Source: Verrucomicrobiota bacterium (lineage in GTDB: Bacteria; Verrucomicrobiota; Verrucomicrobiia; Opitutales; Opitutaceae). From it: 64,000 bases of DNA. A program made the position numbers and the translations under genes. This document shows, piece after piece, positions 1-64,000 of this stretch. The DNA lies in contig VHCJ01000005.1 of NCBI GenBank assembly GCA_016871755.1, forward strand, positions 124,001 through 188,000, in the 5' to 3' direction. Numbering within the stretch: position 1 is the stretch's first letter; every line of letters starts with the position of its first letter. The notes under the pieces are model-generated. The model did not search any database, was not told the DNA's origin, and saw nothing but the letters and a program-made list of their open reading frames with translations.

Positions 1-405
1 GAGGAACGCAATCATCAAGGCCCACGGATGCTCCGGGGCGGTCATCCCTGCCAGCACCGCCACACCCCATTGGAGCGCCCCGGCGGAGAAGAGGAGGACG
101 CCGCGGGCCGCCACCGCCGCCGCGAGCATCGCCCACAGCGGCAGGGGCGAGAGACGGTAGCGCCGCCACACCCCGCGCTCCCGCTCCCCAACCAAGGTGG
201 TGGGAAGACCGAAACACGCCCCCCCCAGCACGCTCACGGTCAGCAGTTCCCCGATGTGCCGCAGCAGGGGCACGCTCTCATGCCGGTAAAGCACCCAGAA
301 GGCCACGAGGAAGATGAGCGGGAAGAGATACCCGTAAAACAACGCCATCCGGTTCCGGAAATGGAGCCGCAAAGCCACGTCCACCTGCACCCACCAGGCT
401 TTCAT
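1..405 (-). CDS. ABC-2 type transporter permease, 3' end cut by window edge
   Basis: Reading the minus strand from an ATG at 405 gives an uninterrupted 135-codon open frame that runs off the left edge. It begins MKAWWVQVDVALRLHFRNRM, then a hydrophobic segment around residues 23-40 (FYGYLFPLIFLVAFWVLY). A second membrane segment follows near residues 55-70, and further hydrophobic stretches after residue 90. The motif GERERGVWRRYRLSPL between membrane segments is typical of ABC-2 permeases, where a short loop follows the second transmembrane helix. The start overlaps the stop of the upstream ATP-binding gene by four bases (ATGA), so the two are translationally coupled and form one exporter. 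The substrate cannot be read from the sequence. The C-terminal half lies outside the window. Confidence 0.85.
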   Translation of the reverse strand, partial: MKAWWVQVDVALRLHFRNRMALFYGYLFPLIFLVAFWVLYRHESVPLLRHIGELLTVSVLGGACFGLPTTLVGERERGVWRRYRLSPLPLWAMLAAAVAARGVLLFSAGALQWGVAVLAGMTAPEHPWALMIAFL

Positions 406-1334
406 GGTGCGTCCTCCCCCGCCGCCGCCCCGGCGTCGGTCAGGCGCAGGAACGCCTCCTCCAGCGACACCTGGCGGACCGACAACGCGACCACCTCGAG
501 TTCAGCCGCGCGCAGGCGGCGCGCGAGTTCCGCGACCGCCTCCGCCGGGCGGCGCGTGTAGGCAAGCAGCCGATTTCCGGTGCAGCGGCCCCGCTCCAGC
601 GCGGCAATCTCATGCGACCACGCTTCGGGAACCGGCCCGCTGGCCTCCAGATCAAGGCGATGCCGCTCCTCCACTGCAGTCAGCAACGCCCGCGGTGCGC
701 CTTCCGCGAGGATTCTGCCTCGCACCAGGATCGCCAAGCGGTCGCAGAGCGCCTCCGCCTCTTCAAGGTAGTGGGTCGACAACACCACGGCGCAGCCATC
801 CGCCCGCGCGCGGCGGATCTCCTCGTGAAGTCCAGCGCGGACCACCGGATCCAATCCCGCCGTGGGTTCGTCGAGGACGAGGACCTCTGGTCGCCCCGCG
901 AACGCGAGTGCCAGAGCAAGGCGCTGCCGCTCCCCACCGGAGAGGCCCTCGAAGCGCGTCCCCGCCACCGCCGCGAGACCGAAACGCTCCATCAATTCAG
1001 CCGGTGGAACCGGGTCGGGGTAAAGCGCCGCAAACAACCGCACCGCTTCCCGCACCGTGATGCGCTCCGGGAGGAGCGTCGATTGCAGCACCGCGCCGAT
1101 CTTCCGCCGCGCCGCCGACGGATGCCGCCGCAGGTCCACCCCACCCAACTCCAAAACGCCCGCATCCGGAGTCCGCAGGCCCAGAAGGCATTCCAGAGTC
1201 GTCGTCTTCCCCGCCCCGTTCGGACCCAGCAGCCCGAACACTTCTCCCCGTTCCACCGCAAAGCTGACGCCGGCCACCGCCTCTACCTCCCGGTAGGCTT
1301 TCCGCAGGTCCCGGACCGTCACCGCGGCACTCAT
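402..1334 (-). CDS. ABC transporter ATP-binding protein (ABC-2 exporter type)
   Basis: This 310-residue ATPase energises an ABC exporter at the cytoplasmic membrane. Walker A (GPNGAGKT) is at residues 37-44, the Q-loop glutamine at 84, the signature LSGGERQ at 131-137, Walker B (VLVLDEP) at 151-157 and the H-loop histidine at 188. The roughly 70-residue C-terminal extension after the nucleotide-binding domain is common in the DrrA/CcmA-like group that pairs with ABC-2 permeases. The stop overlaps the permease start by four bases, which fixes the partner. Possible cargo includes drugs, lipids or polysaccharide, but nothing in the sequence decides between them. The product is complete. Confidence 0.93.
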   Translation of the reverse strand: MSAAVTVRDLRKAYREVEAVAGVSFAVERGEVFGLLGPNGAGKTTTLECLLGLRTPDAGVLELGGVDLRRHPSAARRKIGAVLQSTLLPERITVREAVRLFAALYPDPVPPAELMERFGLAAVAGTRFEGLSGGERQRLALALAFAGRPEVLVLDEPTAGLDPVVRAGLHEEIRRARADGCAVVLSTHYLEEAEALCDRLAILVRGRILAEGAPRALLTAVEERHRLDLEASGPVPEAWSHEIAALERGRCTGNRLLAYTRRPAEAVAELARRLRAAELEVVALSVRQVSLEEAFLRLTDAGAAAGEDAP

Positions 1335-1346
1335 GCGTCCGGGCCG

Positions 1347-2861
1347 CTACTTGGTTCCCAGTTCCGGGGCCGCGTAGACGGTCAGGCCGACGCGGGCCCG
1401 GAGGGGCGCCAGCGCTGACTCCTCAACCGCCGTGGCCGTGAGGTTCAACGCGCGAAGGCCCGTCGCCTTCATGAGCGACTCCACGCCCCGCGACGTGACC
1501 GCCGTCTGCGTCAGGTCGAGGCGCCGCAAATGGCGCCACGCCGCGATCTCGGCGAGGGCGCGATCCGTCACCGCCGACCGGGCCAGCTCCGCATCGACGA
1601 TCAAATCCCCCAGAGCGCCGAGCGCGGCGATGGCCTCGTCGGTGCACCGGGACGGCGAACTGGCCGTCCGGAGGATCAACCCGTCGGTACCGGACTGGGA
1701 AACCGGCACCAGACGGAGGCCCCACGCCCGCTCCCACGCGCGCACCGCCTCAAGTTGGGGATGGTAGTCCGGCACTTGGGGACCGGCATTGGCCGCCGGA
1801 GCAGCCGCCTTCGGGGCGGCCAGTACCGCGACACCGGACAACTCCGACAACGGTGCGTCCGGGGACGCACCGGCGTTGATCCACTGCTTGATCCACTCGG
1901 TTTCCTCCGCCGTGAGCGGCTTCTTCCCGTCGGTGGGCATGAACTCCTCGTCGTCGTGCGGCAGCGTGATCCGGCGGTACAACTCACTCCGGGCGGCATC
2001 TCCGGCCACGATCGACGGGCCGCTGTCCCCCCCGACCAAGAGGTGCTCGTAGCCATCCATGCGCAGTCCCCCTTTGGTCTTGTTGGGATTGTGGCACGAG
2101 ACACAGGTCCGGTCGAACGCGGGCATGATGCGCTCTTCAAAAAACGACACGGGCTGCGCGGCCGGAGCCGGGGTGGCTCCCGGCACCGACGCCTCGGCGG
2201 CCCCCGCCGCCGGAGTTCGCGCTGGCTTGCGCTCGCGTTCCGGCAGGCCCAGCCAACGCCGCAGCGGATTAGGCATATGCTCCTCAAGGTAACGCTCGCC
2301 GTGCGTGAGTTGTCCGCCCTGATGCGCGGTCCAGACCAGCAGCCCAAGCGCGGCCAGCAGCACCACCGGGTAGAGAATGCCCACGCTTCCGGGTCCGCGA
2401 CGAACCAACTGGCGACGCAGGAGCGCGGCCAGCAACACCGCCAGCGACAGCAAGCAGCCGCCGAGCATGTGGTTGTTGACCAACTCCCCCGAATACCCCC
2501 CGGCCCACGCCAGCAGCCAGCCCAGCACCGTCGCCGCCAGCGAGCCCGCCACGGTCAACCACAGGATGAAACCCACCGACGCGCGGAGGTGGCGCCCGCG
2601 GCGAAACAGGGCGCACACTTCCATGAGCGGCACCACCGCGAGCAGCGCGATCGGGAAGTGCAGGAACAGCGGATGCAGCCGTCCGAAGAAGATCGCCAGC
2701 GACGAGCGCTCCTGACCGTCGGCCGGCCACAGCAGCGGCAGGGCGGACAATCCGGCGACCAAGGCAAGACACAGCAGCGCCGTCACGAGACGCCGCGGAC
2801 GGCTGTAGAGGTTCTCCGCAGCCCGGGGGAGCGACGTGGGTTTCTCAGGCGAAGGGGACAT
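1347..2861 (-). CDS. Membrane-anchored planctomycete-type c-cytochrome with DUF2231-like region
   Basis: A 504-residue membrane protein. Residues about 20-180 carry several hydrophobic helices, including LHPLFLHFPIALLAVVPLM, the histidine-rich pattern of DUF2231-like membrane proteins. A proline/alanine linker (about 210-238) leads to a c-type heme motif CVSCH at 253-257 in the context FDRTCVSCHNPNKTKGGLRM, typical of planctomycete cytochrome C domains. The C-terminus (about 410-500) has leucine-rich-repeat-like strings such as LRRLDLTQTAVTSRGVESL. The heme domain should face the periplasm. By family inference it may accept electrons from the DUF1553/DUF1501 partners encoded just upstream. 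The reading frame is complete, and the substrate or redox partner is not known. Confidence 0.85.
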   Translation of the reverse strand: MSPSPEKPTSLPRAAENLYSRPRRLVTALLCLALVAGLSALPLLWPADGQERSSLAIFFGRLHPLFLHFPIALLAVVPLMEVCALFRRGRHLRASVGFILWLTVAGSLAATVLGWLLAWAGGYSGELVNNHMLGGCLLSLAVLLAALLRRQLVRRGPGSVGILYPVVLLAALGLLVWTAHQGGQLTHGERYLEEHMPNPLRRWLGLPERERKPARTPAAGAAEASVPGATPAPAAQPVSFFEERIMPAFDRTCVSCHNPNKTKGGLRMDGYEHLLVGGDSGPSIVAGDAARSELYRRITLPHDDEEFMPTDGKKPLTAEETEWIKQWINAGASPDAPLSELSGVAVLAAPKAAAPAANAGPQVPDYHPQLEAVRAWERAWGLRLVPVSQSGTDGLILRTASSPSRCTDEAIAALGALGDLIVDAELARSAVTDRALAEIAAWRHLRRLDLTQTAVTSRGVESLMKATGLRALNLTATAVEESALAPLRARVGLTVYAAPELGTK

Positions 2862-2914
2862 CGGAAGGATGTTCAGGCGAGCGTGGCGGATCGGATCAAT
2901 TCGGTCGGCCGGCG

Positions 2915-4477
2915 CTACGCCAGCAGGCCGTGAATCACCTTGGCAGGCAGCACGCCCGTCAGCTTCTGGTCCAGACCCTGGAACTTGAAGCTCAGCCGGT
3001 TGTGATCGAAGCCAAACTGGTGCAGGATCGTCGCGTGGAAATCCCGGATGTGCACCGGATCCCGAACGATGTTGTACGAGAAGTCATCCGTCTCACCATA
3101 GGCGAGACCGCGCTTCACGCCACCGCCCGCCATCCACATGGAGAAGCAACGCGGGTGATGGTCGCGGCCGAAATTGTCGGGCTTGAGCCCGCCTTGAGAG
3201 TAAACGGTGCGTCCGAACTCCCCGCCCCAGATCACCAGGGTATCATCGAGGAGGCCGCGCCGCTTGAGATCTTCGATCAGCGCGTATGTGGGCTGGTCGG
3301 AGTCCTTCGCGAGGTCCCGGATCCGCGCCGGCAGGTCGCCGTGCGTATCCCAACTCCGCAGGAAGATCTGGGTGAAGCGAACCCCTCGCTCGGCCATGCG
3401 CCGCGCCATCAGGCAATTATAGGCAAAGGTGCCAGGCTCCTTCGCGCGCTCGCCATAGAGGTCCCAGGTCGACTGCGGCTCCCGCGAAAGATCGGTGAGG
3501 TCCGGGACCGAGGCCTGCATCCGGAAAGCCATTTCGTACTGCGCCACGCGGGCATTGATCTCCGGGTCGCCCACGCTCTCGTAGAGGTCGCGGTTCATCG
3601 CGTTCACGCCGTCGATCATCGCCCGGCGCACGTCCCGCGAGACGCCCTCGGGGTCGTTCAGGAACAGCACCGGATCTCCACCGGAGCGGAGGGCCACCGC
3701 CGCGTGTTCGGGCGAGAGGAAACCGGACGACCACAGGCGGTTCGACAGGGCCTGCACGTTCGCGCGCACCGGCATCTTGGAGGTCAGCACCACGAACGTC
3801 GGGAGTTCCTCATTCATCGCGCCCAAGCCGTAGGACAGCCACGCGCCGATGGACGGCTTCCCCGCGAACATGCTGCCGGTGGTGATCTGCAGGATGGCGG
3901 GCTCATGGTTGATCGCCTCGGTGTGCAGCGACTTCACCACCGTGAGTTCGTCCGCCACGCGCGCGGTGTACGGGAAGAGGTTCGAGACCCAGTGCCCGGC
4001 CTTGCCGTGCTGCGTGAAGCCGAAGGGGCTGGGCGCCACGGGCAGCCGCGCCTGACTGGAGGTCATGCCGGTGAGGACCTGGCCGCCGCGAACCGACTCA
4101 GGGAGGTCCTTGTCGTACATCGCCGTCAAGCCGGGCTTGTAATCCCAGGTTTCGATCTGCGACGGGGCCCCGGCCATGAAGAGGTAGATCGCTCGTTTCG
4201 CCTTGGGTGCGAAGTGCGGTGCGAACGAGACGGGAGCGCCGGGCCGCGCGAACGCGGTCGAGGGGTTGCGGCCCAGGATGCTGGCCAGCCCGGCCCAGGC
4301 TAGGGCCTTGCCCGTGCGGCCAAGGAAGTGGCGGCGGGTTTCCAGTTCCAGCCACTCGCGCTTGAGCGACGCGGGCACCGGGAGGTCCCACACCGTCGGT
4401 CCTTCGCCGGCGTGGTCCGAGCAGAGATGCGCGTGGGGATCGTGCTGGGTCGGGTCGGGTCGCATGGCGGGAAGCAT
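2915..4477 (-). CDS. DUF1501 domain protein, Tat-exported
   Basis: A member of the DUF1501 family (alkaline-phosphatase/sulfatase-like fold) that accompanies DUF1553 cytochromes in planctomycetes and verrucomicrobia. With a start at 4477 the protein has 520 residues. A twin-arginine motif, RRHFLGRTGKALAWAG, begins at residue 48, so export should be through Tat. Conserved family strings include APSQIETWDYKPGL, SLHTEAINHEPA, SWDTHGDL and VIWGGEFGRT. The frame is open further upstream, but longer starts would overlap the DUF1553 stop at 4483. ATGs at 4477 and 4465 are the best candidates, and neither has a clear ribosome binding site. The biochemical activity of the family is not established. 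Confidence 0.88.
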   Translation of the reverse strand: MLPAMRPDPTQHDPHAHLCSDHAGEGPTVWDLPVPASLKREWLELETRRHFLGRTGKALAWAGLASILGRNPSTAFARPGAPVSFAPHFAPKAKRAIYLFMAGAPSQIETWDYKPGLTAMYDKDLPESVRGGQVLTGMTSSQARLPVAPSPFGFTQHGKAGHWVSNLFPYTARVADELTVVKSLHTEAINHEPAILQITTGSMFAGKPSIGAWLSYGLGAMNEELPTFVVLTSKMPVRANVQALSNRLWSSGFLSPEHAAVALRSGGDPVLFLNDPEGVSRDVRRAMIDGVNAMNRDLYESVGDPEINARVAQYEMAFRMQASVPDLTDLSREPQSTWDLYGERAKEPGTFAYNCLMARRMAERGVRFTQIFLRSWDTHGDLPARIRDLAKDSDQPTYALIEDLKRRGLLDDTLVIWGGEFGRTVYSQGGLKPDNFGRDHHPRCFSMWMAGGGVKRGLAYGETDDFSYNIVRDPVHIRDFHATILHQFGFDHNRLSFKFQGLDQKLTGVLPAKVIHGLLA

Positions 4478-4482
4478 TCGGC

Positions 4483-7400
4483 CTACTTGTTGAGGAACTC
4501 GTCGAGATTGAGGAACTGGCTGGCCACCATCGTCCACGCGGCCAGTTCGGCCGGATCAAGGCCGGGGGCCACGGAGGATTCACCGACGCCGAGGAGCAGG
4601 ATCGTCGCGTTCGCATCCGCGCGGTAGTGAGCGGAGAAGCGAGCAAGCGGTTCCCGGAAGTGCCCCTTCTCCCGCGCCGACAGGGGGCGACCGAGCGTGT
4701 AGCCCGCCAGCGCCTGGAGCCGGGCGTCCGGGTCCGGATTCCCGGCCAGCAGCACGCGCTCGGCAAGCTTGCGCGAGGCCTCCACCCACTGCCGGTCGTT
4801 CATCGTGACGAAGGCCTGCAGGGGCGTGTTGCTCCGGGGACGCCGCACGCAGGCGAGTTCGCGCGACGGACTGTCAAAGGTCTCGAAGGTGGGCGGCGGA
4901 GACGAGCGCTTCCAGAAGGTGTAGACGCTCCGGCGGTACAATTCGTCGCCGCGGCCGATGATGTGGCTGCGCGTGTTGGACTCCGGCATCGCCACCTCCT
5001 CCCAGAGACCTGCGGGCTGGAAGGGCTTGACGGGCGGGCCGCCGAGCCGGGGCGAGAGGAGGCCCGCCGCAGCCAGCGCTCCGTCGCGCAGCACTTCGCC
5101 ATCCATCCGGAAGCGCGGACCGCGCGCGAGGAGGCGGTTCGCCGGATCCTTCTCCAAGTCCTCCGGTCGCACCCGCGACGATTGCCGATAGGTGGCGGAG
5201 AGAACGAGCAACCGGTACAGGCGTTTCACGTCCCAGCCGCTTTCACGAAACTCCACCGCCAGCCAGTCGAGCAGTTCCGGGTGCGAGGGACGCGAGCCCA
5301 TCACGCCAAAGTCGCCGGGGCTGTCCACGAGGCCCGTGCCGAAAAGCTCCTGCCACATGCGGTTCACCGTCACCCGCGCAAAGAGCGGTTGCTCGGGCGC
5401 CATCAGCCAGTCCGCCAAGCCGCGGCGGTTGCGGGGCGCCCCGGCTGGGAGCGGCGGCAGGAAATGCGGCGTCTGCGGTTCCACCCGCTCCCCCCGGGCG
5501 AAGTAATCGCCGCGCTTCAGGACATCCGCGAATGCCGGCGTGGACTTCTCCTGCGCGATGAGCGTGGGCACACCCGTCTTGGTCAGTTCCTGCAAGCGCG
5601 TCTCCACCGCGGCGAGCTGGGCGACAAGGGTGCGGCCTTCCTTATCCCGCTCCCCAAGGAAGAAACGCTCCGCGGCAATGAACGTCTCCAAGGTCGTCCA
5701 CTGAGCGGGGTCCGGCTGGCGCGTCACGATCTCCGCCGCCAGGTCCTCGAAGGGCAGGCGCGCCACTTCCTCTTCCGTCAACGCACGCCGGTACAATCGG
5801 ATGTCCTGATAGCTGGTCTCGCGCAGGGGATTCGCATCGTCGCGCCGCCCGAGATGCGTGGTCGCCGTGGTCCGGATCGACCGTCCCGGCTCCAGGGCAT
5901 CCGCCACCAGGGTCGTCTCAACGCGCCGGCCATTCACGTACACGGCGATCCCGGAGGCCTTGCCCGATCCGTCGTAGGTGAAGGCCACATGCTGCCATTC
6001 GTAGCGGGGCAGACGTTCCTTGGTCGCCACCGTGATGACCTGCTTCGCGTCGTGGGCCAGATTCACCTCCAGACGGGCGTCGCGCTGGAAGAGGTCCCAG
6101 CCGCGTCCGTCCAGCTTGCTGGCATCTCCGCGCCGGGCGATGAGCGAGCCGTCGCCCGTGTGCCCTCCGCCCGTCTTCTGGCGCAGCATGATCCAACCCG
6201 CGAAGGAGAGTGGATCGCCGGTGTCAATGTCAGCCACGTCGCCGAGCGGGAGACGGCTTGCAATGTCCATGCGCATGCTGGACCAAGCCCAGTTCGTCTC
6301 GCCCCACACGAGCGGATTCACTTCCGCCCGAAATTCCTTCACCCGCGCCTCCGGGGCGCTGTTCCGAACGACGTCACCGCGCCCTTCGTCAAAGCGGAGC
6401 CGCAACTCAAGCGCGGCCGCATCCACCGGTCGGGGCCGCTGCCCGGTCGCCAGCCAGTCGGCGATCCGACGCCGCGCCTCCGCGCGCCGAACGTCCTGCT
6501 TCTCCAGCAGGTCGGCCCGCTCCGCGATCGCCGCCTCCACCTCCGCCCGGCGCGCCGGAGGCGGCAGGCGCAGCACCGGCAGCGGATCCGGCGTGTTGTA
6601 ATCCCAGGGCTTCTCCGCGGTGTTTCCGAGGAACGCCGCCAGCGCATAAAAATCCTTCGCCGTAATCGGATCAAACTTGTGATCATGGCACGCTGCACAC
6701 CCGGTCGTCAGTCCGAGGAAGGTCGCCCCGAAGAATTCCACCCGGTCGCGCGTCTGGTTGACGTAGATCTCCTCCGTGATCGTACCGCCCTCGTTCGTCG
6801 TCATGTTGCACCGCATCATGCCCGTCGCCACCATCTCATCGATCGAACGCGCCGGCAGGAGGTCCCCGGCCAACTGCTCCCGCACGAAACGATCGAAGGG
6901 CTTGTTGCGGTTGAACGCATCGATCACGTAGTCGCGGTACGGCCAGATCGCGCGGTAGTTGTCGAAATGGATGCCGTGGGTGTCCGCATAGCGCACGTAG
7001 TCGAGCCAGTACCGCGCGCGGTGTTCGCCGAAGCCCGGGTTGGCGAGAAGGCGGTCCACCGCTCGCTCGTAGGCTCCGGGAGCGCGGTCGTTGACGAATT
7101 GCTCCTTCTCCTCCGGGCCCGGTGGGAGTCCGGTGAGATCCAGGCTGGCCCGGCGAAACCAGGCCCGCGGGTCCGCCTCCGGCGAGGGCGTAAGCCCAGC
7201 CTGCGGCAGCGCCGCCCGAATGAAGGCATCGACCGGATTCCCCGTCGCCGCCGTTCCCGGGGTCGCCGGAACCGCCGGGCGCTGCGGCGCGATGAACGCC
7301 CAGTGTTCCTCGTACTCCGCTCCCTCCGTCACCCAGCGCCGCAGCGACGCCACGTCCTCCGGCTTGAGCGTCTTGTGCGCCTCCGGTGGCGGCATCCGGT

Positions 7401-7830
7401 AACGGTCGTCCGTCGACTCAATCCGTTGGATCAGCGGACTGCGCTCCGGGCTCCCAGCCACGATCGCCGGTCCCGTCTTCTCCAGCGGACGGAACGCGTA
7501 CTCCGCCCGATCAAGGCGCAGGTCCGCTTTCCGCGATCCCGGGTCCGGTCCATGACAGTGATAGCAATTCTCCGCGAGGATCGGCTGGATGTGCTCGTTG
7601 AATGCCAGCTTCGCCGGCGCCACTGTAGCCGCCGCCACCGTCACCTCCGCCGCCCCAGCACCGGCACGAGGCTCGCCCGCCGCTTCACGAACCGCCCCGT
7701 CGCTCCGCCGATCGCAGCCCGCAAGGAGAAGCGCGGACGCACTCAAACTCGCAATCAGCCAACGGGGTGAAATTTCAAGAATGCTCTGGAATTTCCACGA
7801 GCGTTCACGGGGCAGGAACGAGCGGCACAT
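4483..7830 (-). CDS. DUF1549/DUF1553 planctomycete-type cytochrome lipoprotein with LamG-like insert
   Basis: A very large secreted protein (1115 residues from the ATG at 7830; an in-frame TTG lies at 7863). The N-terminal signal ends in the lipobox LAGC, with cysteine about residue 39, predicting a lipoprotein. A PSCyt1 heme motif CYHCHGPDPGSRKADLRLD follows near residue 89. Next come a DUF1549 domain (RRASLDLTGLPPGPEE; HRARYWLDYVRYADTHG), a laminin-G-like beta region near the middle (DGSGKASGIAVYVNGRRVET) and a C-terminal DUF1553 domain (VTVNRMWQELFGTGLVDS, LLVLSATYRQSS). It forms an operon-like row with the DUF1501 gene 6 bp downstream. The family is abundant in PVC bacteria and is suspected, not proven, to act on polysaccharide-derived substrates. 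Confidence 0.92.
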   Translation of the reverse strand: MCRSFLPRERSWKFQSILEISPRWLIASLSASALLLAGCDRRSDGAVREAAGEPRAGAGAAEVTVAAATVAPAKLAFNEHIQPILAENCYHCHGPDPGSRKADLRLDRAEYAFRPLEKTGPAIVAGSPERSPLIQRIESTDDRYRMPPPEAHKTLKPEDVASLRRWVTEGAEYEEHWAFIAPQRPAVPATPGTAATGNPVDAFIRAALPQAGLTPSPEADPRAWFRRASLDLTGLPPGPEEKEQFVNDRAPGAYERAVDRLLANPGFGEHRARYWLDYVRYADTHGIHFDNYRAIWPYRDYVIDAFNRNKPFDRFVREQLAGDLLPARSIDEMVATGMMRCNMTTNEGGTITEEIYVNQTRDRVEFFGATFLGLTTGCAACHDHKFDPITAKDFYALAAFLGNTAEKPWDYNTPDPLPVLRLPPPARRAEVEAAIAERADLLEKQDVRRAEARRRIADWLATGQRPRPVDAAALELRLRFDEGRGDVVRNSAPEARVKEFRAEVNPLVWGETNWAWSSMRMDIASRLPLGDVADIDTGDPLSFAGWIMLRQKTGGGHTGDGSLIARRGDASKLDGRGWDLFQRDARLEVNLAHDAKQVITVATKERLPRYEWQHVAFTYDGSGKASGIAVYVNGRRVETTLVADALEPGRSIRTTATTHLGRRDDANPLRETSYQDIRLYRRALTEEEVARLPFEDLAAEIVTRQPDPAQWTTLETFIAAERFFLGERDKEGRTLVAQLAAVETRLQELTKTGVPTLIAQEKSTPAFADVLKRGDYFARGERVEPQTPHFLPPLPAGAPRNRRGLADWLMAPEQPLFARVTVNRMWQELFGTGLVDSPGDFGVMGSRPSHPELLDWLAVEFRESGWDVKRLYRLLVLSATYRQSSRVRPEDLEKDPANRLLARGPRFRMDGEVLRDGALAAAGLLSPRLGGPPVKPFQPAGLWEEVAMPESNTRSHIIGRGDELYRRSVYTFWKRSSPPPTFETFDSPSRELACVRRPRSNTPLQAFVTMNDRQWVEASRKLAERVLLAGNPDPDARLQALAGYTLGRPLSAREKGHFREPLARFSAHYRADANATILLLGVGESSVAPGLDPAELAAWTMVASQFLNLDEFLNK

Positions 7831-7918
7831 GGGGTGAACGGAAGAGGTCCGAGCGTCAGTCAAGCCCTCCTCCGAGCGAAGTAAAGCCCAGCCGAACGTT
7901 CGCGCCAGCGCTGAATTT

Positions 7919-10543
7919 TCATCCTTTGCGACGGCGGAACATCGGGTCCCGGGGAGAGCCCCCGGACAGGATGTACGCCACGAGATCCTGCAGCTCGCCG
8001 CCGTTGAGGGCGTTGATCAGGCCGGCGGGCATCAGCGAAACGGGATTCGGACGGCGCGACCGAATGCTGGACCGGGCGACGCGCGTCGTGTCGTCAGGCA
8101 AGAAGGGGTTCGTCATCAGGACCAGCGAGTCGCCTTCTTCGCCGACCGCGCGGCCCGCGAGCGCGGACCCGTCCGTCAACTCGAAGATTTCGCTGCCGTA
8201 CTGGTCGCTGATCACATGCGAGGGTTCCACGATCGCCTGCAGGAGGTCGCGGACCGAGTAGCGGCTGCCCGCGCCGGTGAGGTCCGGCCCGACCCCGCTC
8301 CCGACCTCGCCAAAGCGGTGGCACGCGGTGCAGGCCAGCGCCTGGAACATCGCTTGCCCTCGCTCGAAGTCCCGACCGATGAGGGGAACGTACACCGCGT
8401 CGACGGCCTGCTCGAGCGTGTAGTCACGACCTGGGCCCTGCGGCAGGAGACCGGCGGCGGTCATGGTGGCGGGCGGAGGCTTCGACGCGGCCTCCAATTC
8501 AGCGCGCAAAGCCGGATCCGACACACCCAGCAGCGCGTCGCGGCGGATGGCCTGGACGAATCCGGGCAGACTGAGGCCACCCCGCCATTCACTGCTCCGG
8601 CTGATCCAGGCGAAGAAGTCCCGGTGCAACGCGGGCGTCCACCCCGTCCGCGCGAGGCGCAGCGCCGTCGCATAGGCGATTTGTTGCCGATCCGGCCGAC
8701 TCTTGGCGTGGGCCACGAATGCTTTCGCGTAACGTTCGTTGCGCGCGATCAGCGCCACGGAGTGGGTCGTCTCGCCCGCCGACTCGGCGACCGAAAGGAG
8801 CGGCACGAGAAGGCGCGACGCCGCCGGGGACTCGAGGTAGACGAGCAGCCCCGCCATTTCACGGTTCGCCGCCGGATCGTCCGTCGGAAACGCATTTTCG
8901 ATGCGCGCGGCGAGCCGGGCGCGGAGCGCCGGATCCGGGTCGCCCATCCGCGTGAACGCGAGTTCCCACGCGCGCAAGAGGGCCAGCCGGCCCTCGCCGC
9001 GAAGGGCGGCGACGTCGTGGCGCTCCAGCGCGGCCCAGAGGCGTTCCCGAACCGCACCGGGACCGCGGCGCGCCAGCGCCAGCAGCGACTCCACGCCGGC
9101 CGTGGGATTGCTCTCCGCGAGCGCCCGCTCCGCCCAAAGCTCCACGGGCTGATGCTCCAGCGCCACGCGGGCCACGGTGCGCAGGGTGCGGTCGTTCTCC
9201 GCAAGGGCCGCCCAGATTTCCGTGAGGTCGCCCGCCGCCGCGCCCGGCGATTGCAGGGCCTCCAACCGGCGCCGTCGCTCGACGGCTGGCGTGGGCCGCT
9301 CGACCGGCACCGCGGCGCTGGACTCGGCACCGGTGTAGGTCACGCGGTACAGGGCGGACTGCGTCCGGCGTCCGCCGGTCGCGAAGTACAACGCCCCATC
9401 CGACGGATTGACCACCAGGTCCGTGAGCGGCAGCGGCGTCCCGGACAGGAACTCCTCCGTCTCCGCCGCCACGGTCGATCCGTCGGGCCGGAGGTGGAGG
9501 GCATAAAGGGTGCCGTAGGTCCAGTCGGCGATGAAGAGGGCCCGCTGGTAGCGCGCCGGGAAACGGGCTCCCGTACCGAACACCATCCCCGTCGGCGATC
9601 CGGGACCGATGTCGATCACCGCCCCCAGCGAATCGGCAAGGTACGCGGGCCGCCGGGCCGAACCGCTGCGCCAGCCGAAGTCCGCCCCGCGCACGACATG
9701 GTTCACCCGGGCCGGCACGTACCACGGGGTGCCAAGATCCCATTCCATGTCGGAGTCATAGACGAACAGTTCCCCCGTCAGGTCGAAGGCCGCATCGAAG
9801 GAGTTGCGCATCCCGATCGCCACGAGTTCGGCACCGGAGCCGTCGAGGCCGACTCGCACGACGTGGCCACCGGGCGCGTAGCGCTCCTTGGCGTGGCCGC
9901 GCGGGTCCCAGAGGCGCGGCAGGAGGTGATCCTCACCCCACGCCACCGGCCCGCCCGCTCGCAACTGCGCCGGGGGTTCCGTGAAGTTTCCGCTCACCAC
10001 GTGGAGCGAACGCCCATCGGGGCCCGCCAGGACCGAGTGCGGACCGTGCTCCTTGCCGCCATCCAAGGGAAGAATGAGTTCGGGCGGACCATAACGGCCC
10101 GCACCGTCGAGGTCGCGCAGGCGGTAAAGGCCGCCCGGCTCGGACTCGTTGACCACCACGTAGAGACTGCCCTGCGTGTAGAGCACGCCGTGGGCGCCGC
10201 TCAGGCCCGACTGCAGAGGCTCAACCTCGGCGCGGAGAGTGCTGCCCGGACTCGGCGGACGAACCCGGAACAGGCCGCCGTACTGGTCCGCCGCAATCAG
10301 TCGGCCCTGCGGATCCACCGTCAAGGCCACCCACGAGCCCTGCCGGTCGCGGGGAACCTCGTAGAGAAGCTCGACCCGGAAATCCGGCACGACCTGCAGC
10401 GCCTTGCCGGTCACGGGGGCCTCCAGCGGCGGGAGTTCCGGCGGGGGGCGGCGCGGCTTGCGCGTCGGCTCCGCCGCGAAGGCGGCCAGCGGGACGTTCA
10501 CCGCGAGCAGCGCGGCCAACCCAAGGAGCGCAGCAGGGCGCAT
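7919..10543 (-). CDS. PVC-type CxxCH heme-binding dehydrogenase-like protein (short form)
   Basis: An 874-residue exported protein with an N-terminal signal (MRPAALLGLAALLAVNVPLAAFA). Residues about 50-400 resemble the glucose/sorbosone-dehydrogenase beta-propeller, with strings such as AHGVLYTQGSLYVVVNE and FVYDSDMEWDLGTPWYVP. An alpha-helical, HEAT-like middle follows, and a C-terminal c-type heme domain has CTACH near residue 735 and the GVGPDLTGAGSRYSVRDLL signature. The ATG at 10543 shares one base with the upstream TGA stop (TGATG), with a GTG immediately before it, so coupling with the ThuA-DUF1080 gene is likely. A role in periplasmic sugar or alcohol oxidation is inferred from the family and neighbours. 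The actual substrate is unknown. Confidence 0.9.
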   Translation of the reverse strand: MRPAALLGLAALLAVNVPLAAFAAEPTRKPRRPPPELPPLEAPVTGKALQVVPDFRVELLYEVPRDRQGSWVALTVDPQGRLIAADQYGGLFRVRPPSPGSTLRAEVEPLQSGLSGAHGVLYTQGSLYVVVNESEPGGLYRLRDLDGAGRYGPPELILPLDGGKEHGPHSVLAGPDGRSLHVVSGNFTEPPAQLRAGGPVAWGEDHLLPRLWDPRGHAKERYAPGGHVVRVGLDGSGAELVAIGMRNSFDAAFDLTGELFVYDSDMEWDLGTPWYVPARVNHVVRGADFGWRSGSARRPAYLADSLGAVIDIGPGSPTGMVFGTGARFPARYQRALFIADWTYGTLYALHLRPDGSTVAAETEEFLSGTPLPLTDLVVNPSDGALYFATGGRRTQSALYRVTYTGAESSAAVPVERPTPAVERRRRLEALQSPGAAAGDLTEIWAALAENDRTLRTVARVALEHQPVELWAERALAESNPTAGVESLLALARRGPGAVRERLWAALERHDVAALRGEGRLALLRAWELAFTRMGDPDPALRARLAARIENAFPTDDPAANREMAGLLVYLESPAASRLLVPLLSVAESAGETTHSVALIARNERYAKAFVAHAKSRPDRQQIAYATALRLARTGWTPALHRDFFAWISRSSEWRGGLSLPGFVQAIRRDALLGVSDPALRAELEAASKPPPATMTAAGLLPQGPGRDYTLEQAVDAVYVPLIGRDFERGQAMFQALACTACHRFGEVGSGVGPDLTGAGSRYSVRDLLQAIVEPSHVISDQYGSEIFELTDGSALAGRAVGEEGDSLVLMTNPFLPDDTTRVARSSIRSRRPNPVSLMPAGLINALNGGELQDLVAYILSGGSPRDPMFRRRKG

Positions 10544-12237
10544 CACGGAAGGTGCGTCAGCCCGAGATTGCGGAACTGCACCGTCATCGCCGGCCCCTTG
10601 TGGAGTTGCAGGGCGATCACGCCTTCGGCCGCTGCGGCCCCGGCATCATCATCGGTGATCTCCGCGGTGATCACGCCGTTGACGCGGTGAATGAGGCGGT
10701 CTCCGACCGCGGTGATGACGAGGTCGTTCCAGTCCTCGAGCCGGAACGCGTCCGCCACGGCCCCGGCCGGAGCCGTCTCCCCGAGTACCTCGGGCGCAAA
10801 GGTGCCGCCCGCCGGAGCCGCGGACAGGCGCACCCGCTGGCCGGGCCGCGCGAGGATGCCGCGGCCGCGCTCCTCGTAAAGCATGCCGACGTAGCGGCCT
10901 GCCGCATCCATGTCGGCTTGGTAGCCGCCGACGATTCCCTTGGTCGCATCGATGACCCGGCTCCGGTACTGCACGCCGGAATTCGCGGTCCGCTTTTCGT
11001 TGATATCCCGGAAACGGAACTGCAGCCGGAGCTCAAAGTTGCGCACGGTGCCGCCCTTCCAGACGAGGAAGACGTTCTGCTCGATCGGCGCGGCATCGGT
11101 CGTCCGACCGGTGATCGCACCTCCCTCGACCGACCAGAGCTTGGGATCCCCCTCCCAGCCGCCGAGGCTCAGGCCATCGAAAATCCGCTGCGCCCCCGCC
11201 GGAACCTCGCTGCCGAGGCGGTAATCGCCGGGTCGGAGTCCGATCCGGAAGGCGATGAAGCCGTAGTTGAGGGGATGATACGGATCCACCGGTTCGACGT
11301 CCGCCGACGGCGGCACCGTCTGGCCGGCGAGCCAGAACACCGCGTTGACGACCAGACGCCGCAGGCCGGCGTCCGTCAGGTCGGTGGCCGCCCCCATCGT
11401 CGTGCAGACGATGCGGTTCTCGACGCCACTGGGCTGGCGGTGCACCCGGGTCCACGCAATGGGCATCATGGGTGCGTTGATCGGTTGCGTCTGGCGGTCG
11501 GATGCCCGGGTCTTCACCCGGTCGGCGGCGGGCGACGTCCGCCCGAGATCGCGCACGACCTCGCCGCGCAGGAGGATCGTGGCGTCGGCCGGCGGATACA
11601 CTTCGTACACATCGCTGTCGCCGAAGACGTCGGACACGCCCCTGAGGACCGGATGGCCCGCCGCAGCGGCCTCGATGACGCCGCGGGTGGCCTCACGCTT
11701 GTGGTCGCCCCAGTGGGTGACCCATGTCTCGCCGAGAACGGCCTTGCCGAATCCGCCGGGGAACGGACCGTCCTTCCGGTTCCATGACAGTTCGTTCCAG
11801 CGGCTTGTGGCCGGAAAGTTGAACGCGTGAGTCGAGGTGCGCAGCGCGAGGATCGGGACGCCGCGGGCGAAGGCGCGCATGAAGCGCTCCATGTCGGCGT
11901 CGGGCCACGCCCGGAACCGCAGGGCCATGACCAGCACGTCGGCCGAGTCGAGGGCGGCGGAATCCGCCAGCGAGCGCACGTTGTTCGGATTGATTGCGCC
12001 GTCCGCGTCGAGCGGGAAGAGCACCGTGCATTTGAACCCATGGCGCTGGCTGAGGATCTTCGCCAGCATCGGGAGCGCCTCCTCGCTCCGGTATTCCTCG
12101 TCTCCGGCAAGGAGCACGACGTGGGCGCGGGGGGTGGCGCCGCCCGGGGGCAGAAGCACGAGCGAGGTCGGCCCCGCAAGGAGCGAGCCGACGGAGCCAA
12201 GGAGGAACAGGAGGGAGGCAAGCGGGCGGAACGACAT
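10543..12237 (-). CDS. ThuA-like plus DUF1080 (3-keto-disaccharide hydrolase-like) fusion, exported
   Basis: A 564-residue two-domain protein from the ATG at 12237, chosen because it begins a clear signal peptide (MSFRPLASLLFLLGSVGSLL). Another ATG at 12354 overlaps the upstream stop but would bury the signal. Residues about 35-290 are ThuA-like (trehalose-utilisation family, glutamine-amidotransferase fold), with VVLLAGDEEYRSEEALPM and TRVHRQPSGVENRIVCTTMG. Residues about 350-560 form a DUF1080 beta-sandwich (IFDGLSLGGWEGDPKLWSVEGG; FRFRDINEKRTANSGVQYRS). DUF1080 members cleave 3-keto-glycosides, which fits the adjacent Gfo/Idh oxidoreductase and TIM-barrel genes. The gene lies in a tight minus-strand operon. 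Confidence 0.9.
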   Translation of the reverse strand: MSFRPLASLLFLLGSVGSLLAGPTSLVLLPPGGATPRAHVVLLAGDEEYRSEEALPMLAKILSQRHGFKCTVLFPLDADGAINPNNVRSLADSAALDSADVLVMALRFRAWPDADMERFMRAFARGVPILALRTSTHAFNFPATSRWNELSWNRKDGPFPGGFGKAVLGETWVTHWGDHKREATRGVIEAAAAGHPVLRGVSDVFGDSDVYEVYPPADATILLRGEVVRDLGRTSPAADRVKTRASDRQTQPINAPMMPIAWTRVHRQPSGVENRIVCTTMGAATDLTDAGLRRLVVNAVFWLAGQTVPPSADVEPVDPYHPLNYGFIAFRIGLRPGDYRLGSEVPAGAQRIFDGLSLGGWEGDPKLWSVEGGAITGRTTDAAPIEQNVFLVWKGGTVRNFELRLQFRFRDINEKRTANSGVQYRSRVIDATKGIVGGYQADMDAAGRYVGMLYEERGRGILARPGQRVRLSAAPAGGTFAPEVLGETAPAGAVADAFRLEDWNDLVITAVGDRLIHRVNGVITAEITDDDAGAAAAEGVIALQLHKGPAMTVQFRNLGLTHLP

Positions 12238-12353
12238 GGGAGGGGCGGGAAAGACGGGCGGGGAGGAGGACGAATGCCCGCCGCCGTCGGCACGGCTGGC
12301 AGGCATCCAGAGGGAAGCGCCGGACCGGGTGCGCCGGGGCGGCGGATGACTCA

Positions 12354-13496
12354 TCACTTCGCGGACTTGACCTTGACCCAGCGGCCGGAGTCGGCGGACG
12401 AGAGCACGGCGTGCGTGACCAGATCCGTGGCAAGTCCGTCGCGGAAGGTCGGTGCCGCCGGCTTCCCCTCCTCCACCCCGCGCAGGAAGTCGGCGACCTG
12501 GTGGACGAATGAGTGCTCGTAGCCGATCTGAAGCCCGGGCACCCACCAGTTCTTCATGTACGGCTGATCGCCGTCGCTGACATGGATGGAGCGCCAGCCG
12601 CGGACGATGCCCGGATCGCGGTGATCGAAGAACTGCAGGCGGTGCAGGTCGTGCAGATCCCAGAAGATCGAGCCGTGCTCGCCGTTGATCTCAAACGTGT
12701 ACAGTGCCTTGTGGCCGCGCGCATAGCGGGTCGCCTCGAACGTCGCGAGCGAGCCGTTGCTGAAGCGCGCGAGGAACGCGCTGGCGTCGTCGATCAGGAC
12801 CTTGGCCACCTTGCCGGTGGCGGCGTGCTTGCGTTCCTTGACGAAGGTCTCGGTCATCGCTGACACCGTGTCGATCGAGCCGTTGAGCCACAGCGCGGTG
12901 TCGATGCAGTGCGCCAGCAGGTCGCCGGTCACGCCGCTGCCCGCGATGGAGGCATCGAGCCGCCACGTGCCCGGTCCGCCCTGCGGCACATCCGAGGAGA
13001 TCGTCCAGTCTTGGAGGAACTTCGCGCGGTAGTGGAAGATCTTCCCGAGTCGGCCCTCGTCGATGAGGTGCTTGGCGAGGGTCACCGCCGGGATGCGGCG
13101 GTAGTTGTACCAGACCATGTTGGGCACCTTGGCCTTCTCGATGGCCTTGACCATCTGCGCGCCCTCGGCGGGGTTCATCGCGAGGGGCTTCTCGCAGAGA
13201 ATCATCTTGCCGGCCTTGGCGGCGGCGATCGCGATCTCGGCGTGGACGTTGTTCGGCGCAGCGATGTCGATTAGGTCGATGTCGGGACGCGCGATGAGCT
13301 TGCGCCAGTCGGTCTCGACCGACTCGTAGCCCCACGTGTCCGCGAAGGCCTTGGTCTTGGCGGCGTCGCGGCCGCACGCGGCCCTGAGCACCGGGTTAAG
13401 TTCCCCGGGGAAGAAATTGCGCACCTTGCGGAACGCGTTCGAGTGGGCCCGGCCCATGAAGCCGTAGCCGATCATGCCAACGTTGAGGGTCTTCAT
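12354..13496 (-). CDS. Gfo/Idh/MocA-family NAD(P)-dependent oxidoreductase
   Basis: A 380-residue cytoplasmic sugar oxidoreductase. The N-terminal Rossmann motif [16 protein letters not shown] and the family marker ILCEKPLAM (catalytic Lys-Pro pair) are intact, followed by [13 protein letters not shown] and a C-terminal alpha/beta half with the usual [13 protein letters not shown]. Start chosen at 13496 ([12 protein letters not shown]). The longer frame upstream adds a basic, unconserved leader. Such enzymes oxidise or reduce ring hydroxyls of sugars and inositols, and in some pathways form 3-keto-glycosides. The position between the DUF1080 fusion and a TIM-barrel epimerase supports that kind of role by inference only. 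Substrate specificity cannot be read. Confidence 0.92.
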
Positions 13497-13522
13497 AGAA
13501 AGAAAGCGTCGCGGCGCTGGGC

Positions 13523-14566
<1,044 letters not shown>

Positions 14567-14611
14567 GGATGATCGGGGTTGAAGGGAAAGGCCGGACGCT
14601 GACGGAGTGTC

Positions 14612-15877
14612 TTAGAAGGTGTTGTGACGGTAGGCGCCCATCGCGGGGGCATCGGGATTAACCTCGGGACCGAAGTAGCGCAGCATCACGAGCGGCTCGA
14701 CCGTGCTGGTGTTCTCGAAGGTCACGCCCGCCTTCGCGGCCGCCTCGGTGCAGAACACCTCGTCCTCGGTCATCTCGTGGAAGCGGATCAGCTTCGGGCA
14801 GTCCAAAGCGAGGCGGTTCATGCGGCCCTTGCCCTGCACCGTGATCAGGCCGTACGCGCCATTATCCTTGATCGTGCACTTCGCGCCCGGCTCGAGCGTG
14901 AGTTCCTTGGCGGTGAAGAGCTGCGCTCCCTTGACCCGCCCGTAGACGATCCAGCGGTCAACGTAGCCCTCGCTCCCGGTGTCCGCGACAGGCACCGGCT
15001 CGAGGTAGTGGTTGTCCTTGAAATTCGGATCCAGGTTCTCCTCCCAGTCGAGTTGGTCGACGATGAAGTCGAGGTCCTGATGGCGCTCCTTCGGGACATC
15101 CTTGACGAGGAGCGACCACGGCACCTCGCGGCCCTCGACGAGCGACTGGTACATGCCGAAGACGTCGGAGCCCCACTGCGGCTCGTAGGTGCAAAGCGAT
15201 CCCGGAGCGTGCAGCACGCAGGGCGGGATCAGCCAGCCCGTGCCGGGCTTGAGACGGTAGGCGCGGGAGAGGTCGAGAATGCCATTGTCGCCGCGGTTCC
15301 AGTTCTCCAGCGCCTTGCGGACCTGCGCGCGCGTGGTCCCCGGCTCGAGGCCCATGAACGTGTACGGGAAGTTGTTCCCTACGTTGTTGTGCTGCGGCGG
15401 GAAGTAGTACGACTCCGGCTTGCCCTCCTGCCCGACCAGCGCGGCCTGCGCCTGCGACTGGTGCATGTGGTGCGGGATCGGACCCATGTTGTCGAAGAAC
15501 TTCGAATACACCGGCCACTTGCCGTACTTGCCCCAGATCGCGTCGCCGATCAGGCCGGCACCGCACTCCGCCACCGCGTCCTGCAGGGTGAAGCGGTTCC
15601 CGCCGGCCACGACATAGCTCAGGCCCTCGTCCGGCGTGCGGTTCTCGTTCGCCGCCGGCGTCGTCGAGGCGAACCAGCGCTCATCGATGCCGCCGCGGTT
15701 GAGACCGAAGGCGTAGAGATCGTCCGGGTGCAGCTTGAGCCGCTTGCCCGGCTGGAGGAACGACCGCGGCACCCAGCAGGGCGCGAGGCGGAGCAGGCCA
15801 CCGCTGTCGGCCAAGGCGGCCTCGACCAGCGGACGGACGTTGGAACGAACGGTCTTCAGGGACGTGACGGAACGCAT
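14612..15877 (-). CDS. Cupin-like sugar-related protein, mannose-6-phosphate-isomerase-like
   Basis: A 421-residue cytoplasmic protein starting MRSVTSLKTVRSNV at 15877. A 38-codon in-frame extension upstream lacks conservation-like sequence. The pattern IPHHMHQSQAQAALVGQEGK followed by ESYYFPPQHN resembles the metal-binding first cupin motif. The later region GAQLFTAKELTLEPGAKCTI with GLITVQGKGRMN resembles a second cupin barrel. This architecture recalls class I mannose-6-phosphate isomerases, but no specific family assignment is certain. Neighbouring Gfo/Idh and TIM-barrel genes in the same direction suggest it handles a sugar intermediate. It is the first structural gene of the minus-strand run, downstream of the AraC-type regulator gene. 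Confidence 0.7.
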   Translation of the reverse strand: MRSVTSLKTVRSNVRPLVEAALADSGGLLRLAPCWVPRSFLQPGKRLKLHPDDLYAFGLNRGGIDERWFASTTPAANENRTPDEGLSYVVAGGNRFTLQDAVAECGAGLIGDAIWGKYGKWPVYSKFFDNMGPIPHHMHQSQAQAALVGQEGKPESYYFPPQHNNVGNNFPYTFMGLEPGTTRAQVRKALENWNRGDNGILDLSRAYRLKPGTGWLIPPCVLHAPGSLCTYEPQWGSDVFGMYQSLVEGREVPWSLLVKDVPKERHQDLDFIVDQLDWEENLDPNFKDNHYLEPVPVADTGSEGYVDRWIVYGRVKGAQLFTAKELTLEPGAKCTIKDNGAYGLITVQGKGRMNRLALDCPKLIRFHEMTEDEVFCTEAAAKAGVTFENTSTVEPLVMLRYFGPEVNPDAPAMGAYRHNTF

Positions 15878-16060
15878 GGGAAAATCAGGGCGCCGGCGCA
15901 GCGGACCGGCACCAGAGGTGCCGCCGCGGAGCGACGGGAACGGCGGAGAGACGCGACGGGGGCATGGGGTGCGCCGGGGAACGGACGCCAAAGCCTAGCC
16001 GAGGGGAGTCGGCTTGGCTAGGACCGTGACGGCATTTTTTGGGAGAAAAGCGGCGCCGCG

Positions 16061-16828
16061 TCAACCGGCGTGCCGTTCCCGGTAGCTGCGCGGGGTCTCC
16101 CCCCGCAGGCGGCGGAACTCCCGGTTGAAGTGACTCTGATCCGCGTAGCCGAACTCACTGGCGATTTCCGCCAGACTCTTGCGCGTCTGGACGAGGGCTT
16201 GGCAGGACATGCGGACGCGCAATTGGCGGACGAATTGGTGGGGGGTGCAGCGGTAGCTGGCGAGAAACTGGCGTTCGAAGGCCCGCAGTGACAGCCCGCA
16301 CACTTGGGCGAGCCGGAGATTGGAGAGCGGCTTGCCGACCTCCTCGGAAATGAGCCGCAGCGCCTGGCTCAGCGGTTGCCCCCGCGTGACCTTGGCGGCG
16401 TCCCCCATCGGCCGGGTGATGCCGGCCGTCCCGACCACCTTCCCGTCCGGGGCGTGCAGCGGGATCTTGGTCGTCGAGCACCATCGGGAGGTGTGATCGT
16501 AGCGGCCGATCAGTTCGACGCGGCCGACGATCGGCTCACCGGCGAGCACCCGCTCATCATCGACCCGGTACAATTCCGCGAGATGCGGCGCACAGAGGTC
16601 ATAGTCAGTCTTCCCCAGCACCTGTTCCCGCCGTTCCAGTCCGAAGTTCAACAGGAAGGAGCGGTTGACCCATTGGTAGTGACCGGCCACGTCCTTGATC
16701 CAGAGCGGCACGTCCTCCAAGGCGTCGCACAGGATGATCGCTTCCGAGGCAGCCGCCCCGATGCGGCGCAGGGAGTCATGAAGCGGGCGGGGCGAGGACA
16801 CGGCGGGGCGTACGCTAGCCCGGCTCAA
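16061..16828 (-). CDS. PAS-domain AraC-family transcriptional regulator
   Basis: A 255-residue regulator. Residues about 25-145 form a PAS sensor (LWIKDVAGHYQWVNRSFLLN; GKTDYDLCAPHLAELYRVDD; PDGKVVGTAGITRP), replacing the usual cupin ligand domain. The last 100 residues are an AraC double helix-turn-helix, with LRLAQVCGLSLRAFERQF and the signature SLAEIASEFGYADQSHFNRE. No ATG starts the frame. TTG at 16828 gives the full length listed, and GTG at 16801 is an alternative. It lies upstream of the sugar-oxidation genes and divergent from the large CxxCH gene at 16908, with only 79 bp between. It is therefore the natural candidate regulator of both directions, although the signal sensed is unknown. 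Confidence 0.9.
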   Translation of the reverse strand: MSRASVRPAVSSPRPLHDSLRRIGAAASEAIILCDALEDVPLWIKDVAGHYQWVNRSFLLNFGLERREQVLGKTDYDLCAPHLAELYRVDDERVLAGEPIVGRVELIGRYDHTSRWCSTTKIPLHAPDGKVVGTAGITRPMGDAAKVTRGQPLSQALRLISEEVGKPLSNLRLAQVCGLSLRAFERQFLASYRCTPHQFVRQLRVRMSCQALVQTRKSLAEIASEFGYADQSHFNREFRRLRGETPRSYRERHAG

Positions 16829-16907
16829 CCGGCGGCGGCAAGTGTTTCGCGGCCGCCGTGGGCTCGCCTCTTGCCATGCTTCGTAAAGGCCTCAGCCTCG
16901 CGTCCGC
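16829..16907. promoter_or_regulatory. Divergent intergenic region between AraC regulator and CxxCH dehydrogenase gene
   Basis: A 79-bp gap between divergent starts. It must hold the promoter for the plus-strand gene and probably that of the regulator. No convincing -35/-10 pair or repeated operator half-site is visible by eye. The assignment rests only on gene orientation. Confidence 0.35.
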
Positions 16908-19900
16908 ATGCGCCTCGATTCCGCCGCTTGGTGTCGCTTCGTCTCCGCCTTCTTCGCCGCCACCGCGCTGTCCAACGCGACCGCGCTCCCGCTCATCGCC
17001 GCCGCAACCCCGGCCGCCCCGAGCGCGAAGGGTCGGCTGTCACTCCAACCGGCCGACCGCAGCCCCACTCCCGTGGTCGCGGGTCCCTCCGAGGAGCCGC
17101 GCACCGCCGTCCAGCGCTTCCGTCTTCCCGACGGGTTCTCGATTTCCCTGTTCGCCGCCGAGCCGCTGCTCGCCAACCCGGTCGCCTTCACCTTCGACCG
17201 CGATGGCACCGCCTACGTCGCCGAGACCTACCGCTACCGCTCCAGCGTCCTCGACATCCGCGACTACATGTCGATGCTGGAGGAGGACCTCGCCTGCCGG
17301 TCCACCGAAGACCGCCGGGCCCTGATCCTGCGGGTCTTCGGCACCGAGGGCCACGCCGAGCTTTCGCGGGAATCGGACCTCGTGCGCCGCATCACCGATG
17401 CCAACCGCGACGGGGTCGCCGACGGCTCCAGCATCTTCGCCGACGGGTTCAACGACGCCCTCGACGGCATCGCCTCCGGCGTGCTCGCCCGGGACGGTCA
17501 GGTTTGGTTCACCAACATGCCGCACCTGTGGCGCCTCGACCCGGCCGACGCAGCCGGCCGCTCGCGCGGCCGCACCTCGCTCAGCGAAGGCTACGGCGTG
17601 CGCTTCGGGTTCACCGGTCACGATTCGCACGGACTCATCCTCGGTCCGGATGGCAAAGTCTATTTCTCCTTCGGTGACCGCGGGGCGCGGGTGCGGACGA
17701 AGGAGGGCACGCTGATCGACCTGCCCGACTGCGGCGCCGTGCTGCGGTGCAACCCGGACGGCTCGGAGCTTGAACTCGTGCACACCGGGCTGCGCAATCC
17801 GCAGGAACTCGCGTTCGACGACTTCGGGAATCTCTTCACCGGGGACAACGACTGCGATCAGGGCGACATCGAGCGCTGGGTCCATGTCGTCGAGGGTGCC
17901 GACAGCGGCTGGCGCGTGGGCTACCAGCACCACCCGCTCGGGAAGGCCGGACCGTGGAACCTCGAACACCTGTGGCTGCCGCGCTTCGATGGCCAGCCGG
18001 CCTACATCCTTCCGCCCGTCGCCAACACGCCCGATGGTCCGTCCGGGCTCGCCTACTACCCGGGCACCGGCCTGCCCGACTCCTTCCGCGGTTCGTTCTT
18101 CATGTGCCATTTCCGGGGTTCATTCACCAACAGCGCCATCTACCGTTACCAACTCGCCCCCGAAGGCGCCTCGTTCCGGCTCACGCTGCAGGAAAACTTC
18201 CTTTCCGGAACGCTCCCGACGGATGTCGACTTCGGACCGGACGGCCGACTCTACTTTTCCGACTGGGGTCAGGGCTGGGCCAAGTCGAGCCGGGGTCGCC
18301 TCTACGCGCTGACCCATCGGGAAACCGCCAACGACCCGCGGATCGCCGAGGTCCGCCAGCTCTTCGCCGCAGGCTTTGCTCCGAGGCCCACGGAAGAGCT
18401 CATCGCGCTCCTCGCGCACGCCAACCAGCGGGTCCGGCTGGAGGCCCAATTCGCCCTCGCCGCCCGCGGTGCCGCGGTCGCGCCACCGCTGCGACGCGCC
18501 GCCGAACGCGGCACCGTGCAACTCGCGCGCATCCACGCCCTCTGGGCCCTCGGACAGATCGGCCGCGCCGACCGCACCGTGGCGGATGGACTGCGGGGTT
18601 TCCTCGCGGATGCCGACGTCGAAGTCCAGGCCCAGGCAGCCAAGCTCGTCGGCGACCTGCGCCTCGCCGAGGCGGCCGACGCCCTTCTGATCCGGGTGAG
18701 TCAGGACTCGCCGCGCGTCGCGTTCTTCGCCGCGCAGAGTCTCGGCAAGTTGGCGCGGGGCGATGCCGCACCGGCACTGCTCGAGCGGGCGCGGCAGAAC
18801 GGGGATCGCGACCTCACCCTGCGCCATGCGCTGGTGATGGGACTGGTCGGTGGCCGCAACCTCGACGTCCTTCGCGCGGCGGCGCACGATCCGGCCGTCG
18901 CCGTGCGCCTCGCCGCTCTCCTTGCCCTTCGCCGGCTCGGTGACCCGGCGATCGCGGCTTTTCTCGACGACGCGGATCCGTTCGTCGTGGCGGAGGCGGC
19001 CCGGGCGATCAATGACGCCCCGATCATCGCGGCGCAGGGCGCTCTGGCGGCGCTGGTCGCGCGGCCGGGCTTCGGGGAGGATCGCCTGCTCGCCTTGCGC
19101 GTCCTCAACGCGAACGCGCGCGTGGGCGGCCCCGACCGCGCCGAGGCGCTCGCGCGCGTGGCGGCGGACCCGCAGCAGCGCGAGGAACTCCGCGCCGAAG
19201 CCCTGCAACACCTCGCCTCCTGGCCCGAGCCCTTCGCCCGCGACCGCATTGTCGGCGTCTTCCGGCCGCTGCCCCCCCGTGACGCCGCTCCGGCGGCCCT
19301 CGCGCTCGCCGATCGCCTCGACGCACTGCTCCGCGATCCCTCGGACGCGGTCGTTGTGACGACGCTCAAGGCGGTGCGCGCCCTGCGCATCGCCTCGGCG
19401 AGCGATGCCATGATCGCCGCGGCGCTCCGCGAGGAAGCCAGCGACACCATTCGGATCGCCGCGCTCGAAGCCGTGGTCGCCGCTGGACACCCCCGCCGGG
19501 CCGAGGTCATTCGGACGGCGGGCCTGGCGGCATCAGCCGAGGTGCGGGCAGCCGCCCAAGCTCACTTCGGCCATCTGCCGCCGAACGAGGCCTTTCCACT
19601 CCTCGTCCACGCCCTCCGCGCCGGCTCCACGGTTGAACGGCAGAGCGCCATCACCGCGCTTGGAGCCCTCGGCACCGCGGACGCCGATGCGCTGCTTGCC
19701 GAGGGGCTGCGCTCGATGGACGCCAACCCGGTCTACGCTGCGCTGCAGGCGGAACTCCTCAACGCGGCCGAAGCCCGCGGGACCCCGGCGTTGGCCTCCC
19801 TGCTGGAAGCCCGGAGTTCGCGCCTCGCCCAAGCCACCACTGCGCAGCGGTATGCCTTCGCGCTGCAGGGCGGCAACCGCGCGCGCGGCCGTAAGCTCTT

Positions 19901-20597
19901 CAACGAGCATCCCGTGCTCGCTTGCGTTCGCTGTCACATGGTCGGCGGCGAGGGCGGCGCCGCTGGTCCCGTTCTCGACGGAATCGGACGCGCCCATGCG
20001 CGTGAATACCTCGTCGAAGCAATCGTGGCCCCCAACGCCACGATCGCGCCAGGGTACGACGCCGTGTTCCTGACCCGGCGCGATGGCACGACCGTGATGG
20101 GCAGCATCGCGCAGGAGGACGACACCGGCCTCACGCTCCGCCCCACCTCGGGCGAGGCACCCGTCCGCGTGCTGCGGTCAGACATCGTGAAGCGAGAGAG
20201 TGCTCCCTCCAGCATGCCCGCGATCTTCGGTACGATCCTGACCCGCTCCGAGCTCCGCGATCTCGTGGAGTACCTCGCCTCGCTGACCACGCCTCTCGCC
20301 CGCACCGAGAGCGCCAGTCACGGACAGCACCGACTGCATCGGCGCGGCGCGGAGCGCCCGGCGCTCAGCGGGCCTCGTACACTTCGACCAACGCCACGCC
20401 GGTGGTGTCGTTTACCCCGGAGACCTGCGCGGTGTAGGCGCCCGCCTCGAGGTCGATCAGCATTGCCGCGTCCCGGCTGGCGTTGTCGAGTACGAAGGCC
20501 CCCGAGGCGGCCGCCGCGGTGCGGATCGCCGTCGCGTTGGCGGACTGGCCCCAGTCGTCGTTGGTCGCGATCGTCATCTGGCCGCGCAGGAGGGTGA
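16908..20597 (+). CDS. Giant PVC-type CxxCH heme-binding dehydrogenase-like protein (HEAT repeats)
   Basis: A 1229-residue exported protein. A signal peptide (about residues 1-35) is followed by a glucose-dehydrogenase-like beta-propeller (about 60-470: FDRDGTAYVAETYRYRSSVL, LTGLRNPQELAFDD-type loops, YQHHPLGKAGPWN). Next is a long run of HEAT-like helical repeats (about 490-960). A cytochrome c domain carries CVRCH near residue 1006, with the GPVLDGIGRAHAREYLVEAI signature. Family members usually stop shortly after a motif like the ELRDLVEYLASL found near residue 1120. Here the frame runs on for about 100 arginine/proline-rich codons antisense to the neighbouring gene, so the true stop may have been lost by a small frameshift. 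It is divergent from the PAS-AraC gene and probably controlled by it. Confidence 0.87.
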   Translation: MRLDSAAWCRFVSAFFAATALSNATALPLIAAATPAAPSAKGRLSLQPADRSPTPVVAGPSEEPRTAVQRFRLPDGFSISLFAAEPLLANPVAFTFDRDGTAYVAETYRYRSSVLDIRDYMSMLEEDLACRSTEDRRALILRVFGTEGHAELSRESDLVRRITDANRDGVADGSSIFADGFNDALDGIASGVLARDGQVWFTNMPHLWRLDPADAAGRSRGRTSLSEGYGVRFGFTGHDSHGLILGPDGKVYFSFGDRGARVRTKEGTLIDLPDCGAVLRCNPDGSELELVHTGLRNPQELAFDDFGNLFTGDNDCDQGDIERWVHVVEGADSGWRVGYQHHPLGKAGPWNLEHLWLPRFDGQPAYILPPVANTPDGPSGLAYYPGTGLPDSFRGSFFMCHFRGSFTNSAIYRYQLAPEGASFRLTLQENFLSGTLPTDVDFGPDGRLYFSDWGQGWAKSSRGRLYALTHRETANDPRIAEVRQLFAAGFAPRPTEELIALLAHANQRVRLEAQFALAARGAAVAPPLRRAAERGTVQLARIHALWALGQIGRADRTVADGLRGFLADADVEVQAQAAKLVGDLRLAEAADALLIRVSQDSPRVAFFAAQSLGKLARGDAAPALLERARQNGDRDLTLRHALVMGLVGGRNLDVLRAAAHDPAVAVRLAALLALRRLGDPAIAAFLDDADPFVVAEAARAINDAPIIAAQGALAALVARPGFGEDRLLALRVLNANARVGGPDRAEALARVAADPQQREELRAEALQHLASWPEPFARDRIVGVFRPLPPRDAAPAALALADRLDALLRDPSDAVVVTTLKAVRALRIASASDAMIAAALREEASDTIRIAALEAVVAAGHPRRAEVIRTAGLAASAEVRAAAQAHFGHLPPNEAFPLLVHALRAGSTVERQSAITALGALGTADADALLAEGLRSMDANPVYAALQAELLNAAEARGTPALASLLEARSSRLAQATTAQRYAFALQGGNRARGRKLFNEHPVLACVRCHMVGGEGGAAGPVLDGIGRAHAREYLVEAIVAPNATIAPGYDAVFLTRRDGTTVMGSIAQEDDTGLTLRPTSGEAPVRVLRSDIVKRESAPSSMPAIFGTILTRSELRDLVEYLASLTTPLARTESASHGQHRLHRRGAERPALSGPRTLRPTPRRWCRLPRRPARCRRPPRGRSALPRPGWRCRVRRPPRRPPRCGSPSRWRTGPSRRWSRSSSGRAGG

Positions 20598-21486
20598 GGA
20601 ACGGGTTCGCGAGAGCACCGGGCACGCTAAGTCCGCCGAGCGTGGGACCGACCCCGCGGATGAGCACGCGGCGCGGCCCACCTTCGATCACGAAGCCGGC
20701 GATCATGACTTCACCGCCGGTCCCGACCTTGCCGCGGGTCGAGATGTTGACCATCTTCCCCGTGCCGAAAGCGCCCGTCTGGGCTGCCGAGCCCACCACT
20801 CTCAAATTGTCGAAGATCACGAGGTCGCCGCCACTGAGCGCCGACTGATCCGGGCCGTTGAAGGTGAACGTCACCGAGTTGATCTGGGAGATTCATGAGT
20901 CCGCGACGAAGCCGATCTGCCTCCCGGTTCCAGCGCAGGACGTGGCGCCGCCGCAGTTTTGCGCCACGAGAAGAGAGGCGCTGGTGCCCCCACGTCCGCT
21001 AATCTGAACCGGGGCCGCAAAGGGGGTGCCGCCATTGTTGTTGTCGAAATAGTCGATCAAGAACTCAGTCACGGCCGGCGAGAACGTGATCGTCAGCGTC
21101 CGCACGTAGCTGGCCGGCGCCGAAGCATCGCCACCGTTGTAGGTCTGCAGATACCGCCCCGAGAGACTGCCGACGCCTGTGCTGGAGGAGGTTCCGTAGC
21201 GGGCGCCAGCGCCGGTATCGATCCGGAATTCGTTCCCGAGGTTGAATTGGCCACTCGTCGCCCCGCTCGCCGTGATCGTCACGCTGGTGCTGGTCGTGCC
21301 GGCGGATATCACGAACGACACCGTGTTGTCGGGCCCGAGGGGGAACGCCGCAGAATTGTCGGAGTTCTGCAGGGCGGAGTCGCCGCCGACACCGGCCAGC
21401 GCGACGGTGACCGAGGTGATGAATCCGGCCTGCACAATCACGCAGGAACCCAGCAGCGCACAGAACAAAACAAGGGCACGTTTCAT
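20365..21486 (-). pseudogene. Exported protein with C-terminal Opitutaceae-type beta domain, split by in-frame TGA
   Basis: From the ATG at 21486 a signal peptide (MKRALVLFCALLGSCVIVQA) leads into a serine/threonine/glycine-rich secreted domain of about 195 residues. This ends ...GRQIGFVADS at a TGA (20893-20895). The same frame then continues without interruption as ISQINSVTFTFNGPDQSALS and a C-terminal module (VNISTRGKVGTGGEVMIAGF, GPRRVLIRGVGPTLGG, AYTAQVSGVNDTTGVALVEV) ending at 20365. That module is recalled as a recurrent C-terminal domain of secreted verrucomicrobial proteins, so both halves appear to be one gene of about 373 codons. A single substitution (for example CGA to TGA) explains the break. 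The function is unknown, probably surface or extracellular. Confidence 0.75.
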
Positions 21487-21725
21487 AAACACATCGGGTG
21501 ATTTGATCGTAACTCCGACCGAGTCGCCTCCAAGACCTCGGCCGCTCGACCGAGAGTACAAGTTCTTTGCAGTCATCAGGTATGCGATCCATCGAAGGCC
21601 CGCGATAAGTCCTCGAGCCCAATCCCGCATCAACCCGCCGCGCCGGCGCGAGCCTCAGGGAGGCCGTGAGAGGGCGTATCTCCAAATGGGTCGCGGGCGC
21701 TCGTCGCCGCTTCGCCGGCACCTGC

Positions 21726-22975
21726 TCACCGGGTCAGCGCATAGCCGATCCGGTATTGATCATCCTCGCGGCGGTTGTAGTCGATCAGTGTCTCTCCCCA
21801 GCCATTAAAGTATTGGATCTGCAGATACCCAGCGGCACTCCGGCGGGCGGTCGGGACCATCCGCAGCGGTAGGGTGAAGTCGAACTGGCCGCTGCCGTAT
21901 CCGGAACTCCGCCCCTTGCGCAGGGTCGCGGCGAACTGAGGTCCCTGGTCACGCCCCACCCGGATGCGCCACTCGACGTTGCCGCGGTACCGGTCGATGT
22001 CGGCACTCTCCTCCTTCTCGACGTAGTTGATGAAGCGCGGCGTGATCCACACCCGCCAACGGTCGCTGATCGGGACAATCACCGCCGGGGCGAAGTACGC
22101 GGTGTTCAGGCTCCGCGAGGCCAGTTCCTTCTGGCCGTTGGACTCGTGCTGCAGCCCCGCTTGGATCCCGAGTCGGGTCAGCCAGTCCGGCTTGAGGTGA
22201 AAGTCGTCGCGGAAGAAGAACAGGGTGGGCCGGTAGCTCGAGTCGTGGAAGGGCTTGGACTCGCCGTTCAGGTCCCAGACGCTCGTCTGCGTGTAGGCGA
22301 ATACAGCGACTGCCACCACCGCGGATCCGTGCCGGAGGGCGAGACGAGGCGATACTTGAAGCTGAACTGGAGCCGGGCGTTCCACCCGCCGACGGGCCCG
22401 AGCAGGAAGTACGTCGGCTCGTAGGTCGAGACGTGCCGCCGCACCGTTTCGCGCTCGGACTCAAGGTCAAGGCTGTCGCCCCGAAACCCCACGTCCCCGG
22501 CCGTCGAGTCGGCGCCGCTCGGCCCTGGCGCGACGGTGGCGGTCTCGGACGGCGTGACGACGAACATGACCGGATTCGTCGACAGGTCGATGAAGCGGAG
22601 GGAAACCGTGCCGCCGGCCCAGGCCGGTACGTTCACGGTGACGCGCCGCGTGCTGAAGCTCCGCGGCGCAACGGCGAACCGCGCTCCCAGCGCCACGCCC
22701 GCCGGCCGCGCCTCGATCCGCTGCGCGCCCCGAACGCCCGCAAACTCCGCGCGAAGCACCGGAGGGATCGCGACGTCAAGGGGTCCGCCGGACGGATTGT
22801 TGACGTAGACCGTCAGCTCGACGGGTTCGCCCGCCTTGATCACGCCCGTCGGAGGGACGAGCAGCAAATCCGGGTTGGCGACGGCGGTACCGAAGAAGGC
22901 CAACCAGAACACGACAAACGAACAAAAACGCGGCGGAAGCGGTCCATTCCACATGGCACGCCAAACGTGCGGCAT
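21726..22975 (-). pseudogene. pldA: Outer membrane phospholipase A (OMPLA-like), one-base frameshift
   Basis: The 5' part from the ATG at 22975 has a plausible Shine-Dalgarno (AAGGAAG, 5 nt before), a signal peptide and an N-terminal beta domain. It runs to FSFKYRLVSPSGTDPRWWQSLY. The frame then breaks near 22300, and the neighbouring frame carries on with AYTQTSVWDLNGESKPFHDS, GLQHESNGQ and YLQIQYFNGWGETLIDYN. These are family motifs of phospholipase A1; His and Ser of GLQHESNGQ and a following Asn match the catalytic triad. Restoring one base (an A in the plus-strand run at 22300) rejoins the protein at about 416 residues. The product would hydrolyse phospholipids in the outer membrane. The lesion may be an assembly error or real inactivation. 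Confidence 0.85.
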
Positions 22976-23094
22976 CACAGCTTCCTTGACTAGACGGAAG
23001 CGCAAACCCGAGTTCCTTCCCCTACGACCGCCTGCGCGTCATCGCTCAGTGCGGCTAACCCAACCCTAAAATCCTACCCTCACAGACCCAGTCC

Positions 23095-23130
23095 CCAATC
23101 TTTGGTGTAGACCCAATCTTTGGTGTAGAC
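23095..23130. repeat. Two perfect 18-bp tandem copies downstream of tRNA-Gly
   Basis: The unit CCAATCTTTGGTGTAGAC occurs twice in direct succession, and the 11-base core GGTGTAGACCC recurs at 23154-23164. The repeats lie between the 3' end of the minus-strand tRNA-Gly and the OMPLA gene. No function is evident. Confidence 0.8.
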
Positions 23131-23173
23131 CCCCCCTGTTGCTCCCGGAGAGGTGGTGTAGACCCAGAGGTCC

Positions 23174-23248
23174 TGGTGCGGGCGCCGGGAATCGAACCCG
23201 GGTTCCATGCTTGGGAAGCACATGTGATAACCACTATACTACGCCCGC
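23174..23248 (-). tRNA. tRNA-Gly (anticodon CCC)
   Basis: The minus strand folds as a 75-nt tRNA with encoded CCA. The acceptor stem GCGGGCG pairs fully with CGCCCGC, the discriminator is A, and the T-arm is CCGGG-TTCGATT-CCCGG. The anticodon arm TGTGC-TTCCCAA-GCATG places CCC at positions 34-36, reading GGG glycine codons. The D-arm has one weak pair. It lies 46 bp beyond the recR stop on the same strand. Confidence 0.93.
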
Positions 23249-23294
23249 AAACCCAGACGGTTTCCGAGGAAAGGAATCCCGGAGACGAGCGCAA

Positions 23295-23891
23295 TCACGA
23301 ATACGACCGACGCCCGTCCAGGGCGCTCCGCAGCGTCACCGAATCCGCGTAGAGCACGCCCCCCCCGCTGGGGAGTCCGAAGCCGATCCGGCTCACCTTC
23401 ACCTCACCGCCCGGCGGAAGATGCGCCGTCAGGTAGTGGCAAGTGGCCTCGCCTTCCACGTCGTTCGACAAGGCGAGGATCAGTTCGCGGACCTCCCCGC
23501 GCCGCACCCGGTCGAGGAGCGAGTCGACGTTGAGGTGCTCCGGCCCCACCCCGCTGATCGGAGACAGCTTGCCATGGAGCACGTGATACACTCCCCGATG
23601 GGCCCCACTGCGCTCCAGCGCCACGAGGTCGGGCACGTGTTCCACCACGCACACGACGCCTTGGTCGCGGCGTTCGTCGGCGCAGATCGGGCAAAGGTCG
23701 GATTCGGCCAGTTGCCCACAGCGGGGACACCGATGCACGGAGGACGCCGCCGTCTGCAGCGCCTCCACCAAAGCCGGGAGTTGCTCGGGTTTCTCCACCA
23801 AGAGGTGCAGGGCGATCCGCTCGGCGGACCGAAACCCCACGCCGGGCAGCTTCTTGAGCTGCTTTTGCAGGGACTCGAACGCCGAAGCCAT
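23295..23891 (-). CDS. recR: Recombination mediator protein RecR
   Basis: A 198-residue RecR, the usual family length. The N-terminal helix-hairpin-helix has the KKLPGVGFRSAERIALHLL pattern. A C4 zinc finger (CPRCGQLAESDLCPIC) is near residues 55-70. A Toprim domain follows, with VVEHVPDLVALERSGAHRGV and LILALSNDVEGEATCHYL, and a C-terminal region ends SGGGVLYADSVTLRSALDGR. RecR acts with RecF/RecO to load RecA on gapped DNA. It is downstream of ybaB (47 bp), the common ybaB-recR pairing, although dnaX is not in front of it here. Confidence 0.97.
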   Translation of the reverse strand: MASAFESLQKQLKKLPGVGFRSAERIALHLLVEKPEQLPALVEALQTAASSVHRCPRCGQLAESDLCPICADERRDQGVVCVVEHVPDLVALERSGAHRGVYHVLHGKLSPISGVGPEHLNVDSLLDRVRRGEVRELILALSNDVEGEATCHYLTAHLPPGGEVKVSRIGFGLPSGGGVLYADSVTLRSALDGRRSYS

Positions 23892-23938
23892 CGTCAGTGC
23901 CCTACCGGGTGATCAAGACCTCGCGCGGACGCGCGGGC

Positions 23939-24247
23939 TCACATGAAACCCGGCATCTGGAAGGCGCTCGTGACCTTCTGCATCTCGGCGTCGTTGTGCT
24001 CCTTCGCCTGCTTGGCGGCATCCTGCACCGCCGAGAGAACCGTTTCCGAGACCAGCTTCGGATCCTCCTTGAGGAACTCCGGATCCAGCACCAGACCCGT
24101 GAAACGGCCGGCACCATTGATCTTGATTCGCACCGCTCCGCCGCCGGCGGTGATGTCGAATTCCTTCGCTTCGAGTTGCTGGTGGAGCGACTCGATCGAA
24201 CGCTGCATCTTCTGGGCTTGCTTGAGGAGTTTGCCGACGCCGGCCAT
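23939..24247 (-). CDS. ybaB: YbaB/EbfC family nucleoid-associated protein
   Basis: A 102-residue DNA-binding protein. The start MAGVGKLLKQAQKMQRSIES at 24247 was chosen because the family begins at this helix; the frame is open 20 codons further upstream. The central strand region EFDITAGGGAVRIKINGAGR and the C-terminal helix SETVLSAVQDAAKQAKEHND match the family, which forms tweezer-like dimers on DNA. It lies immediately upstream of recR on the same strand, as in many bacteria. Confidence 0.94.
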   Translation of the reverse strand: MAGVGKLLKQAQKMQRSIESLHQQLEAKEFDITAGGGAVRIKINGAGRFTGLVLDPEFLKEDPKLVSETVLSAVQDAAKQAKEHNDAEMQKVTSAFQMPGFM

Positions 24248-24303
24248 AGGAGGGGGATTGAGTGGGAGACTGACCTTGAGGGACAGACAATGGACCGGAG
24301 GCT

Positions 24304-25245
24304 TCAAGCCTCAAGTAACGCGGCGTACCCTTCGCGGAACGAGGGATAGCGGGGCCGCCAGCCTAACTCGCGCTGGATGCGGTCACTGACCACGACGCGA
24401 TCCGGCACGTGCCGCCGTCGCGTGGAGACCGCCTCCGCCGCAAATCCCGGCAGGGCACGCCCCAACCGCGTGGCGAGCCACGCCGCCACCGCGGCCCGCG
24501 TCTCCGGCTGGCCGTCCGCCAGCGTGTACGTCTGGCCGGCGGCCCGCTCCGGCGCGCGCCACGCTGCCACGAGCGCCCGGATGACGTCGTCGCGGTGCAC
24601 GAGGTTCAGCCGATGCTCGCCGCGGCCCGCCAGTTCCGTCACCCCCGCCCGCAGTTGATCGAGCAGCAGGTGACGCTCCGGCCCGTAGATCCCCGCGAGG
24701 CGGAGCACCGTCCACGGGCCCGCCCACGTGCGCACCACTCCTTCGGACTCCAGGGTCAGGCGCCCGCCTTCTTCGACCGGCTCCGTCGAGCTCGACTCGT
24801 CCACGCGGGCTCCCGCCCCCTGCGCATAGACCGAGGTGCTGCTCGTGTAGATCAGGTGGCCCGGCCCGGGCGGCGGAGTCGCCGCGCCCCAGGCGACGAT
24901 GGAGCGCGCGCCCTCGACGTAGCTCCGGCGATACCCCTCCGGCCCGCCGCCTCCGGAACCGACGGCATCGAGAACGAAGTCCGCCGCGTGCGGCATGCGC
25001 GCATGCCAACCGGCGCCGGAGAGATCGTCCACCACGACGTCCACCCCCGCAGCCGCAAGCGCGCTGGCGGTCGCCGGATTCCGCGTCAGCGCCTGAACCT
25101 GCAGCCCGGCGGTCCGGGCAAGCCTAGCGACCGCTCCGCCCACGTAGCCGGCCCCGAAGACGGCGAGGCGGCGTCCGGCCCACGGAGCGAAGAGTGCGAC
25201 GAGGGCGTCGGTGTCGACCGTGTGGGAGGAAGAAAGGGACGTCAT
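24304..25245 (-). CDS. NAD(P)-dependent epimerase/dehydratase-like SDR (YeeZ-like)
   Basis: A 313-residue extended short-chain dehydrogenase-like protein. The Rossmann motif FGAGYVGGAVARLARTAG lies near residue 31. A TSSTSVYAQGAGARVDESS segment provides the Ser/Tyr region, with Tyr in SVYAQ, but the following YxxxK lysine is not evident. The rest follows the YeeZ-type pattern, including WTVLRLAGIYGPERHLL and HRDDVIRALVAAW. It may therefore bind nucleotide and a sugar nucleotide or act as a non-canonical reductase. It lies 56 bp from ybaB and 30 bp from the acyltransferase gene upstream. Specific substrate not assignable. Confidence 0.85.
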   Translation of the reverse strand: MTSLSSSHTVDTDALVALFAPWAGRRLAVFGAGYVGGAVARLARTAGLQVQALTRNPATASALAAAGVDVVVDDLSGAGWHARMPHAADFVLDAVGSGGGGPEGYRRSYVEGARSIVAWGAATPPPGPGHLIYTSSTSVYAQGAGARVDESSSTEPVEEGGRLTLESEGVVRTWAGPWTVLRLAGIYGPERHLLLDQLRAGVTELAGRGEHRLNLVHRDDVIRALVAAWRAPERAAGQTYTLADGQPETRAAVAAWLATRLGRALPGFAAEAVSTRRRHVPDRVVVSDRIQRELGWRPRYPSFREGYAALLEA

Positions 25246-25275
25246 GGCGCGGAGCAGAAGGCGGGGGTGCCCTGC

Positions 25276-25980
25276 TCAGATCACGATCCCCGGGCCGCCC
25301 CCAACGGTGTCGTCATTGATCGCATGGAGGCGGGCGTCGAGTTCCTCCGCGGCGGCGCGGCGATCGGCCAGTTCCTCGGCGGTGACCAGCACCCCGGACA
25401 CGCGCACCCGCGAGAACGGACGCGGAAGGATGAAGCGATCCCAACTCGGAATGATCCAGGCGGAGTCGAAGACGCCGCCGAGCAGCAGGATGGGCACGCG
25501 GGCGCGGCGGGCGACGACCAGACCGCCGGCCTTAAACTCGTAGCGCGGCCCCCGCGGACCATCCGGCGTGATGCCGATGTCGGCCCCGCGCCGCAGGACA
25601 TCGACCAGCAGGAGGGCGGCCTCGCGGCCCTGCTGACTGCTTGAGCCCCGGATCGTGCGAAGACCAGCCAGCGCGAAGAACGCCGCCAGCCACGCACCGT
25701 CGCGACTCGCACTGACGAGCGCGTACACCGGCCGGCCCTGCCGGAAACGCCGAAAGATCTCGGCCCCGAGGAAGAGTCGGTTGTGCCAGAGCACCATCGC
25801 GATCGGTTCGTCGGTCTTCCGCAGGGCGGCCAGCGACGACGCCGTGGTTTCAAAGCGGAGCGTGCGCCCCCACAGGCGCATCAGGGAGCCCAGCGTCGCG
25901 AGCGCGAAGCGCCGCCATCCGCGCACCTCGTGGGCGGCGTCGGAGGTGACTCCGGAGACGAGGGGCGGACCGTCGGCCAT
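25276..25980 (-). CDS. Lysophospholipid acyltransferase-like protein (DUF374 family)
   Basis: A 234-residue protein from the ATG at 25980. The motif VLWHNRLFLGAEIFRRFRQG and the block ADIGITPDGPRGPRYEFKAG are the DUF374 / lipid A-type acyltransferase signatures, where the usual HX4D catalytic box is altered. A C-terminal region has PSWDRFILPRPFSRVRVS. Members are thought to acylate lipid A-like or glycerolipid acceptors at the inner membrane. The gene is divergent from the hypothetical gene at 26062, and 30 bp separate it from the downstream SDR gene. Confidence 0.87.
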   Translation of the reverse strand: MADGPPLVSGVTSDAAHEVRGWRRFALATLGSLMRLWGRTLRFETTASSLAALRKTDEPIAMVLWHNRLFLGAEIFRRFRQGRPVYALVSASRDGAWLAAFFALAGLRTIRGSSSQQGREAALLLVDVLRRGADIGITPDGPRGPRYEFKAGGLVVARRARVPILLLGGVFDSAWIIPSWDRFILPRPFSRVRVSGVLVTAEELADRRAAAEELDARLHAINDDTVGGGPGIVI

Positions 25981-26061
25981 CCGGTGAGTGTTCCGGAAAG
26001 GACCGCCCCGCGCCAAGCGAAGAATTGACGTCCCGTCCGCTGTGCCTCACCGACCGGAGGA

Positions 26062-26634
26062 ATGCCCCCGCTCGCCCCCTGCCCGCACCTGCCCCCGGCT
26101 CCGCCGGGCCTTTCGTGGCGTCACCTGCACGCGCAGCGGGAGGATTCGCGGGGCGATGCGTTCTACGTCGCCTGTCTGGAATACGGTCAAAGCCTCTGGC
26201 AACAGGCCCTCCCGGCCCGCGCGATCCTGTGCCTCGATCGGGCAATGGGGGCGGACCTGGATGGCACCGAGCCGAGCTTGCAACGCTGGCCGATGCCGTA
26301 CGCCGCCTTGGCGTGGATGCTGGCGAACCTCCCGCCCGGGGCCTTCGTCGGCAACCCCCGGGTGCACTTTCAGCACTACGCCGATCGGATAAACGAACCG
26401 CGCCGCGAAGCGCGCCGCTGGCGGGCGTGGGCCTGCTGGGCGATCACCCGGGCCCTCCAGCCCACCTGGCCGGCGGATCCCCGCCACTCCGTCCGCGAAC
26501 CGGCCGCCGCTGAGATCGCCCAAGCTCTCCGCACCCACGGTCTTGTCGGGGAAGCGGAACTCTGGGCCGCTGTCCTGCACTCTTCTGCCACCTCCCCCGC
26601 CGGGCCTTTCCCCGCAAGGGAAGATATTCGCTAA
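26062..26634 (+). CDS. Hypothetical protein, 190 aa
   Basis: An unrecognised but probably real gene. It starts with ATG closely preceded by GGAGG and ends in TAA. The protein has no signal peptide or membrane helix. It is rich in Trp, Ala and Arg and reads like an alpha-helical, TPR-like fold (GDAFYVACLEYGQSLWQQAL, ARAILCLDRAMGADLDGTEP, WPMPYAALAWMLANLPPGAF). The pattern of helices with paired small/hydrophobic residues suggests a scaffold or a small accessory protein. The divergent neighbour is the DUF374 acyltransferase. No function is claimed. Confidence 0.65.
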   Translation: MPPLAPCPHLPPAPPGLSWRHLHAQREDSRGDAFYVACLEYGQSLWQQALPARAILCLDRAMGADLDGTEPSLQRWPMPYAALAWMLANLPPGAFVGNPRVHFQHYADRINEPRREARRWRAWACWAITRALQPTWPADPRHSVREPAAAEIAQALRTHGLVGEAELWAAVLHSSATSPAGPFPAREDIR

Positions 26635-26793
26635 GCCGTTGCGACAAACCGCCGAGCGGACGCCTTGACGGCCCCCGCGCTTTCCGGCTTTCTGTGCTGT
26701 TTTCGGCACCTCCGTGCAACCATCACGGGGCGTTCCTGTCTCTCATAGCTTCCCCGGATCACTTTCCTCCGCGACCGCCTTCTCTCCCGCACG

Positions 26794-28044
26794 ATGACCC
26801 TCAACCGCCTTCTTCTCGGCCTCGTTCTCCTCGGCCTGTTCGCCCCCCTGCGCGCGCAGAGCGGCATGCAGCTCCCCTACGAGTTCCGGCCCGTGCGCAA
26901 CAATGCGTTCTCCGTGGGCGTGCGCTTCATCGGCGGCGCGAACATCCGCTTCGGCAACCTCGGCTCGGTCCCCTCGAACCTCACCATCCCGGCGCTTTCC
27001 ATCGCGCCGCAGGCCATCAACTACGCGAACGGATCGGTCGGCCTCGACTCGCTGCGCGAGGCGGAGAAGGACGCGAACGGCAACCAGACTTCCCCCCAGG
27101 GCGGTCGCTACACCGTCAGCGGCGGCGTCCTCGACGCCAATGGCAACCCGGTCCTCGACAGCAACGGCAACGTCGTGACCCAGGCGATCGGTGACTACCT
27201 CGGCTACCGGCCCGGAACCACGCGTATCTGGTCCTACGTGAACGCGAGCCAGGCGACCTCCAACCCCGGCTTCATCGCGCTGAACGACTACAGTTCCACG
27301 GCGAGCGGCGCGGGCGTGGACGCCGACGCGGGCCCCGGGCCCGGCTTCGAATTCACCTACGTGCGCAAGCTCGGCACGTTCGGCGGGAAGATTGAGCTCG
27401 GCCTGCTCTTCGGCATGGGCATGACCGATATCAACGGGAAGACCTCGGGCGAGGTGAAGGCGACGCTCAAGACGCTGACGGACCTCTATTCACTCGGCGG
27501 TCAGGCGGCACCGGCGGCGCCCTACGTCGGACCGTCCTACACCAACTTCACGGCCGCCAACGGAACCATCTTCGGCTCGTCGCTCGAAACCACCGTGCCA
27601 CTGGGCGCGCAGCCCGTCAGCCGCACCAACACCACCACGCTGAACGGGGCGTCAGTCACCGGCACGTGGCAGATCAAGGGCGCCTACTTCCTCTTCCGCG
27701 CCGGCCCGGTCCTGCGCGTCCCCCTCAGCCGCCGGGTCGCGATCAATGCGAGCGCGGGTTTCGCCGGAGCCTACATCGGTACGACGTACCGCATCGACGA
27801 GTCCCTCAACGTCCCCGGCGTCCTGCCGATCCGGGTGCAGGGCGAGGAAAACTACAAGAAGTTCATGCCCGGCGCCTACGCCGAGATCAACGCGGAGTGG
27901 CTGATCACCGAGCGCACGGGATTCTTCGCCGGAGTGACCGCCGAGACGCTCGACAAGTACGAGCAAACCCTCGCCGGCCGCACGGCCGCGGTGTCGATCG
28001 GCTCAAACGCGGGCATCCGGCTGGGCGTCACCACCCGGTTCTAA
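26794..28044 (+). CDS. Putative outer-membrane beta-barrel protein
   Basis: A 416-residue exported protein. The signal peptide MTLNRLLLGLVLLGLFAPLRAQ is cleaved near residue 22. Alternating hydrophobic strands with aromatic ends (FSVGVRFIGGANIRFGNL, FEFTYVRKLGTFGGKIELGL, AYFLFRAGPVLRVPLSRRVA) alternate with glycine/asparagine turns. The C-terminus ends GIRLGVTTRF, with a final Phe as in many outer-membrane barrels. A repeat-like DANGNPVLDSNGN loop is present near residues 111-124. No family name is recognised. It is monocistronic, with 159 bp in front. Confidence 0.72.
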   Translation: MTLNRLLLGLVLLGLFAPLRAQSGMQLPYEFRPVRNNAFSVGVRFIGGANIRFGNLGSVPSNLTIPALSIAPQAINYANGSVGLDSLREAEKDANGNQTSPQGGRYTVSGGVLDANGNPVLDSNGNVVTQAIGDYLGYRPGTTRIWSYVNASQATSNPGFIALNDYSSTASGAGVDADAGPGPGFEFTYVRKLGTFGGKIELGLLFGMGMTDINGKTSGEVKATLKTLTDLYSLGGQAAPAAPYVGPSYTNFTAANGTIFGSSLETTVPLGAQPVSRTNTTTLNGASVTGTWQIKGAYFLFRAGPVLRVPLSRRVAINASAGFAGAYIGTTYRIDESLNVPGVLPIRVQGEENYKKFMPGAYAEINAEWLITERTGFFAGVTAETLDKYEQTLAGRTAAVSIGSNAGIRLGVTTRF

Positions 28045-28109
28045 CCTGCGGGGCCGACCCGCAGTTGGGGGTAAGGCGCGGTGATCCGCGCCAGCATCAC
28101 CGCCCCCGT

Positions 28110-29861
28110 CTAGACGACCGGGACTCGCGACCGGAGTTCAGCCAGCACCGCATCGATCGGGCGCAGTTGCTCCGCCGGCCAGAGACTGTTCAGGCGGTCG
28201 ATCACCTGCTGAATCACGCCGTCCGGGCAGGATGCGCCGCCGGTGATCAGGATCCGCTTCGGACCGAGATCGCCCGGCCACAGCGCACGCCGTTCGCGAC
28301 GGCTTTCCCGCGGGCCGGAGGCGCTCGAAGCCGGGAAGACCGTGTGCTCAACCGCATCCCGCGAAAGGATGTTGGCCTCGCTCTGAATGAAGAACGCCTT
28401 CCCCGGCAGACGTTGCTCACACAGGCGATGGAGTTGGTACGTGTTGGAGGAATTTGTCCCGCCGATCACGAAGGCCGCGTCGAGTGGGGTCTCCAGCGCC
28501 CGGGTCAACGCATCCTGATTCACCTGCGTCGCGTAGCACAGGGTGTCGTTCCGCGTGCCCCCGCCCACCCGCGGCGGCGCCCCGCCCACGTCGGGCCCGT
28601 ACCGCCGGGAGAAGTCATCCCGCAGGAACTGGATGATGGCGCGCGTCTCATTCATCAGGAGCGTGGTCTGGTTCACCACCGCCACCCGCGCCAGATCGCG
28701 CCCCACGGCAAAGCCCGGGGTGTGCCGGTCGCGGAACATCGCCTCAAACCGCGTCTGCGCCTCCGCCGGCGGCATTCGGCAAAGCTCCATCAGGGCTCGC
28801 GTCTCGGTCAAATCCCGGACGATCACCGCCGCCGCATGCCGCCGCGTATTCGAAAAGGTCGCCTTGGTCTCCTCATGCTCCGCCTTGCCGTGGATGATGA
28901 CCGTGTAGCCGTCGCGACCGTAGGCCCGGGCCGCCTTCCACACCTTCTCAACGAGCATGCAGGTCGCGTCGTGTTCGCAAACCGCCACCCCGCGGCGCAC
29001 GAGGCGCGCCTTGTCTGCATCCGTCGCACCAAACGCCGGGATGATGACGATGTCGTCCGAGGTCAGCCCGTCCCAGAGCAGGCGTCCCGACGCATCCGCC
29101 GTCGCCGGCAAGCCGGACTCCGTCAGCGGCCCGCCCTTGTCGGTCTGCAGGTACCGCAAGCCGCGGCGGGCGAGGTCGGCGTTGACGAACGGATTGTGGA
29201 TGAGCTCCGAAAGCATGAAGACGCGCCGCCCCGGGTTCTCGGCGATCGTCTCGTAAGCCCGCTCGATCGCGTTGCGGACACCGAGACAGAAGCCGAAATG
29301 ACTCGGGATCACGTAGCGCACCGGCCCAAAGTCGAGGTCCACCGGCGCACCCACGGACCGCTCGTTCTGCCGTGAGATCTCCTTGATCGCGGCACACAGC
29401 GCGGACTGATAGAGCCGCCGGGACTCCGCATCCCGCAGATAGACCTCCTCGTTTCGTTCCCGTTCGGGTCGGAACCTGTAGATGAAGTCGCTCTCGCCCA
29501 GATGCAGGTAGGGAACCCGCGCCCACTCACCGTCGCAGGCCATCAGGATGGCATGGAGCGAAGGCGCCAGCGCCGCGGGCTGGTCGAGCAAGTCCGCGAT
29601 CGAAACGCGGACCACCTCGGGATCGCGCGACTCCCCAGTGGCGCGGCAGAAAAACACCCGGTACGCCCGGCCGCCCGCCTCGAGGGAAAGGATCTCCGTC
29701 AGCGCCGAATGGTCCGGCAGGGCCGACTCCAGACGTTGGACGGCCATCACCTCGTCGGTGCCGGTGAAGGGCAGCCCGTGCTTGCTGCCGAGCTTGCGCA
29801 CGGCCGGACGGTTGCGACCGTCGAACGCGAGGATGGCACAGAGCCGGGGAAGATCAGCCAT
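28110..29861 (-). CDS. ispH: 4-hydroxy-3-methylbut-2-enyl diphosphate reductase, long form
   Basis: The last enzyme of the MEP isoprenoid pathway, reducing HMBPP to IPP and DMAPP through a [4Fe-4S] cluster. From the ATG at 29861 the protein has 583 residues, far above the roughly 310 of typical IspH. The catalytic part starts near residue 180 with RYVIPSHFGFCLGVRNAIER (first cluster Cys at 192). VIIHGKAEHEETKATFS and a C-terminal ITGGASCPDGVIQQVIDRL (last cluster Cys) follow, with SNTYQLHRLCEQ between. The first ~180 residues form an extra domain of unknown role (see findings). The gene is 67 bp downstream of alaS. Confidence 0.9.
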   Translation of the reverse strand: MADLPRLCAILAFDGRNRPAVRKLGSKHGLPFTGTDEVMAVQRLESALPDHSALTEILSLEAGGRAYRVFFCRATGESRDPEVVRVSIADLLDQPAALAPSLHAILMACDGEWARVPYLHLGESDFIYRFRPERERNEEVYLRDAESRRLYQSALCAAIKEISRQNERSVGAPVDLDFGPVRYVIPSHFGFCLGVRNAIERAYETIAENPGRRVFMLSELIHNPFVNADLARRGLRYLQTDKGGPLTESGLPATADASGRLLWDGLTSDDIVIIPAFGATDADKARLVRRGVAVCEHDATCMLVEKVWKAARAYGRDGYTVIIHGKAEHEETKATFSNTRRHAAAVIVRDLTETRALMELCRMPPAEAQTRFEAMFRDRHTPGFAVGRDLARVAVVNQTTLLMNETRAIIQFLRDDFSRRYGPDVGGAPPRVGGGTRNDTLCYATQVNQDALTRALETPLDAAFVIGGTNSSNTYQLHRLCEQRLPGKAFFIQSEANILSRDAVEHTVFPASSASGPRESRRERRALWPGDLGPKRILITGGASCPDGVIQQVIDRLNSLWPAEQLRPIDAVLAELRSRVPVV

Positions 29862-29928
29862 GGGACGAGGGCGTGGAAGTCGGGTCGCGTCGGGATCGGC
29901 CCCGCTCCGATCCGGACCGCAGCCCCGT

Positions 29929-32640
29929 TCAGGGATTCGCCGCAATGACCTCCGGAAGGCGGGCGGCGTCCTTGCCCCCACCCATCGCAAAGTCCGGCTT
30001 TCCGCCGCCCTTGCCCCCGAGCTGGGCGCACAGGGCGGAGACGATCCGGCCCGCCTGGTGACCCGCCTTGATGGCCGCCGGACTGCAGAACGCGACCACC
30101 GTGACCTTGCCGTCGAAGACGGCTCCGAGGCGGACCACGCCCTCACCCACGCGCGCCAGAACCTGGGAGCCAAGGGCGCGGAGGGCGTCCGGACTTTCCG
30201 CCGGCACCACCGCCGCGATCCAGCGCAGTCCGTCGCGCTCCGCCGCCCCGGCGATCAATTGGTCGGCAAGACCCGCCGCGGCCTTCTGTTCGAACGCCTT
30301 CAACCTGCGCTCCATGTCGGCCTTCGCGCCGAGGAGCGAATCAAGCTTCGTCACGACATCCTGCGGGCCGGCGTTGAGCTTCGCCGAGACCGCGCGGAGC
30401 TGCTGGTCGTGATGCGTGAGAAGGTCAAACGCCGCCTGGCCGCTCACCGCCTCGATGCGCCGCGTGCCCGCCGCAATCGCCATCTCGGCCACGATCTTGA
30501 TGAAGCCCACCTCGCCGGCGGACGCCACGTGCGTGCCGCCGCAAAGTTCGCGGCTGTAGCCGCCGATGTCGACGACGCGGACGACCTTGCCGTACTTGTC
30601 ACCGAAGAACGCCAGGGTCCCCTCCGGCTTGCGGTCAAACTCGGTCTCGTACGTCTCCACCCGGGCGTTATCGATGACCTTCTCGTTGACCAGCCGCTCG
30701 ACTTCGCGGAGCTGCTCCGGCGTCATGGCCTCGAAGTGCGAGAAATCGAAGCGCATCCGGTCCGGGGTCTTCGAGGTGCCCGCTTGGCGCACGTGCGTGC
30801 CGAGCACCTTGCGGAGCGCCCAATGGATCAGGTGCGCGGCGCTGTGGTGCCGGGAGATCGCGCGGCGGCGGACCACGTCCACCGCCAACTCCGCGCCGGC
30901 GCCCGCGACCGCCGCCGGGAGCGCGGCCTGCAGGGTGGCGTCGGTGCGATGCAGGTGACGTCCGGACTTGTCCTTGACGGTGTCGACCACATGGACGAGG
31001 TGGCCGCCCAGCAGCACATTGCCGGCGTCGCCGGACTGCCCGCCCATCTCGGCGTAGAAGGGGGTCTGGTCGAAGACGAGAAAGGCGTCGTCGCCCGCGC
31101 GGACAACCTCGAGGAGCGTCGCCTTGGCGGAGGTCGCCGTGTAGCCGAGGAACCGGGTCGGTGGCACCGCGACGCTCTCACCCTCGGTCGCCGCCACGAC
31201 GATCTCCTTGCGCTGCGAGGCGCGCCCGCGCTCCCGCTGCTTCTCCATCAACGCCTCGAACGCCGCCGTGTCGACCGCCAGACCGCGCTCCGCCGCCAGC
31301 AATTGCGTCATGTCGAGCGGGAATCCGTAGGTGTCATACAATTCGAAGGCGGTGGCACCCGCCACCTGCGTTCCACCCGTCCGCGCCACCGAGGCGGCGA
31401 AGAGGGCCAGTCCGCGCTCCAGCGTGCGCCCGAAACTCTCCTCCTCGGCGCGGATGACGCGACGGATGATCTCCTGTTGCGCCACCAACTCCGGGAACAC
31501 CGGTCCGAGGCTCTCCACCACCGGCTCCACCAGTTGCTCGAAGAACCCGGTCCTGAGGCCGAGCTTCGCCCCGTAGAGGATGCCGCGGCGGAGGATGCGG
31601 CGGATGACGTAGTTCCGCCCCTCGTTGCCGGGGAGAATGCCGTCCGCGATGGCGCAGCTGATCGTGCGGGCGTGATCGGCGAGAACGCGGAAGGCCACGT
31701 CCGTCATTTCCTGCGCGCTCAGGCCGTCGCGCGACTTCGGCACCGTGCGCGTGTAGGTCTTGCCGGACAGCGCGGCGACCCGGGCGAAGAGCGGCGCGAA
31801 CACATCGGCCTCGTAGTTCGAGGGCTCGGCCCCGAACTCCGTGAAGCCCTTCGTCGTGGCGTGGATGCCGGCCACACGTTCGAAGCCCATCCCGGTGTCG
31901 ACGTGCTTGGCGGCCAGCGGTGAGAAGGTGCCATCCGCGTTCGCGTTGAACTGGATGAACACGTGATTCCAGATCTCGATGCAGCGGGGGCTCGAGGCAT
32001 TGACGAGCGTCCGGCCCTCCGCTTCGTCATCGCTGGGCAGCAGGTTGAAGTGGATCTCCGAGCAGGGACCGCACGGACCGGTGTCACCCATCATCCAGAA
32101 ATTGTCCTTGCGGTTGCCGTGGACGATGTGGACGGCGGGATCGAGGCCGGCGGCGCGGAACAGGTCCGTCCAGATCGCGGCCGCCTCATGGTCGAATTCC
32201 GAGGGATCGCCCGGCTTCGGCGCGTAGACGGTGGCGAACAGGCGCTTCGGCGGGATGCCCCAGACCTTCGTCAGCAGTTCCCAGCCCCACGTCAGCGACT
32301 CGCGCTTGAAGTAGTCGCCGAACGACCAGTTCCCAAGCATCTCGAAGAGCGTGTGGTGGTAGGTGTCGAAGCCGACATCCTCGAGGTCGTTGTGCTTTCC
32401 GCCCGCGCGGATGCACTTCTGCGTGTCCGCCGCGCGGGTGTCCCGCGCCGGCCGGGCGCCCGCCCACTTCGAGACGTCCGCCGCGCGGTCACCGAGGAAG
32501 ATCGGGACGAACTGGTTCATGCCCGCGTTGGTGAACAGCAGTCCCGGGGAATCGGGCAGCAGCGACGAGGAGGGCACGATCGTGTGCCCCTGGCGGGCGA
32601 AGAAGTCGAGGAACGACTGGCGGATCTGCGCGGACGTCAT
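29929..32640 (-). CDS. alaS: Alanyl-tRNA synthetase
   Basis: A 903-residue class II synthetase that charges tRNA-Ala. The N-terminal catalytic core begins MTSAQIRQSFLDFFARQGHT and includes FTNAGMNQFVPIFLGD, GGKHNDLEDVGFDTYHHTLF (motif 2 area) and NWSFGDYFKRES. The editing domain has the zinc-binding HSAAHLIHWALRK and the later CGGTHVASAGEVGFIKI. The C-Ala region lies near the end (LGGKGGGKPDFAMGGG). Start at 32640 removes an alanine-rich upstream extension. It is followed by ispH and preceded by leuB, 34 bp upstream, on the same strand. Confidence 0.98.
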   Translation of the reverse strand: MTSAQIRQSFLDFFARQGHTIVPSSSLLPDSPGLLFTNAGMNQFVPIFLGDRAADVSKWAGARPARDTRAADTQKCIRAGGKHNDLEDVGFDTYHHTLFEMLGNWSFGDYFKRESLTWGWELLTKVWGIPPKRLFATVYAPKPGDPSEFDHEAAAIWTDLFRAAGLDPAVHIVHGNRKDNFWMMGDTGPCGPCSEIHFNLLPSDDEAEGRTLVNASSPRCIEIWNHVFIQFNANADGTFSPLAAKHVDTGMGFERVAGIHATTKGFTEFGAEPSNYEADVFAPLFARVAALSGKTYTRTVPKSRDGLSAQEMTDVAFRVLADHARTISCAIADGILPGNEGRNYVIRRILRRGILYGAKLGLRTGFFEQLVEPVVESLGPVFPELVAQQEIIRRVIRAEEESFGRTLERGLALFAASVARTGGTQVAGATAFELYDTYGFPLDMTQLLAAERGLAVDTAAFEALMEKQRERGRASQRKEIVVAATEGESVAVPPTRFLGYTATSAKATLLEVVRAGDDAFLVFDQTPFYAEMGGQSGDAGNVLLGGHLVHVVDTVKDKSGRHLHRTDATLQAALPAAVAGAGAELAVDVVRRRAISRHHSAAHLIHWALRKVLGTHVRQAGTSKTPDRMRFDFSHFEAMTPEQLREVERLVNEKVIDNARVETYETEFDRKPEGTLAFFGDKYGKVVRVVDIGGYSRELCGGTHVASAGEVGFIKIVAEMAIAAGTRRIEAVSGQAAFDLLTHHDQQLRAVSAKLNAGPQDVVTKLDSLLGAKADMERRLKAFEQKAAAGLADQLIAGAAERDGLRWIAAVVPAESPDALRALGSQVLARVGEGVVRLGAVFDGKVTVVAFCSPAAIKAGHQAGRIVSALCAQLGGKGGGKPDFAMGGGKDAARLPEVIAANP

Positions 32641-32674
32641 GGTCGGTCGGGGTCTCAGTCGGGGAGAGGCGGTC

Positions 32675-33778
32675 TCAGAGGTTGCCAATGATCGCGTCGG
32701 CCATCCCGCGCGTGCCGACGCGCGGGCGCCCGAAGGCGATGTCGCCGGTGCGGACGCCGTCGACGGTGACGGTCTTCCGCACGGCGGCTTCAATGCGGTC
32801 GGCCAGGGCGTCGAGCCCGAAGCTGTAGCGCAGCATCAGCGCCGCGGAGAGGATCTGGGCGCACGGGTTGGCGATCCCCTGCCCGGCGATGTCAGGCGCG
32901 GTGCCGCCGGCCGGCTCGTAGAGCCCGAACGGACGACCATGGGAATTGGAACCCGCGCCGAGCGACGCGCTGCTCATCATGCCGAGCGAACCGCAGATCA
33001 CCGCCATCTCGTCGGAGAGAATGTCGCCAAACATGTTCTCCGTGAACATCACGTCGAACTGGTTGGGATCCCGGGCCAGCTGCATCGCGGCGTTGTCCGC
33101 GTACATGTGGGAGAGCGCGAGGTCCGGATGTCTGCGGGCGAAGTATTCGGTGACGGTCCGGCGCCAGAGCACGGAGGTCTCGAGGACGTTGGCCTTGTCG
33201 ACGGAGCAGACGCGGCGTCCGCGCGAGCGCGCCGTCACCGCCGCCACCTCCGCGATCCGTTCGATCTCCGAGGTCTTGTAGACCATCGTGTCGATGGCCT
33301 GCTGCTCCCCGTTCTCGAGCGTCGTGGTCGTTTTGGGCTGTCCGAAATAGATGCCGCCGGTCAGCTCACGGATGCAGACGATGTCGATGCCGTTGGGAAT
33401 GCGCTCCGCCTTGAGGGGGGAGGCGTCGACCAAGTCCTTGTAGAGCAGTCCGGGGCGGATGTTGGCGAACAGGTTGAAGGCCTTGCGCAGGGGCAGCAGT
33501 GCGGCCCGCTCCGGCTGTTCCTTCGGGGGCAGTTTCTCCCACTTGGGTCCGCCGACCGAGCCGAACAGGATGGCATCGCTGCGGCGGCAGAGTTCGAGGG
33601 TGCTGTCGGGCAGCGCCTTGCCGTGCCGGTCGATGCCGGCGCCGCCGACATCGGCGATTGTGTAGGAGAGGACCAGGCCCTCCCGGGCGGCAAGGTGTTC
33701 GAGCACGCGGAGCGCCTCGGTCATGACCTCGGGCCCGATGTAGTCGCCGGGAAGAACGGCAAAGGTGAGCGTCGCCAT
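32675..33778 (-). CDS. leuB: 3-isopropylmalate dehydrogenase
   Basis: A 367-residue NAD-dependent decarboxylating dehydrogenase of leucine biosynthesis. Starts MATLTFAVLPGDYIGPEVMT. Substrate-binding arginines are in LRKAFNLFANIRPG and IRELTGGIYFG, and the family signature NMFGDILSDEMAVICGSLGMM-type segment is present. The C-terminal part is FEPAGGTAPDIAGQGIANP-like (here LYEPAGGTAPDIAGQG). Size and motifs match LeuB rather than isocitrate dehydrogenase. It stands alone from leuA/C/D here and is followed by alaS. Confidence 0.96.
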   Translation of the reverse strand: MATLTFAVLPGDYIGPEVMTEALRVLEHLAAREGLVLSYTIADVGGAGIDRHGKALPDSTLELCRRSDAILFGSVGGPKWEKLPPKEQPERAALLPLRKAFNLFANIRPGLLYKDLVDASPLKAERIPNGIDIVCIRELTGGIYFGQPKTTTTLENGEQQAIDTMVYKTSEIERIAEVAAVTARSRGRRVCSVDKANVLETSVLWRRTVTEYFARRHPDLALSHMYADNAAMQLARDPNQFDVMFTENMFGDILSDEMAVICGSLGMMSSASLGAGSNSHGRPFGLYEPAGGTAPDIAGQGIANPCAQILSAALMLRYSFGLDALADRIEAAVRKTVTVDGVRTGDIAFGRPRVGTRGMADAIIGNL

Positions 33779-33913
33779 GGAAACCCGGGAGGATGATCCC
33801 TTCCCCCTTCGGGTGGCAAGAGGCGAGTGCATCCCCGCCGCGCCACCCTTCTCCCCCAGCACAGGGCTCCGCAGCCTGAGCCCGCGCCCCCACGAATCCC
33901 CGCCCCCCGGCAC

Positions 33914-35635
33914 TCAGGTACTCTCGGACGGCCGCCAATCGACCAGCTCAAGCTGGAGCAGCCGGCGGTCATTGAAGTGATTCCAAGCCAGTTCGACCGC
34001 GAGGTCGAGGCGCACGCCGACCGGCGGCAGCCGCCGGGCCATCTTCCATGCCACCCCGTACAGACGGCGCCCGCGGCCGTCCTCCACCGAGAAACGGAAG
34101 TGCTGCTCCTTGAACACCTCAGGGCGCTGCCGAAGCACAATGCCGCGGATGCCGAAGACCGGCTCCGGATTGCCCTGCCCAAAGGGGTGCAGGACGCCGA
34201 GTTCCTCCATCAGCGTCTCCCGAATCTGCTCCGGCGGGAGCCAAGCGGCCAACGCGAGCGAGGATTCCGCCCGCGATCCGCCGAGCTGCGCCAGGACGGC
34301 GGCCTCGAAGCGCACCCGGAAGGCGTCCACGCGATCCTTGGCCACCGAGACTCCCACCGCCATGGGATGCCCGCCCCAGCTGTTCAGGCCATCGGCGCAC
34401 GCCGCAAGGATCTCGACTAGGTTCACCCCGTCGACACTCCGGCCCGATCCCTTGGCGAACTCCCCCTCGTTGCCCAAAACCACGCACGGGCGGTGATACT
34501 TGCGGCTCACGCGTCCGGCCACGATGCCGACCACGCCCGGATGCCACGCGTCCCCGTAAAGGACGATCGCCGGACGGTCCGCGAACTGCGACTCCACGAT
34601 CCGCTCCGCCTCATCCGTGATCAGGCGCTCGATGTCCTGCCGCTCCCGGTTAAAGGCGTCGAGTTGGCGGGCCGTGTCGCCACAGAAGGCTCGATCCTCG
34701 CTCAACAGCAACTCCACCGAAAGCGCGGCGTCGGCGAGCCGGCCGGACGCGTTGATCCGCGGTCCAAGGCGGAACGAAATATCAACTGGCTGCAGTCCGT
34801 TGCCCGGGCGGACCCCCGCGACCTCCATGAGGGCCCGCAGTCCGGGACGCTGCGTGGCCTCAAGCGTCTGCAGTCCGTAACGCGCAAGGATGCGGTTCTC
34901 GCCATGCAGCGGCACCAAGTCCGCCACGGTCCCCAGGGCGACAAGATCGAGGTAGTCGCGGAGCTTGATGGACCCCGCGACGGGGTCGTTGTCTGCGCGC
35001 AGCAGCTTCAGCAGCCCGTGCGCGAGTTTGAAGACGAGACCGACCGTGCAAAGGTTCCGCCATGGCTCGTCGTCCGGCCGGTCGTACACGTGGGGATTGA
35101 CCAGCAGCCCGCCCGGCAGCGGGCCCGACTTCGAACGGTGGTGATCGACGACCATCACGTCCACGCCCCGCGACTCGAGGTAGGCCACCTCCGCCTGCGA
35201 ATTGGTACCGCAGTCCAACGCCACGAACAGCTTCGGCACGCCCTGCTCCAACGCGCGATCAATCGCGCTCCGGGACAGTCCGTAACCGTCCTCCATCCGC
35301 CGCGGAACGATGAACCGCGGACTGAGGCCGAACCGGCGCAGCACGCTCACCAGCAGCGCCGTGCTGCTCACCCCATCGACATCGTAGTCTCCCAGCACCA
35401 CCACGTCCTCGCGCCCCGCGATGGCCTGACGCAGGCGACGGGCGGCGCCGTCGAGATGATCGAGGCGGAACGGGTCCGCGAGTTCAGCGAGGGCGGGGCG
35501 CAGGAAACGGGCCGCCGCCGCCGGGTCGGAGAGTCCGGCGCGGAGGAGCAATTCGGCAATGACCGGACTCACCTCGGCCTGTCGGCTGAGGTCGGCGACC
35601 GCTTCGGGTCGCGGCGGCGTGTAGATCCAGCGCAT
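33914..35635 (-). CDS. recJ: Single-stranded-DNA-specific exonuclease RecJ
   Basis: A 573-residue 5'-3' single-strand exonuclease of recombination and mismatch repair. DHH-family motifs are intact: VVLGDYDVDGVSSTALLVSV (motif I) near residue 76, ALDCGTNSQ and VVDHHRSKSGPLPGGLLVNP (motif III). The DHHA1 region includes FAKGSGRSVDGVNLVEI and LNSWGGHPMAVGVSV, and a C-terminal OB fold completes it. Start at 35635 (MRWIYTPPRPEAVADL) was chosen over the upstream alternative, which gives only a basic leader. It lies between leuB and secDF on the same strand. Confidence 0.97.
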   Translation of the reverse strand: MRWIYTPPRPEAVADLSRQAEVSPVIAELLLRAGLSDPAAAARFLRPALAELADPFRLDHLDGAARRLRQAIAGREDVVVLGDYDVDGVSSTALLVSVLRRFGLSPRFIVPRRMEDGYGLSRSAIDRALEQGVPKLFVALDCGTNSQAEVAYLESRGVDVMVVDHHRSKSGPLPGGLLVNPHVYDRPDDEPWRNLCTVGLVFKLAHGLLKLLRADNDPVAGSIKLRDYLDLVALGTVADLVPLHGENRILARYGLQTLEATQRPGLRALMEVAGVRPGNGLQPVDISFRLGPRINASGRLADAALSVELLLSEDRAFCGDTARQLDAFNRERQDIERLITDEAERIVESQFADRPAIVLYGDAWHPGVVGIVAGRVSRKYHRPCVVLGNEGEFAKGSGRSVDGVNLVEILAACADGLNSWGGHPMAVGVSVAKDRVDAFRVRFEAAVLAQLGGSRAESSLALAAWLPPEQIRETLMEELGVLHPFGQGNPEPVFGIRGIVLRQRPEVFKEQHFRFSVEDGRGRRLYGVAWKMARRLPPVGVRLDLAVELAWNHFNDRRLLQLELVDWRPSEST

Positions 35636-35734
35636 GGCGGTCCGGCGGTGCCCGCGGGAGCCGGTGACGCCCGAGGCGGACACCGGCTGCGGAGCCGGCC
35701 GGACCCTAGGGGCCGGCCGACAGCGAGCCCGGGA

Positions 35735-38281
35735 TCATTCGGAGGCCTTGCTCGAACCCGTCCACTCGTAGGTGGGCTTCACGTCCTCGTGCTTCTCGAC
35801 GTGCTTCCGGTCGCCCTTGTGCCACCAGTAGAAGATGGGGCTGGCGATGAAGAGCGACGAGAACGTGCCGGTGATGACACCGATGAGGAGGGTGAAGGCG
35901 ATGTCATTGACCTCACCCGTCGTGACGATGAGCAGCGTCGTGGCGGTCAGCAACGTGGTGCCACCCGTGATGATCGTGCGGGAGAGCGTCAGGTTGAGCG
36001 CGCGGTTGATGACGTTGGCGAGGCTCAGGTTCGGGTTGAGCTTCAACTCCTCACGGATGCGGTCGAACACGACGATGGTGTCGTTGATCGAGTAACCCGC
36101 GATCAGCAGGATGGCCGCCACCATCGACGCGTTGAACTCGCGGTCGAAGAGGACGAAGATGCCGATGGTCATCAGCAAGTCGTGCACGGTGCTGACCACC
36201 GCGCCCATGCCGTAACCGATTTCGAAGCGGAACGCGACATAGGCGAGGATGAGCACCAGTGCCCAGAAGACTGACTTCAAGGCGTTCCATTGGATCTCCT
36301 CACCGACCGACGGGCCGATGCGGTTTTCGCCCATGACCTCGAACTTCGCCTGCGGCAGTGCTTTTTGGAGTGCCTCGACGAGTGGTTTGCCCCGATCGAA
36401 GTCGGCGGTGACCTTGAGCACCTGCTGATCGCTGCCGATTTGGGAGAGGTAACTGAAGCCTGCCTCTGGAAATCCAGCCTTCTCCGCGGCGTTGCGCAGG
36501 GAGGCAGTCTCCACGCGCTGGGCGTAGCTCAGCGTCACCGCATCACCACCGGTGAAGTCGATGCCGTAGATTTCCCGTCCCTTGACGAAGACGACCGCGA
36601 TGCCGATGACGACCACGACCCAGGATGCAATAAAGGCCGGACGAGCGTACTTGAGGAAATCATAGTTCGGGCTCTGAAGCACCGAGAACATTCGCATGCG
36701 CTTGATCACGCCGGGAAGGATGAACGCCTCCATGAGGAGCTTCGATACGACGACCGCCGCGAACATCGTCGTGAAGATACCAATCGCGAGCGTCATGCCG
36801 AAGCCCTTCACGGAACCGGTGCCGAGCGCGATCATGATCGCGGCAACGATCAGGGTCGTGAGGTTGGAATCGATGATCGCGCTCCACGCCTTGTCGAACC
36901 CAGCCTCGAGGGCGGTGGGCAGCGACTTGCCCACCCGCAGTTCCTCACGCATGCGCTCGAAAATCAGGATGTTCGAGTCCACCGACATGGCCAGCGTCAG
37001 GACGATGCCTGCAATGCCCGGGAGCGAGAGCGTCGCACCGAACTCCGAGAGCACGCTCAGCGTCACGAGAACATTGACCGCCATGCCGACGGCCGCGATC
37101 AGGCCGCCCACCGTGTAGAAGAAGACGACGAAGCCGATCGTGAGGAGCGTGCTGATGATGAACGCCACCTTGCCGCTGGCGACTGCATCCTCCGCCAGCG
37201 TCGGTCCGACCTCGAACTGCTCCTTCACTTGGAGGGGGAGGTCGAGGGGGTTGTTGAGCACATTGGCGAGGTCGAAGGCCTCGCGCTGGGTGAAGCTGCC
37301 GGAAATCTCGGCGGAGTCGCTGCTGATCTCCTCCCGCACGGTTGGCGCGGAGTAAAGCTTGCCGTCGAGAACGATCGCCAGCTGGCCCGTGCGACCGGTC
37401 CGCTGGTTCGATTCCGCGATGGCGCGTGTCACGTCGGCGAACTGCTTCCGGCCCTCGCTCGTGAAGCGCATGATGATCTTGAAGCGACCGTACTCGTCCA
37501 TCGTCGGGTAGGAGTCCTGAACCCCTTCGCCCGTCATTTCGGGGATGCGCTTGACGAAGACCTCCTGGGTGAAAATCTCGCCGTTGCGCAACTCGCTCTC
37601 CAGCGTCATGAGTTCGTAACCGGGCGGCACCTCGGCCGTCTGGGACGGGTCGAGGAACGGATGGACGAGGCGGAAATCGAGGCGGGCCGGTTTCTTCACG
37701 CTGTTCACCACCTCCGGGTTGTCCTGAGTGCTGACTCCCGGAAGCTGGATTTCGATGCGATTTTCACCGACCGGACGAATCACCGGCTCGGCCACGCCGA
37801 AGGCGTTGATGCGGTTGCCGATGATGTCGATTGCCTTCGACAGCTTTTCCTGACGCTCCTCCGTGGAGGCCGCGGCGATCCCGGAATCGTCCACCTCAAG
37901 GGTGAAGGCGACGCCACCCTTAAGATCGAGTCCCAGCTGGAGTTTGCCCTTGGAGAGCCGGAGCAGCTCCTCGAGGAGGAGCGTGTTGCGCTTCTCAAGA
38001 TTCCGGACGTCCCCGAGATTGAACCCCGGGAAGAACTGGGCGAGGTCGATCTTGCGTTCGCGGGCGATCTGCTTGAGCGCCACGAACACGCTCGGAGCGC
38101 CACCCGACTGGGTGCGGTCACTGGCCTCCTTGATGAGGGCCGCGAACTCCGCCGATTTCGCCGTCGCCGCCGACCGGGCGTACTCAGGGAAAGGCCGGTC
38201 GTTCAACGGGATGAGCGTCGTGACGGCCCACAGCACGATGGCTAGGCTGAGCACGAGCTTCCAGAGGTTACGTTTGATCAT
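35735..38281 (-). CDS. secDF: Protein translocase SecD-SecF fusion
   Basis: An 848-residue fused SecD/SecF that uses proton flow to pull preproteins through SecYEG. An N-terminal membrane anchor (WKLVLSLAIVLWAVTTLIPL) is followed by the D1 motif LQLGLDLKGGVAFTLEV and a large periplasmic domain with NRINAFGVAEPVIRPVGENR. The first five-helix bundle has GIVLTLAMSVDSNILIFERM. The SecF half begins about residue 550 (YARPAFIASWVVVVIGIAVV), with GIDFTGGDAVTLSYAQ and AGYSINDTIVVFDRIREEL. The fusion occurs in several phyla. yajC is 128 bp upstream on the same strand, forming the yajC-secDF unit. Confidence 0.97.
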   Translation of the reverse strand: MIKRNLWKLVLSLAIVLWAVTTLIPLNDRPFPEYARSAATAKSAEFAALIKEASDRTQSGGAPSVFVALKQIARERKIDLAQFFPGFNLGDVRNLEKRNTLLLEELLRLSKGKLQLGLDLKGGVAFTLEVDDSGIAAASTEERQEKLSKAIDIIGNRINAFGVAEPVIRPVGENRIEIQLPGVSTQDNPEVVNSVKKPARLDFRLVHPFLDPSQTAEVPPGYELMTLESELRNGEIFTQEVFVKRIPEMTGEGVQDSYPTMDEYGRFKIIMRFTSEGRKQFADVTRAIAESNQRTGRTGQLAIVLDGKLYSAPTVREEISSDSAEISGSFTQREAFDLANVLNNPLDLPLQVKEQFEVGPTLAEDAVASGKVAFIISTLLTIGFVVFFYTVGGLIAAVGMAVNVLVTLSVLSEFGATLSLPGIAGIVLTLAMSVDSNILIFERMREELRVGKSLPTALEAGFDKAWSAIIDSNLTTLIVAAIMIALGTGSVKGFGMTLAIGIFTTMFAAVVVSKLLMEAFILPGVIKRMRMFSVLQSPNYDFLKYARPAFIASWVVVVIGIAVVFVKGREIYGIDFTGGDAVTLSYAQRVETASLRNAAEKAGFPEAGFSYLSQIGSDQQVLKVTADFDRGKPLVEALQKALPQAKFEVMGENRIGPSVGEEIQWNALKSVFWALVLILAYVAFRFEIGYGMGAVVSTVHDLLMTIGIFVLFDREFNASMVAAILLIAGYSINDTIVVFDRIREELKLNPNLSLANVINRALNLTLSRTIITGGTTLLTATTLLIVTTGEVNDIAFTLLIGVITGTFSSLFIASPIFYWWHKGDRKHVEKHEDVKPTYEWTGSSKASE

Positions 38282-38409
38282 TGGGGGTTTGGTTTAAAAG
38301 GGGGATGAAACCGCCGTCCTGCGGTGGATGGATGCGGGACGACGGATCGGATCAAGCCTTCGCCGCGCTGCAACCGGCGGGGCGACTCGCCGTACGCTCA
38401 GGCCTTGCC

Positions 38410-38733
38410 CTAGGACGACTTCTTCACGAGGGCGTGCACGAAGCCCTTGCCGATCTCGATCTTGGCCGAGTCGGCGATCCGCACGATGAAGCGATCGTCC
38501 TTCACGGAGGTAATGGTGCCGTAGATCCCACCCGCCGTCACGATTTCGTCGCCCGCCACGAGCGCCTTGAGCATCTTCTCATGCTCTTTCTGCTTCTTGC
38601 GCTGCGGGGCGATCATCAGGAAATACATCGCCGCGAACATGAAAACGAGGAACAGGATCTGAAACATCCCGCCTCCGGCAGGCGGAGCGGACTGAGCCAG
38701 AAAAACGGGGAGGGAAAGGTTCACGAAGGTCAT
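38410..38733 (-). CDS. yajC: Preprotein translocase subunit YajC
   Basis: A 107-residue single-span membrane protein that associates with SecDF. Start at 38733 (MTFVNLSLPVFLAQ) is followed by a helix, MFQILFLVFMFAAMYFLMIAP, and the conserved charged turn QRKKQKEHEKMLKALVAGDE. The SH3-like part follows with VTAGGIYGTITSV. Its position just upstream of secDF on the same strand is the usual order. Confidence 0.96.
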   Translation of the reverse strand: MTFVNLSLPVFLAQSAPPAGGGMFQILFLVFMFAAMYFLMIAPQRKKQKEHEKMLKALVAGDEIVTAGGIYGTITSVKDDRFIVRIADSAKIEIGKGFVHALVKKSS

Positions 38734-38829
38734 GGACGATTTGCGATTGAAGGTTTCGGAAAAAGAAACACCCATCTAACCCGCGCACACTCGCCAAAAG
38801 CAAGCCATAACCCGACGCCCTTCCCCGCA

Positions 38830-40779
38830 TTGAAAAGCAAGACTGCCTCCTCCTGGACCGCCGCACATTCCGAAGAACTCTACGGTTTCAAGCGATGGGG
38901 CGCCGGTCACTTCGGCGTTGATGCCGAGGGCTTTGTCAACGTCCAGCCGTGCTCGGACGGGCGCACGATCCGGATCATGGACGTGATTGAGGAGGCGGTT
39001 GGGATGGGACTCCGCGCGCCCGTCGTGATCCGTTTCCAAGATCTTCTCCGCCATCGGGTGGTGCAGCTCAACGAACACTTCCGCAAGGCGATCAAGGCCG
39101 AGGGCTACCGCGGAAGCTACCGCGGGGTGTTCCCGATCAAGGTCAACCAACTGCGCGAGGTGGTCGACGAGATCATGGCTGCGGGCAAGGACTACCATTA
39201 CGGTCTGGAGGCCGGCTCGAAGCCCGAGTTGATGATCGTGCTCGCGCTCCACGACCACAACAACCGGCTCATCATCTGCAACGGCTACAAGGACGACGAC
39301 TACATCCGCCTCGCCCTGCTGGGCCGGAAGCTCGGCAAGAAGATCATCCTCGTCGTCGAGCAGATTTCCGAAATCGACGACATCATCCGCATCTCGGCCG
39401 AGACGGGCGTCAAGCCGATGATCGGCCTGCGGGTCAAGCTCCAGACCCGCGGCGAGGGCAAGTGGGCGATGTCCTCCGGGGACAACGCCAAGTTCGGCCT
39501 CAACACCGCCGAGATCCTCTTCGCGACCGAGAAGCTGAAGGCCGCCAAGCTGGTCCAGTCGCTCCGGCTGCTCCACTTCCACATCGGCTCCCAGGTCCCG
39601 AACATCATCACGATCAAGAGCGCCGTCACCGAGGCGTCCCGCTTCTACTGCCAACTGGTCGAGATGGGCTTCCCGATGGGCTACCTCGACGTCGGCGGCG
39701 GCCTCGGCATCGACTACGATGGTTCGCGGACGAACTTCGAGAGCTCCATGAATTACTCCGTGGAGGAGTATGCCCGGGATGTCGTGCACAACATCAAGGA
39801 GGTCTGCGACGCCGCCAAGGTCCCCGTGCCCGACATCGTCAGCGAATCCGGCCGGGCCGTGGTGGCTTCCCACTCACTCCTCGTGTTTGAGGTCTTCGAG
39901 CGGATCAACAAACGCGAATCCCTCGGGCAACAGCACCAGCCGAAGGAAAAGCACAAGGTTGTCCAGGATCTCGAGGCACTCCTGCGCAACCGCCAGAAGC
40001 TCGGCCGGCTCGAACGCTACCATGACGCCGTCCAGCGCAAGGAGGAGGCCATCTCCCTCTTCAACCTCGGGTACCTCGACCTCGGAAACCGCGCCGCCGC
40101 CGAGCAGCTCTTCTGGCGCATCTGCGAGCAACTGGCCACGGAAGCCCGCGACTCCGGCTACCAGCCCGAGGAACTCCGCGACCTGCACACGCTGCTGGCC
40201 GACCAGTACGTCTGCAACTTCTCCGTCTTTCAGTCGCTCCTCGACCACTGGGCCCTGGGCCAGCTTTTTCCCATCACCCCGCTGCACCGGCTCAATGAGA
40301 AGCCCTCGGTCAACGCGGTGCTCGTCGACATCACCTGCGACTCCGACGGCGAGATCAGCACGTTCATCGATCTCCAGGACACGAAGGACTACCTGAATCT
40401 CCATCCCCTCAACGGAAAACCTTACTACATCGGGGTCTTCCTCACGGGCGCCTATCAGGACATCATGGGCGACCTGCACAACCTGTTCGGCCGCGTGAAC
40501 GAGGTGCACGTCTTCCTCGAACCCGACGAGCCGAACGGTTTCTACATCGAGGAGGCCCTCAGCGGCAGCCGCATCGCTGATGTCATCGAGGGCGTGCAGT
40601 ACCAGCAGGAGGAACTCTGCCGCCGCATGAAGGCGCAGATCGATGCCGCCACCCGCAAGGACATGGTCAAGCCCCGCGAGGGTGTCCGCCTCCTCGAGCT
40701 CTACGAGAGCCAGATGCTCAACAAGACGTACCTGAACATCGAGCCGAAGAGCGGCCACCGTCGCCGTCCGGCCCGCTGA
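38830..40779 (+). CDS. speA: Biosynthetic arginine decarboxylase
   Basis: A PLP-dependent enzyme converting arginine to agmatine for polyamine synthesis. The only in-frame start before the conserved N-terminus is TTG at 38830, giving 649 residues, close to the E. coli length. Sequence begins LKSKTASSWTAAHSEELYGF. The PLP-lysine region GVFPIKVNQLREVVDEI is near residue 105, followed by KYGLEAGSKPEL-like HYGLEAGSKPELMIV and HFHIGSQVPNIITIKSAV. The Gly-rich DVGGGLGIDYDGSRTN and C-terminal CDSDGEI region complete the fold. It is divergent from yajC and convergent with lpxK (31 bp). Confidence 0.96.
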   Translation: MKSKTASSWTAAHSEELYGFKRWGAGHFGVDAEGFVNVQPCSDGRTIRIMDVIEEAVGMGLRAPVVIRFQDLLRHRVVQLNEHFRKAIKAEGYRGSYRGVFPIKVNQLREVVDEIMAAGKDYHYGLEAGSKPELMIVLALHDHNNRLIICNGYKDDDYIRLALLGRKLGKKIILVVEQISEIDDIIRISAETGVKPMIGLRVKLQTRGEGKWAMSSGDNAKFGLNTAEILFATEKLKAAKLVQSLRLLHFHIGSQVPNIITIKSAVTEASRFYCQLVEMGFPMGYLDVGGGLGIDYDGSRTNFESSMNYSVEEYARDVVHNIKEVCDAAKVPVPDIVSESGRAVVASHSLLVFEVFERINKRESLGQQHQPKEKHKVVQDLEALLRNRQKLGRLERYHDAVQRKEEAISLFNLGYLDLGNRAAAEQLFWRICEQLATEARDSGYQPEELRDLHTLLADQYVCNFSVFQSLLDHWALGQLFPITPLHRLNEKPSVNAVLVDITCDSDGEISTFIDLQDTKDYLNLHPLNGKPYYIGVFLTGAYQDIMGDLHNLFGRVNEVHVFLEPDEPNGFYIEEALSGSRIADVIEGVQYQQEELCRRMKAQIDAATRKDMVKPREGVRLLELYESQMLNKTYLNIEPKSGHRRRPAR

Positions 40780-40810
40780 CCGCCCCGCCAGGCCCGGGCA
40801 ACGAGCGACG

Positions 40811-42061
40811 TCATCGTCCGGAATGCCCGGACGGGTGGATCGCCGGAGGCGAGCCCGGAATCACCTGCGGACTCGTCTCCGGAAAACAGATCCGTTGCAC
40901 GGCCGCCGCGAAATCCGGCGCACCGCGGATGATTTCGATCTCCAACCGCAGATGGTACAAGGGGACCGGCGGGCGGAGGTCCGCGGCCAATCGCACCGAG
41001 TCCTTCTCCGTCGTCACGATGCACTCGACCTGCTTCTCACGCGCCTCGTCGAACACCGATTCAATATCCTCCGGCCCGAAGCGGTAGTGATCGAGGAAGC
41101 GGCGAGAGAAGCGTACGTCCGCACCGAGATCGCGAAGGAAGGTTTCAAAGCTCTCCGGTGCGGCGATGCCGCAGAAGGCCCCCACCCTCCTTCCCCGCAG
41201 GAAGGAGAGCGGCTGGCGCTGCTCCGCGGAGTCCACCGGCACTCCAAATCGGTGCAGGTACTGCGGCCGGTGCGCGCATTCGATGACGTCCGCCCTCGGG
41301 TTGTAGCGCGCGAACAGGGCCTCGATCTCCGGGTCGCGCCGCCCGTCCGACTTGGTGAGAAAGATGTAGCTGGCGCGCCGGAGGTGCTTGATCGGCTCGC
41401 GGAGGATGCCGCGCGGCAGGAGGTGCCCGTTGCCGAAGGGATTGGTCTTGTCGACCAGCAGCAGGTTCAGGCTCCCCTTGAGGGGCAGGTACTGGAAGCC
41501 GTCGTCCAGCACCAGGGTATCGCAGCCGAAACGCTTGATTGCGTAGGTTCCCGCCTTGACCCGGTCCTTGTCGACCAGCACCACGACCCCGGGGAGGTTT
41601 CGCGCCAGCATGAACGGTTCATCCCCCGCCTCCTCGCTGTCGAGGAGAACCGCCTGCCCGTCGCTGACCACCCGCGGGGGCGGAGCCGACGCGTGCGTGA
41701 GCCAGTTCCAGCCGCGACGCCAGAGCGGAGGCGTCTTGCTCTTGTAGCCCCGCGACAGGATCGCCACCCGGCGGCCGCGGTCCCGCAGGGCCCGGGCGAA
41801 TTTCTCCACCACGGGCGTCTTGCCGGTCCCGCCCACCGTGAGGTTGCCCACCACCACGACCAGACAACCGAGGGGCTGGTCGTGCAGGATCCGGTTTCGG
41901 TACAGCCACAGCCTCGTCTGCGTCAACGCACTGAACACCGCCGACAGGGCCTGCAACACGGCCGCGTACACGGACGCCCCGGCATCCTCCCGGCGGCCAA
42001 AGATCACATCGATCGTGTAGGCCTCGAAGGCGGTGAGTTTACGTTTGAGCCACGACGGCAT
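40811..42061 (-). CDS. lpxK: Tetraacyldisaccharide 4'-kinase
   Basis: A 416-residue inner-membrane kinase that phosphorylates the lipid A precursor disaccharide. The Walker [21 protein letters not shown] lies near residue 72. [30 protein letters not shown] (Walker B-like DD) and [14 protein letters not shown] follow. The start [20 protein letters not shown] at 42061 provides the N-terminal membrane-associated helix. It indicates a lipid A-type outer membrane in this organism. It is divergent from the aminotransferase gene and convergent with speA. Confidence 0.96.
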
Positions 42062-42188
42062 GAAGCAGGATAACGGCAAACGGAATTCCCGCGGCAGGCG
42101 CAACCGGAATCATCCCCGCGCCGCCGACGATTTTTCGCCTTCCGGCTTCCTTTGCCGCCCCCGCCGCCTCAGATTCTACCCCCCGTTC

Positions 42189-43283
42189 ATGAGCTACAAA
42201 CTGTTCATCCCCGGCCCGATCGCCGTCTCCGAAAGGACCCTGCGGGCCATGACCCGGCCGATGATCGGCCACCGCAGCAGCGACTTCGTCGCCCTCTACC
42301 AGGCCATCCAGCCGAAGCTGCAATCCCTCTTCTTCACCCGGGACCCCGTCTACCTCGCGACCAGCTCGGCGTGGGGCGTGATGGAGGGCGCGGTGCGCAA
42401 CCTCTGCCGCCGCAAGGTGCTCAACTGCATGAACGGCGCGTTCTCCGACAAGTGGAACGATGTCGCTCTCCGCTGCGGCCGCGCCGCCGGCGCCCTCCGC
42501 TTCGACTGGGGCAAGCCCGTCGACCCGGAGGCCCTCCGACGGGAGCTCGCCACCGGCGCCTACGACTGCGTCACCCTCATCCACAACGAGACCTCCACCG
42601 GCACGATGAGCGACCTGCCCGCGATCGCCGCCGTGCTGCGCGAGTTCCCCGACGTCATCTCGATCGTCGACACCGTCAGCTCCTTCAGCGTGGTCCCGAT
42701 CGAGAAGGATCAACTCGGGATCGATGTCATCATCACCGGCTCCCAGAAGGCCCTCGCCCTGCCCCCGGGTCTCGCGCTGGTCACGGTCTCCGCCCGCGCC
42801 CTCGCCCGCGCCGCGACGTCACCCGACCGCGGGTACTACTTCGACTTCGTCGAATTCCAGAAGAATCACGAGCAGGGCATGACCCCGAGCACGCCGGTCA
42901 TCCCGCTCGTCTACGCGCTCCAGTCCAAGCTCGAGGACATCGAGGCCGAGGGCGTCGCGGCCCGCTACGCGCGCCATCTTCGGCTCAACGAGCGCCTGCG
43001 CGCCTGGGGCGCCGCCCATGGCTTCTCGCTCTTCCCCGAGGCCCGCTACGGCTCGCGGTCGTTGAACTGCTTCGCCAACGCCGCCGGCTACGACCTCGCC
43101 GCGCTGAACAAGACCCTCAAGTCCAAGCACGGACTCGTGATCGATGGCGGCTACGGCAAGCTGAAGGGCAAGACTTTCCGAATTTCCAACATGGGCGACG
43201 AAACCGACGAGACGATCGGCGACTTGATCGCGGCCCTCGACAACGCCCTCGCCTCCACCCCGCGCGGCGTCGCCCCCTCCTGA
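42189..43283 (+). CDS. Class V aminotransferase (serine-glyoxylate / SerC-like)
   Basis: A 364-residue PLP enzyme of the class V aminotransferase family. The start MSYKLFIPGPIAVSERTLRA is typical, with the entry motif IPGPI..ER and MTRPMIGHRSSDFVALYQ. The active-site lysine is in IITGSQKALALPPGLALV. The cofactor Asp is in ISIVDTVSSFSVVP, and TLIHNETSTGTMSDL is the substrate-side loop. Relatives are alanine/serine-glyoxylate aminotransferases and SerC-like enzymes. Which amino donor is used cannot be fixed. It stands divergent from lpxK and ahead of topB. Confidence 0.9.
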   Translation: MSYKLFIPGPIAVSERTLRAMTRPMIGHRSSDFVALYQAIQPKLQSLFFTRDPVYLATSSAWGVMEGAVRNLCRRKVLNCMNGAFSDKWNDVALRCGRAAGALRFDWGKPVDPEALRRELATGAYDCVTLIHNETSTGTMSDLPAIAAVLREFPDVISIVDTVSSFSVVPIEKDQLGIDVIITGSQKALALPPGLALVTVSARALARAATSPDRGYYFDFVEFQKNHEQGMTPSTPVIPLVYALQSKLEDIEAEGVAARYARHLRLNERLRAWGAAHGFSLFPEARYGSRSLNCFANAAGYDLAALNKTLKSKHGLVIDGGYGKLKGKTFRISNMGDETDETIGDLIAALDNALASTPRGVAPS

Positions 43284-43433
43284 CCGCGCCGCGCGGCGTC
43301 GCCGCACCCGTCCGCACCCGCCTGTCCCGCCGGTTCGCCCACCGGCCGGGCCACGCTTTGCCCTCCTCCGGCCGGCCCTCCGGAAAACAAAGCCTTGAAA
43401 TCCGCCGCGACGAACCCTAACGCCTCACGACTC

Positions 43434-46244
<2,811 letters not shown>

Positions 46245-46400
46245 CCCGAGCGGTCCTGATGGGTTCCCCCGGCGGGTTCGAAAGGGTTGTCCCAGCAGGG
46301 TCAGCCTCTGCCTGCCCCGTGCAGGTTCGTATCCGCGTCCGCCGTCCGCTTGAGCACCAGATAGTTGTGTCCGTCGAGTTTTTTCGCGCGTTGGGCTGAC

Positions 46401-48029
46401 TCACTCAGGGGCGCCTGTGACCGGCCTCAACTTTTCGAGCCACCCCGCACTCTGCAAGAAAGAGAGTTTGGCAAGCTGATCGACCACCCCTGAAACACGA
46501 GGCGTCAGAATGAGCTTCAAACGCTCCCGATCTGAAACCGACTTCCCCGATTCCTGCACGTTGAATAAACCTTCATCAACCTTGGCCGCCATGCCATCGG
46601 TTAGTTGATCAAGATTACGCGTTCCATCCATCAAGGAAAGGACGTGGCGGGCGAACGGATCAACCCGCACGGAAACATGGCGGAGGTTCGTTACATGGCG
46701 TGGTTCATTCAGCGCCTGCCAGCGCATGAAAGCCGTCGCCTTGAGAGCGGAATCATTGGCAGCGGCCAGTCGGACATGCGGAACCGCAAGTACATCAATC
46801 AATCCTTTACTGTAGAGAAGGAGTAACTGTTGAGCGATTACCGCCTCCTCTCGCTTCTCGAGCCCCGGTTCGCGCGTCGCAGAAGTACCCGTAAGCAACT
46901 TGGCACGAACTTCCGAAACCAACGCGGCGAAGGTTACGTGGTTAGGCGCGGACTGCTGCAAGCAAAGCAGTACCGCTTTCACCAACGGACTGTCGGACGA
47001 GAAAGTGACACCGTTTGCGAGACGAAACTCCTCCTTCTCTCCGACCATGAGGCTGACGTCATCCTTCACGGAACGAGCGACCGCGCCGATGTGGAATTCG
47101 CGAAGAGTCGTCGCGTCGATGTTGCGGATGATTTTGGCGTCCGTCTTCACGAGCAACGTCATCCGGAACATGCGATTACGGAGAAAATCCATGTACTGTT
47201 CCATTTGGATGATATTGCGTCCCACCTTGCCGAGCGTCTCCTGCACTTGCTGCGGAAAGTTCGACGCCAGCATGGAACTGAGATCCGGCTCTCCTAAGTA
47301 CTGGAGGTTATGACGCGCGGCAGCGGAGACAAACTCGTGGAAGTAGAATGCCTTGTTCTCTTCCTCAAGAAAATCATGGCGCAGATAGCCGTCCTGCCAC
47401 CCCTGCATGGCCGTCAGCTCATTCTTAAGAAACTGACCATAGGGATTATTGTCAGCCGGAATGGAGTCGGCCAAGAACTTGACCAGCGCCCGCGATTGAC
47501 CAATTCGCTGCTGGACATCCGAAAATTGCGCGGTGTGGAAAAGCATCATATCCCGAATCGCTCCCCGCATGTGCCAACCAGGCAGTGCGTTGTAACTCAC
47601 GTAGGCCACACCGTTTTCGGTCAACAGAGTGTCGCACAGGGACAAAATCCTTTCCCGGACTGCTTCAGCGACCCAGCTGAAGATGCCGTGAACAATGATG
47701 TAATCAAACTTTTGGCCGGCCGCGTCGTAGGTCAGGATATCATCGTGCCGCAGCGAGATATTACTCAGTCCACTTCCCGAAATTGCCTGCTGACCGCGTT
47801 CGATTTGCCTCGAAGAGGAATCAATGCCGACAAAGGTGGCTCCCGGATACGCCTGGGCGATAGGAATGAGATTTGCACCATCGGCACACCCGAGCTCAAG
47901 CACCTTCGAACGCTCGGGCGCAGTCGGAGCGAGTCCGAAGAGCCAAGCCATGGTCGCCAACTTGACCGGATGGGTCTGAGGAAAAGAGGAGCTGGGATAC
48001 GGAACCTCGTCGTAGGTGTTAATGGACAT
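46401..48029 (-). CDS. SAM-dependent methyltransferase with regulatory domain (MethyTransf_Reg type)
   Basis: A 542-residue class I methyltransferase. Motif I VLELGCADGANLIPIAQAYP lies near residue 43, followed by the acidic SAM residue in FVGIDSSSRQIE and the post-motif DYIIVHGIFSWV. The region about residues 215-300 resembles the methyltransferase regulatory domain, and the last 200 residues form an unassigned region that contains a hydrophobic helix-like part. The ORF is less GC-rich than its neighbours (see findings). The target molecule is unknown: small molecule, peptide or nucleic acid. Start ATG at 48029 follows an AAGGA directly, so the true start may differ slightly. Confidence 0.85.
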   Translation of the reverse strand: MSINTYDEVPYPSSSFPQTHPVKLATMAWLFGLAPTAPERSKVLELGCADGANLIPIAQAYPGATFVGIDSSSRQIERGQQAISGSGLSNISLRHDDILTYDAAGQKFDYIIVHGIFSWVAEAVRERILSLCDTLLTENGVAYVSYNALPGWHMRGAIRDMMLFHTAQFSDVQQRIGQSRALVKFLADSIPADNNPYGQFLKNELTAMQGWQDGYLRHDFLEEENKAFYFHEFVSAAARHNLQYLGEPDLSSMLASNFPQQVQETLGKVGRNIIQMEQYMDFLRNRMFRMTLLVKTDAKIIRNIDATTLREFHIGAVARSVKDDVSLMVGEKEEFRLANGVTFSSDSPLVKAVLLCLQQSAPNHVTFAALVSEVRAKLLTGTSATREPGLEKREEAVIAQQLLLLYSKGLIDVLAVPHVRLAAANDSALKATAFMRWQALNEPRHVTNLRHVSVRVDPFARHVLSLMDGTRNLDQLTDGMAAKVDEGLFNVQESGKSVSDRERLKLILTPRVSGVVDQLAKLSFLQSAGWLEKLRPVTGAPE

Positions 48030-48526
48030 TCCTTAGCGCTACTGAAAACCAGGCCATTTACACCAGAAAAAACGCCGCTTCGTCAGGCGAACGCGGGACA
48101 CGCGGTGGCATTCGGGGTGAGCGCGGGCATGGGAATCGGCCAGGCTTCAGGGCAACCGGGCGCCCTGCGCCAGCAGGCGCTCGCGGATCCGGGAGAACGG
48201 GACCTCGGCGAAAACTGTTCTGCGACGACGACGCCCAGCCGGATGCCGCCGATGGCGAGCCGATCTTCTGGACCGATGGGGCCGGCCCGTCGACGGCGGA
48301 CGACGACGGCATGCAGCCCGACGCGCCGGACTGAGCCGGGTGAAGATTCTCCGACAAGAGACTCGCGCCTTGACCGCGAGTCGGGCGGAGCTTTGCCTGA
48401 CGGCGCCGTAAAATTCGCGGCCGCCCCTTTGCAGGCAATGGATGCGCCCGTTGTCCCGCGCGTACTGCCGCCAATCGGCGCTTGCCACCCCGATTCGCCC
48501 GGCGGCAAGCTCCCGCCACAACCCCC
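48030..48526. other. Non-coding or degenerate stretch between methyltransferase and tRNA-Leu
   Basis: 497 bp without a supportable gene. Long ORFs on both strands are low-complexity translations lacking family motifs and overlap the tRNA. On the plus strand, one acidic reading frame (LFCDDDAQPDAADGEPIFWT onwards) ends at a TGA at 48331-48333 and could be the remnant of a gene end, but it has no convincing start. I leave it unassigned. Confidence 0.5.
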
Positions 48527-48610
48527 GCCCGGGTGGTGGAATGGCAGACACGCGGGTCTTAGAAGCCCGTGCCGTAAGGCGTGAAGGTTCGAGTCCTTTC
48601 CCGGGCACCA
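48527..48610 (+). tRNA. tRNA-Leu (anticodon TAG)
   Basis: An 84-nt tRNA including the encoded CCA. The acceptor GCCCGGG pairs with CCCGGGC, and the discriminator is A. The anticodon arm CGGGT-CTTAGAA-GCCCG gives anticodon TAG (leucine, CTA codons), matching the E. coli Leu tRNA layout. A long variable arm (TGCCGTAAGGCGT) and T-arm GAAGG-TTCGAGT-CCTTT confirm the type. tRNA-Leu genes are frequent integration sites, but no matching attachment duplicate was found in the window. Confidence 0.96.
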
Positions 48611-48720
48611 TTTACCTAGGTAGTTGGTTTTAGGGAACGGAAAGGGATCAAAATAGCCGCTAAGGGCTGCCATCGTTGGGTCCTTTGCCAATTTTTTAAG
48701 GAAGTGGCCTGCCATTTACT

Positions 48721-48749
48721 GAATTCGACCCCCGGTGGCCGGGGGATTC
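48721..48749. repeat. Short strong hairpin
   Basis: CCCCCGG (48729-48735), a TGG loop and CCGGGGG (48739-48745) form a perfect 7-bp stem, with GAAT and ATTC flanking it as an outer match. There is no T-run, so an intrinsic terminator is unlikely. It could be a small structured spacer near the island. Confidence 0.5.
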
Positions 48750-48845
48750 CATGAATGGGCCTCTCTTACCTAATCCAGCGTGCATGTGAAAGTTCGCCTC
48801 GCGGGACCTCAATCTACTGCATCTAGGACCGGCAAAACTGCAGAA

Positions 48846-49031
48846 CTATCGAGTTGTAAAGTAATCTCCTGTGTGACTGCGGCCGGTGCACCATCCCACC
48901 ATCTTCTCCTGGTCTGTCAGTCGAAACTCAGCCGAAAGCGCTTCGATCGCGTCCTTCAACGGATGCTCAGCGCCGTCAGAGGCGAATCGCAGCAGGGGCA
49001 ACATGCAGGACTGATAGTCGGGAATCGGCAT
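48846..49031 (-). pseudogene. Remnant of Mrr-type restriction protein N-terminal domain
   Basis: From the ATG at 49031 the frame reads MPIPDYQSCMLPLLRFASDG, AEHPLKDAIEALSAEFRLTD and QEKMVGWCTGR, then ends after 61 residues. This matches the N-terminal Mrr_N winged-helix domain of type IV restriction proteins, which normally continues to an endonuclease domain about 250 residues further. The usual stretch between LTDEE and the following VGW segment is missing, and no catalytic half exists downstream. I infer a deleted cassette or gene remnant. The ATG sits 14 bp beyond the palindromic attC-like site, as a cassette gene would. Confidence 0.68.
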
Positions 49032-49045
49032 ATATTCTTTTGGGG

Positions 49046-49184
49046 AACGTCAAAGATGAGCCACGACGGGAGCTGGCGCGCCGCGTGCCTCCTTCGGAAC
49101 TGGATTCGGATGCTTCATTCCGAAGCTCTTTCGGTCGCACGCGGCGTGACAGCTCCCGGCGTTGGCTCTGGCGCCTTGTTAGCC
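49046..49184. other. attC-like integron recombination site (139-bp imperfect palindrome)
   Basis: On the minus strand the toxin ends at GGCTAAC (49184-49178; stop TAA inside it). A sequence follows whose two arms, 49046-49090 and 49136-49184, are reverse complements over long stretches. Shared blocks include CAAAGATGAGCC versus GGCTCTGGCGCC-type arms and GGGAGCT, and the centre 49092-49125 folds again (CTTCGGAA / TTCCGAAG). The distal end is GACGTTCCCC. R'' GGCTAAC is the exact complement of the GTTAGCC core found at the other end of the cassette (49739-49745). This is the layout of an integron attC site, although the distal core is GTTCCCC rather than GTTRRRY. Confidence 0.72.
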
Positions 49185-49484
49185 GTTTGCTTCTTCGAGG
49201 CCGCGCCGCAAGAAATCGGGATGACGGCCCTCATGAACAACTCCGAGAACGTAGAGAATATCACCCTCGATCTGGTAGTAGACGAGGTACGGAAACGGCC
49301 GGCACTTCCGGCACGGAAACCCGTGAGGTCCGACATGATCTCCACCCTTTCGCTTGATCACAACCCGGACCGACTCCTTCACACGCTCGTGGAAATCATC
49401 ACCAAGGCGCTCTGAGATCTCCGCATAACGGGTTTCCGCGAGCAGCAGCTCTTGCTTGAAAAAGGTGCTGAAAACGACCTTCAC
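49179..49484 (-). CDS. Type II toxin, RelE/ParE superfamily
   Basis: A 101-residue RelE/ParE-like toxin. The sequence starts (GTG at 49484) VKVVFSTFFKQELLLAETRY and contains SERLGDDFHERVKESVRVV, the basic RKCRPFPYLVYYQIEGDIL core and LGVVHEGRHPDFLRR at the C-terminus, typical of ParE family members. The GTG shares GTGA with the antitoxin stop, so it is coupled to the upstream antitoxin. The toxin stop TAA lies inside the attC-like site, which is common in integron cassettes that leave little spacer. Its target (gyrase or ribosome) cannot be assigned from sequence alone. Confidence 0.92.
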   Translation of the reverse strand: MKVVFSTFFKQELLLAETRYAEISERLGDDFHERVKESVRVVIKRKGGDHVGPHGFPCRKCRPFPYLVYYQIEGDILYVLGVVHEGRHPDFLRRGLEEANG

Positions 49485-49693
49485 GTCCTCTCACCGAAAA
49501 CGTCTTCAAATGAGAGACCGCGATCCTTGCCAGAACGCAGTTCGGCCAAGCGAGATCGCAGCATTGCAGACAATTCCTCGTCGCTGGGGCCGCCTGGCTT
49601 CACGCTGTCGAGCAAGAGCTTCGCGAGTTGCTCGCGCTGCTCGGGAGGCAACGAAAGGGCTTCTTCGGCGAGATAGATGCTCGTCAGTGCCAT
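49481..49693 (-). CDS. Addiction module antitoxin (small, PF09720-like)
   Basis: A 70-residue antitoxin, starting MALTSIYLAEEALSLPPEQR at 49693. EQLAKLLLDSVKPGGPSDEE and LSAMLRSRLAELRSGKDRGL follow, with an acidic Phe-containing end (SFEDVFGERT). This matches the small addiction-module antitoxin family that pairs with RelE/ParE toxins. Upstream sequences could add 46 residues in frame but lack conservation, and the pattern of the family supports the short form. Its stop overlaps the toxin start. It is the first gene of the cassette, 45 bp from the GTTAGCC core. Confidence 0.9.
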   Translation of the reverse strand: MALTSIYLAEEALSLPPEQREQLAKLLLDSVKPGGPSDEELSAMLRSRLAELRSGKDRGLSFEDVFGERT

Positions 49694-49738
49694 GAGGGGA
49701 CCGTACCCCAAGGACCGGCGACCGCAAGCGATCTCCCT

Positions 49739-49850
49739 GGCTAACGTCAAAGATGAGCCACGACGGGGCTTGGCGCGCCTCGTGCCGGAGCGTTCCGGAC
49801 CACCGCGCGTCACGAAGCCGTGAAACGGCACGCTTTTCGCTACTAAACCC
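49739..49850. other. Second attC-like copy at the antitoxin side of the cassette
   Basis: Plus-strand GGCTAACGTCAAAGATGAGC starts at 49739 and the next bases (CACGACGGGGCTTGGCGCGC) closely copy the arm at 49046-49085. On the minus strand it ends ...TTTGACGTTAGCC, a near-consensus core site (GTTRRRY with one change). The partner arm, about 49791-49850, pairs only partly (for example TCCGGAC with CCGGAGC-type stretches), so this copy is decayed or of attI-like nature. The two direct-repeat arms bound the 0.7-kb toxin-antitoxin unit. Confidence 0.6.
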
Positions 49851-49879
49851 TTGTCGCTCGCGTCCGAAGTCCCATAAGA
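49851..49879 (+). promoter_or_regulatory. Candidate sigma-70-type promoter for fba
   Basis: TTGTCG at 49851-49856 is followed after 17 nt by ATAAGA at 49874-49879, leaving a leader of about 20 nt to the fba start at 49906. The -35 is close to consensus, the -10 moderate. By-eye assignment only. Confidence 0.35.
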
Positions 49880-49905
49880 TGCTCTGATTTTTCCGCATCA
49901 CGCCT

Positions 49906-50856
49906 ATGATCGTTACTACCGCACAACTGTTCCAGCACGCCTACGGCAAGTACGCCGTGGGTGCCTACAACATCAATAACGCCGAACAGGCGATGGGCCT
50001 GTTCCGGGGCGCGATCATGTCCAAGGCGCCGTTCATCATCCAGATTTCCAAGGGTGCGCGGGCCTACACCGACAAGCGCATGCTGGAAGCGATCATCCGG
50101 TCCGCCGCTGAGATCTTCCCCGAGGCGATCTTCGCGGTCCATCTGGACCACGGCGACGAGGCCACCTGCTACGATTGCATCAAGTCCGGCTTCTTCAGCT
50201 CGGTCATGATCGACGCCTCCCATGATCCGTTCGAGAAGAACATCGAGATCACCGAGCGGGTCGTCGACGCCGCCCACCCCAGGGGCATCTCCGTCGAGGC
50301 CGAGTTGGGCATGCTCGGCGGCGTGGAGGAGGATATCAAGGTCGAGGACGGCCATGCCACCCTGACCAATCCCGCTGAAGCCGAGGAGTTTGTGAAGCGG
50401 ACCGGTTGCGACTCCCTCGCCTGCGCGATCGGTACGTCCCACGGCGCCTTCAAGTTCAAGGGCAAGCAGTCGCTCCACTTCGACGTGCTGGAAAAGATCC
50501 AGGCCCGCCTGCCCAACTTCCCGCTCGTCATGCACGGTTCCTCCTCGGTTCCGAAGGACGAGGTGGCCCGCATCAACGCGGCCGGCGGCTCGATCAAGGA
50601 TTCCGCCGGAGTCGACGTGAACGAGTACCTGCCCGCCGCCAAGCTCGGCGTCACGAAGATCAACATTGATACCGATGGCCGCTTGGTCTGGACGCGCGTG
50701 CACCGCGAGTTCTTCCGGGACAAGCCCTCGGACTTCGACTTCCGCCCGCCGGGCAAGATCTTCATGGAGGAGTACGCGAAGTTCATCGCCAGCCGCAACC
50801 AACTCCTCGGCTCCGCCGGCCAACTCGACAGCCTCCGCGAATCCCTCAAGGCGTAA
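49906..50856 (+). CDS. fba: Fructose-bisphosphate aldolase, class II
   Basis: A 316-residue zinc-dependent aldolase of glycolysis and gluconeogenesis. The start MIVTTAQLFQHAYGKYAVGA is followed by the metal-binding HLDHGDEATCYDCIKSGFFS and SVEAELGMLGGVEEDIKVED. PLVMHGSSSVPKDEVARINA (third metal His) and GVTKINIDTDGRLVWTRVHR (phosphate/substrate loop) are intact. It resembles the FbaA-like class II group. Its 5' side borders the attC-like site, and the gene itself has no marks of being part of the island. Confidence 0.96.
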   Translation: MIVTTAQLFQHAYGKYAVGAYNINNAEQAMGLFRGAIMSKAPFIIQISKGARAYTDKRMLEAIIRSAAEIFPEAIFAVHLDHGDEATCYDCIKSGFFSSVMIDASHDPFEKNIEITERVVDAAHPRGISVEAELGMLGGVEEDIKVEDGHATLTNPAEAEEFVKRTGCDSLACAIGTSHGAFKFKGKQSLHFDVLEKIQARLPNFPLVMHGSSSVPKDEVARINAAGGSIKDSAGVDVNEYLPAAKLGVTKINIDTDGRLVWTRVHREFFRDKPSDFDFRPPGKIFMEEYAKFIASRNQLLGSAGQLDSLRESLKA

Positions 50857-51158
50857 GCCTCCGAGCCGCCGGGTCCAACTGGACCCTTCCCCGCGCCGCG
50901 CGCTCCCCCCTCGGGGTGCCGCGGCACGCTCGTTTATCCGGGCAGGCTTCATGCGCAAGAGCTCCCGAAACGACCGGCTCGGACCTTGACCTGCGCCCCC
51001 GGCTCACACCGCGGCGCCGCCGGGCGAACGGCCGAGGCGAGTTCGCCGGCGCTCAATCGCTCCGGAGCCTCAAGCACTGGTCAGGTGTCCTGCTCAGCAC
51101 TCATCGCTTGCGGGACTGCCGGGCAAGGGGTGACTCTCGACTCCCCCACCTCTTTCGC
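50857..51158. other. Intergenic region after fba with a small inverted repeat
   Basis: 302 bp without a gene. A GGGTCC-AACT-GGACCC hairpin at 50871-50886 could act as a weak terminator for fba; the T-run after it is poor. No convincing promoter for the glycosyltransferase gene is visible. Confidence 0.4.
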
Positions 51159-52217
51159 ATGCAAGCCTTGGTCTTCTGGGAACCGGCCGGACTTTCCCTC
51201 GATCGCGCTAATCCCTACGCCGCGCTGCTCGCCCGCGCGCTCGAAGCGCACGGAGTCCGCTCGGTCGCGGGATTCCGGCCCCAGCTCGATCGCGAATGGC
51301 TCCGGGCCAACCGGTCCGCGTTCGACGTCCTGCACCTGCACTGGCCCTCGGGACTCTACCACGGTGCGACCTTGGAGGAGTCGACCCAGCGCTGCGCCAC
51401 GATGATCGACGCCCTCTCCTACGCGCGGTCGATCGGCTACCGGGTGGTCTGGACGATGCACAACCTGTACCCGCACGACAGTGTGTCGCGGGAACTGGAT
51501 CATCTCGCCCGGCTCGGCGTCACCGCCGCCGCCAGCGCCGTCATCGTCCACTGCGAGCACGCCCGCTCGCTGCTCGCGCAGCACTTCCACCGGACCGAGC
51601 GGGTCTTCCTCGCGCCCCACGGGCACTTCTGCGACGCCTACCCGAACACGGTCTCGCGGGCCGAGGCCCGGGCGCGGTTCGGCTTCGCGAACCGGCACTT
51701 CGTCTACCACTTCTTCGGCAACGTCCGGTCGAACAAGGGCGTCGATCAACTGCTCGAGGCCTTTCTCGGCCTGCCCGGCGACGATCTCCGCTTCCTCTTC
51801 GCGGCCCGCCTGTGCACGGACTACAGCGAGCGGATCGTCGCCCGGGCCCGCAACGCCGACCCCCGGATCGTACTGACGGAGTCGAAGTTCTACGCCAACG
51901 AGGAGTTCCAATGGTTCTTCAACGCCGCCGATGTCGCCGTCTTCCCCTTCACCGACATCCTGACGTCCGGCTCCGCGATCACGGCGCTGTCGTTCCACTG
52001 TCCGGTCATCGTTCCCGCGATCGGCTGCCTGCCCGAATTGGTCGACGCCTCGGTGGGGACCCTGTTTGATCCGACCCGGCCCGGCGCGCTGACCCAGGCA
52101 ATGATCGCCGCCCGCTCGGTGAGCCGGGAGACGCTGCGGCCCGGCATCGAGCAACGCCTGCGCGAACTGTCGTGGGACGGCATCGCCCGCACCACGCTGG
52201 AGGCCTATCGTGCCTGA
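51159..52217 (+). CDS. Glycosyltransferase family 4/GT1-like
   Basis: A 352-residue GT-B type glycosyltransferase. The start is MQALVFWEPAGLSLDRANPY. VVWTMHNLYPHDSVSREL and AVIVHCEHARSLLAQHFHR give the N-terminal fold. The donor-binding C-terminal half has HFFGNVRSNKGVDQLLEAFL, KFYANEEFQWFFNAADVAVF, PFTDILTSGSAITALSFHCP and IVPAIGCLPELVDAS, typical of nucleotide-sugar GT4-like enzymes. It overlaps by 8 bp the heparinase-like gene that follows, so both probably act in one polysaccharide process. Donor and acceptor are unknown. Confidence 0.9.
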   Translation: MQALVFWEPAGLSLDRANPYAALLARALEAHGVRSVAGFRPQLDREWLRANRSAFDVLHLHWPSGLYHGATLEESTQRCATMIDALSYARSIGYRVVWTMHNLYPHDSVSRELDHLARLGVTAAASAVIVHCEHARSLLAQHFHRTERVFLAPHGHFCDAYPNTVSRAEARARFGFANRHFVYHFFGNVRSNKGVDQLLEAFLGLPGDDLRFLFAARLCTDYSERIVARARNADPRIVLTESKFYANEEFQWFFNAADVAVFPFTDILTSGSAITALSFHCPVIVPAIGCLPELVDASVGTLFDPTRPGALTQAMIAARSVSRETLRPGIEQRLRELSWDGIARTTLEAYRA

Positions 52218-54162
52218 TCTCCTGTTCACGGCGGCGGAGTTGGGAAACCTCCGGCGCCGGGCCAAGCTCCCGGCCTTCCGGCCGGCGGTGGAGCGCCTGC
52301 GCCGCGACGTCGCCCGGGCCGACGCGATGCATCTCCGCGTGCCGGAGCGCCCGGGCGGCTATTACCACGACTTCACCTGCCCGGATCACGGCGTGGAACT
52401 GCGCTTCGACCCCGCGCAACCGGGCGAGCACCGCTGCCCGGTCGACGGCGCTCGATTCTCCGGCGAACGTTTCGACGCCGCGTGGCGCTGGTTCGTCAAC
52501 CATCACCTCGCCGAATCCACGCTGCGCCGGGCCGTTCTCTGGCGAGCCGAGGGTGACGAAGCCCAGCGGTCCGCCGTGCGCGACGTGCTCCTCGGCTACG
52601 CCGATCGGTACGCGTTCTACGCCACCTGTCCGCGTCCGGGTGCCAACCCCGGCGTCGCCACCTACACGACGCTCGACGAGTCCGTCTGGCTGATCCCGCT
52701 CGCCTGGGCGCACGCGCTCGTCGCGGACGCGCTGGCCGCCGCGGAGGCGACCGCGATCATCGACCGCCTTCTCGTTCCCGCCGCCGAGCACCTTGTGCGG
52801 CGCCGCTACGACGCCATCCACAACTTCACCTGCTGGCACAACGCCGCGATCGCCACCGTCGGTCGCCTCGCCGGCCGCGGGGACCTGATCGCCTATGCGC
52901 TCGAGGGCCGGATCGGGCAGCGCGCCCAGCTTCGCCAGGGCATGCTCCCGGATGGGCTCTGGTTAGAAGGCTCGATGAGCTACCACTTCTACTCGGTCTG
53001 GGCCCTGCTCCTCTCGGCGCTCGCCTTCCGCCACGACCCCCGGACCTCCCTCCTCGGCGAGCCGGCGCTGCCGCGGAGCCTGCTCACCCCCCTCGCCTGC
53101 GCCCACCCCGACGGCACCCTGCCGGCCACCAACGACTGCTGGTACTTCACCAGCGTGGTCGGCGCGTGCTGCCACGGCGTGCCGCCGGCGCCCGACTTCT
53201 ACGAACTCGCGCAGCCACTCTTCGGCGATCCCGCCCTCGCCGCTCCCCTCCACGCCGCGTATGCATCGCGGCCGCGCGACAGCCTGTACGCGCTCATGTT
53301 CGGTCCGGAAACGCTGCCCGCCACCGCGCCTTCGCCCCGGCGCAGCGTGTGCCTCCCATCCTCGGGACTCGCAATCCTGCGACCCACCGAGCGCCTCGAC
53401 TTGCTGCTCAAGTCCGGACCGCACGGCGGGCATCACGGCCATCCGGACAAACTCGCCCTGAGCGGTTGGTATGACGGTTGGCGCTTCTCGCCCGACCTCG
53501 GAACCCCCGGCTACGGTGTCGCATCACTCGAGACGTGGTACCGGCAGAGTCTCAGCCACAGCACGCTCCTGATCGACGGCGAGTCGCAGCCCCCGGTCGA
53601 CGGTTGCATCGAGCGCTGCCGCGACGACGGTGCGGTCGCGACGGTCGCTTGGGAGGGCGTGCGGATGCGGCGCGTGCTGCGCGCGCGCCGCGAGTACTTC
53701 ATCGACGTCTGCGAAGTCGATTGCGTCACGCCGCGACCGATCGACTGGATCCACCACAATGCCGGCCGGCTCGAGCTGGCTCAGCTCCCGGGTCGCCCGA
53801 GCGGGCCCCTGACCGGCGGCGCAGCGTATTCCCACCTCGGGGACATCGCGGAGCACGACGGTGGAGCCCCCGGTCGGTGGCGGTGGCGGGAGGGCGGACA
53901 TGCCATGGTGGTGTGGACGGCCGCGGCGGCCGACGAGACGGTCTTCAGCGGCACGGCCCCGTCGAACCCACCGACGGAACGCCTCGGCTTCCTGCTGCGC
54001 CGCCGCCACGCCGGGCGGGCGATCTTCCTCGCGGTCTTTCACCCGTTCCGCGACTCGCCCCGGGTGGACGACGTGGAGTTCACCGCAGACGGTGGCGTGC
54101 GCGTTCGCCTTGCCGATCGCTGCGACGACTGGACGCCGGGCCAGCTCACCGATCTGGCCTGA
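52210..54162 (+). CDS. Heparinase II/III family protein
   Basis: A 650-residue protein with a GTG start inside the end of the upstream glycosyltransferase. The N-terminal (alpha/alpha) region has VATYTTLDESVWLIPLAWAH, NFTCWHNAAIATVGRL and GLWLEGSMSYHFYSVWALLL, and the beta-rich C-terminal part has KSGPHGGHHGHPDKLALSGW, then YRQSLSHSTLLIDGESQPPV. This is the heparinase II/III-like alginate-lyase superfamily arrangement. No signal peptide is seen, so cytoplasmic action on an internalised or newly made polysaccharide is an inference. The substrate is unknown. Confidence 0.87.
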   Translation: MPDLLFTAAELGNLRRRAKLPAFRPAVERLRRDVARADAMHLRVPERPGGYYHDFTCPDHGVELRFDPAQPGEHRCPVDGARFSGERFDAAWRWFVNHHLAESTLRRAVLWRAEGDEAQRSAVRDVLLGYADRYAFYATCPRPGANPGVATYTTLDESVWLIPLAWAHALVADALAAAEATAIIDRLLVPAAEHLVRRRYDAIHNFTCWHNAAIATVGRLAGRGDLIAYALEGRIGQRAQLRQGMLPDGLWLEGSMSYHFYSVWALLLSALAFRHDPRTSLLGEPALPRSLLTPLACAHPDGTLPATNDCWYFTSVVGACCHGVPPAPDFYELAQPLFGDPALAAPLHAAYASRPRDSLYALMFGPETLPATAPSPRRSVCLPSSGLAILRPTERLDLLLKSGPHGGHHGHPDKLALSGWYDGWRFSPDLGTPGYGVASLETWYRQSLSHSTLLIDGESQPPVDGCIERCRDDGAVATVAWEGVRMRRVLRARREYFIDVCEVDCVTPRPIDWIHHNAGRLELAQLPGRPSGPLTGGAAYSHLGDIAEHDGGAPGRWRWREGGHAMVVWTAAAADETVFSGTAPSNPPTERLGFLLRRRHAGRAIFLAVFHPFRDSPRVDDVEFTADGGVRVRLADRCDDWTPGQLTDLA

Positions 54163-54299
54163 CGCGGACCGCGGCCCCCGGGGAGCCCGCGCGACGCCGG
54201 CGACTCCCTGACCGCATCCACGCGGCGCGTCCCCGCGCGGACTGCCGCGCGACTGACTGCACCCCGGACCTCGCGCGGTTCCAGCGCCAGTGTCCGACG

Positions 54300-55136
54300 T
54301 CAGGGCAGCCAGGGAAACTTGCGCGCCGCGGGGGCCCGCTTCTCGCGCTGCGCGCGGTGAAACTCCTTCGCCTCGTCGCTCATGTAGTAGAGCATGGTGG
54401 CGTTGCCCGCGAGCTCCTGAATGCCAGTCTGCCCGTCGAGTTCGGCATTGAACGCACTCTTCAGCGCGCGGATCGCGAGGGGGCTGTGACCGAGGATTTC
54501 CCGCGCCCAGCGCACCCCCTCGGCCTCGAGTTCGCCCACCGGCACAACCGTGTTCACGAGGCCCATCTCCAGCGCCTGCGTCGCGTTGTACTGACGGCAG
54601 AGATACCAGATCTCCCGCGCCTTTTTCTGACCCACGACGCGGGCGAGGTAGCTGGAGCCGAACCCGGCGTCGAAGCTGCCCATGCGCGGCCCCACCTGCC
54701 CGAAGATCGCGTTATCCGCCGCAATCGAGAGATCGCAGACCACATGGAGCACGTGCCCGCCGCCGATTGCATAGCCGGCAACCAACGCGATCACGACCTT
54801 GGGCACGGAACGGATCAATTTCTGCAAATCGAGAACATTGAGTCGCGGCACGCCATCGCCCCCGACGTACCCCGCGTGGCCCCGCACGTTCTGGTCGCCG
54901 CCGGCGCAGAAGGCATACTTGCCGTCCGTATGGGGTCCGGCACCGGTCAGGAGGATGACCCCGATCGTCGGATCCTCCCGGGCATCGAGGACCGCGTCGT
55001 ACATTTGCGACACCGTTTCGGGCGTGAACGCATTTCGCCGGTGGGGACGATTGATGGTGATCTTCGCGATCCCGTCGACCTTGTGGTAGAGGATGTCGGA
55101 GTACGCCTTGGCGACCTTCCAATCGGGCTGGCTCAT
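54300..55136 (-). CDS. menB: 1,4-dihydroxy-2-naphthoyl-CoA synthase
   Basis: A 278-residue crotonase-fold enzyme of menaquinone synthesis. It forms DHNA-CoA from o-succinylbenzoyl-CoA. The sequence has [36 protein letters not shown] (substrate loop), [17 protein letters not shown], and [20 protein letters not shown] near the active site. The closing block [19 protein letters not shown] is typical of MenB. It is convergent with the heparinase-like gene and divergent from kup. Confidence 0.95.
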
Positions 55137-55251
55137 GCTCCGAGGGTGGGTGTTTCGGCTACGGGGTCAATGCAGCCGCACGGCCAGCAAACGTTGTGCA
55201 TTCCAAGAAAACTGCTTGGACGGACGCCGAAAGCCGGGATGCTGGACCGTC

Positions 55252-57135
55252 ATGCAGCCGTCCTCCAAGGCCTCGGCCGCCCATACCTCGCTGGTGCTCG
55301 GCGCCCTTGGCGTCGTGTTCGGCGACATTGGCACGAGCCCGCTCTACGCGTTCCGCGAGTCGATCGAGCACCTTGCCCCGGCGGACCGCATTCACGGCAT
55401 CCTCGGCGTCCTGTCGCTGATCTTCTGGTCGCTGATGATCGTGGTGAGCTTGAAGTACGCCACGGTCGTCATGCGCGCCGACAACCGCGGCGAAGGCGGC
55501 ATTTTCGCGCTGCTCGCGCTCAGTGGCCTTGAGCCGTCGGACGGCGCCCGGCGCCGGATCACGCCGGGAGTGATGGTGGTGCTGCTGGGGGCCGCGATGC
55601 TCTGCGGCGAGGGAGTCATCACGCCCGCGATCTCCGTGCTCAGCGCAGCGGAGGGCATGAAGCTGATTGTCCCGGAGTCAGCGGGCTACGTCGTGCCCGT
55701 CAGCCTCGCGATCCTCGTCACCCTCTACGCCGTCCAGCGGAAGGGTACGGCCTTGATCGGCCGCTGGTTCGGGCCAGTGATGGCCGTGTGGTTCATCGTG
55801 CTGGGCGTCCTCGGCATCTATCACCTCGTCGAGACGCCGGCCGTGCTCCACGCCCTGAACCCCGTCCACGGCTGGAATCTCCTCCGCGACCACCCGGGCA
55901 GCGCCACCGCCATCCTCGGATCGGTGGTGCTCGCCATCACCGGCGTCGAGGCGCTCTACGCCGACATGGGACATTTCGGGCGCCGCTCCATCATCCGGGC
56001 CTGGTACCTGATCGTGTTGCCGGGGCTCACCCTGAACTACTTTGGCCAGGGTGCCTACCTGCTCTCGCATCCCACGGACAACGGGAACCCCTTTCTTTCC
56101 CTCGCCCCGGAGGGTGCCGCCCGCACCGCACTGCTGGTCCTGTCGTTCTTCGCCGCGGTGATCGCCAGCCAGGCGCTGATTTCCGGCACGTACTCGCTCG
56201 TCCGGCAGGCCATCCAACTGGGCTTCTTCCCCCGCCTGAAGGTCCTCCACACCAGCGCCGAGCAGAGCGGCCAGATCTACGTGCCACTCGTCAACACGCT
56301 GCTGGCGATCGGTTCGATCGCGACCGTGCTGCTCTTCCAGTCGTCCTCCCAGTTGGCGGGCGCCTACGGGATCGCGGTCACGGGCGCCATGACCGCGACC
56401 ACGTTCGCGCTCTTCTTCGCCGCCCGGCGACGCTGGCAGTGGTCGCTTCCCGCCGCCCTCGGCATGTGCCTGGTCTTCGCCGTCATCGATCTGACCTTCC
56501 TCTTCGCCAATGTCCCCAAGATCGCCCATGGCGGGTGGCTGCCGCTCGCCATCGCCGCCGGCATCTTTGCCATCATGCACACGTGGAAGAGCGGGCGCAG
56601 CGAAATCCAGGAGCGCGTCTACGGCAGTGCCGTCACCGAGCTCGAACTCTCCAGCATCGCCCGCAGCAAGAACATCGTCCGCGTCCCGGGCAGCGCCGTC
56701 TTCATGGTCGGCACGCCCAAGGGCACCCCGCTCGCCCTGCTCCACCACCTCAAGGCCAACAAGTGCCTGCAGCAGACCGTGGTGCTCCTCACCATCACGA
56801 CACAGGACGTGCCGGAGGTCGACGAGGATGAGCGCATGACGCTCGACTCCATGGGCGAGGGCGTCTGGCGCGCCATCGGTCGCTACGGTTACATGGAATC
56901 ACCCAACGTCAGCCGCCTCATCGAGCGCATCCAAGCCCAGGGTGTGCCGATCAAGCCGATGGCGACGACGTACTACTTCAACCGCGAGATGATCATCTCC
57001 GGCGGCAACGCCCGGATGCTGGAATGGCAGAAGAATCTCTACGCCTTCCTCAGCCGCAACGCGACCCCGGTGAAGGACTACTACCAGATCATGCCGACGC
57101 AGATCATCGAGATCGGTCTGCCGGTCCAGTTGTAG
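55252..57135 (+). CDS. kup: Kup-type potassium transporter
   Basis: A 627-residue KUP/HAK/KT potassium uptake protein of the inner membrane. Start at 55252 (MQPSSKASAAHTSLVLGALG) removes an upstream read-through. The diagnostic GVVFGDIGTSPLYAFRESIE and VMRADNRGEGGIFALLALSG come first, then about twelve membrane helices with GEGVITPAISVLSAAEGMKL, ITGVEALYADMGHFGRRSII and LNYFGQGAYLL. A cytoplasmic C-terminus follows (about residues 460-627). It lies divergent from menB and convergent with menD. Confidence 0.97.
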   Translation: MQPSSKASAAHTSLVLGALGVVFGDIGTSPLYAFRESIEHLAPADRIHGILGVLSLIFWSLMIVVSLKYATVVMRADNRGEGGIFALLALSGLEPSDGARRRITPGVMVVLLGAAMLCGEGVITPAISVLSAAEGMKLIVPESAGYVVPVSLAILVTLYAVQRKGTALIGRWFGPVMAVWFIVLGVLGIYHLVETPAVLHALNPVHGWNLLRDHPGSATAILGSVVLAITGVEALYADMGHFGRRSIIRAWYLIVLPGLTLNYFGQGAYLLSHPTDNGNPFLSLAPEGAARTALLVLSFFAAVIASQALISGTYSLVRQAIQLGFFPRLKVLHTSAEQSGQIYVPLVNTLLAIGSIATVLLFQSSSQLAGAYGIAVTGAMTATTFALFFAARRRWQWSLPAALGMCLVFAVIDLTFLFANVPKIAHGGWLPLAIAAGIFAIMHTWKSGRSEIQERVYGSAVTELELSSIARSKNIVRVPGSAVFMVGTPKGTPLALLHHLKANKCLQQTVVLLTITTQDVPEVDEDERMTLDSMGEGVWRAIGRYGYMESPNVSRLIERIQAQGVPIKPMATTYYFNREMIISGGNARMLEWQKNLYAFLSRNATPVKDYYQIMPTQIIEIGLPVQL

Positions 57136-57178
57136 TCGCCCGTCCGCCGCCTTGTTCGGCGGACCACGCGCCATCGGC

Positions 57179-58936
57179 TCAGGCCTGATTCACCCGGGCC
57201 GCCACCTCCGCCGCCACGCGGGCGAAGAGCTCCTTGCGCTGGCGTGCGTCCCGTTTCCGGTCGGTTCGCAGCTCCCACACGCGCACGCCGTTCGCGGGCA
57301 GCGTCTTCACCGCCGTCTCCAAGTCTCTCCACGAGGCAATCACGCGATGCTCCAAGCCATGCGCCCGCACCAGCGCCGCGATGTCCACGGTCTGCGGGGT
57401 GGCGAACAACTCCTCGAACGGGGGCTCATGCGCCGCAATCGGGAGGTGCTCAAAGATGCCGCCGCCCGCGTTGTTGATCAGCACCACGGTGAGCGAACCC
57501 CGCAATGCCGCCGCGGCGAGGAGGCCGTTGCTGTCGTGCAGGAACGCCAAATCCCCCGTCAGCAGCACCGCCGGAGGTCCGCCTTCCGCCGCGCCCAGCG
57601 CGGTCGAGAGCGTGCCGTCAATGCCGTTGGCTCCTCGACTGCACTGCACACGCAGCCCGGTCTTCCCGGGAGGGACAAAATACTCGAGGTCGCGCACCGG
57701 CATGCTGGAGGCCACGCACCATGTCACGCCCGCCGGCAGGGTCCGCGCCAGCAGCCACGCCGCTTTCCCTTCGAAGAGCCGGTCCTCGGCCTCCAGCGCC
57801 TCATCCAAGCGCGTCCGCGCCTCCGCCTCCGCACGCAACCAGCGCACCCGGTACGCGTCGTCCGTCCCGGCCAGGCCTTCGACAGTCAGGCGCTCCACCG
57901 CCGCCGCCCGCTGCTCCGTCCGCAGGTGCAGTGCGTCGCGGTTGACCGCGCCGTCCGCGAGCAGGAGGCACCGCGCCCCGCTCCGTTCCAGCCACGTCCG
58001 CAGCACTTTGCTGGTCGGCCAGCCTCCCAGACACAGCACCTGCCCGGGCCGCAGCGTCCGGGCCGTGCCCTCGTCGCGCAGCACGGTGTCGTAGGTCGTC
58101 ACGATCGGTGCTCCGGCGGGGGCATGGAAGCGCAGCGGGGAAAGCGCATCCGCGAGCACGGGCCAACCGGTCCGACCGGCGACGTCGAGCACCGCGCGAA
58201 CGTAGCCCGCCGGATCCACCGGGTCCGCCTGCCCCGCCACGATCACGCCGCAGGTGGTCTCAACCCGCAAGCGGGCGGACTGCGCGGCGGCGCTCGGGTC
58301 CGTGGGTCGGTCGAGGTAGTCAAAGAAGCCGTCATCCAGCCCGTCGATGACCACGGTCTCGCCCGCCGCCGTCGGTGGGGCGAGCGGATCGCGGAACGGC
58401 AGGTTCAGATGCACGGGGCCCGCGGGCGAGCCCGCGGCCGCCCGCCACGCCTGCACCGCCGTCTGCCGCAGGTAGCGCAGCAGGGACAACGTGGCCTCAG
58501 GCACGGCGACTTCATGCTGCCAGCGGACGTAGTCGCCGAAGATCTTCTGCTGATCGATGGTCTGTCCAGAGTGGCAGGCCCGCATCTCGGGCGGGCGATC
58601 CGCCGTGAGGACCAGGAGCGGCACTCCGGCCTCATGCGCCTCGACCACCGCGGGGAAGTAGTTCGCCACGGCCGATCCGCTCGTGCACACGAGCGCCACC
58701 GGGCGCCGGGAACGCCGCGCCAGACCGAGCGCAAAGAACGCCGCCGAGCGTTCGTCCACCATCACCGTCCGCCGCAGCCGCGGCGACCGCGCCACCGCCA
58801 GCGCCAGCGGCGTCGAGCGCAATCCCGGGGAAATCACGACGTGCGCCAGACCGAGGCGGACGAGGGTCTCCACCAGCACGCTGGCCCACAGCGTGTTCGG
58901 GGTGCGACGGTCGAACGGTGATCCAAGGTCGGCCAT
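57179..58936 (-). CDS. menD: SEPHCHC synthase (2-succinyl-5-enolpyruvyl-6-hydroxy-3-cyclohexene-1-carboxylate)
   Basis: A 585-residue thiamine diphosphate enzyme of menaquinone synthesis. It combines isochorismate with 2-oxoglutarate. The N-terminal half begins DRRTPNTLWASVLVETLVRL, with HVVISPGLRSTPLALAVARS and VNLPFRDPL-like HLNLPFRDPLAPPTAAGE. The TPP-binding region near the end has VQCSRGANGIDGTLSTALGA, LLTGDLAFLHDSNGLLAAAA and VLINNAGGGIFEHLPIAAHE. The gene is 36 bp from the menF stop on the same strand, so menF-menD form one unit. Confidence 0.96.
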   Translation of the reverse strand: MADLGSPFDRRTPNTLWASVLVETLVRLGLAHVVISPGLRSTPLALAVARSPRLRRTVMVDERSAAFFALGLARRSRRPVALVCTSGSAVANYFPAVVEAHEAGVPLLVLTADRPPEMRACHSGQTIDQQKIFGDYVRWQHEVAVPEATLSLLRYLRQTAVQAWRAAAGSPAGPVHLNLPFRDPLAPPTAAGETVVIDGLDDGFFDYLDRPTDPSAAAQSARLRVETTCGVIVAGQADPVDPAGYVRAVLDVAGRTGWPVLADALSPLRFHAPAGAPIVTTYDTVLRDEGTARTLRPGQVLCLGGWPTSKVLRTWLERSGARCLLLADGAVNRDALHLRTEQRAAAVERLTVEGLAGTDDAYRVRWLRAEAEARTRLDEALEAEDRLFEGKAAWLLARTLPAGVTWCVASSMPVRDLEYFVPPGKTGLRVQCSRGANGIDGTLSTALGAAEGGPPAVLLTGDLAFLHDSNGLLAAAALRGSLTVVLINNAGGGIFEHLPIAAHEPPFEELFATPQTVDIAALVRAHGLEHRVIASWRDLETAVKTLPANGVRVWELRTDRKRDARQRKELFARVAAEVAARVNQA

Positions 58937-58972
58937 AGCAACAGCCTAGCGAGGTTCCCGGCGGAGGAAACG

Positions 58973-60427
58973 TCAAACCGCACCCGTCCCAGCGCCGACC
59001 AAAGCCTCCACCAGCGCCGCAAACTTCAGCTCGGTCTCGGCAAACTCCTGCTCCGGGGTCGATCCCGCCACGATGCCGGCCCCGGCATAGACGCGCGCCC
59101 GATTGCCCTCGATCAATGCGCTCCGGATGCCGACGAAGAACTCGCCGCCACCGCGTCCGTTCATCCAGCCGAGCGCGCCGGCGTACAGGCCGCGCGGGAA
59201 TCCCTCCAACCCGCGGATCGCCGCGATCGCCTGCTCCCGCGGGGTCCCGCCGACCGCCGGCGTCGGGTGCAGCACCGCCAGCGCGTCCAGCAAGCGAACG
59301 CCCGCCGGGAGGGGCACACTCACCGCCGTCGCGAGGTGCTGCACGTTCGCCAGACGGCGCAGCGTGGGGCGAGCCGCCACATCCACCGTCATTCCCAGCG
59401 GGGCGAGGCGGCGGACGATCGACTCGAGGACGAGACGATGTTCGCGGAGGTCCTTCTCGCTGCGCAGCAAGGCGTGCGACAGGGCCGCATCCTCGCTCGC
59501 GCCCGTCCCGCGCCGCGCCGACCCGGCGAGCGCCTCCGTCTCCAGCACGCCACGGCTGACCCGCACGAGGCGCTCGGGGCTGGCACCGATGAAGCTGCGG
59601 CCGTGTCCGTCGCCGACCGAGAACGCGTAACAGGCTGGAAAGCGCTGCCGGAGTCCGTTCAGCACCCGCAGGGGATGCAGCGGAGCCGCCGTGCCGAGGT
59701 CGCGGGCGCGGGCGAGGACGATCTTGCGGAAGTCGCCGGCGGCGATGCGCCGCAGCGCCTCCGTCACGGCGGCGCGGTAGTCGCCCGCCTCCCGGGACTC
59801 GACCCGCCCGCGCTCGGGCGGAGGCACCATGGCGTCTTCCGGCGGCAGCGCCGCGGTCGACGCATACTCGAAGCCGGAGAACTTGCGGTGCGCCCTCCAG
59901 ACGCGCTCGGCGAGCGGTGCAATGTCCGCGTCGGGCTCCAGCCAGACGTTCGCGACCGCCGTGGTGCAGTCGCCAGCCCGGGCGACCTGCCAGCGGGGCA
60001 CGAAGGCCCTCGCCGCCGGAAAGGGTTCGCCGGCTTCAACGTTATCCAGGAAGGCAAAACCAGCGAACACATGCGGACCGCCGAAGGGGGCATCCACCGC
60101 GCCGACCGCCAGCGTGTGTTCGAAAAGGTCGTCCGCCCACGCCTGCACCGCCGCGAAGCGTCCGGGGCCGGACGCCTCGCACATCCGCAACGCCTCGGCC
60201 CCGGCGATCGCGGAGTCGAGCGACGGGTTCTCCGCGTAGAAGTGCAGCTCCCCGGATGCGTAGATCGACTCGAGCACCGCAAGGGGATCGAGGGCGTCCA
60301 CCGCCACCGCGATGCTCACCAGCTTGCCGTGCGCGTCGCGACGGGCGATTTCACGGCACTCACCGAGGAACGCCGCCAGACGCTCCGGCGACGCGTTGTC
60401 CGCGGGACTGACCGGGAGGGTCTTCAC
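58973..60427 (-). CDS. menF: Isochorismate synthase (chorismate-binding family)
   Basis: A 484-residue chorismate-using enzyme that starts menaquinone synthesis by making isochorismate. The GTG at 60427 shares four bases with the metG stop (GTGA), which decides the start; a longer frame would run deep into metG. The chorismate-binding core has GDFRKIVLARARDLGTAAPL, SFIGASPERLVRVSRGVLET and TEALAGSARRGTG. HLATAVSVPLPAGVRLLDAL, LHPTPAVGGTPREQA and NGRGGGEFFVGIRSALIEGN end the domain. The function is inferred from the motif set and the adjacent menD. Anthranilate synthase is less likely because this protein stands alone without a glutaminase. Confidence 0.93.
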   Translation of the reverse strand: MKTLPVSPADNASPERLAAFLGECREIARRDAHGKLVSIAVAVDALDPLAVLESIYASGELHFYAENPSLDSAIAGAEALRMCEASGPGRFAAVQAWADDLFEHTLAVGAVDAPFGGPHVFAGFAFLDNVEAGEPFPAARAFVPRWQVARAGDCTTAVANVWLEPDADIAPLAERVWRAHRKFSGFEYASTAALPPEDAMVPPPERGRVESREAGDYRAAVTEALRRIAAGDFRKIVLARARDLGTAAPLHPLRVLNGLRQRFPACYAFSVGDGHGRSFIGASPERLVRVSRGVLETEALAGSARRGTGASEDAALSHALLRSEKDLREHRLVLESIVRRLAPLGMTVDVAARPTLRRLANVQHLATAVSVPLPAGVRLLDALAVLHPTPAVGGTPREQAIAAIRGLEGFPRGLYAGALGWMNGRGGGEFFVGIRSALIEGNRARVYAGAGIVAGSTPEQEFAETELKFAALVEALVGAGTGAV

Positions 60428-61944
60428 CCCTGCGGGCGGGGAAACAGAATCGCCGTCGCCGCGACCTTGCGACCCGACAGACTCGTTCCCCAGTTCAGTT
60501 CGTCCCGCCACGCCGCCGCCGGCGCGTAGCCGAGCACCCCGCGGATCTTGTCCGTTGTCCCGGGCATGACCGGCGCGAGCAGCGTCGCCGCGAGGCGCAG
60601 CGCCTCGGCCATGGTCGCCAGCGCCATGCGCAGGCGCGCCTGGTCGGCGGGCTCCGTCGACTTACCCAGCTTCCACGGCGCGAGCTTGTCGATGTAGGCG
60701 TTCGTCGCCGTCACGAACGCGAAGGTTCTCTCCAGCGCGACGTGGAACTGGAAGGACTCATGCAGCCCGATGACCTCGTCGCGGGTCTGCGCCCAGAGCG
60801 TCTGCAGTTCACGCTCGGGTGCCTCGGCCGGACCCGCCTCCGGCACGGTCGCCGCGGCGAAGCGGTTGGTCATGTTCAGCGTGCGGTTGACGAGGTTGCC
60901 GAGGTTGTTCGCAAGTTCCGTGGTGTAGCGGGTGAGGAACTGTGCCTGCGAGAAGTCGCTGTCCTGACCCACGCTCATCTCGCGCATCAGGAAGTAGCGC
61001 AGCGCGTCCACGCCGTAGGTGTCGCAGTACTCCGCCGCGTGAATGAAGTTGCCCGTGCTCTTGGCCATCTTGGCGCCGTTGATTGACCACCAGCCATGCG
61101 CGAGAATCGACTTCGGCAGTGCGATGCCCGCCGCCTTGAGCATGATCGGCCAGTAGACCGCATGCGGAGGCACGAGGATGTCCTTGCCGATGACATGGAA
61201 GTCCGCCGGCCACACGCCCGGCTTGTCCGCGACGGCCGAGTAGTAGTTCAGCAGGGCATCAAACCACACGTAGGTGACGAAGCCGGAGTCGAACGGCAGC
61301 GGGATGCCCCACTCCAGCCGCTCGCGGGGACGCGAGATGCAAAGGTCGTTCAGGGGCTCCTTCAGAAATTCCAGCACCTGCTTCGCCCGGTAACGCGGAA
61401 AGATAAACGCTTCGTGGGACCGGATGTGCTCCGCCAGCCACGCTTGGTGACGCTGCAGCCGGAAAAAGTAGTTCGACTCCGTGATCTGGGTGACCTCGCC
61501 GTAAATCTCCGGCCACGAGCCGTCCGGATTCCGGTCCTTCTCCTGCAGAAACTGCTCCTGGCGGGTCGAGTAGAAGCCCGTGTAGTCCGCCTTGTAGATG
61601 TCCCCTTGATCGTGGAGTTGCTGCAGGATGGCCTGCACCACGCGCTTGTGGCGATCCTCGGTCGTCCGGATGAAGTCGTCGTTGGAGATTTCCAGTTTCG
61701 CGCACAGCGTCCGGAACTCGGCGCTCACCGCATCCACAAACGCCTGCGGCTCAACATTTTTGCGCCGCGCACTCTGCTGCACCTTCTGGCCGTGCTCATC
61801 GGTCCCGGTCAGGAACCACACCGGGTCGCCCATCAACCGGCGGAATCGAGCAATGACGTCGGTCAACACCTTCTCATAGGCGTGCCCGAGGTGCGGTGAC
61901 CCATTCGTGTAGTCGATCGCGGTGGTGACGTAGAAGGTTTTCAT
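60424..61944 (-). CDS. metG: Methionyl-tRNA synthetase (short form)
   Basis: A 506-residue class I synthetase. The first motif YTNGSPHLGHAYEKVLTDVI (HIGH variant HLGH) is at residues 12-31. WFLTGTDEHGQKVQQSARRK, VTYVWFDALLNYYSAVAD and the KMSKS variant KMAKSTGNFI follow. The C-terminal helical anticodon domain ends about residue 500, and there is no extra tRNA-binding domain or zinc finger block. Start ATG at 61944. The stop overlaps the menF GTG, so the pair is translationally linked. It is divergent from the GT2 gene. Confidence 0.97.
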   Translation of the reverse strand: MKTFYVTTAIDYTNGSPHLGHAYEKVLTDVIARFRRLMGDPVWFLTGTDEHGQKVQQSARRKNVEPQAFVDAVSAEFRTLCAKLEISNDDFIRTTEDRHKRVVQAILQQLHDQGDIYKADYTGFYSTRQEQFLQEKDRNPDGSWPEIYGEVTQITESNYFFRLQRHQAWLAEHIRSHEAFIFPRYRAKQVLEFLKEPLNDLCISRPRERLEWGIPLPFDSGFVTYVWFDALLNYYSAVADKPGVWPADFHVIGKDILVPPHAVYWPIMLKAAGIALPKSILAHGWWSINGAKMAKSTGNFIHAAEYCDTYGVDALRYFLMREMSVGQDSDFSQAQFLTRYTTELANNLGNLVNRTLNMTNRFAAATVPEAGPAEAPERELQTLWAQTRDEVIGLHESFQFHVALERTFAFVTATNAYIDKLAPWKLGKSTEPADQARLRMALATMAEALRLAATLLAPVMPGTTDKIRGVLGYAPAAAWRDELNWGTSLSGRKVAATAILFPRPQG

Positions 61945-62033
61945 CGCCTGAACCCCGAATTGAAGCCGGGTTGGGCGGCTTTGTCCAAGGTTTTACGATT
62001 TCCGCCCCCTTCAGGGCATGGCGGCTCGCGCCG

Positions 62034-62873
62034 ATGAGGACAGCAAGCTGCAAAGCCCCCGCCGTGTCACGCTCCACCCTTCCCTCGCCCTCGTCCCAGC
62101 CTGCCGACGCCAGCCCCGGTCTTCCGGCGGGGCCCACCGGGAGCGTAGCGGGTGCGGACGCCAAGGTCGGGAGCAGCGGGCCGGCGACCCGGACGCCCGA
62201 GTTGGTCGTCGTGGTTCCGGTCTTCAACGAGGAGACGGTCATCGTCTCCGTCCTGCGCGAGTGGCGGGAGGAGGTCGCGCGCGTGGTGCCGAATTTCCAG
62301 TTGCTGGTGATCAACGACGGTTCGACGGACGGCACGCTGGCGGCGCTTTCCCAGCTCGATTGGCCGGAGCTGACGGTCCACAGCCATGCGAACCGGGGAC
62401 ACGGGCAGAGCTGCCTCGTGGGCTACCTCGAGGCTGAGCGCATCGGCGCGCCTTTCGTGTTCCAGATCGACTCCGACGGCCAGTGTGACCCGGTGGCATT
62501 CCGCTCCGTCTGGGAACGACGTCACGAGGCGCCGGCGGTGTACGGTCGCCGGATCACGCGCGACGACGGTCCGAGCCGGCGGCTCATCACCCGCGTGCTG
62601 CGCTGGTCGCTCAAGCTGCTGCGCCACACCCGGCTCAACGACACGAACGTCCCGTACCGGCTCTACCACACCGGTGCCGCCGCCGCCGCCGCGCGCAAGG
62701 TTCCGCGCACGTTCGACCTCGCCAACATCGGACTCGCCTTGAAGCTCGAACCGCAGGGCTTCGTGGAGGTGCCGATCCACTTCCGCGACCGCGTCGGCGG
62801 CCACGCTTCGGTGCGTTACTGGGGCTTCGCCCGCAAGGCCCGGCGCCTGTTCCGCGACCTGCGCTCGCTCTAG
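62034..62873 (+). CDS. Family 2 glycosyltransferase
   Basis: A 279-residue GT-A glycosyltransferase. A low-complexity N-terminal stretch (about 55 residues from ATG 62034; a GTG at 62064 is an alternative) precedes the GT2 fold. ELVVVVPVFNEETVIVSVLR, QLLVINDGSTDGTLAALSQL (DXD-like nucleotide-sugar site) and FVFQIDSDGQCDPVAFRSVW are canonical. No C-terminal membrane anchor is seen, in contrast to many dolichyl-type relatives. The next gene (UDP-galactopyranose mutase) starts 3 bp downstream, suggesting a shared cell-surface polysaccharide pathway. Confidence 0.9.
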   Translation: MRTASCKAPAVSRSTLPSPSSQPADASPGLPAGPTGSVAGADAKVGSSGPATRTPELVVVVPVFNEETVIVSVLREWREEVARVVPNFQLLVINDGSTDGTLAALSQLDWPELTVHSHANRGHGQSCLVGYLEAERIGAPFVFQIDSDGQCDPVAFRSVWERRHEAPAVYGRRITRDDGPSRRLITRVLRWSLKLLRHTRLNDTNVPYRLYHTGAAAAAARKVPRTFDLANIGLALKLEPQGFVEVPIHFRDRVGGHASVRYWGFARKARRLFRDLRSL

Positions 62874-62875
62874 CC

Positions 62876-64000
62876 GTGCGTCCGGCCTACGATTTCGTCA
62901 TCGTCGGCGCCGGGTTCTCCGGCCTCGTCATCGCCGAGCGTCTCGGGGCCGCCGGCCACCGGTGCCTCGTCGTCGAGAAGCGCGACCACATCGGCGGCAA
63001 CTGCCACGACCGACACGACCGCAACGGACTGCTCTATCATGTCTACGGTCCGCACTACTTCCGCACCAATTCCGCCGTCGTCCGCGAGTATCTGAGCCGG
63101 TTCACCGCTTGGCGCGAGGTGAAGTACCGGGTCCAGGTCTACACCCAGGGCCGCTACTGGAGCCTCCCCGTCAACCTCGCCACGTACCGCCAGCTCTGTG
63201 GACGCGCCGACGCGTCCGAGACCGAATTCAAGGACTACCTCGCCCGCGCCATCATCCCGTGCGAGCATCCCGCCAATTCCCGCGACGCGATGCTCGCCTG
63301 CGTGGGACCCGAGCTCTACGAGCTGTTCTTCAGGGGTACACGCTCAAGCAGTGGGGCCGGCCCGCCGAGGCGCTCGATGCGTCAGTCTGCCGTCGCATCC
63401 CGTGGCGCTCCGACGTCGACGAGCGCTACTTCCACGATGAGTTTCAGGCGCTGCCGCGCGACGGGTACCACCGGCTCTTCGAGAATCTGTACGCCGCCTC
63501 CGGCGCCGATCTGCGACTGGAGACCGATTACCGCGACATCCTTCCCCACGTGCACTGCCAACACTTGGTGTACACCGGGCCGATCGACGAGTACTTCGGG
63601 CATTGTCACGGTCCGCTGCCCTATCGCAGCGTCCGCCTGCAACTCGAGGAGTACTCAGCGGCCGACCGTCCCGACGGGCTGCTCCAGCCCGCGCTGCAGG
63701 TGAACTATCCCGGCAGCGAGCCCTTCACGCGCACGGTGGAGCTCAAGCACATCACCGGCCAGTCGAGTCCGTTCTCCAACCTCGTCCGCGAATTCTCCGA
63801 GGAGCACGTGAACGGGCGCAATGATCCGTACTACCCAATTCCTGGTCCGGAGAGTCAGGCGCTCATCGAGCAGTACTGCACGCTCGCGGAGCGGGAGGCC
63901 GGCGTCACCTTCATTGGTCGGCTCGCCCAGTTCCGCTACCTGAACATGGATCAGGTCGTCGGTGCCGCCCTCCACACCGCGGAGAAGCTGAAGCTCAAGC
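62876..64000 (+). pseudogene. glf: UDP-galactopyranose mutase, frameshifted and truncated by window end
   Basis: From the GTG at 62876, VRPAYDFVIVGAGFSGLVIAE (FAD-binding) and LVVEKRDHIGGNCHDRHDRN give the Rossmann part, then YGPHYFRTNSAVVREYLSRF and GRYWSLPVNLATYRQL match UGM. At about 63332 the frame shifts; the family motif FFKGYTLKQWGRPAEALDAS is read only if one base is added. The second frame stays open to the window end, with QVNYPGSEPFTRTVELKHIT, FSEEHVNGRNDPYYPIPGPE and FIGRLAQFRYLNMDQ. The enzyme would convert UDP-galactopyranose to UDP-galactofuranose for surface glycans. The break is probably a sequencing lesion, but real inactivation cannot be excluded. Confidence 0.9.

Follow-up and report, generated by a model that had tools for sequence, protein, structure and literature searches.

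What sugar chemistry is encoded by a run of minus-strand genes under a PAS-AraC regulator in a Verrucomicrobiota bacterium, and which of these genes form a conserved unit? The window, by which we mean the whole 64,000-nt stretch of DNA analyzed, had received a preliminary description in which the run was read as a 3-keto-glycoside operon, an interpretation that is partly supported here. We tentatively favor, at somewhat less than an even chance, a core sugar pathway (oxidation, then isomerization, elimination, or hydration) that is controlled by its own PAS-AraC protein and is joined at this locus to exported ThuA-DUF1080 and heme proteins.

A closely spaced minus-strand gene run

All six of the open reading frames (ORFs) described earlier are present, close together on the minus strand, with base composition of the coding type throughout (GC3, 0.84-0.93; GC2, 0.41-0.54). 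They encode the PAS-AraC regulator (255 amino acids [aa]; 16061..16828), a cupin (421 aa; 14612..15877), a TIM-barrel protein (347 aa; 13523..14566), a Gfo/Idh/MocA oxidoreductase (380 aa; 12354..13496; Gfo/Idh E value, 7e-25), a ThuA-DUF1080 fusion (564 aa; 10543..12237), and a CxxCH heme protein (874 aa; 7919..10543). Substitutions relative to the locus L001 fall mostly at the third codon position, with counts at positions 1/2/3 of 10/4/114 for the cupin, 11/6/102 for the TIM-barrel gene, and 9/1/105 for Gfo. The gaps between the first four genes are 183, 45, and 26 nt; a further 116 nt, computed by hand, separates the Gfo stop from the ThuA-DUF1080 start, and the ThuA-DUF1080 and heme genes overlap by 1 nt. 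The same-strand run continues down to 1347 through genes for a PSCyt1-DUF1549-LamG-DUF1553 protein with a start that looks lipobox-like by eye (LLLAGC; 4483..7830), a DUF1501 protein (2915..4477), and a DUF2231-PSCyt1 cytochrome c protein (1347..2861), all of uncertain operon membership, and then through an ABC-transporter ATPase ORF (402-1334). Within 1347-16828, the ORF list and domain scan revealed neither a second TIM-barrel or Gfo gene nor a sugar transporter.

Terminator-like sites occur at chance frequency (6 observed versus 8.2 expected); one lies just after the regulator gene and two in the cupin leader, and the scan found none between Gfo and ThuA-DUF1080. The single match in a sigma-70 promoter scan is likewise at chance level. 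Divergently from the regulator, a large PVC-type heme protein (DUF7133/GSDH-like, HEAT, and cytochrome c domains) is encoded on the plus strand (16908..20597), and this neighbor is kept in the nearest relatives (identity of 82% in L001, 64% in L002, 91% in L030, and 60% in L157).

The cupin, TIM-barrel, and Gfo genes form the conserved unit

Across the phylum, the conserved unit consists of the cupin, TIM-barrel, and Gfo genes and is smaller than had been proposed. The TIM-barrel protein is encoded in 39 of 387 genomes, 28 of which also carry the cupin, compared with 36 of the 348 genomes without the TIM-barrel protein (P = 1.7e-16, a value that ignores kinship; tallied by hand, with the cupin counted at E < 1e-40). 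Cupin and TIM-barrel genes share a contig, within ~5 kb, in 27 of the 28 genomes, and a Gfo gene at ≥60% identity adjoins them in 25 of the 26 examined. That tally left out G215 and G277 and includes four partial Gfo genes cut by the end of the stretch (G012, G351, G160, and G298); the neighboring Gfo of G347 is only 30% identical. Seven of the 28 genomes carry a divergent cupin copy, 30-33% identical (G178, G215, G251, G277, G307, G319, and G327), and the cupin of G053 was found in pieces; these eight strong matches are weak evidence when taken singly. Identity to L001 reaches 98% for the cupin, 96% for the TIM-barrel protein, and 97% for Gfo, with 14, 17, and 10 changes, respectively, at codon positions 1 and 2.

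The association is not exclusive. The cupin is absent from 11 of the 39 TIM-barrel genomes, none of the eight of these that were examined carries this Gfo, and in three the TIM-barrel gene is found with DAK1/DAK2 and aldolase genes. The cupin is not tied to this pathway either, since it occurs without the TIM-barrel protein in 36 genomes. An additional family of ~380 aa (c8) has matches in 26 stretches (~16 genomes or loci), most of which directly precede the cupin or TIM-barrel gene; it lies downstream in L003, and the copy in the genome of the window sits elsewhere and is 51% identical. The sole PDB profile match of c8 is irrelevant (E = 0.51), and neither of the two members scanned, in L066 and L149, has a Pfam match. 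The cupin and TIM-barrel families show strong conservation and linkage throughout the phylum, with a regulator of their own in one clade, and have no characterized relative near enough to name the reaction. A literature search, with subscription journals mostly outside its coverage, found no paper on this module for Verrucomicrobia or Opitutaceae.

A regulator and an upstream element accompany the module in one clade

The regulator contains AraC-type helix-turn-helix (HTH_18, 1e-21) and PAS (PAS_4, 1.2e-15) domains in Pfam which, together with the Gfo/Idh and TIM-barrel domains, bear out the earlier description of a PAS-AraC-linked gene set for sugar oxidation and isomerization. Of 80 related loci, 11 contain copies that are 54-91% identical, and the TIM-barrel protein is encoded in 10 of these as well; the eleventh, L068, ends after the cupin. 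Upstream of the cupin, a conserved 37-bp element (16018..16054, minus strand), a putative AraC site, is followed by TAGGCT (15992..15997, minus strand; TAnnnT in relatives), which may serve as a -10 element. Among 18 upstream regions, 12 have the 37-bp element, including 11 of 13 where AraC is present, after three pattern matches had been set aside as spurious (a second one in L004 and those in L041 and L080). Like the regulator, it accompanies the module in one clade. At ≤3 mismatches, it occurs once in the whole genome (backward-pattern control, 0), so that the search returned the operon's own site only and linked no transporter to the system. A strict pattern, which was built from the same sites and missed two of four examples tried, gave 10 matches at 7 distinct sites in overlapping loci (reversed control, 0). 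The lone conserved element offers a direct route to the inducer.

Predicted functions of the core proteins

The cupin-like nature of the first core protein holds, resting on a profile search against PDB and on the predicted fold; no Pfam or NCBIfam family, including the ManA/phosphomannose isomerase (PMI) profiles, matches it. Its low-confidence model (pLDDT, 66) has the two-cupin PMI fold and is closest to type I PMIs (VIA Z score, 13.9-16.2; next family, 9.7), which points to a new relative of these enzymes. H137, H139, E155, H223, and E232 are conserved in 70 close relatives, and the first four align with positions of PMI-like proteins that we take to be the PMI metal ligands, making them four putative metal ligands. 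The protein shares with ManA the cupin fold and the HxH, GKxE, H, and E positions. It differs in matching no family profile, in having a His (H137) where PMI-like proteins have Gln, and in lacking an Arg common to the PMI-like proteins of L182, L184, L185, and L186, presumably the catalytic Arg of type I PMI, which is replaced in the window cupin and in those of L019, L101, and L150. The divergent L150 copy has also lost E155. Among the PMI-like proteins themselves, that of L186 passes the ManA profile (125.9 bits; cut-off, 116.2), and those of L184 (79.1) and L182 (49.7) fail it.

The TIM-barrel protein had been called an isomerase or epimerase. The barrel is confirmed by Pfam (PF01261, 52 bits; gathering cut-off, 31.1; E = 1.1e-13), and the metal-site-like residues E176, D206, H255, and D312 are invariant in two alignments; the enzymatic assignment is less secure, as the predicted fold alone would fit an epimerase, an IolE-like dehydratase, or a 2-hydroxy-3-keto-glucal hydratase. 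No sequence relative was detected among PDB chains (profile search, E up to 1), and no NCBIfam family was matched. L-ribulose and D-tagatose 3-epimerases are among the proteins closest in fold (Z, 23.3-23.6), and the hydratase AtHYD (8ro4) is also among the structural matches (Z, 21.9, versus 23.6 for other enzymes). Genomic contexts vary. In L141-L143, the gene lies beside genes for an IolE-like TIM barrel, a PAS-AraC protein, a class II aldolase/SDR, DAK1, DAK2, and an LsrF-like aldolase (families scanned in L141, and for PAS-AraC also in L143, and transferred to the others by clustering), and in L145 it occurs with DAK2 and an LsrF-like aldolase. A TIM-barrel cluster nearest psicose 3-epimerase is present in 8 of 41 sources clustered (family scanned in L041 only).

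The best curated model for Gfo is levoglucosan dehydrogenase (LgdA, NF052479; 346.4 bits, under the cut-off of 650), followed by inositol 2-dehydrogenase (iolG; 116.3 bits, under the cut-off of 355). The proposal that Gfo makes a 3-keto sugar gains from the first match, levoglucosan dehydrogenase being described in PMC7676230 as oxidizing its sugar at C-3, and loses from the poor fit of the glycoside 3-dehydrogenase models BT_2158 (28.7 bits; cut-off, 750) and BT_2159 (27.4 bits; cut-off, 650).

The ThuA-DUF1080 and heme genes appear to be a faster-changing extension

An exported ThuA-DUF1080 fusion had been predicted, and its elements were recovered: a DUF1080 domain (PF06439, 109.3 bits; cut-off, 26.8), which places in the cluster a protein of the family sought in 3-keto-glycoside pathways; a weak ThuA part (26.8 bits; cut-off, 33.4); and a signal-like N terminus judged by eye, which makes the start at 12237 more likely than that at 12546. 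The heme protein, also with a signal-like N terminus, does contain the heme domain (TIGR02603, 90.9 bits; cut-off, 68); its designation as a dehydrogenase is not upheld, the N-terminal part scoring 57 against a cut-off of 122.

The inclusion of these genes in the conserved unit is not sustained either. Gene order through ThuA-DUF1080 and the heme gene is kept in L001 and L030, where a match to the PSCyt1-DUF1549-LamG-DUF1553 protein also follows, and same-strand ThuA/DUF1080 matches lie ≤8 kb after the TIM-barrel gene in 15 of 21 named loci that have it. In the wider set, a sample of 22 genomes, only 4 have such a match near the TIM-barrel gene (on the opposite strand in one case), and L157, a stretch from the same-genus genome G375, has none within 9 kb. 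These counts come from a home-made HMM applied to stretches over 6.5 kb, some of them short, and, because ThuA sequence was among the seeds of the HMM, the matches represent ThuA and/or DUF1080. The presence of DUF1080 was verified by Pfam for the window, for six of the 15 (L003, L024, L027, L064, L079, and L080), and for L153; the L053 protein is ThuA only, and the large ORF of L066 is ThuA without DUF1080. Contigs L026, L029, and L036, which have ThuA proteins between cupin and TIM-barrel genes, end ~1.2 kb after the latter, L152 ends after 0.8 kb, and L156 after 2.9 kb. Outside the neighbor sample, G277 has DUF1080 ~1.4 kb from the TIM-barrel gene. Relative to L001, the ThuA-DUF1080 and heme genes show 115 and 240 changes at codon positions 1 and 2. 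By this one comparison they would be a faster-changing extension; it is common in one clade but seldom seen in the wider set.

Nor does DUF1080 by itself denote 3-keto chemistry. In PMC9007349, the family is tied by fitness data to 3′-ketolactose use in Caulobacter, and one characterized member is an endo-xanthanase/lichenase; a role in cutting the xanthan backbone is proposed for the family in Thermogutta in PMC5673643.

Comparison with known pathways

The levoglucosan pathway of Bacillus smithii (LgdA-LgdB1-LgdB2-LgdC; PMC7676230) resembles the locus in that Gfo is nearest its dehydrogenase and lies beside a xylose isomerase-like TIM barrel. The window differs in having one TIM-barrel gene rather than LgdB1 plus LgdB2 (eliminase and hydratase) and one Gfo gene between 1347 and 16828, with no LgdC-type second Gfo/reductase; no adjoining sugar ABC transporter with binding protein and permeases was seen, and a PMI-like cupin and an AraC regulator are present instead. 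Gfo and TIM-barrel enzymes are likewise common to the O-glycoside eliminase operon of Agrobacterium (AtOGE/AtHYD, PMC10628242), from which the locus is set apart by a TIM-barrel protein that matches no PDB chain in sequence and by a cupin, a protein that the main text of that paper does not mention. With the LacABC-DUF1080 pathway for 3′-ketolactose in Caulobacter (PMC9007349), the window shares a DUF1080 protein with a signal-like start and nearby redox genes; it has a PVC-type heme protein, and an L157 probe found no GMC dehydrogenase in the window. A GMC and Gluconate_2-dh3 pair lies elsewhere on the contig, at a distance of ~115 kb, and such a pair adjoins the module only in L157 among the loci compared. 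A role of the L157 pair as glucoside 3-dehydrogenase was considered and is given little weight, since its closest matches in PDB are fructose and glucose dehydrogenases and the orthologue here is so distant. An apiose pathway, considered on account of the DAK genes, found no usable literature support.

Proposed pathway and competing explanations

In the favored reading, the PAS-AraC activator would switch on a dedicated, probably cotranscribed core module, and the Gfo dehydrogenase would oxidize a sugar or small glycoside, perhaps at C-3 and with NAD. The keto sugar would then be isomerized, eliminated, or hydrated by the TIM-barrel metalloenzyme or the PMI-like bicupin. The core enzymes have no signal-like starts and are therefore probably cytosolic; in this lineage, the exported ThuA-DUF1080 and heme proteins may release or oxidize the substrate outside the cytoplasm. 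As core genes are followed by exported sugar-processing genes, the locus may break down an unusual oxidized sugar.

A credible competitor, to which we give a lesser but substantial chance, is a pathway for a free sugar (rare, deoxy, or branched, for instance) or for an inositol-like polyol, with no glycosidic bond cut and the DUF1080 neighbors incidental; the TIM-barrel protein would be an aldose-ketose isomerase or ketose epimerase and the PMI-like cupin a second isomerase. The occurrence of the TIM-barrel gene elsewhere with dihydroxyacetone kinase and aldolase genes keeps this rival alive, and the 3-epimerases among the nearest folds, the TIM-barrel cluster nearest psicose 3-epimerase, and the general absence of DUF1080 near the wider module agree with it; the C-3-oxidizing enzyme nearest to Gfo and the recurrence of ThuA/DUF1080 neighbors in one clade speak against it. 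We consider it distinctly unlikely that the core operon is simply followed by an independent periplasmic unit made up of ThuA-DUF1080 and the heme gene, such as a glycan hydrolase on the outside plus a set of respiratory proteins. The unequal rates of change relative to L001, the absence of the extension from L157, the DUF1080 copy number (8-34 per genome among the matches listed), and the xanthan-related activities would suit such an arrangement, against which stand the shared strand, the 116-nt gap after Gfo, in which the scan found no terminator-like site, and the order conserved in L001 and L030. An ordinary inositol or levoglucosan operon, to which the two best Gfo models belong, is highly improbable given their subthreshold scores, the incomplete Lgd gene set, and the absence of further iol families from the seven proteins scanned; inositol-only use, the case that would have overturned the earlier interpretation, is not borne out.

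It is unlikely, though slightly less so than the separate unit, that the TIM-barrel protein and the PMI-like bicupin are a new enzyme pair acting on the Gfo product by a reaction undescribed for 3-keto-sugar pathways, such as isomerization of a free 3-keto-hexose to a ketose entering central metabolism. If so, the pair would account for what becomes of the 3-keto sugars that DUF1080 proteins release in Verrucomicrobiota, a step so far missing. The fate of 3-ketogalactose is stated as unknown by Price et al. (PMC9007349), and the module is a testable candidate for a step of this type.

Organization of the locus

The preliminary description read this locus as a possible 3-keto-glycoside operon under PAS-AraC control, and its gene inventory proved correct. 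In order of transcription on the minus strand, the PAS-AraC regulator gene (16828-16061) is followed by the cupin (15877-14612), TIM (14566-13523), and Gfo/Idh (Gfo; 13496-12354) genes, with intergenic gaps of 183, 45, and 26 nt in turn. After a 116-nt gap (measured by hand) comes the ThuA-DUF1080 gene (12237-10543), which overlaps the CxxCH heme protein gene (10543-7919) by 1 nt. Judged by eye, hydrophobic, signal-like segments open both of the latter proteins, and a lipobox-like LLLAGC lies at the start of the DUF1553 protein; neither feature is present at the starts of the cupin, TIM, and Gfo. The same-strand run continues 3′ of the heme gene (402-7830) with PSCyt1-DUF1549-DUF1553, DUF1501, and DUF2231-PSCyt1 cytochrome c genes (to 1347) and closes with an ABC-transporter ATPase ORF (1334-402). 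Adjoining the regulator on the plus strand is a large divergent gene (16908-20597) for a heme protein that combines GSDH-like, HEAT, and cytochrome c regions; it is retained next to AraC in four related stretches (L001, L002, L030, and L157). The source assembly comprises 3.67 Mb in 144 contigs, and its closest named relatives are Opitutaceae bins.

Conservation of the cupin, TIM, and Gfo genes

Among 387 genomes of the phylum, the cupin was matched at E ≤ 0.001 in 102 and strongly (E < 1e-40, hand tally from the match listing) in 64, and TIM was found in 39, every match having at least 56% identity. Strong cupin matches occurred in 28 of the 39 TIM genomes versus 36 of the 348 without TIM (Fisher p = 1.7e-16, an overstated value because genomes share descent and are not independent). 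In 27 of the 28 genomes with both, the two genes share a contig within about 5 kb; in genome G277, the strong cupin is on a separate contig, and only a 42-residue cupin piece lies beside TIM. A divergent cupin form (30-33% identical) is present in 7 of the 28. Of 26 genomes examined, 25 have an adjoining Gfo at ≥60% identity, the sole exception being G347, where the neighboring Gfo is 30% identical. TIM is visible in 21 of the 80 named cupin loci and was not seen in 59, some of which are short stretches. These counts indicate that the cupin often occurs without TIM, whereas TIM mostly occurs with the cupin and Gfo. The 59 cupins without TIM in the available stretch (L019 and 58 others, including L068, which stops after the cupin) are 78-87% identical, and no constant neighbor was seen in these loci. 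A family of about 380 aa (L066, 6795-7949, and 25 more stretches from about 16 genomes or loci) mostly lies directly upstream of the cupin or TIM; the window's genome has a copy elsewhere, on contig C16, and both members scanned lack a Pfam match.

Relationships of the core proteins

The cupin had no match in Pfam or NCBIfam. A profile of 19 sequences retrieved phosphomannose isomerases (PMIs; E = 8e-4), as did a low-confidence predicted model (pLDDT 66) by Foldseek (E = 1e-6), with VIA Z scores of 13.9-16.2 versus 9.7 for the next family. When the cupin is aligned with four of the phylum's PMI-like proteins (L182, L184, L185, and L186), H139, H223, and E232 do not vary; GKxE is common to all aligned proteins except L150, with A for G in L186; H137 replaces a PMI-like Gln; and a PMI-like Arg is missing. 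L186 exceeds the cutoffs for ManA (125.9 versus 116.2) and PMI_typeI_cat (42.2 versus 22), and L184 exceeds that for the MPI cupin domain (31.9 versus 27), falling below ManA (79.1 versus 116.2) and just under PMI_typeI_cat (21.9 versus 22). L182 is below the ManA cutoff (49.7) and otherwise has only a sub-threshold Cupin_2 match, and the cupin and MPI-cupin matches of L185 (Pfam scan only) are sub-threshold. Given these scores, the PMI link draws more on the profile search, the fold searches, L186, and L184 than on L182 and L185.

TIM matched Pfam PF01261 only, and neither sequence nor profile searches found relatives in the PDB. Its AlphaFold model (pLDDT 81, 20 sequences) is closest to 2zds, L-ribulose 3-epimerase, IolE, and D-tagatose 3-epimerase (Z 23.3-23.6), with AtHYD at Z 21.9; because epimerases, IolE, and AtHYD score so similarly, the fold does not choose among their reactions. 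E176, D206, H255, and D312 are invariant in alignments of 20 and 23 sequences and, by analogy with ketose epimerases, are putative metal ligands.

The best curated models for Gfo are levoglucosan dehydrogenase (346 bits versus a cutoff of 650) and inositol 2-dehydrogenase (116 versus 355). PDB relatives include 4h3v (E = 2.5e-99); 6a3f (E = 1e-80), titled putative dehydrogenase, which we take to be levoglucosan dehydrogenase; 5ya8, titled scyllo-inositol dehydrogenase with L-glucose dehydrogenase activity; and, at weaker significance, DgpA (7xr9, E = 4.5e-21).

Regulator and upstream element

Copies of the AraC gene (54-91% identical) occur in 11 of the 80 cupin loci, 10 of which also contain TIM; the eleventh is L068. 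A conserved element lies between AraC and the cupin (window copy GCCGCTTTTCTCCCAAAAAATGCCGTCACGGTCCTAG, 16054-16018). Comparison of 18 upstream regions showed it in 12, and among the 13 with AraC it is present in 11 (absent from L041 and L080). It occurs once in the window (0 in 100 shuffles) and once in the whole genome at ≤3 mismatches (0 for a backward-pattern control). A strict pattern, derived from the same sites that it then matched, found seven distinct sites among the loci compared and none when reversed. A TAnnnT hexamer (TAGGCT in the window) follows 20 nt after the element, and together, judging from sequence, they could be a promoter with a binding site for an AraC-type activator.

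The ThuA-DUF1080 and heme extension

ThuA/DUF1080-type matches lie on the same strand within 8 kb of TIM in the window and in 15 of 21 named TIM loci; of the six without, three (L026, L029, and L036) stop soon after TIM. In a wider set, such matches are near TIM in 4 of 22 genomes, once on the opposite strand; outside this sample, G277 has DUF1080 about 1.4 kb from TIM. Stretch L157, from the same genus, covers 9 kb beyond TIM and has no such match near it. Since each of the 28 genomes with TIM and a strong cupin holds 8 to 34 DUF1080 copies, chance proximity to TIM has to be reckoned with. Between the window and its near relative L001, changes at codon positions 1 and 2 number 14 in 421 codons for the cupin, 17 in 347 for TIM, 10 in 380 for Gfo, 115 in 564 for ThuA-DUF1080, and 240 in 873 for the heme gene. 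L026, L029, and L036 have a different layout, encoding in this order a CxxCH-type protein, the cupin, a ThuA protein (99-100 bits, cutoff 33.4), and, a few kilobases on, TIM, followed by Gfo in L029 and L036 (L026 stops before that point); thus, the module repeatedly has ThuA and heme-type proteins as neighbors, and their placement varies. A GMC oxidoreductase/Gluconate_2-dh3 pair on contig C5 of the source genome (L189, 5812-8368, minus strand) shares 69% and 55% identity with its counterpart that neighbors the module in L157.

Comparison with known sugar pathways

The levoglucosan route is described as four enzymes that oxidize, eliminate, hydrate, and reduce, of which two carry sugar phosphate isomerase annotations (PMC7676230), and an Agrobacterium operon is presented as analogous (PMC10628242). 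Fitness data tie DUF1080 proteins to lactose use via 3′-ketolactose, the fate of 3-ketogalactose being stated as unknown, and characterized members are a 3-ketotrehalose hydrolase and an endo-xanthanase/lichenase (PMC9007349); xanthan cleavage was proposed for Thermogutta DUF1080 proteins (PMC5673643). The module has enzyme kinds in common with these pathways, as far as the consulted parts of the papers describe them, but falls below their defining scores and adds a PMI-like cupin absent from those parts. For these reasons, it plausibly works like keto-sugar metabolism without belonging to a named pathway, and the 3-keto-glycoside operon reading is plausible in a narrower form than originally claimed.

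Alternatively, the core module could serve a free-sugar pathway, a live though less favored possibility, entertained mainly because of the DAK and aldolase context of TIM. In L141-L143, which come from three genomes of a single Opitutaceae genus, the neighbors of TIM include an IolE-like TIM, a class II aldolase/SDR, DAK1, DAK2, an LsrF-like aldolase, and a PAS-AraC gene only 32-35% identical to that of the window (its domains were verified in L141 and L143); L145 carries DAK2 plus an LsrF-like aldolase. Such neighbors favor a role for TIM as a sugar isomerase or epimerase whose product goes to a kinase and aldolase; the cupin and Gfo of the window type are absent from the L141-L143 TIM loci. 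The module is a clean, widely conserved sugar gene set whose inducer should be findable. Elsewhere in the source genome, on contig C12 (11460-13024, minus strand), PF01261 and DUF1080 genes are adjacent, another possible 3-keto-type pair.
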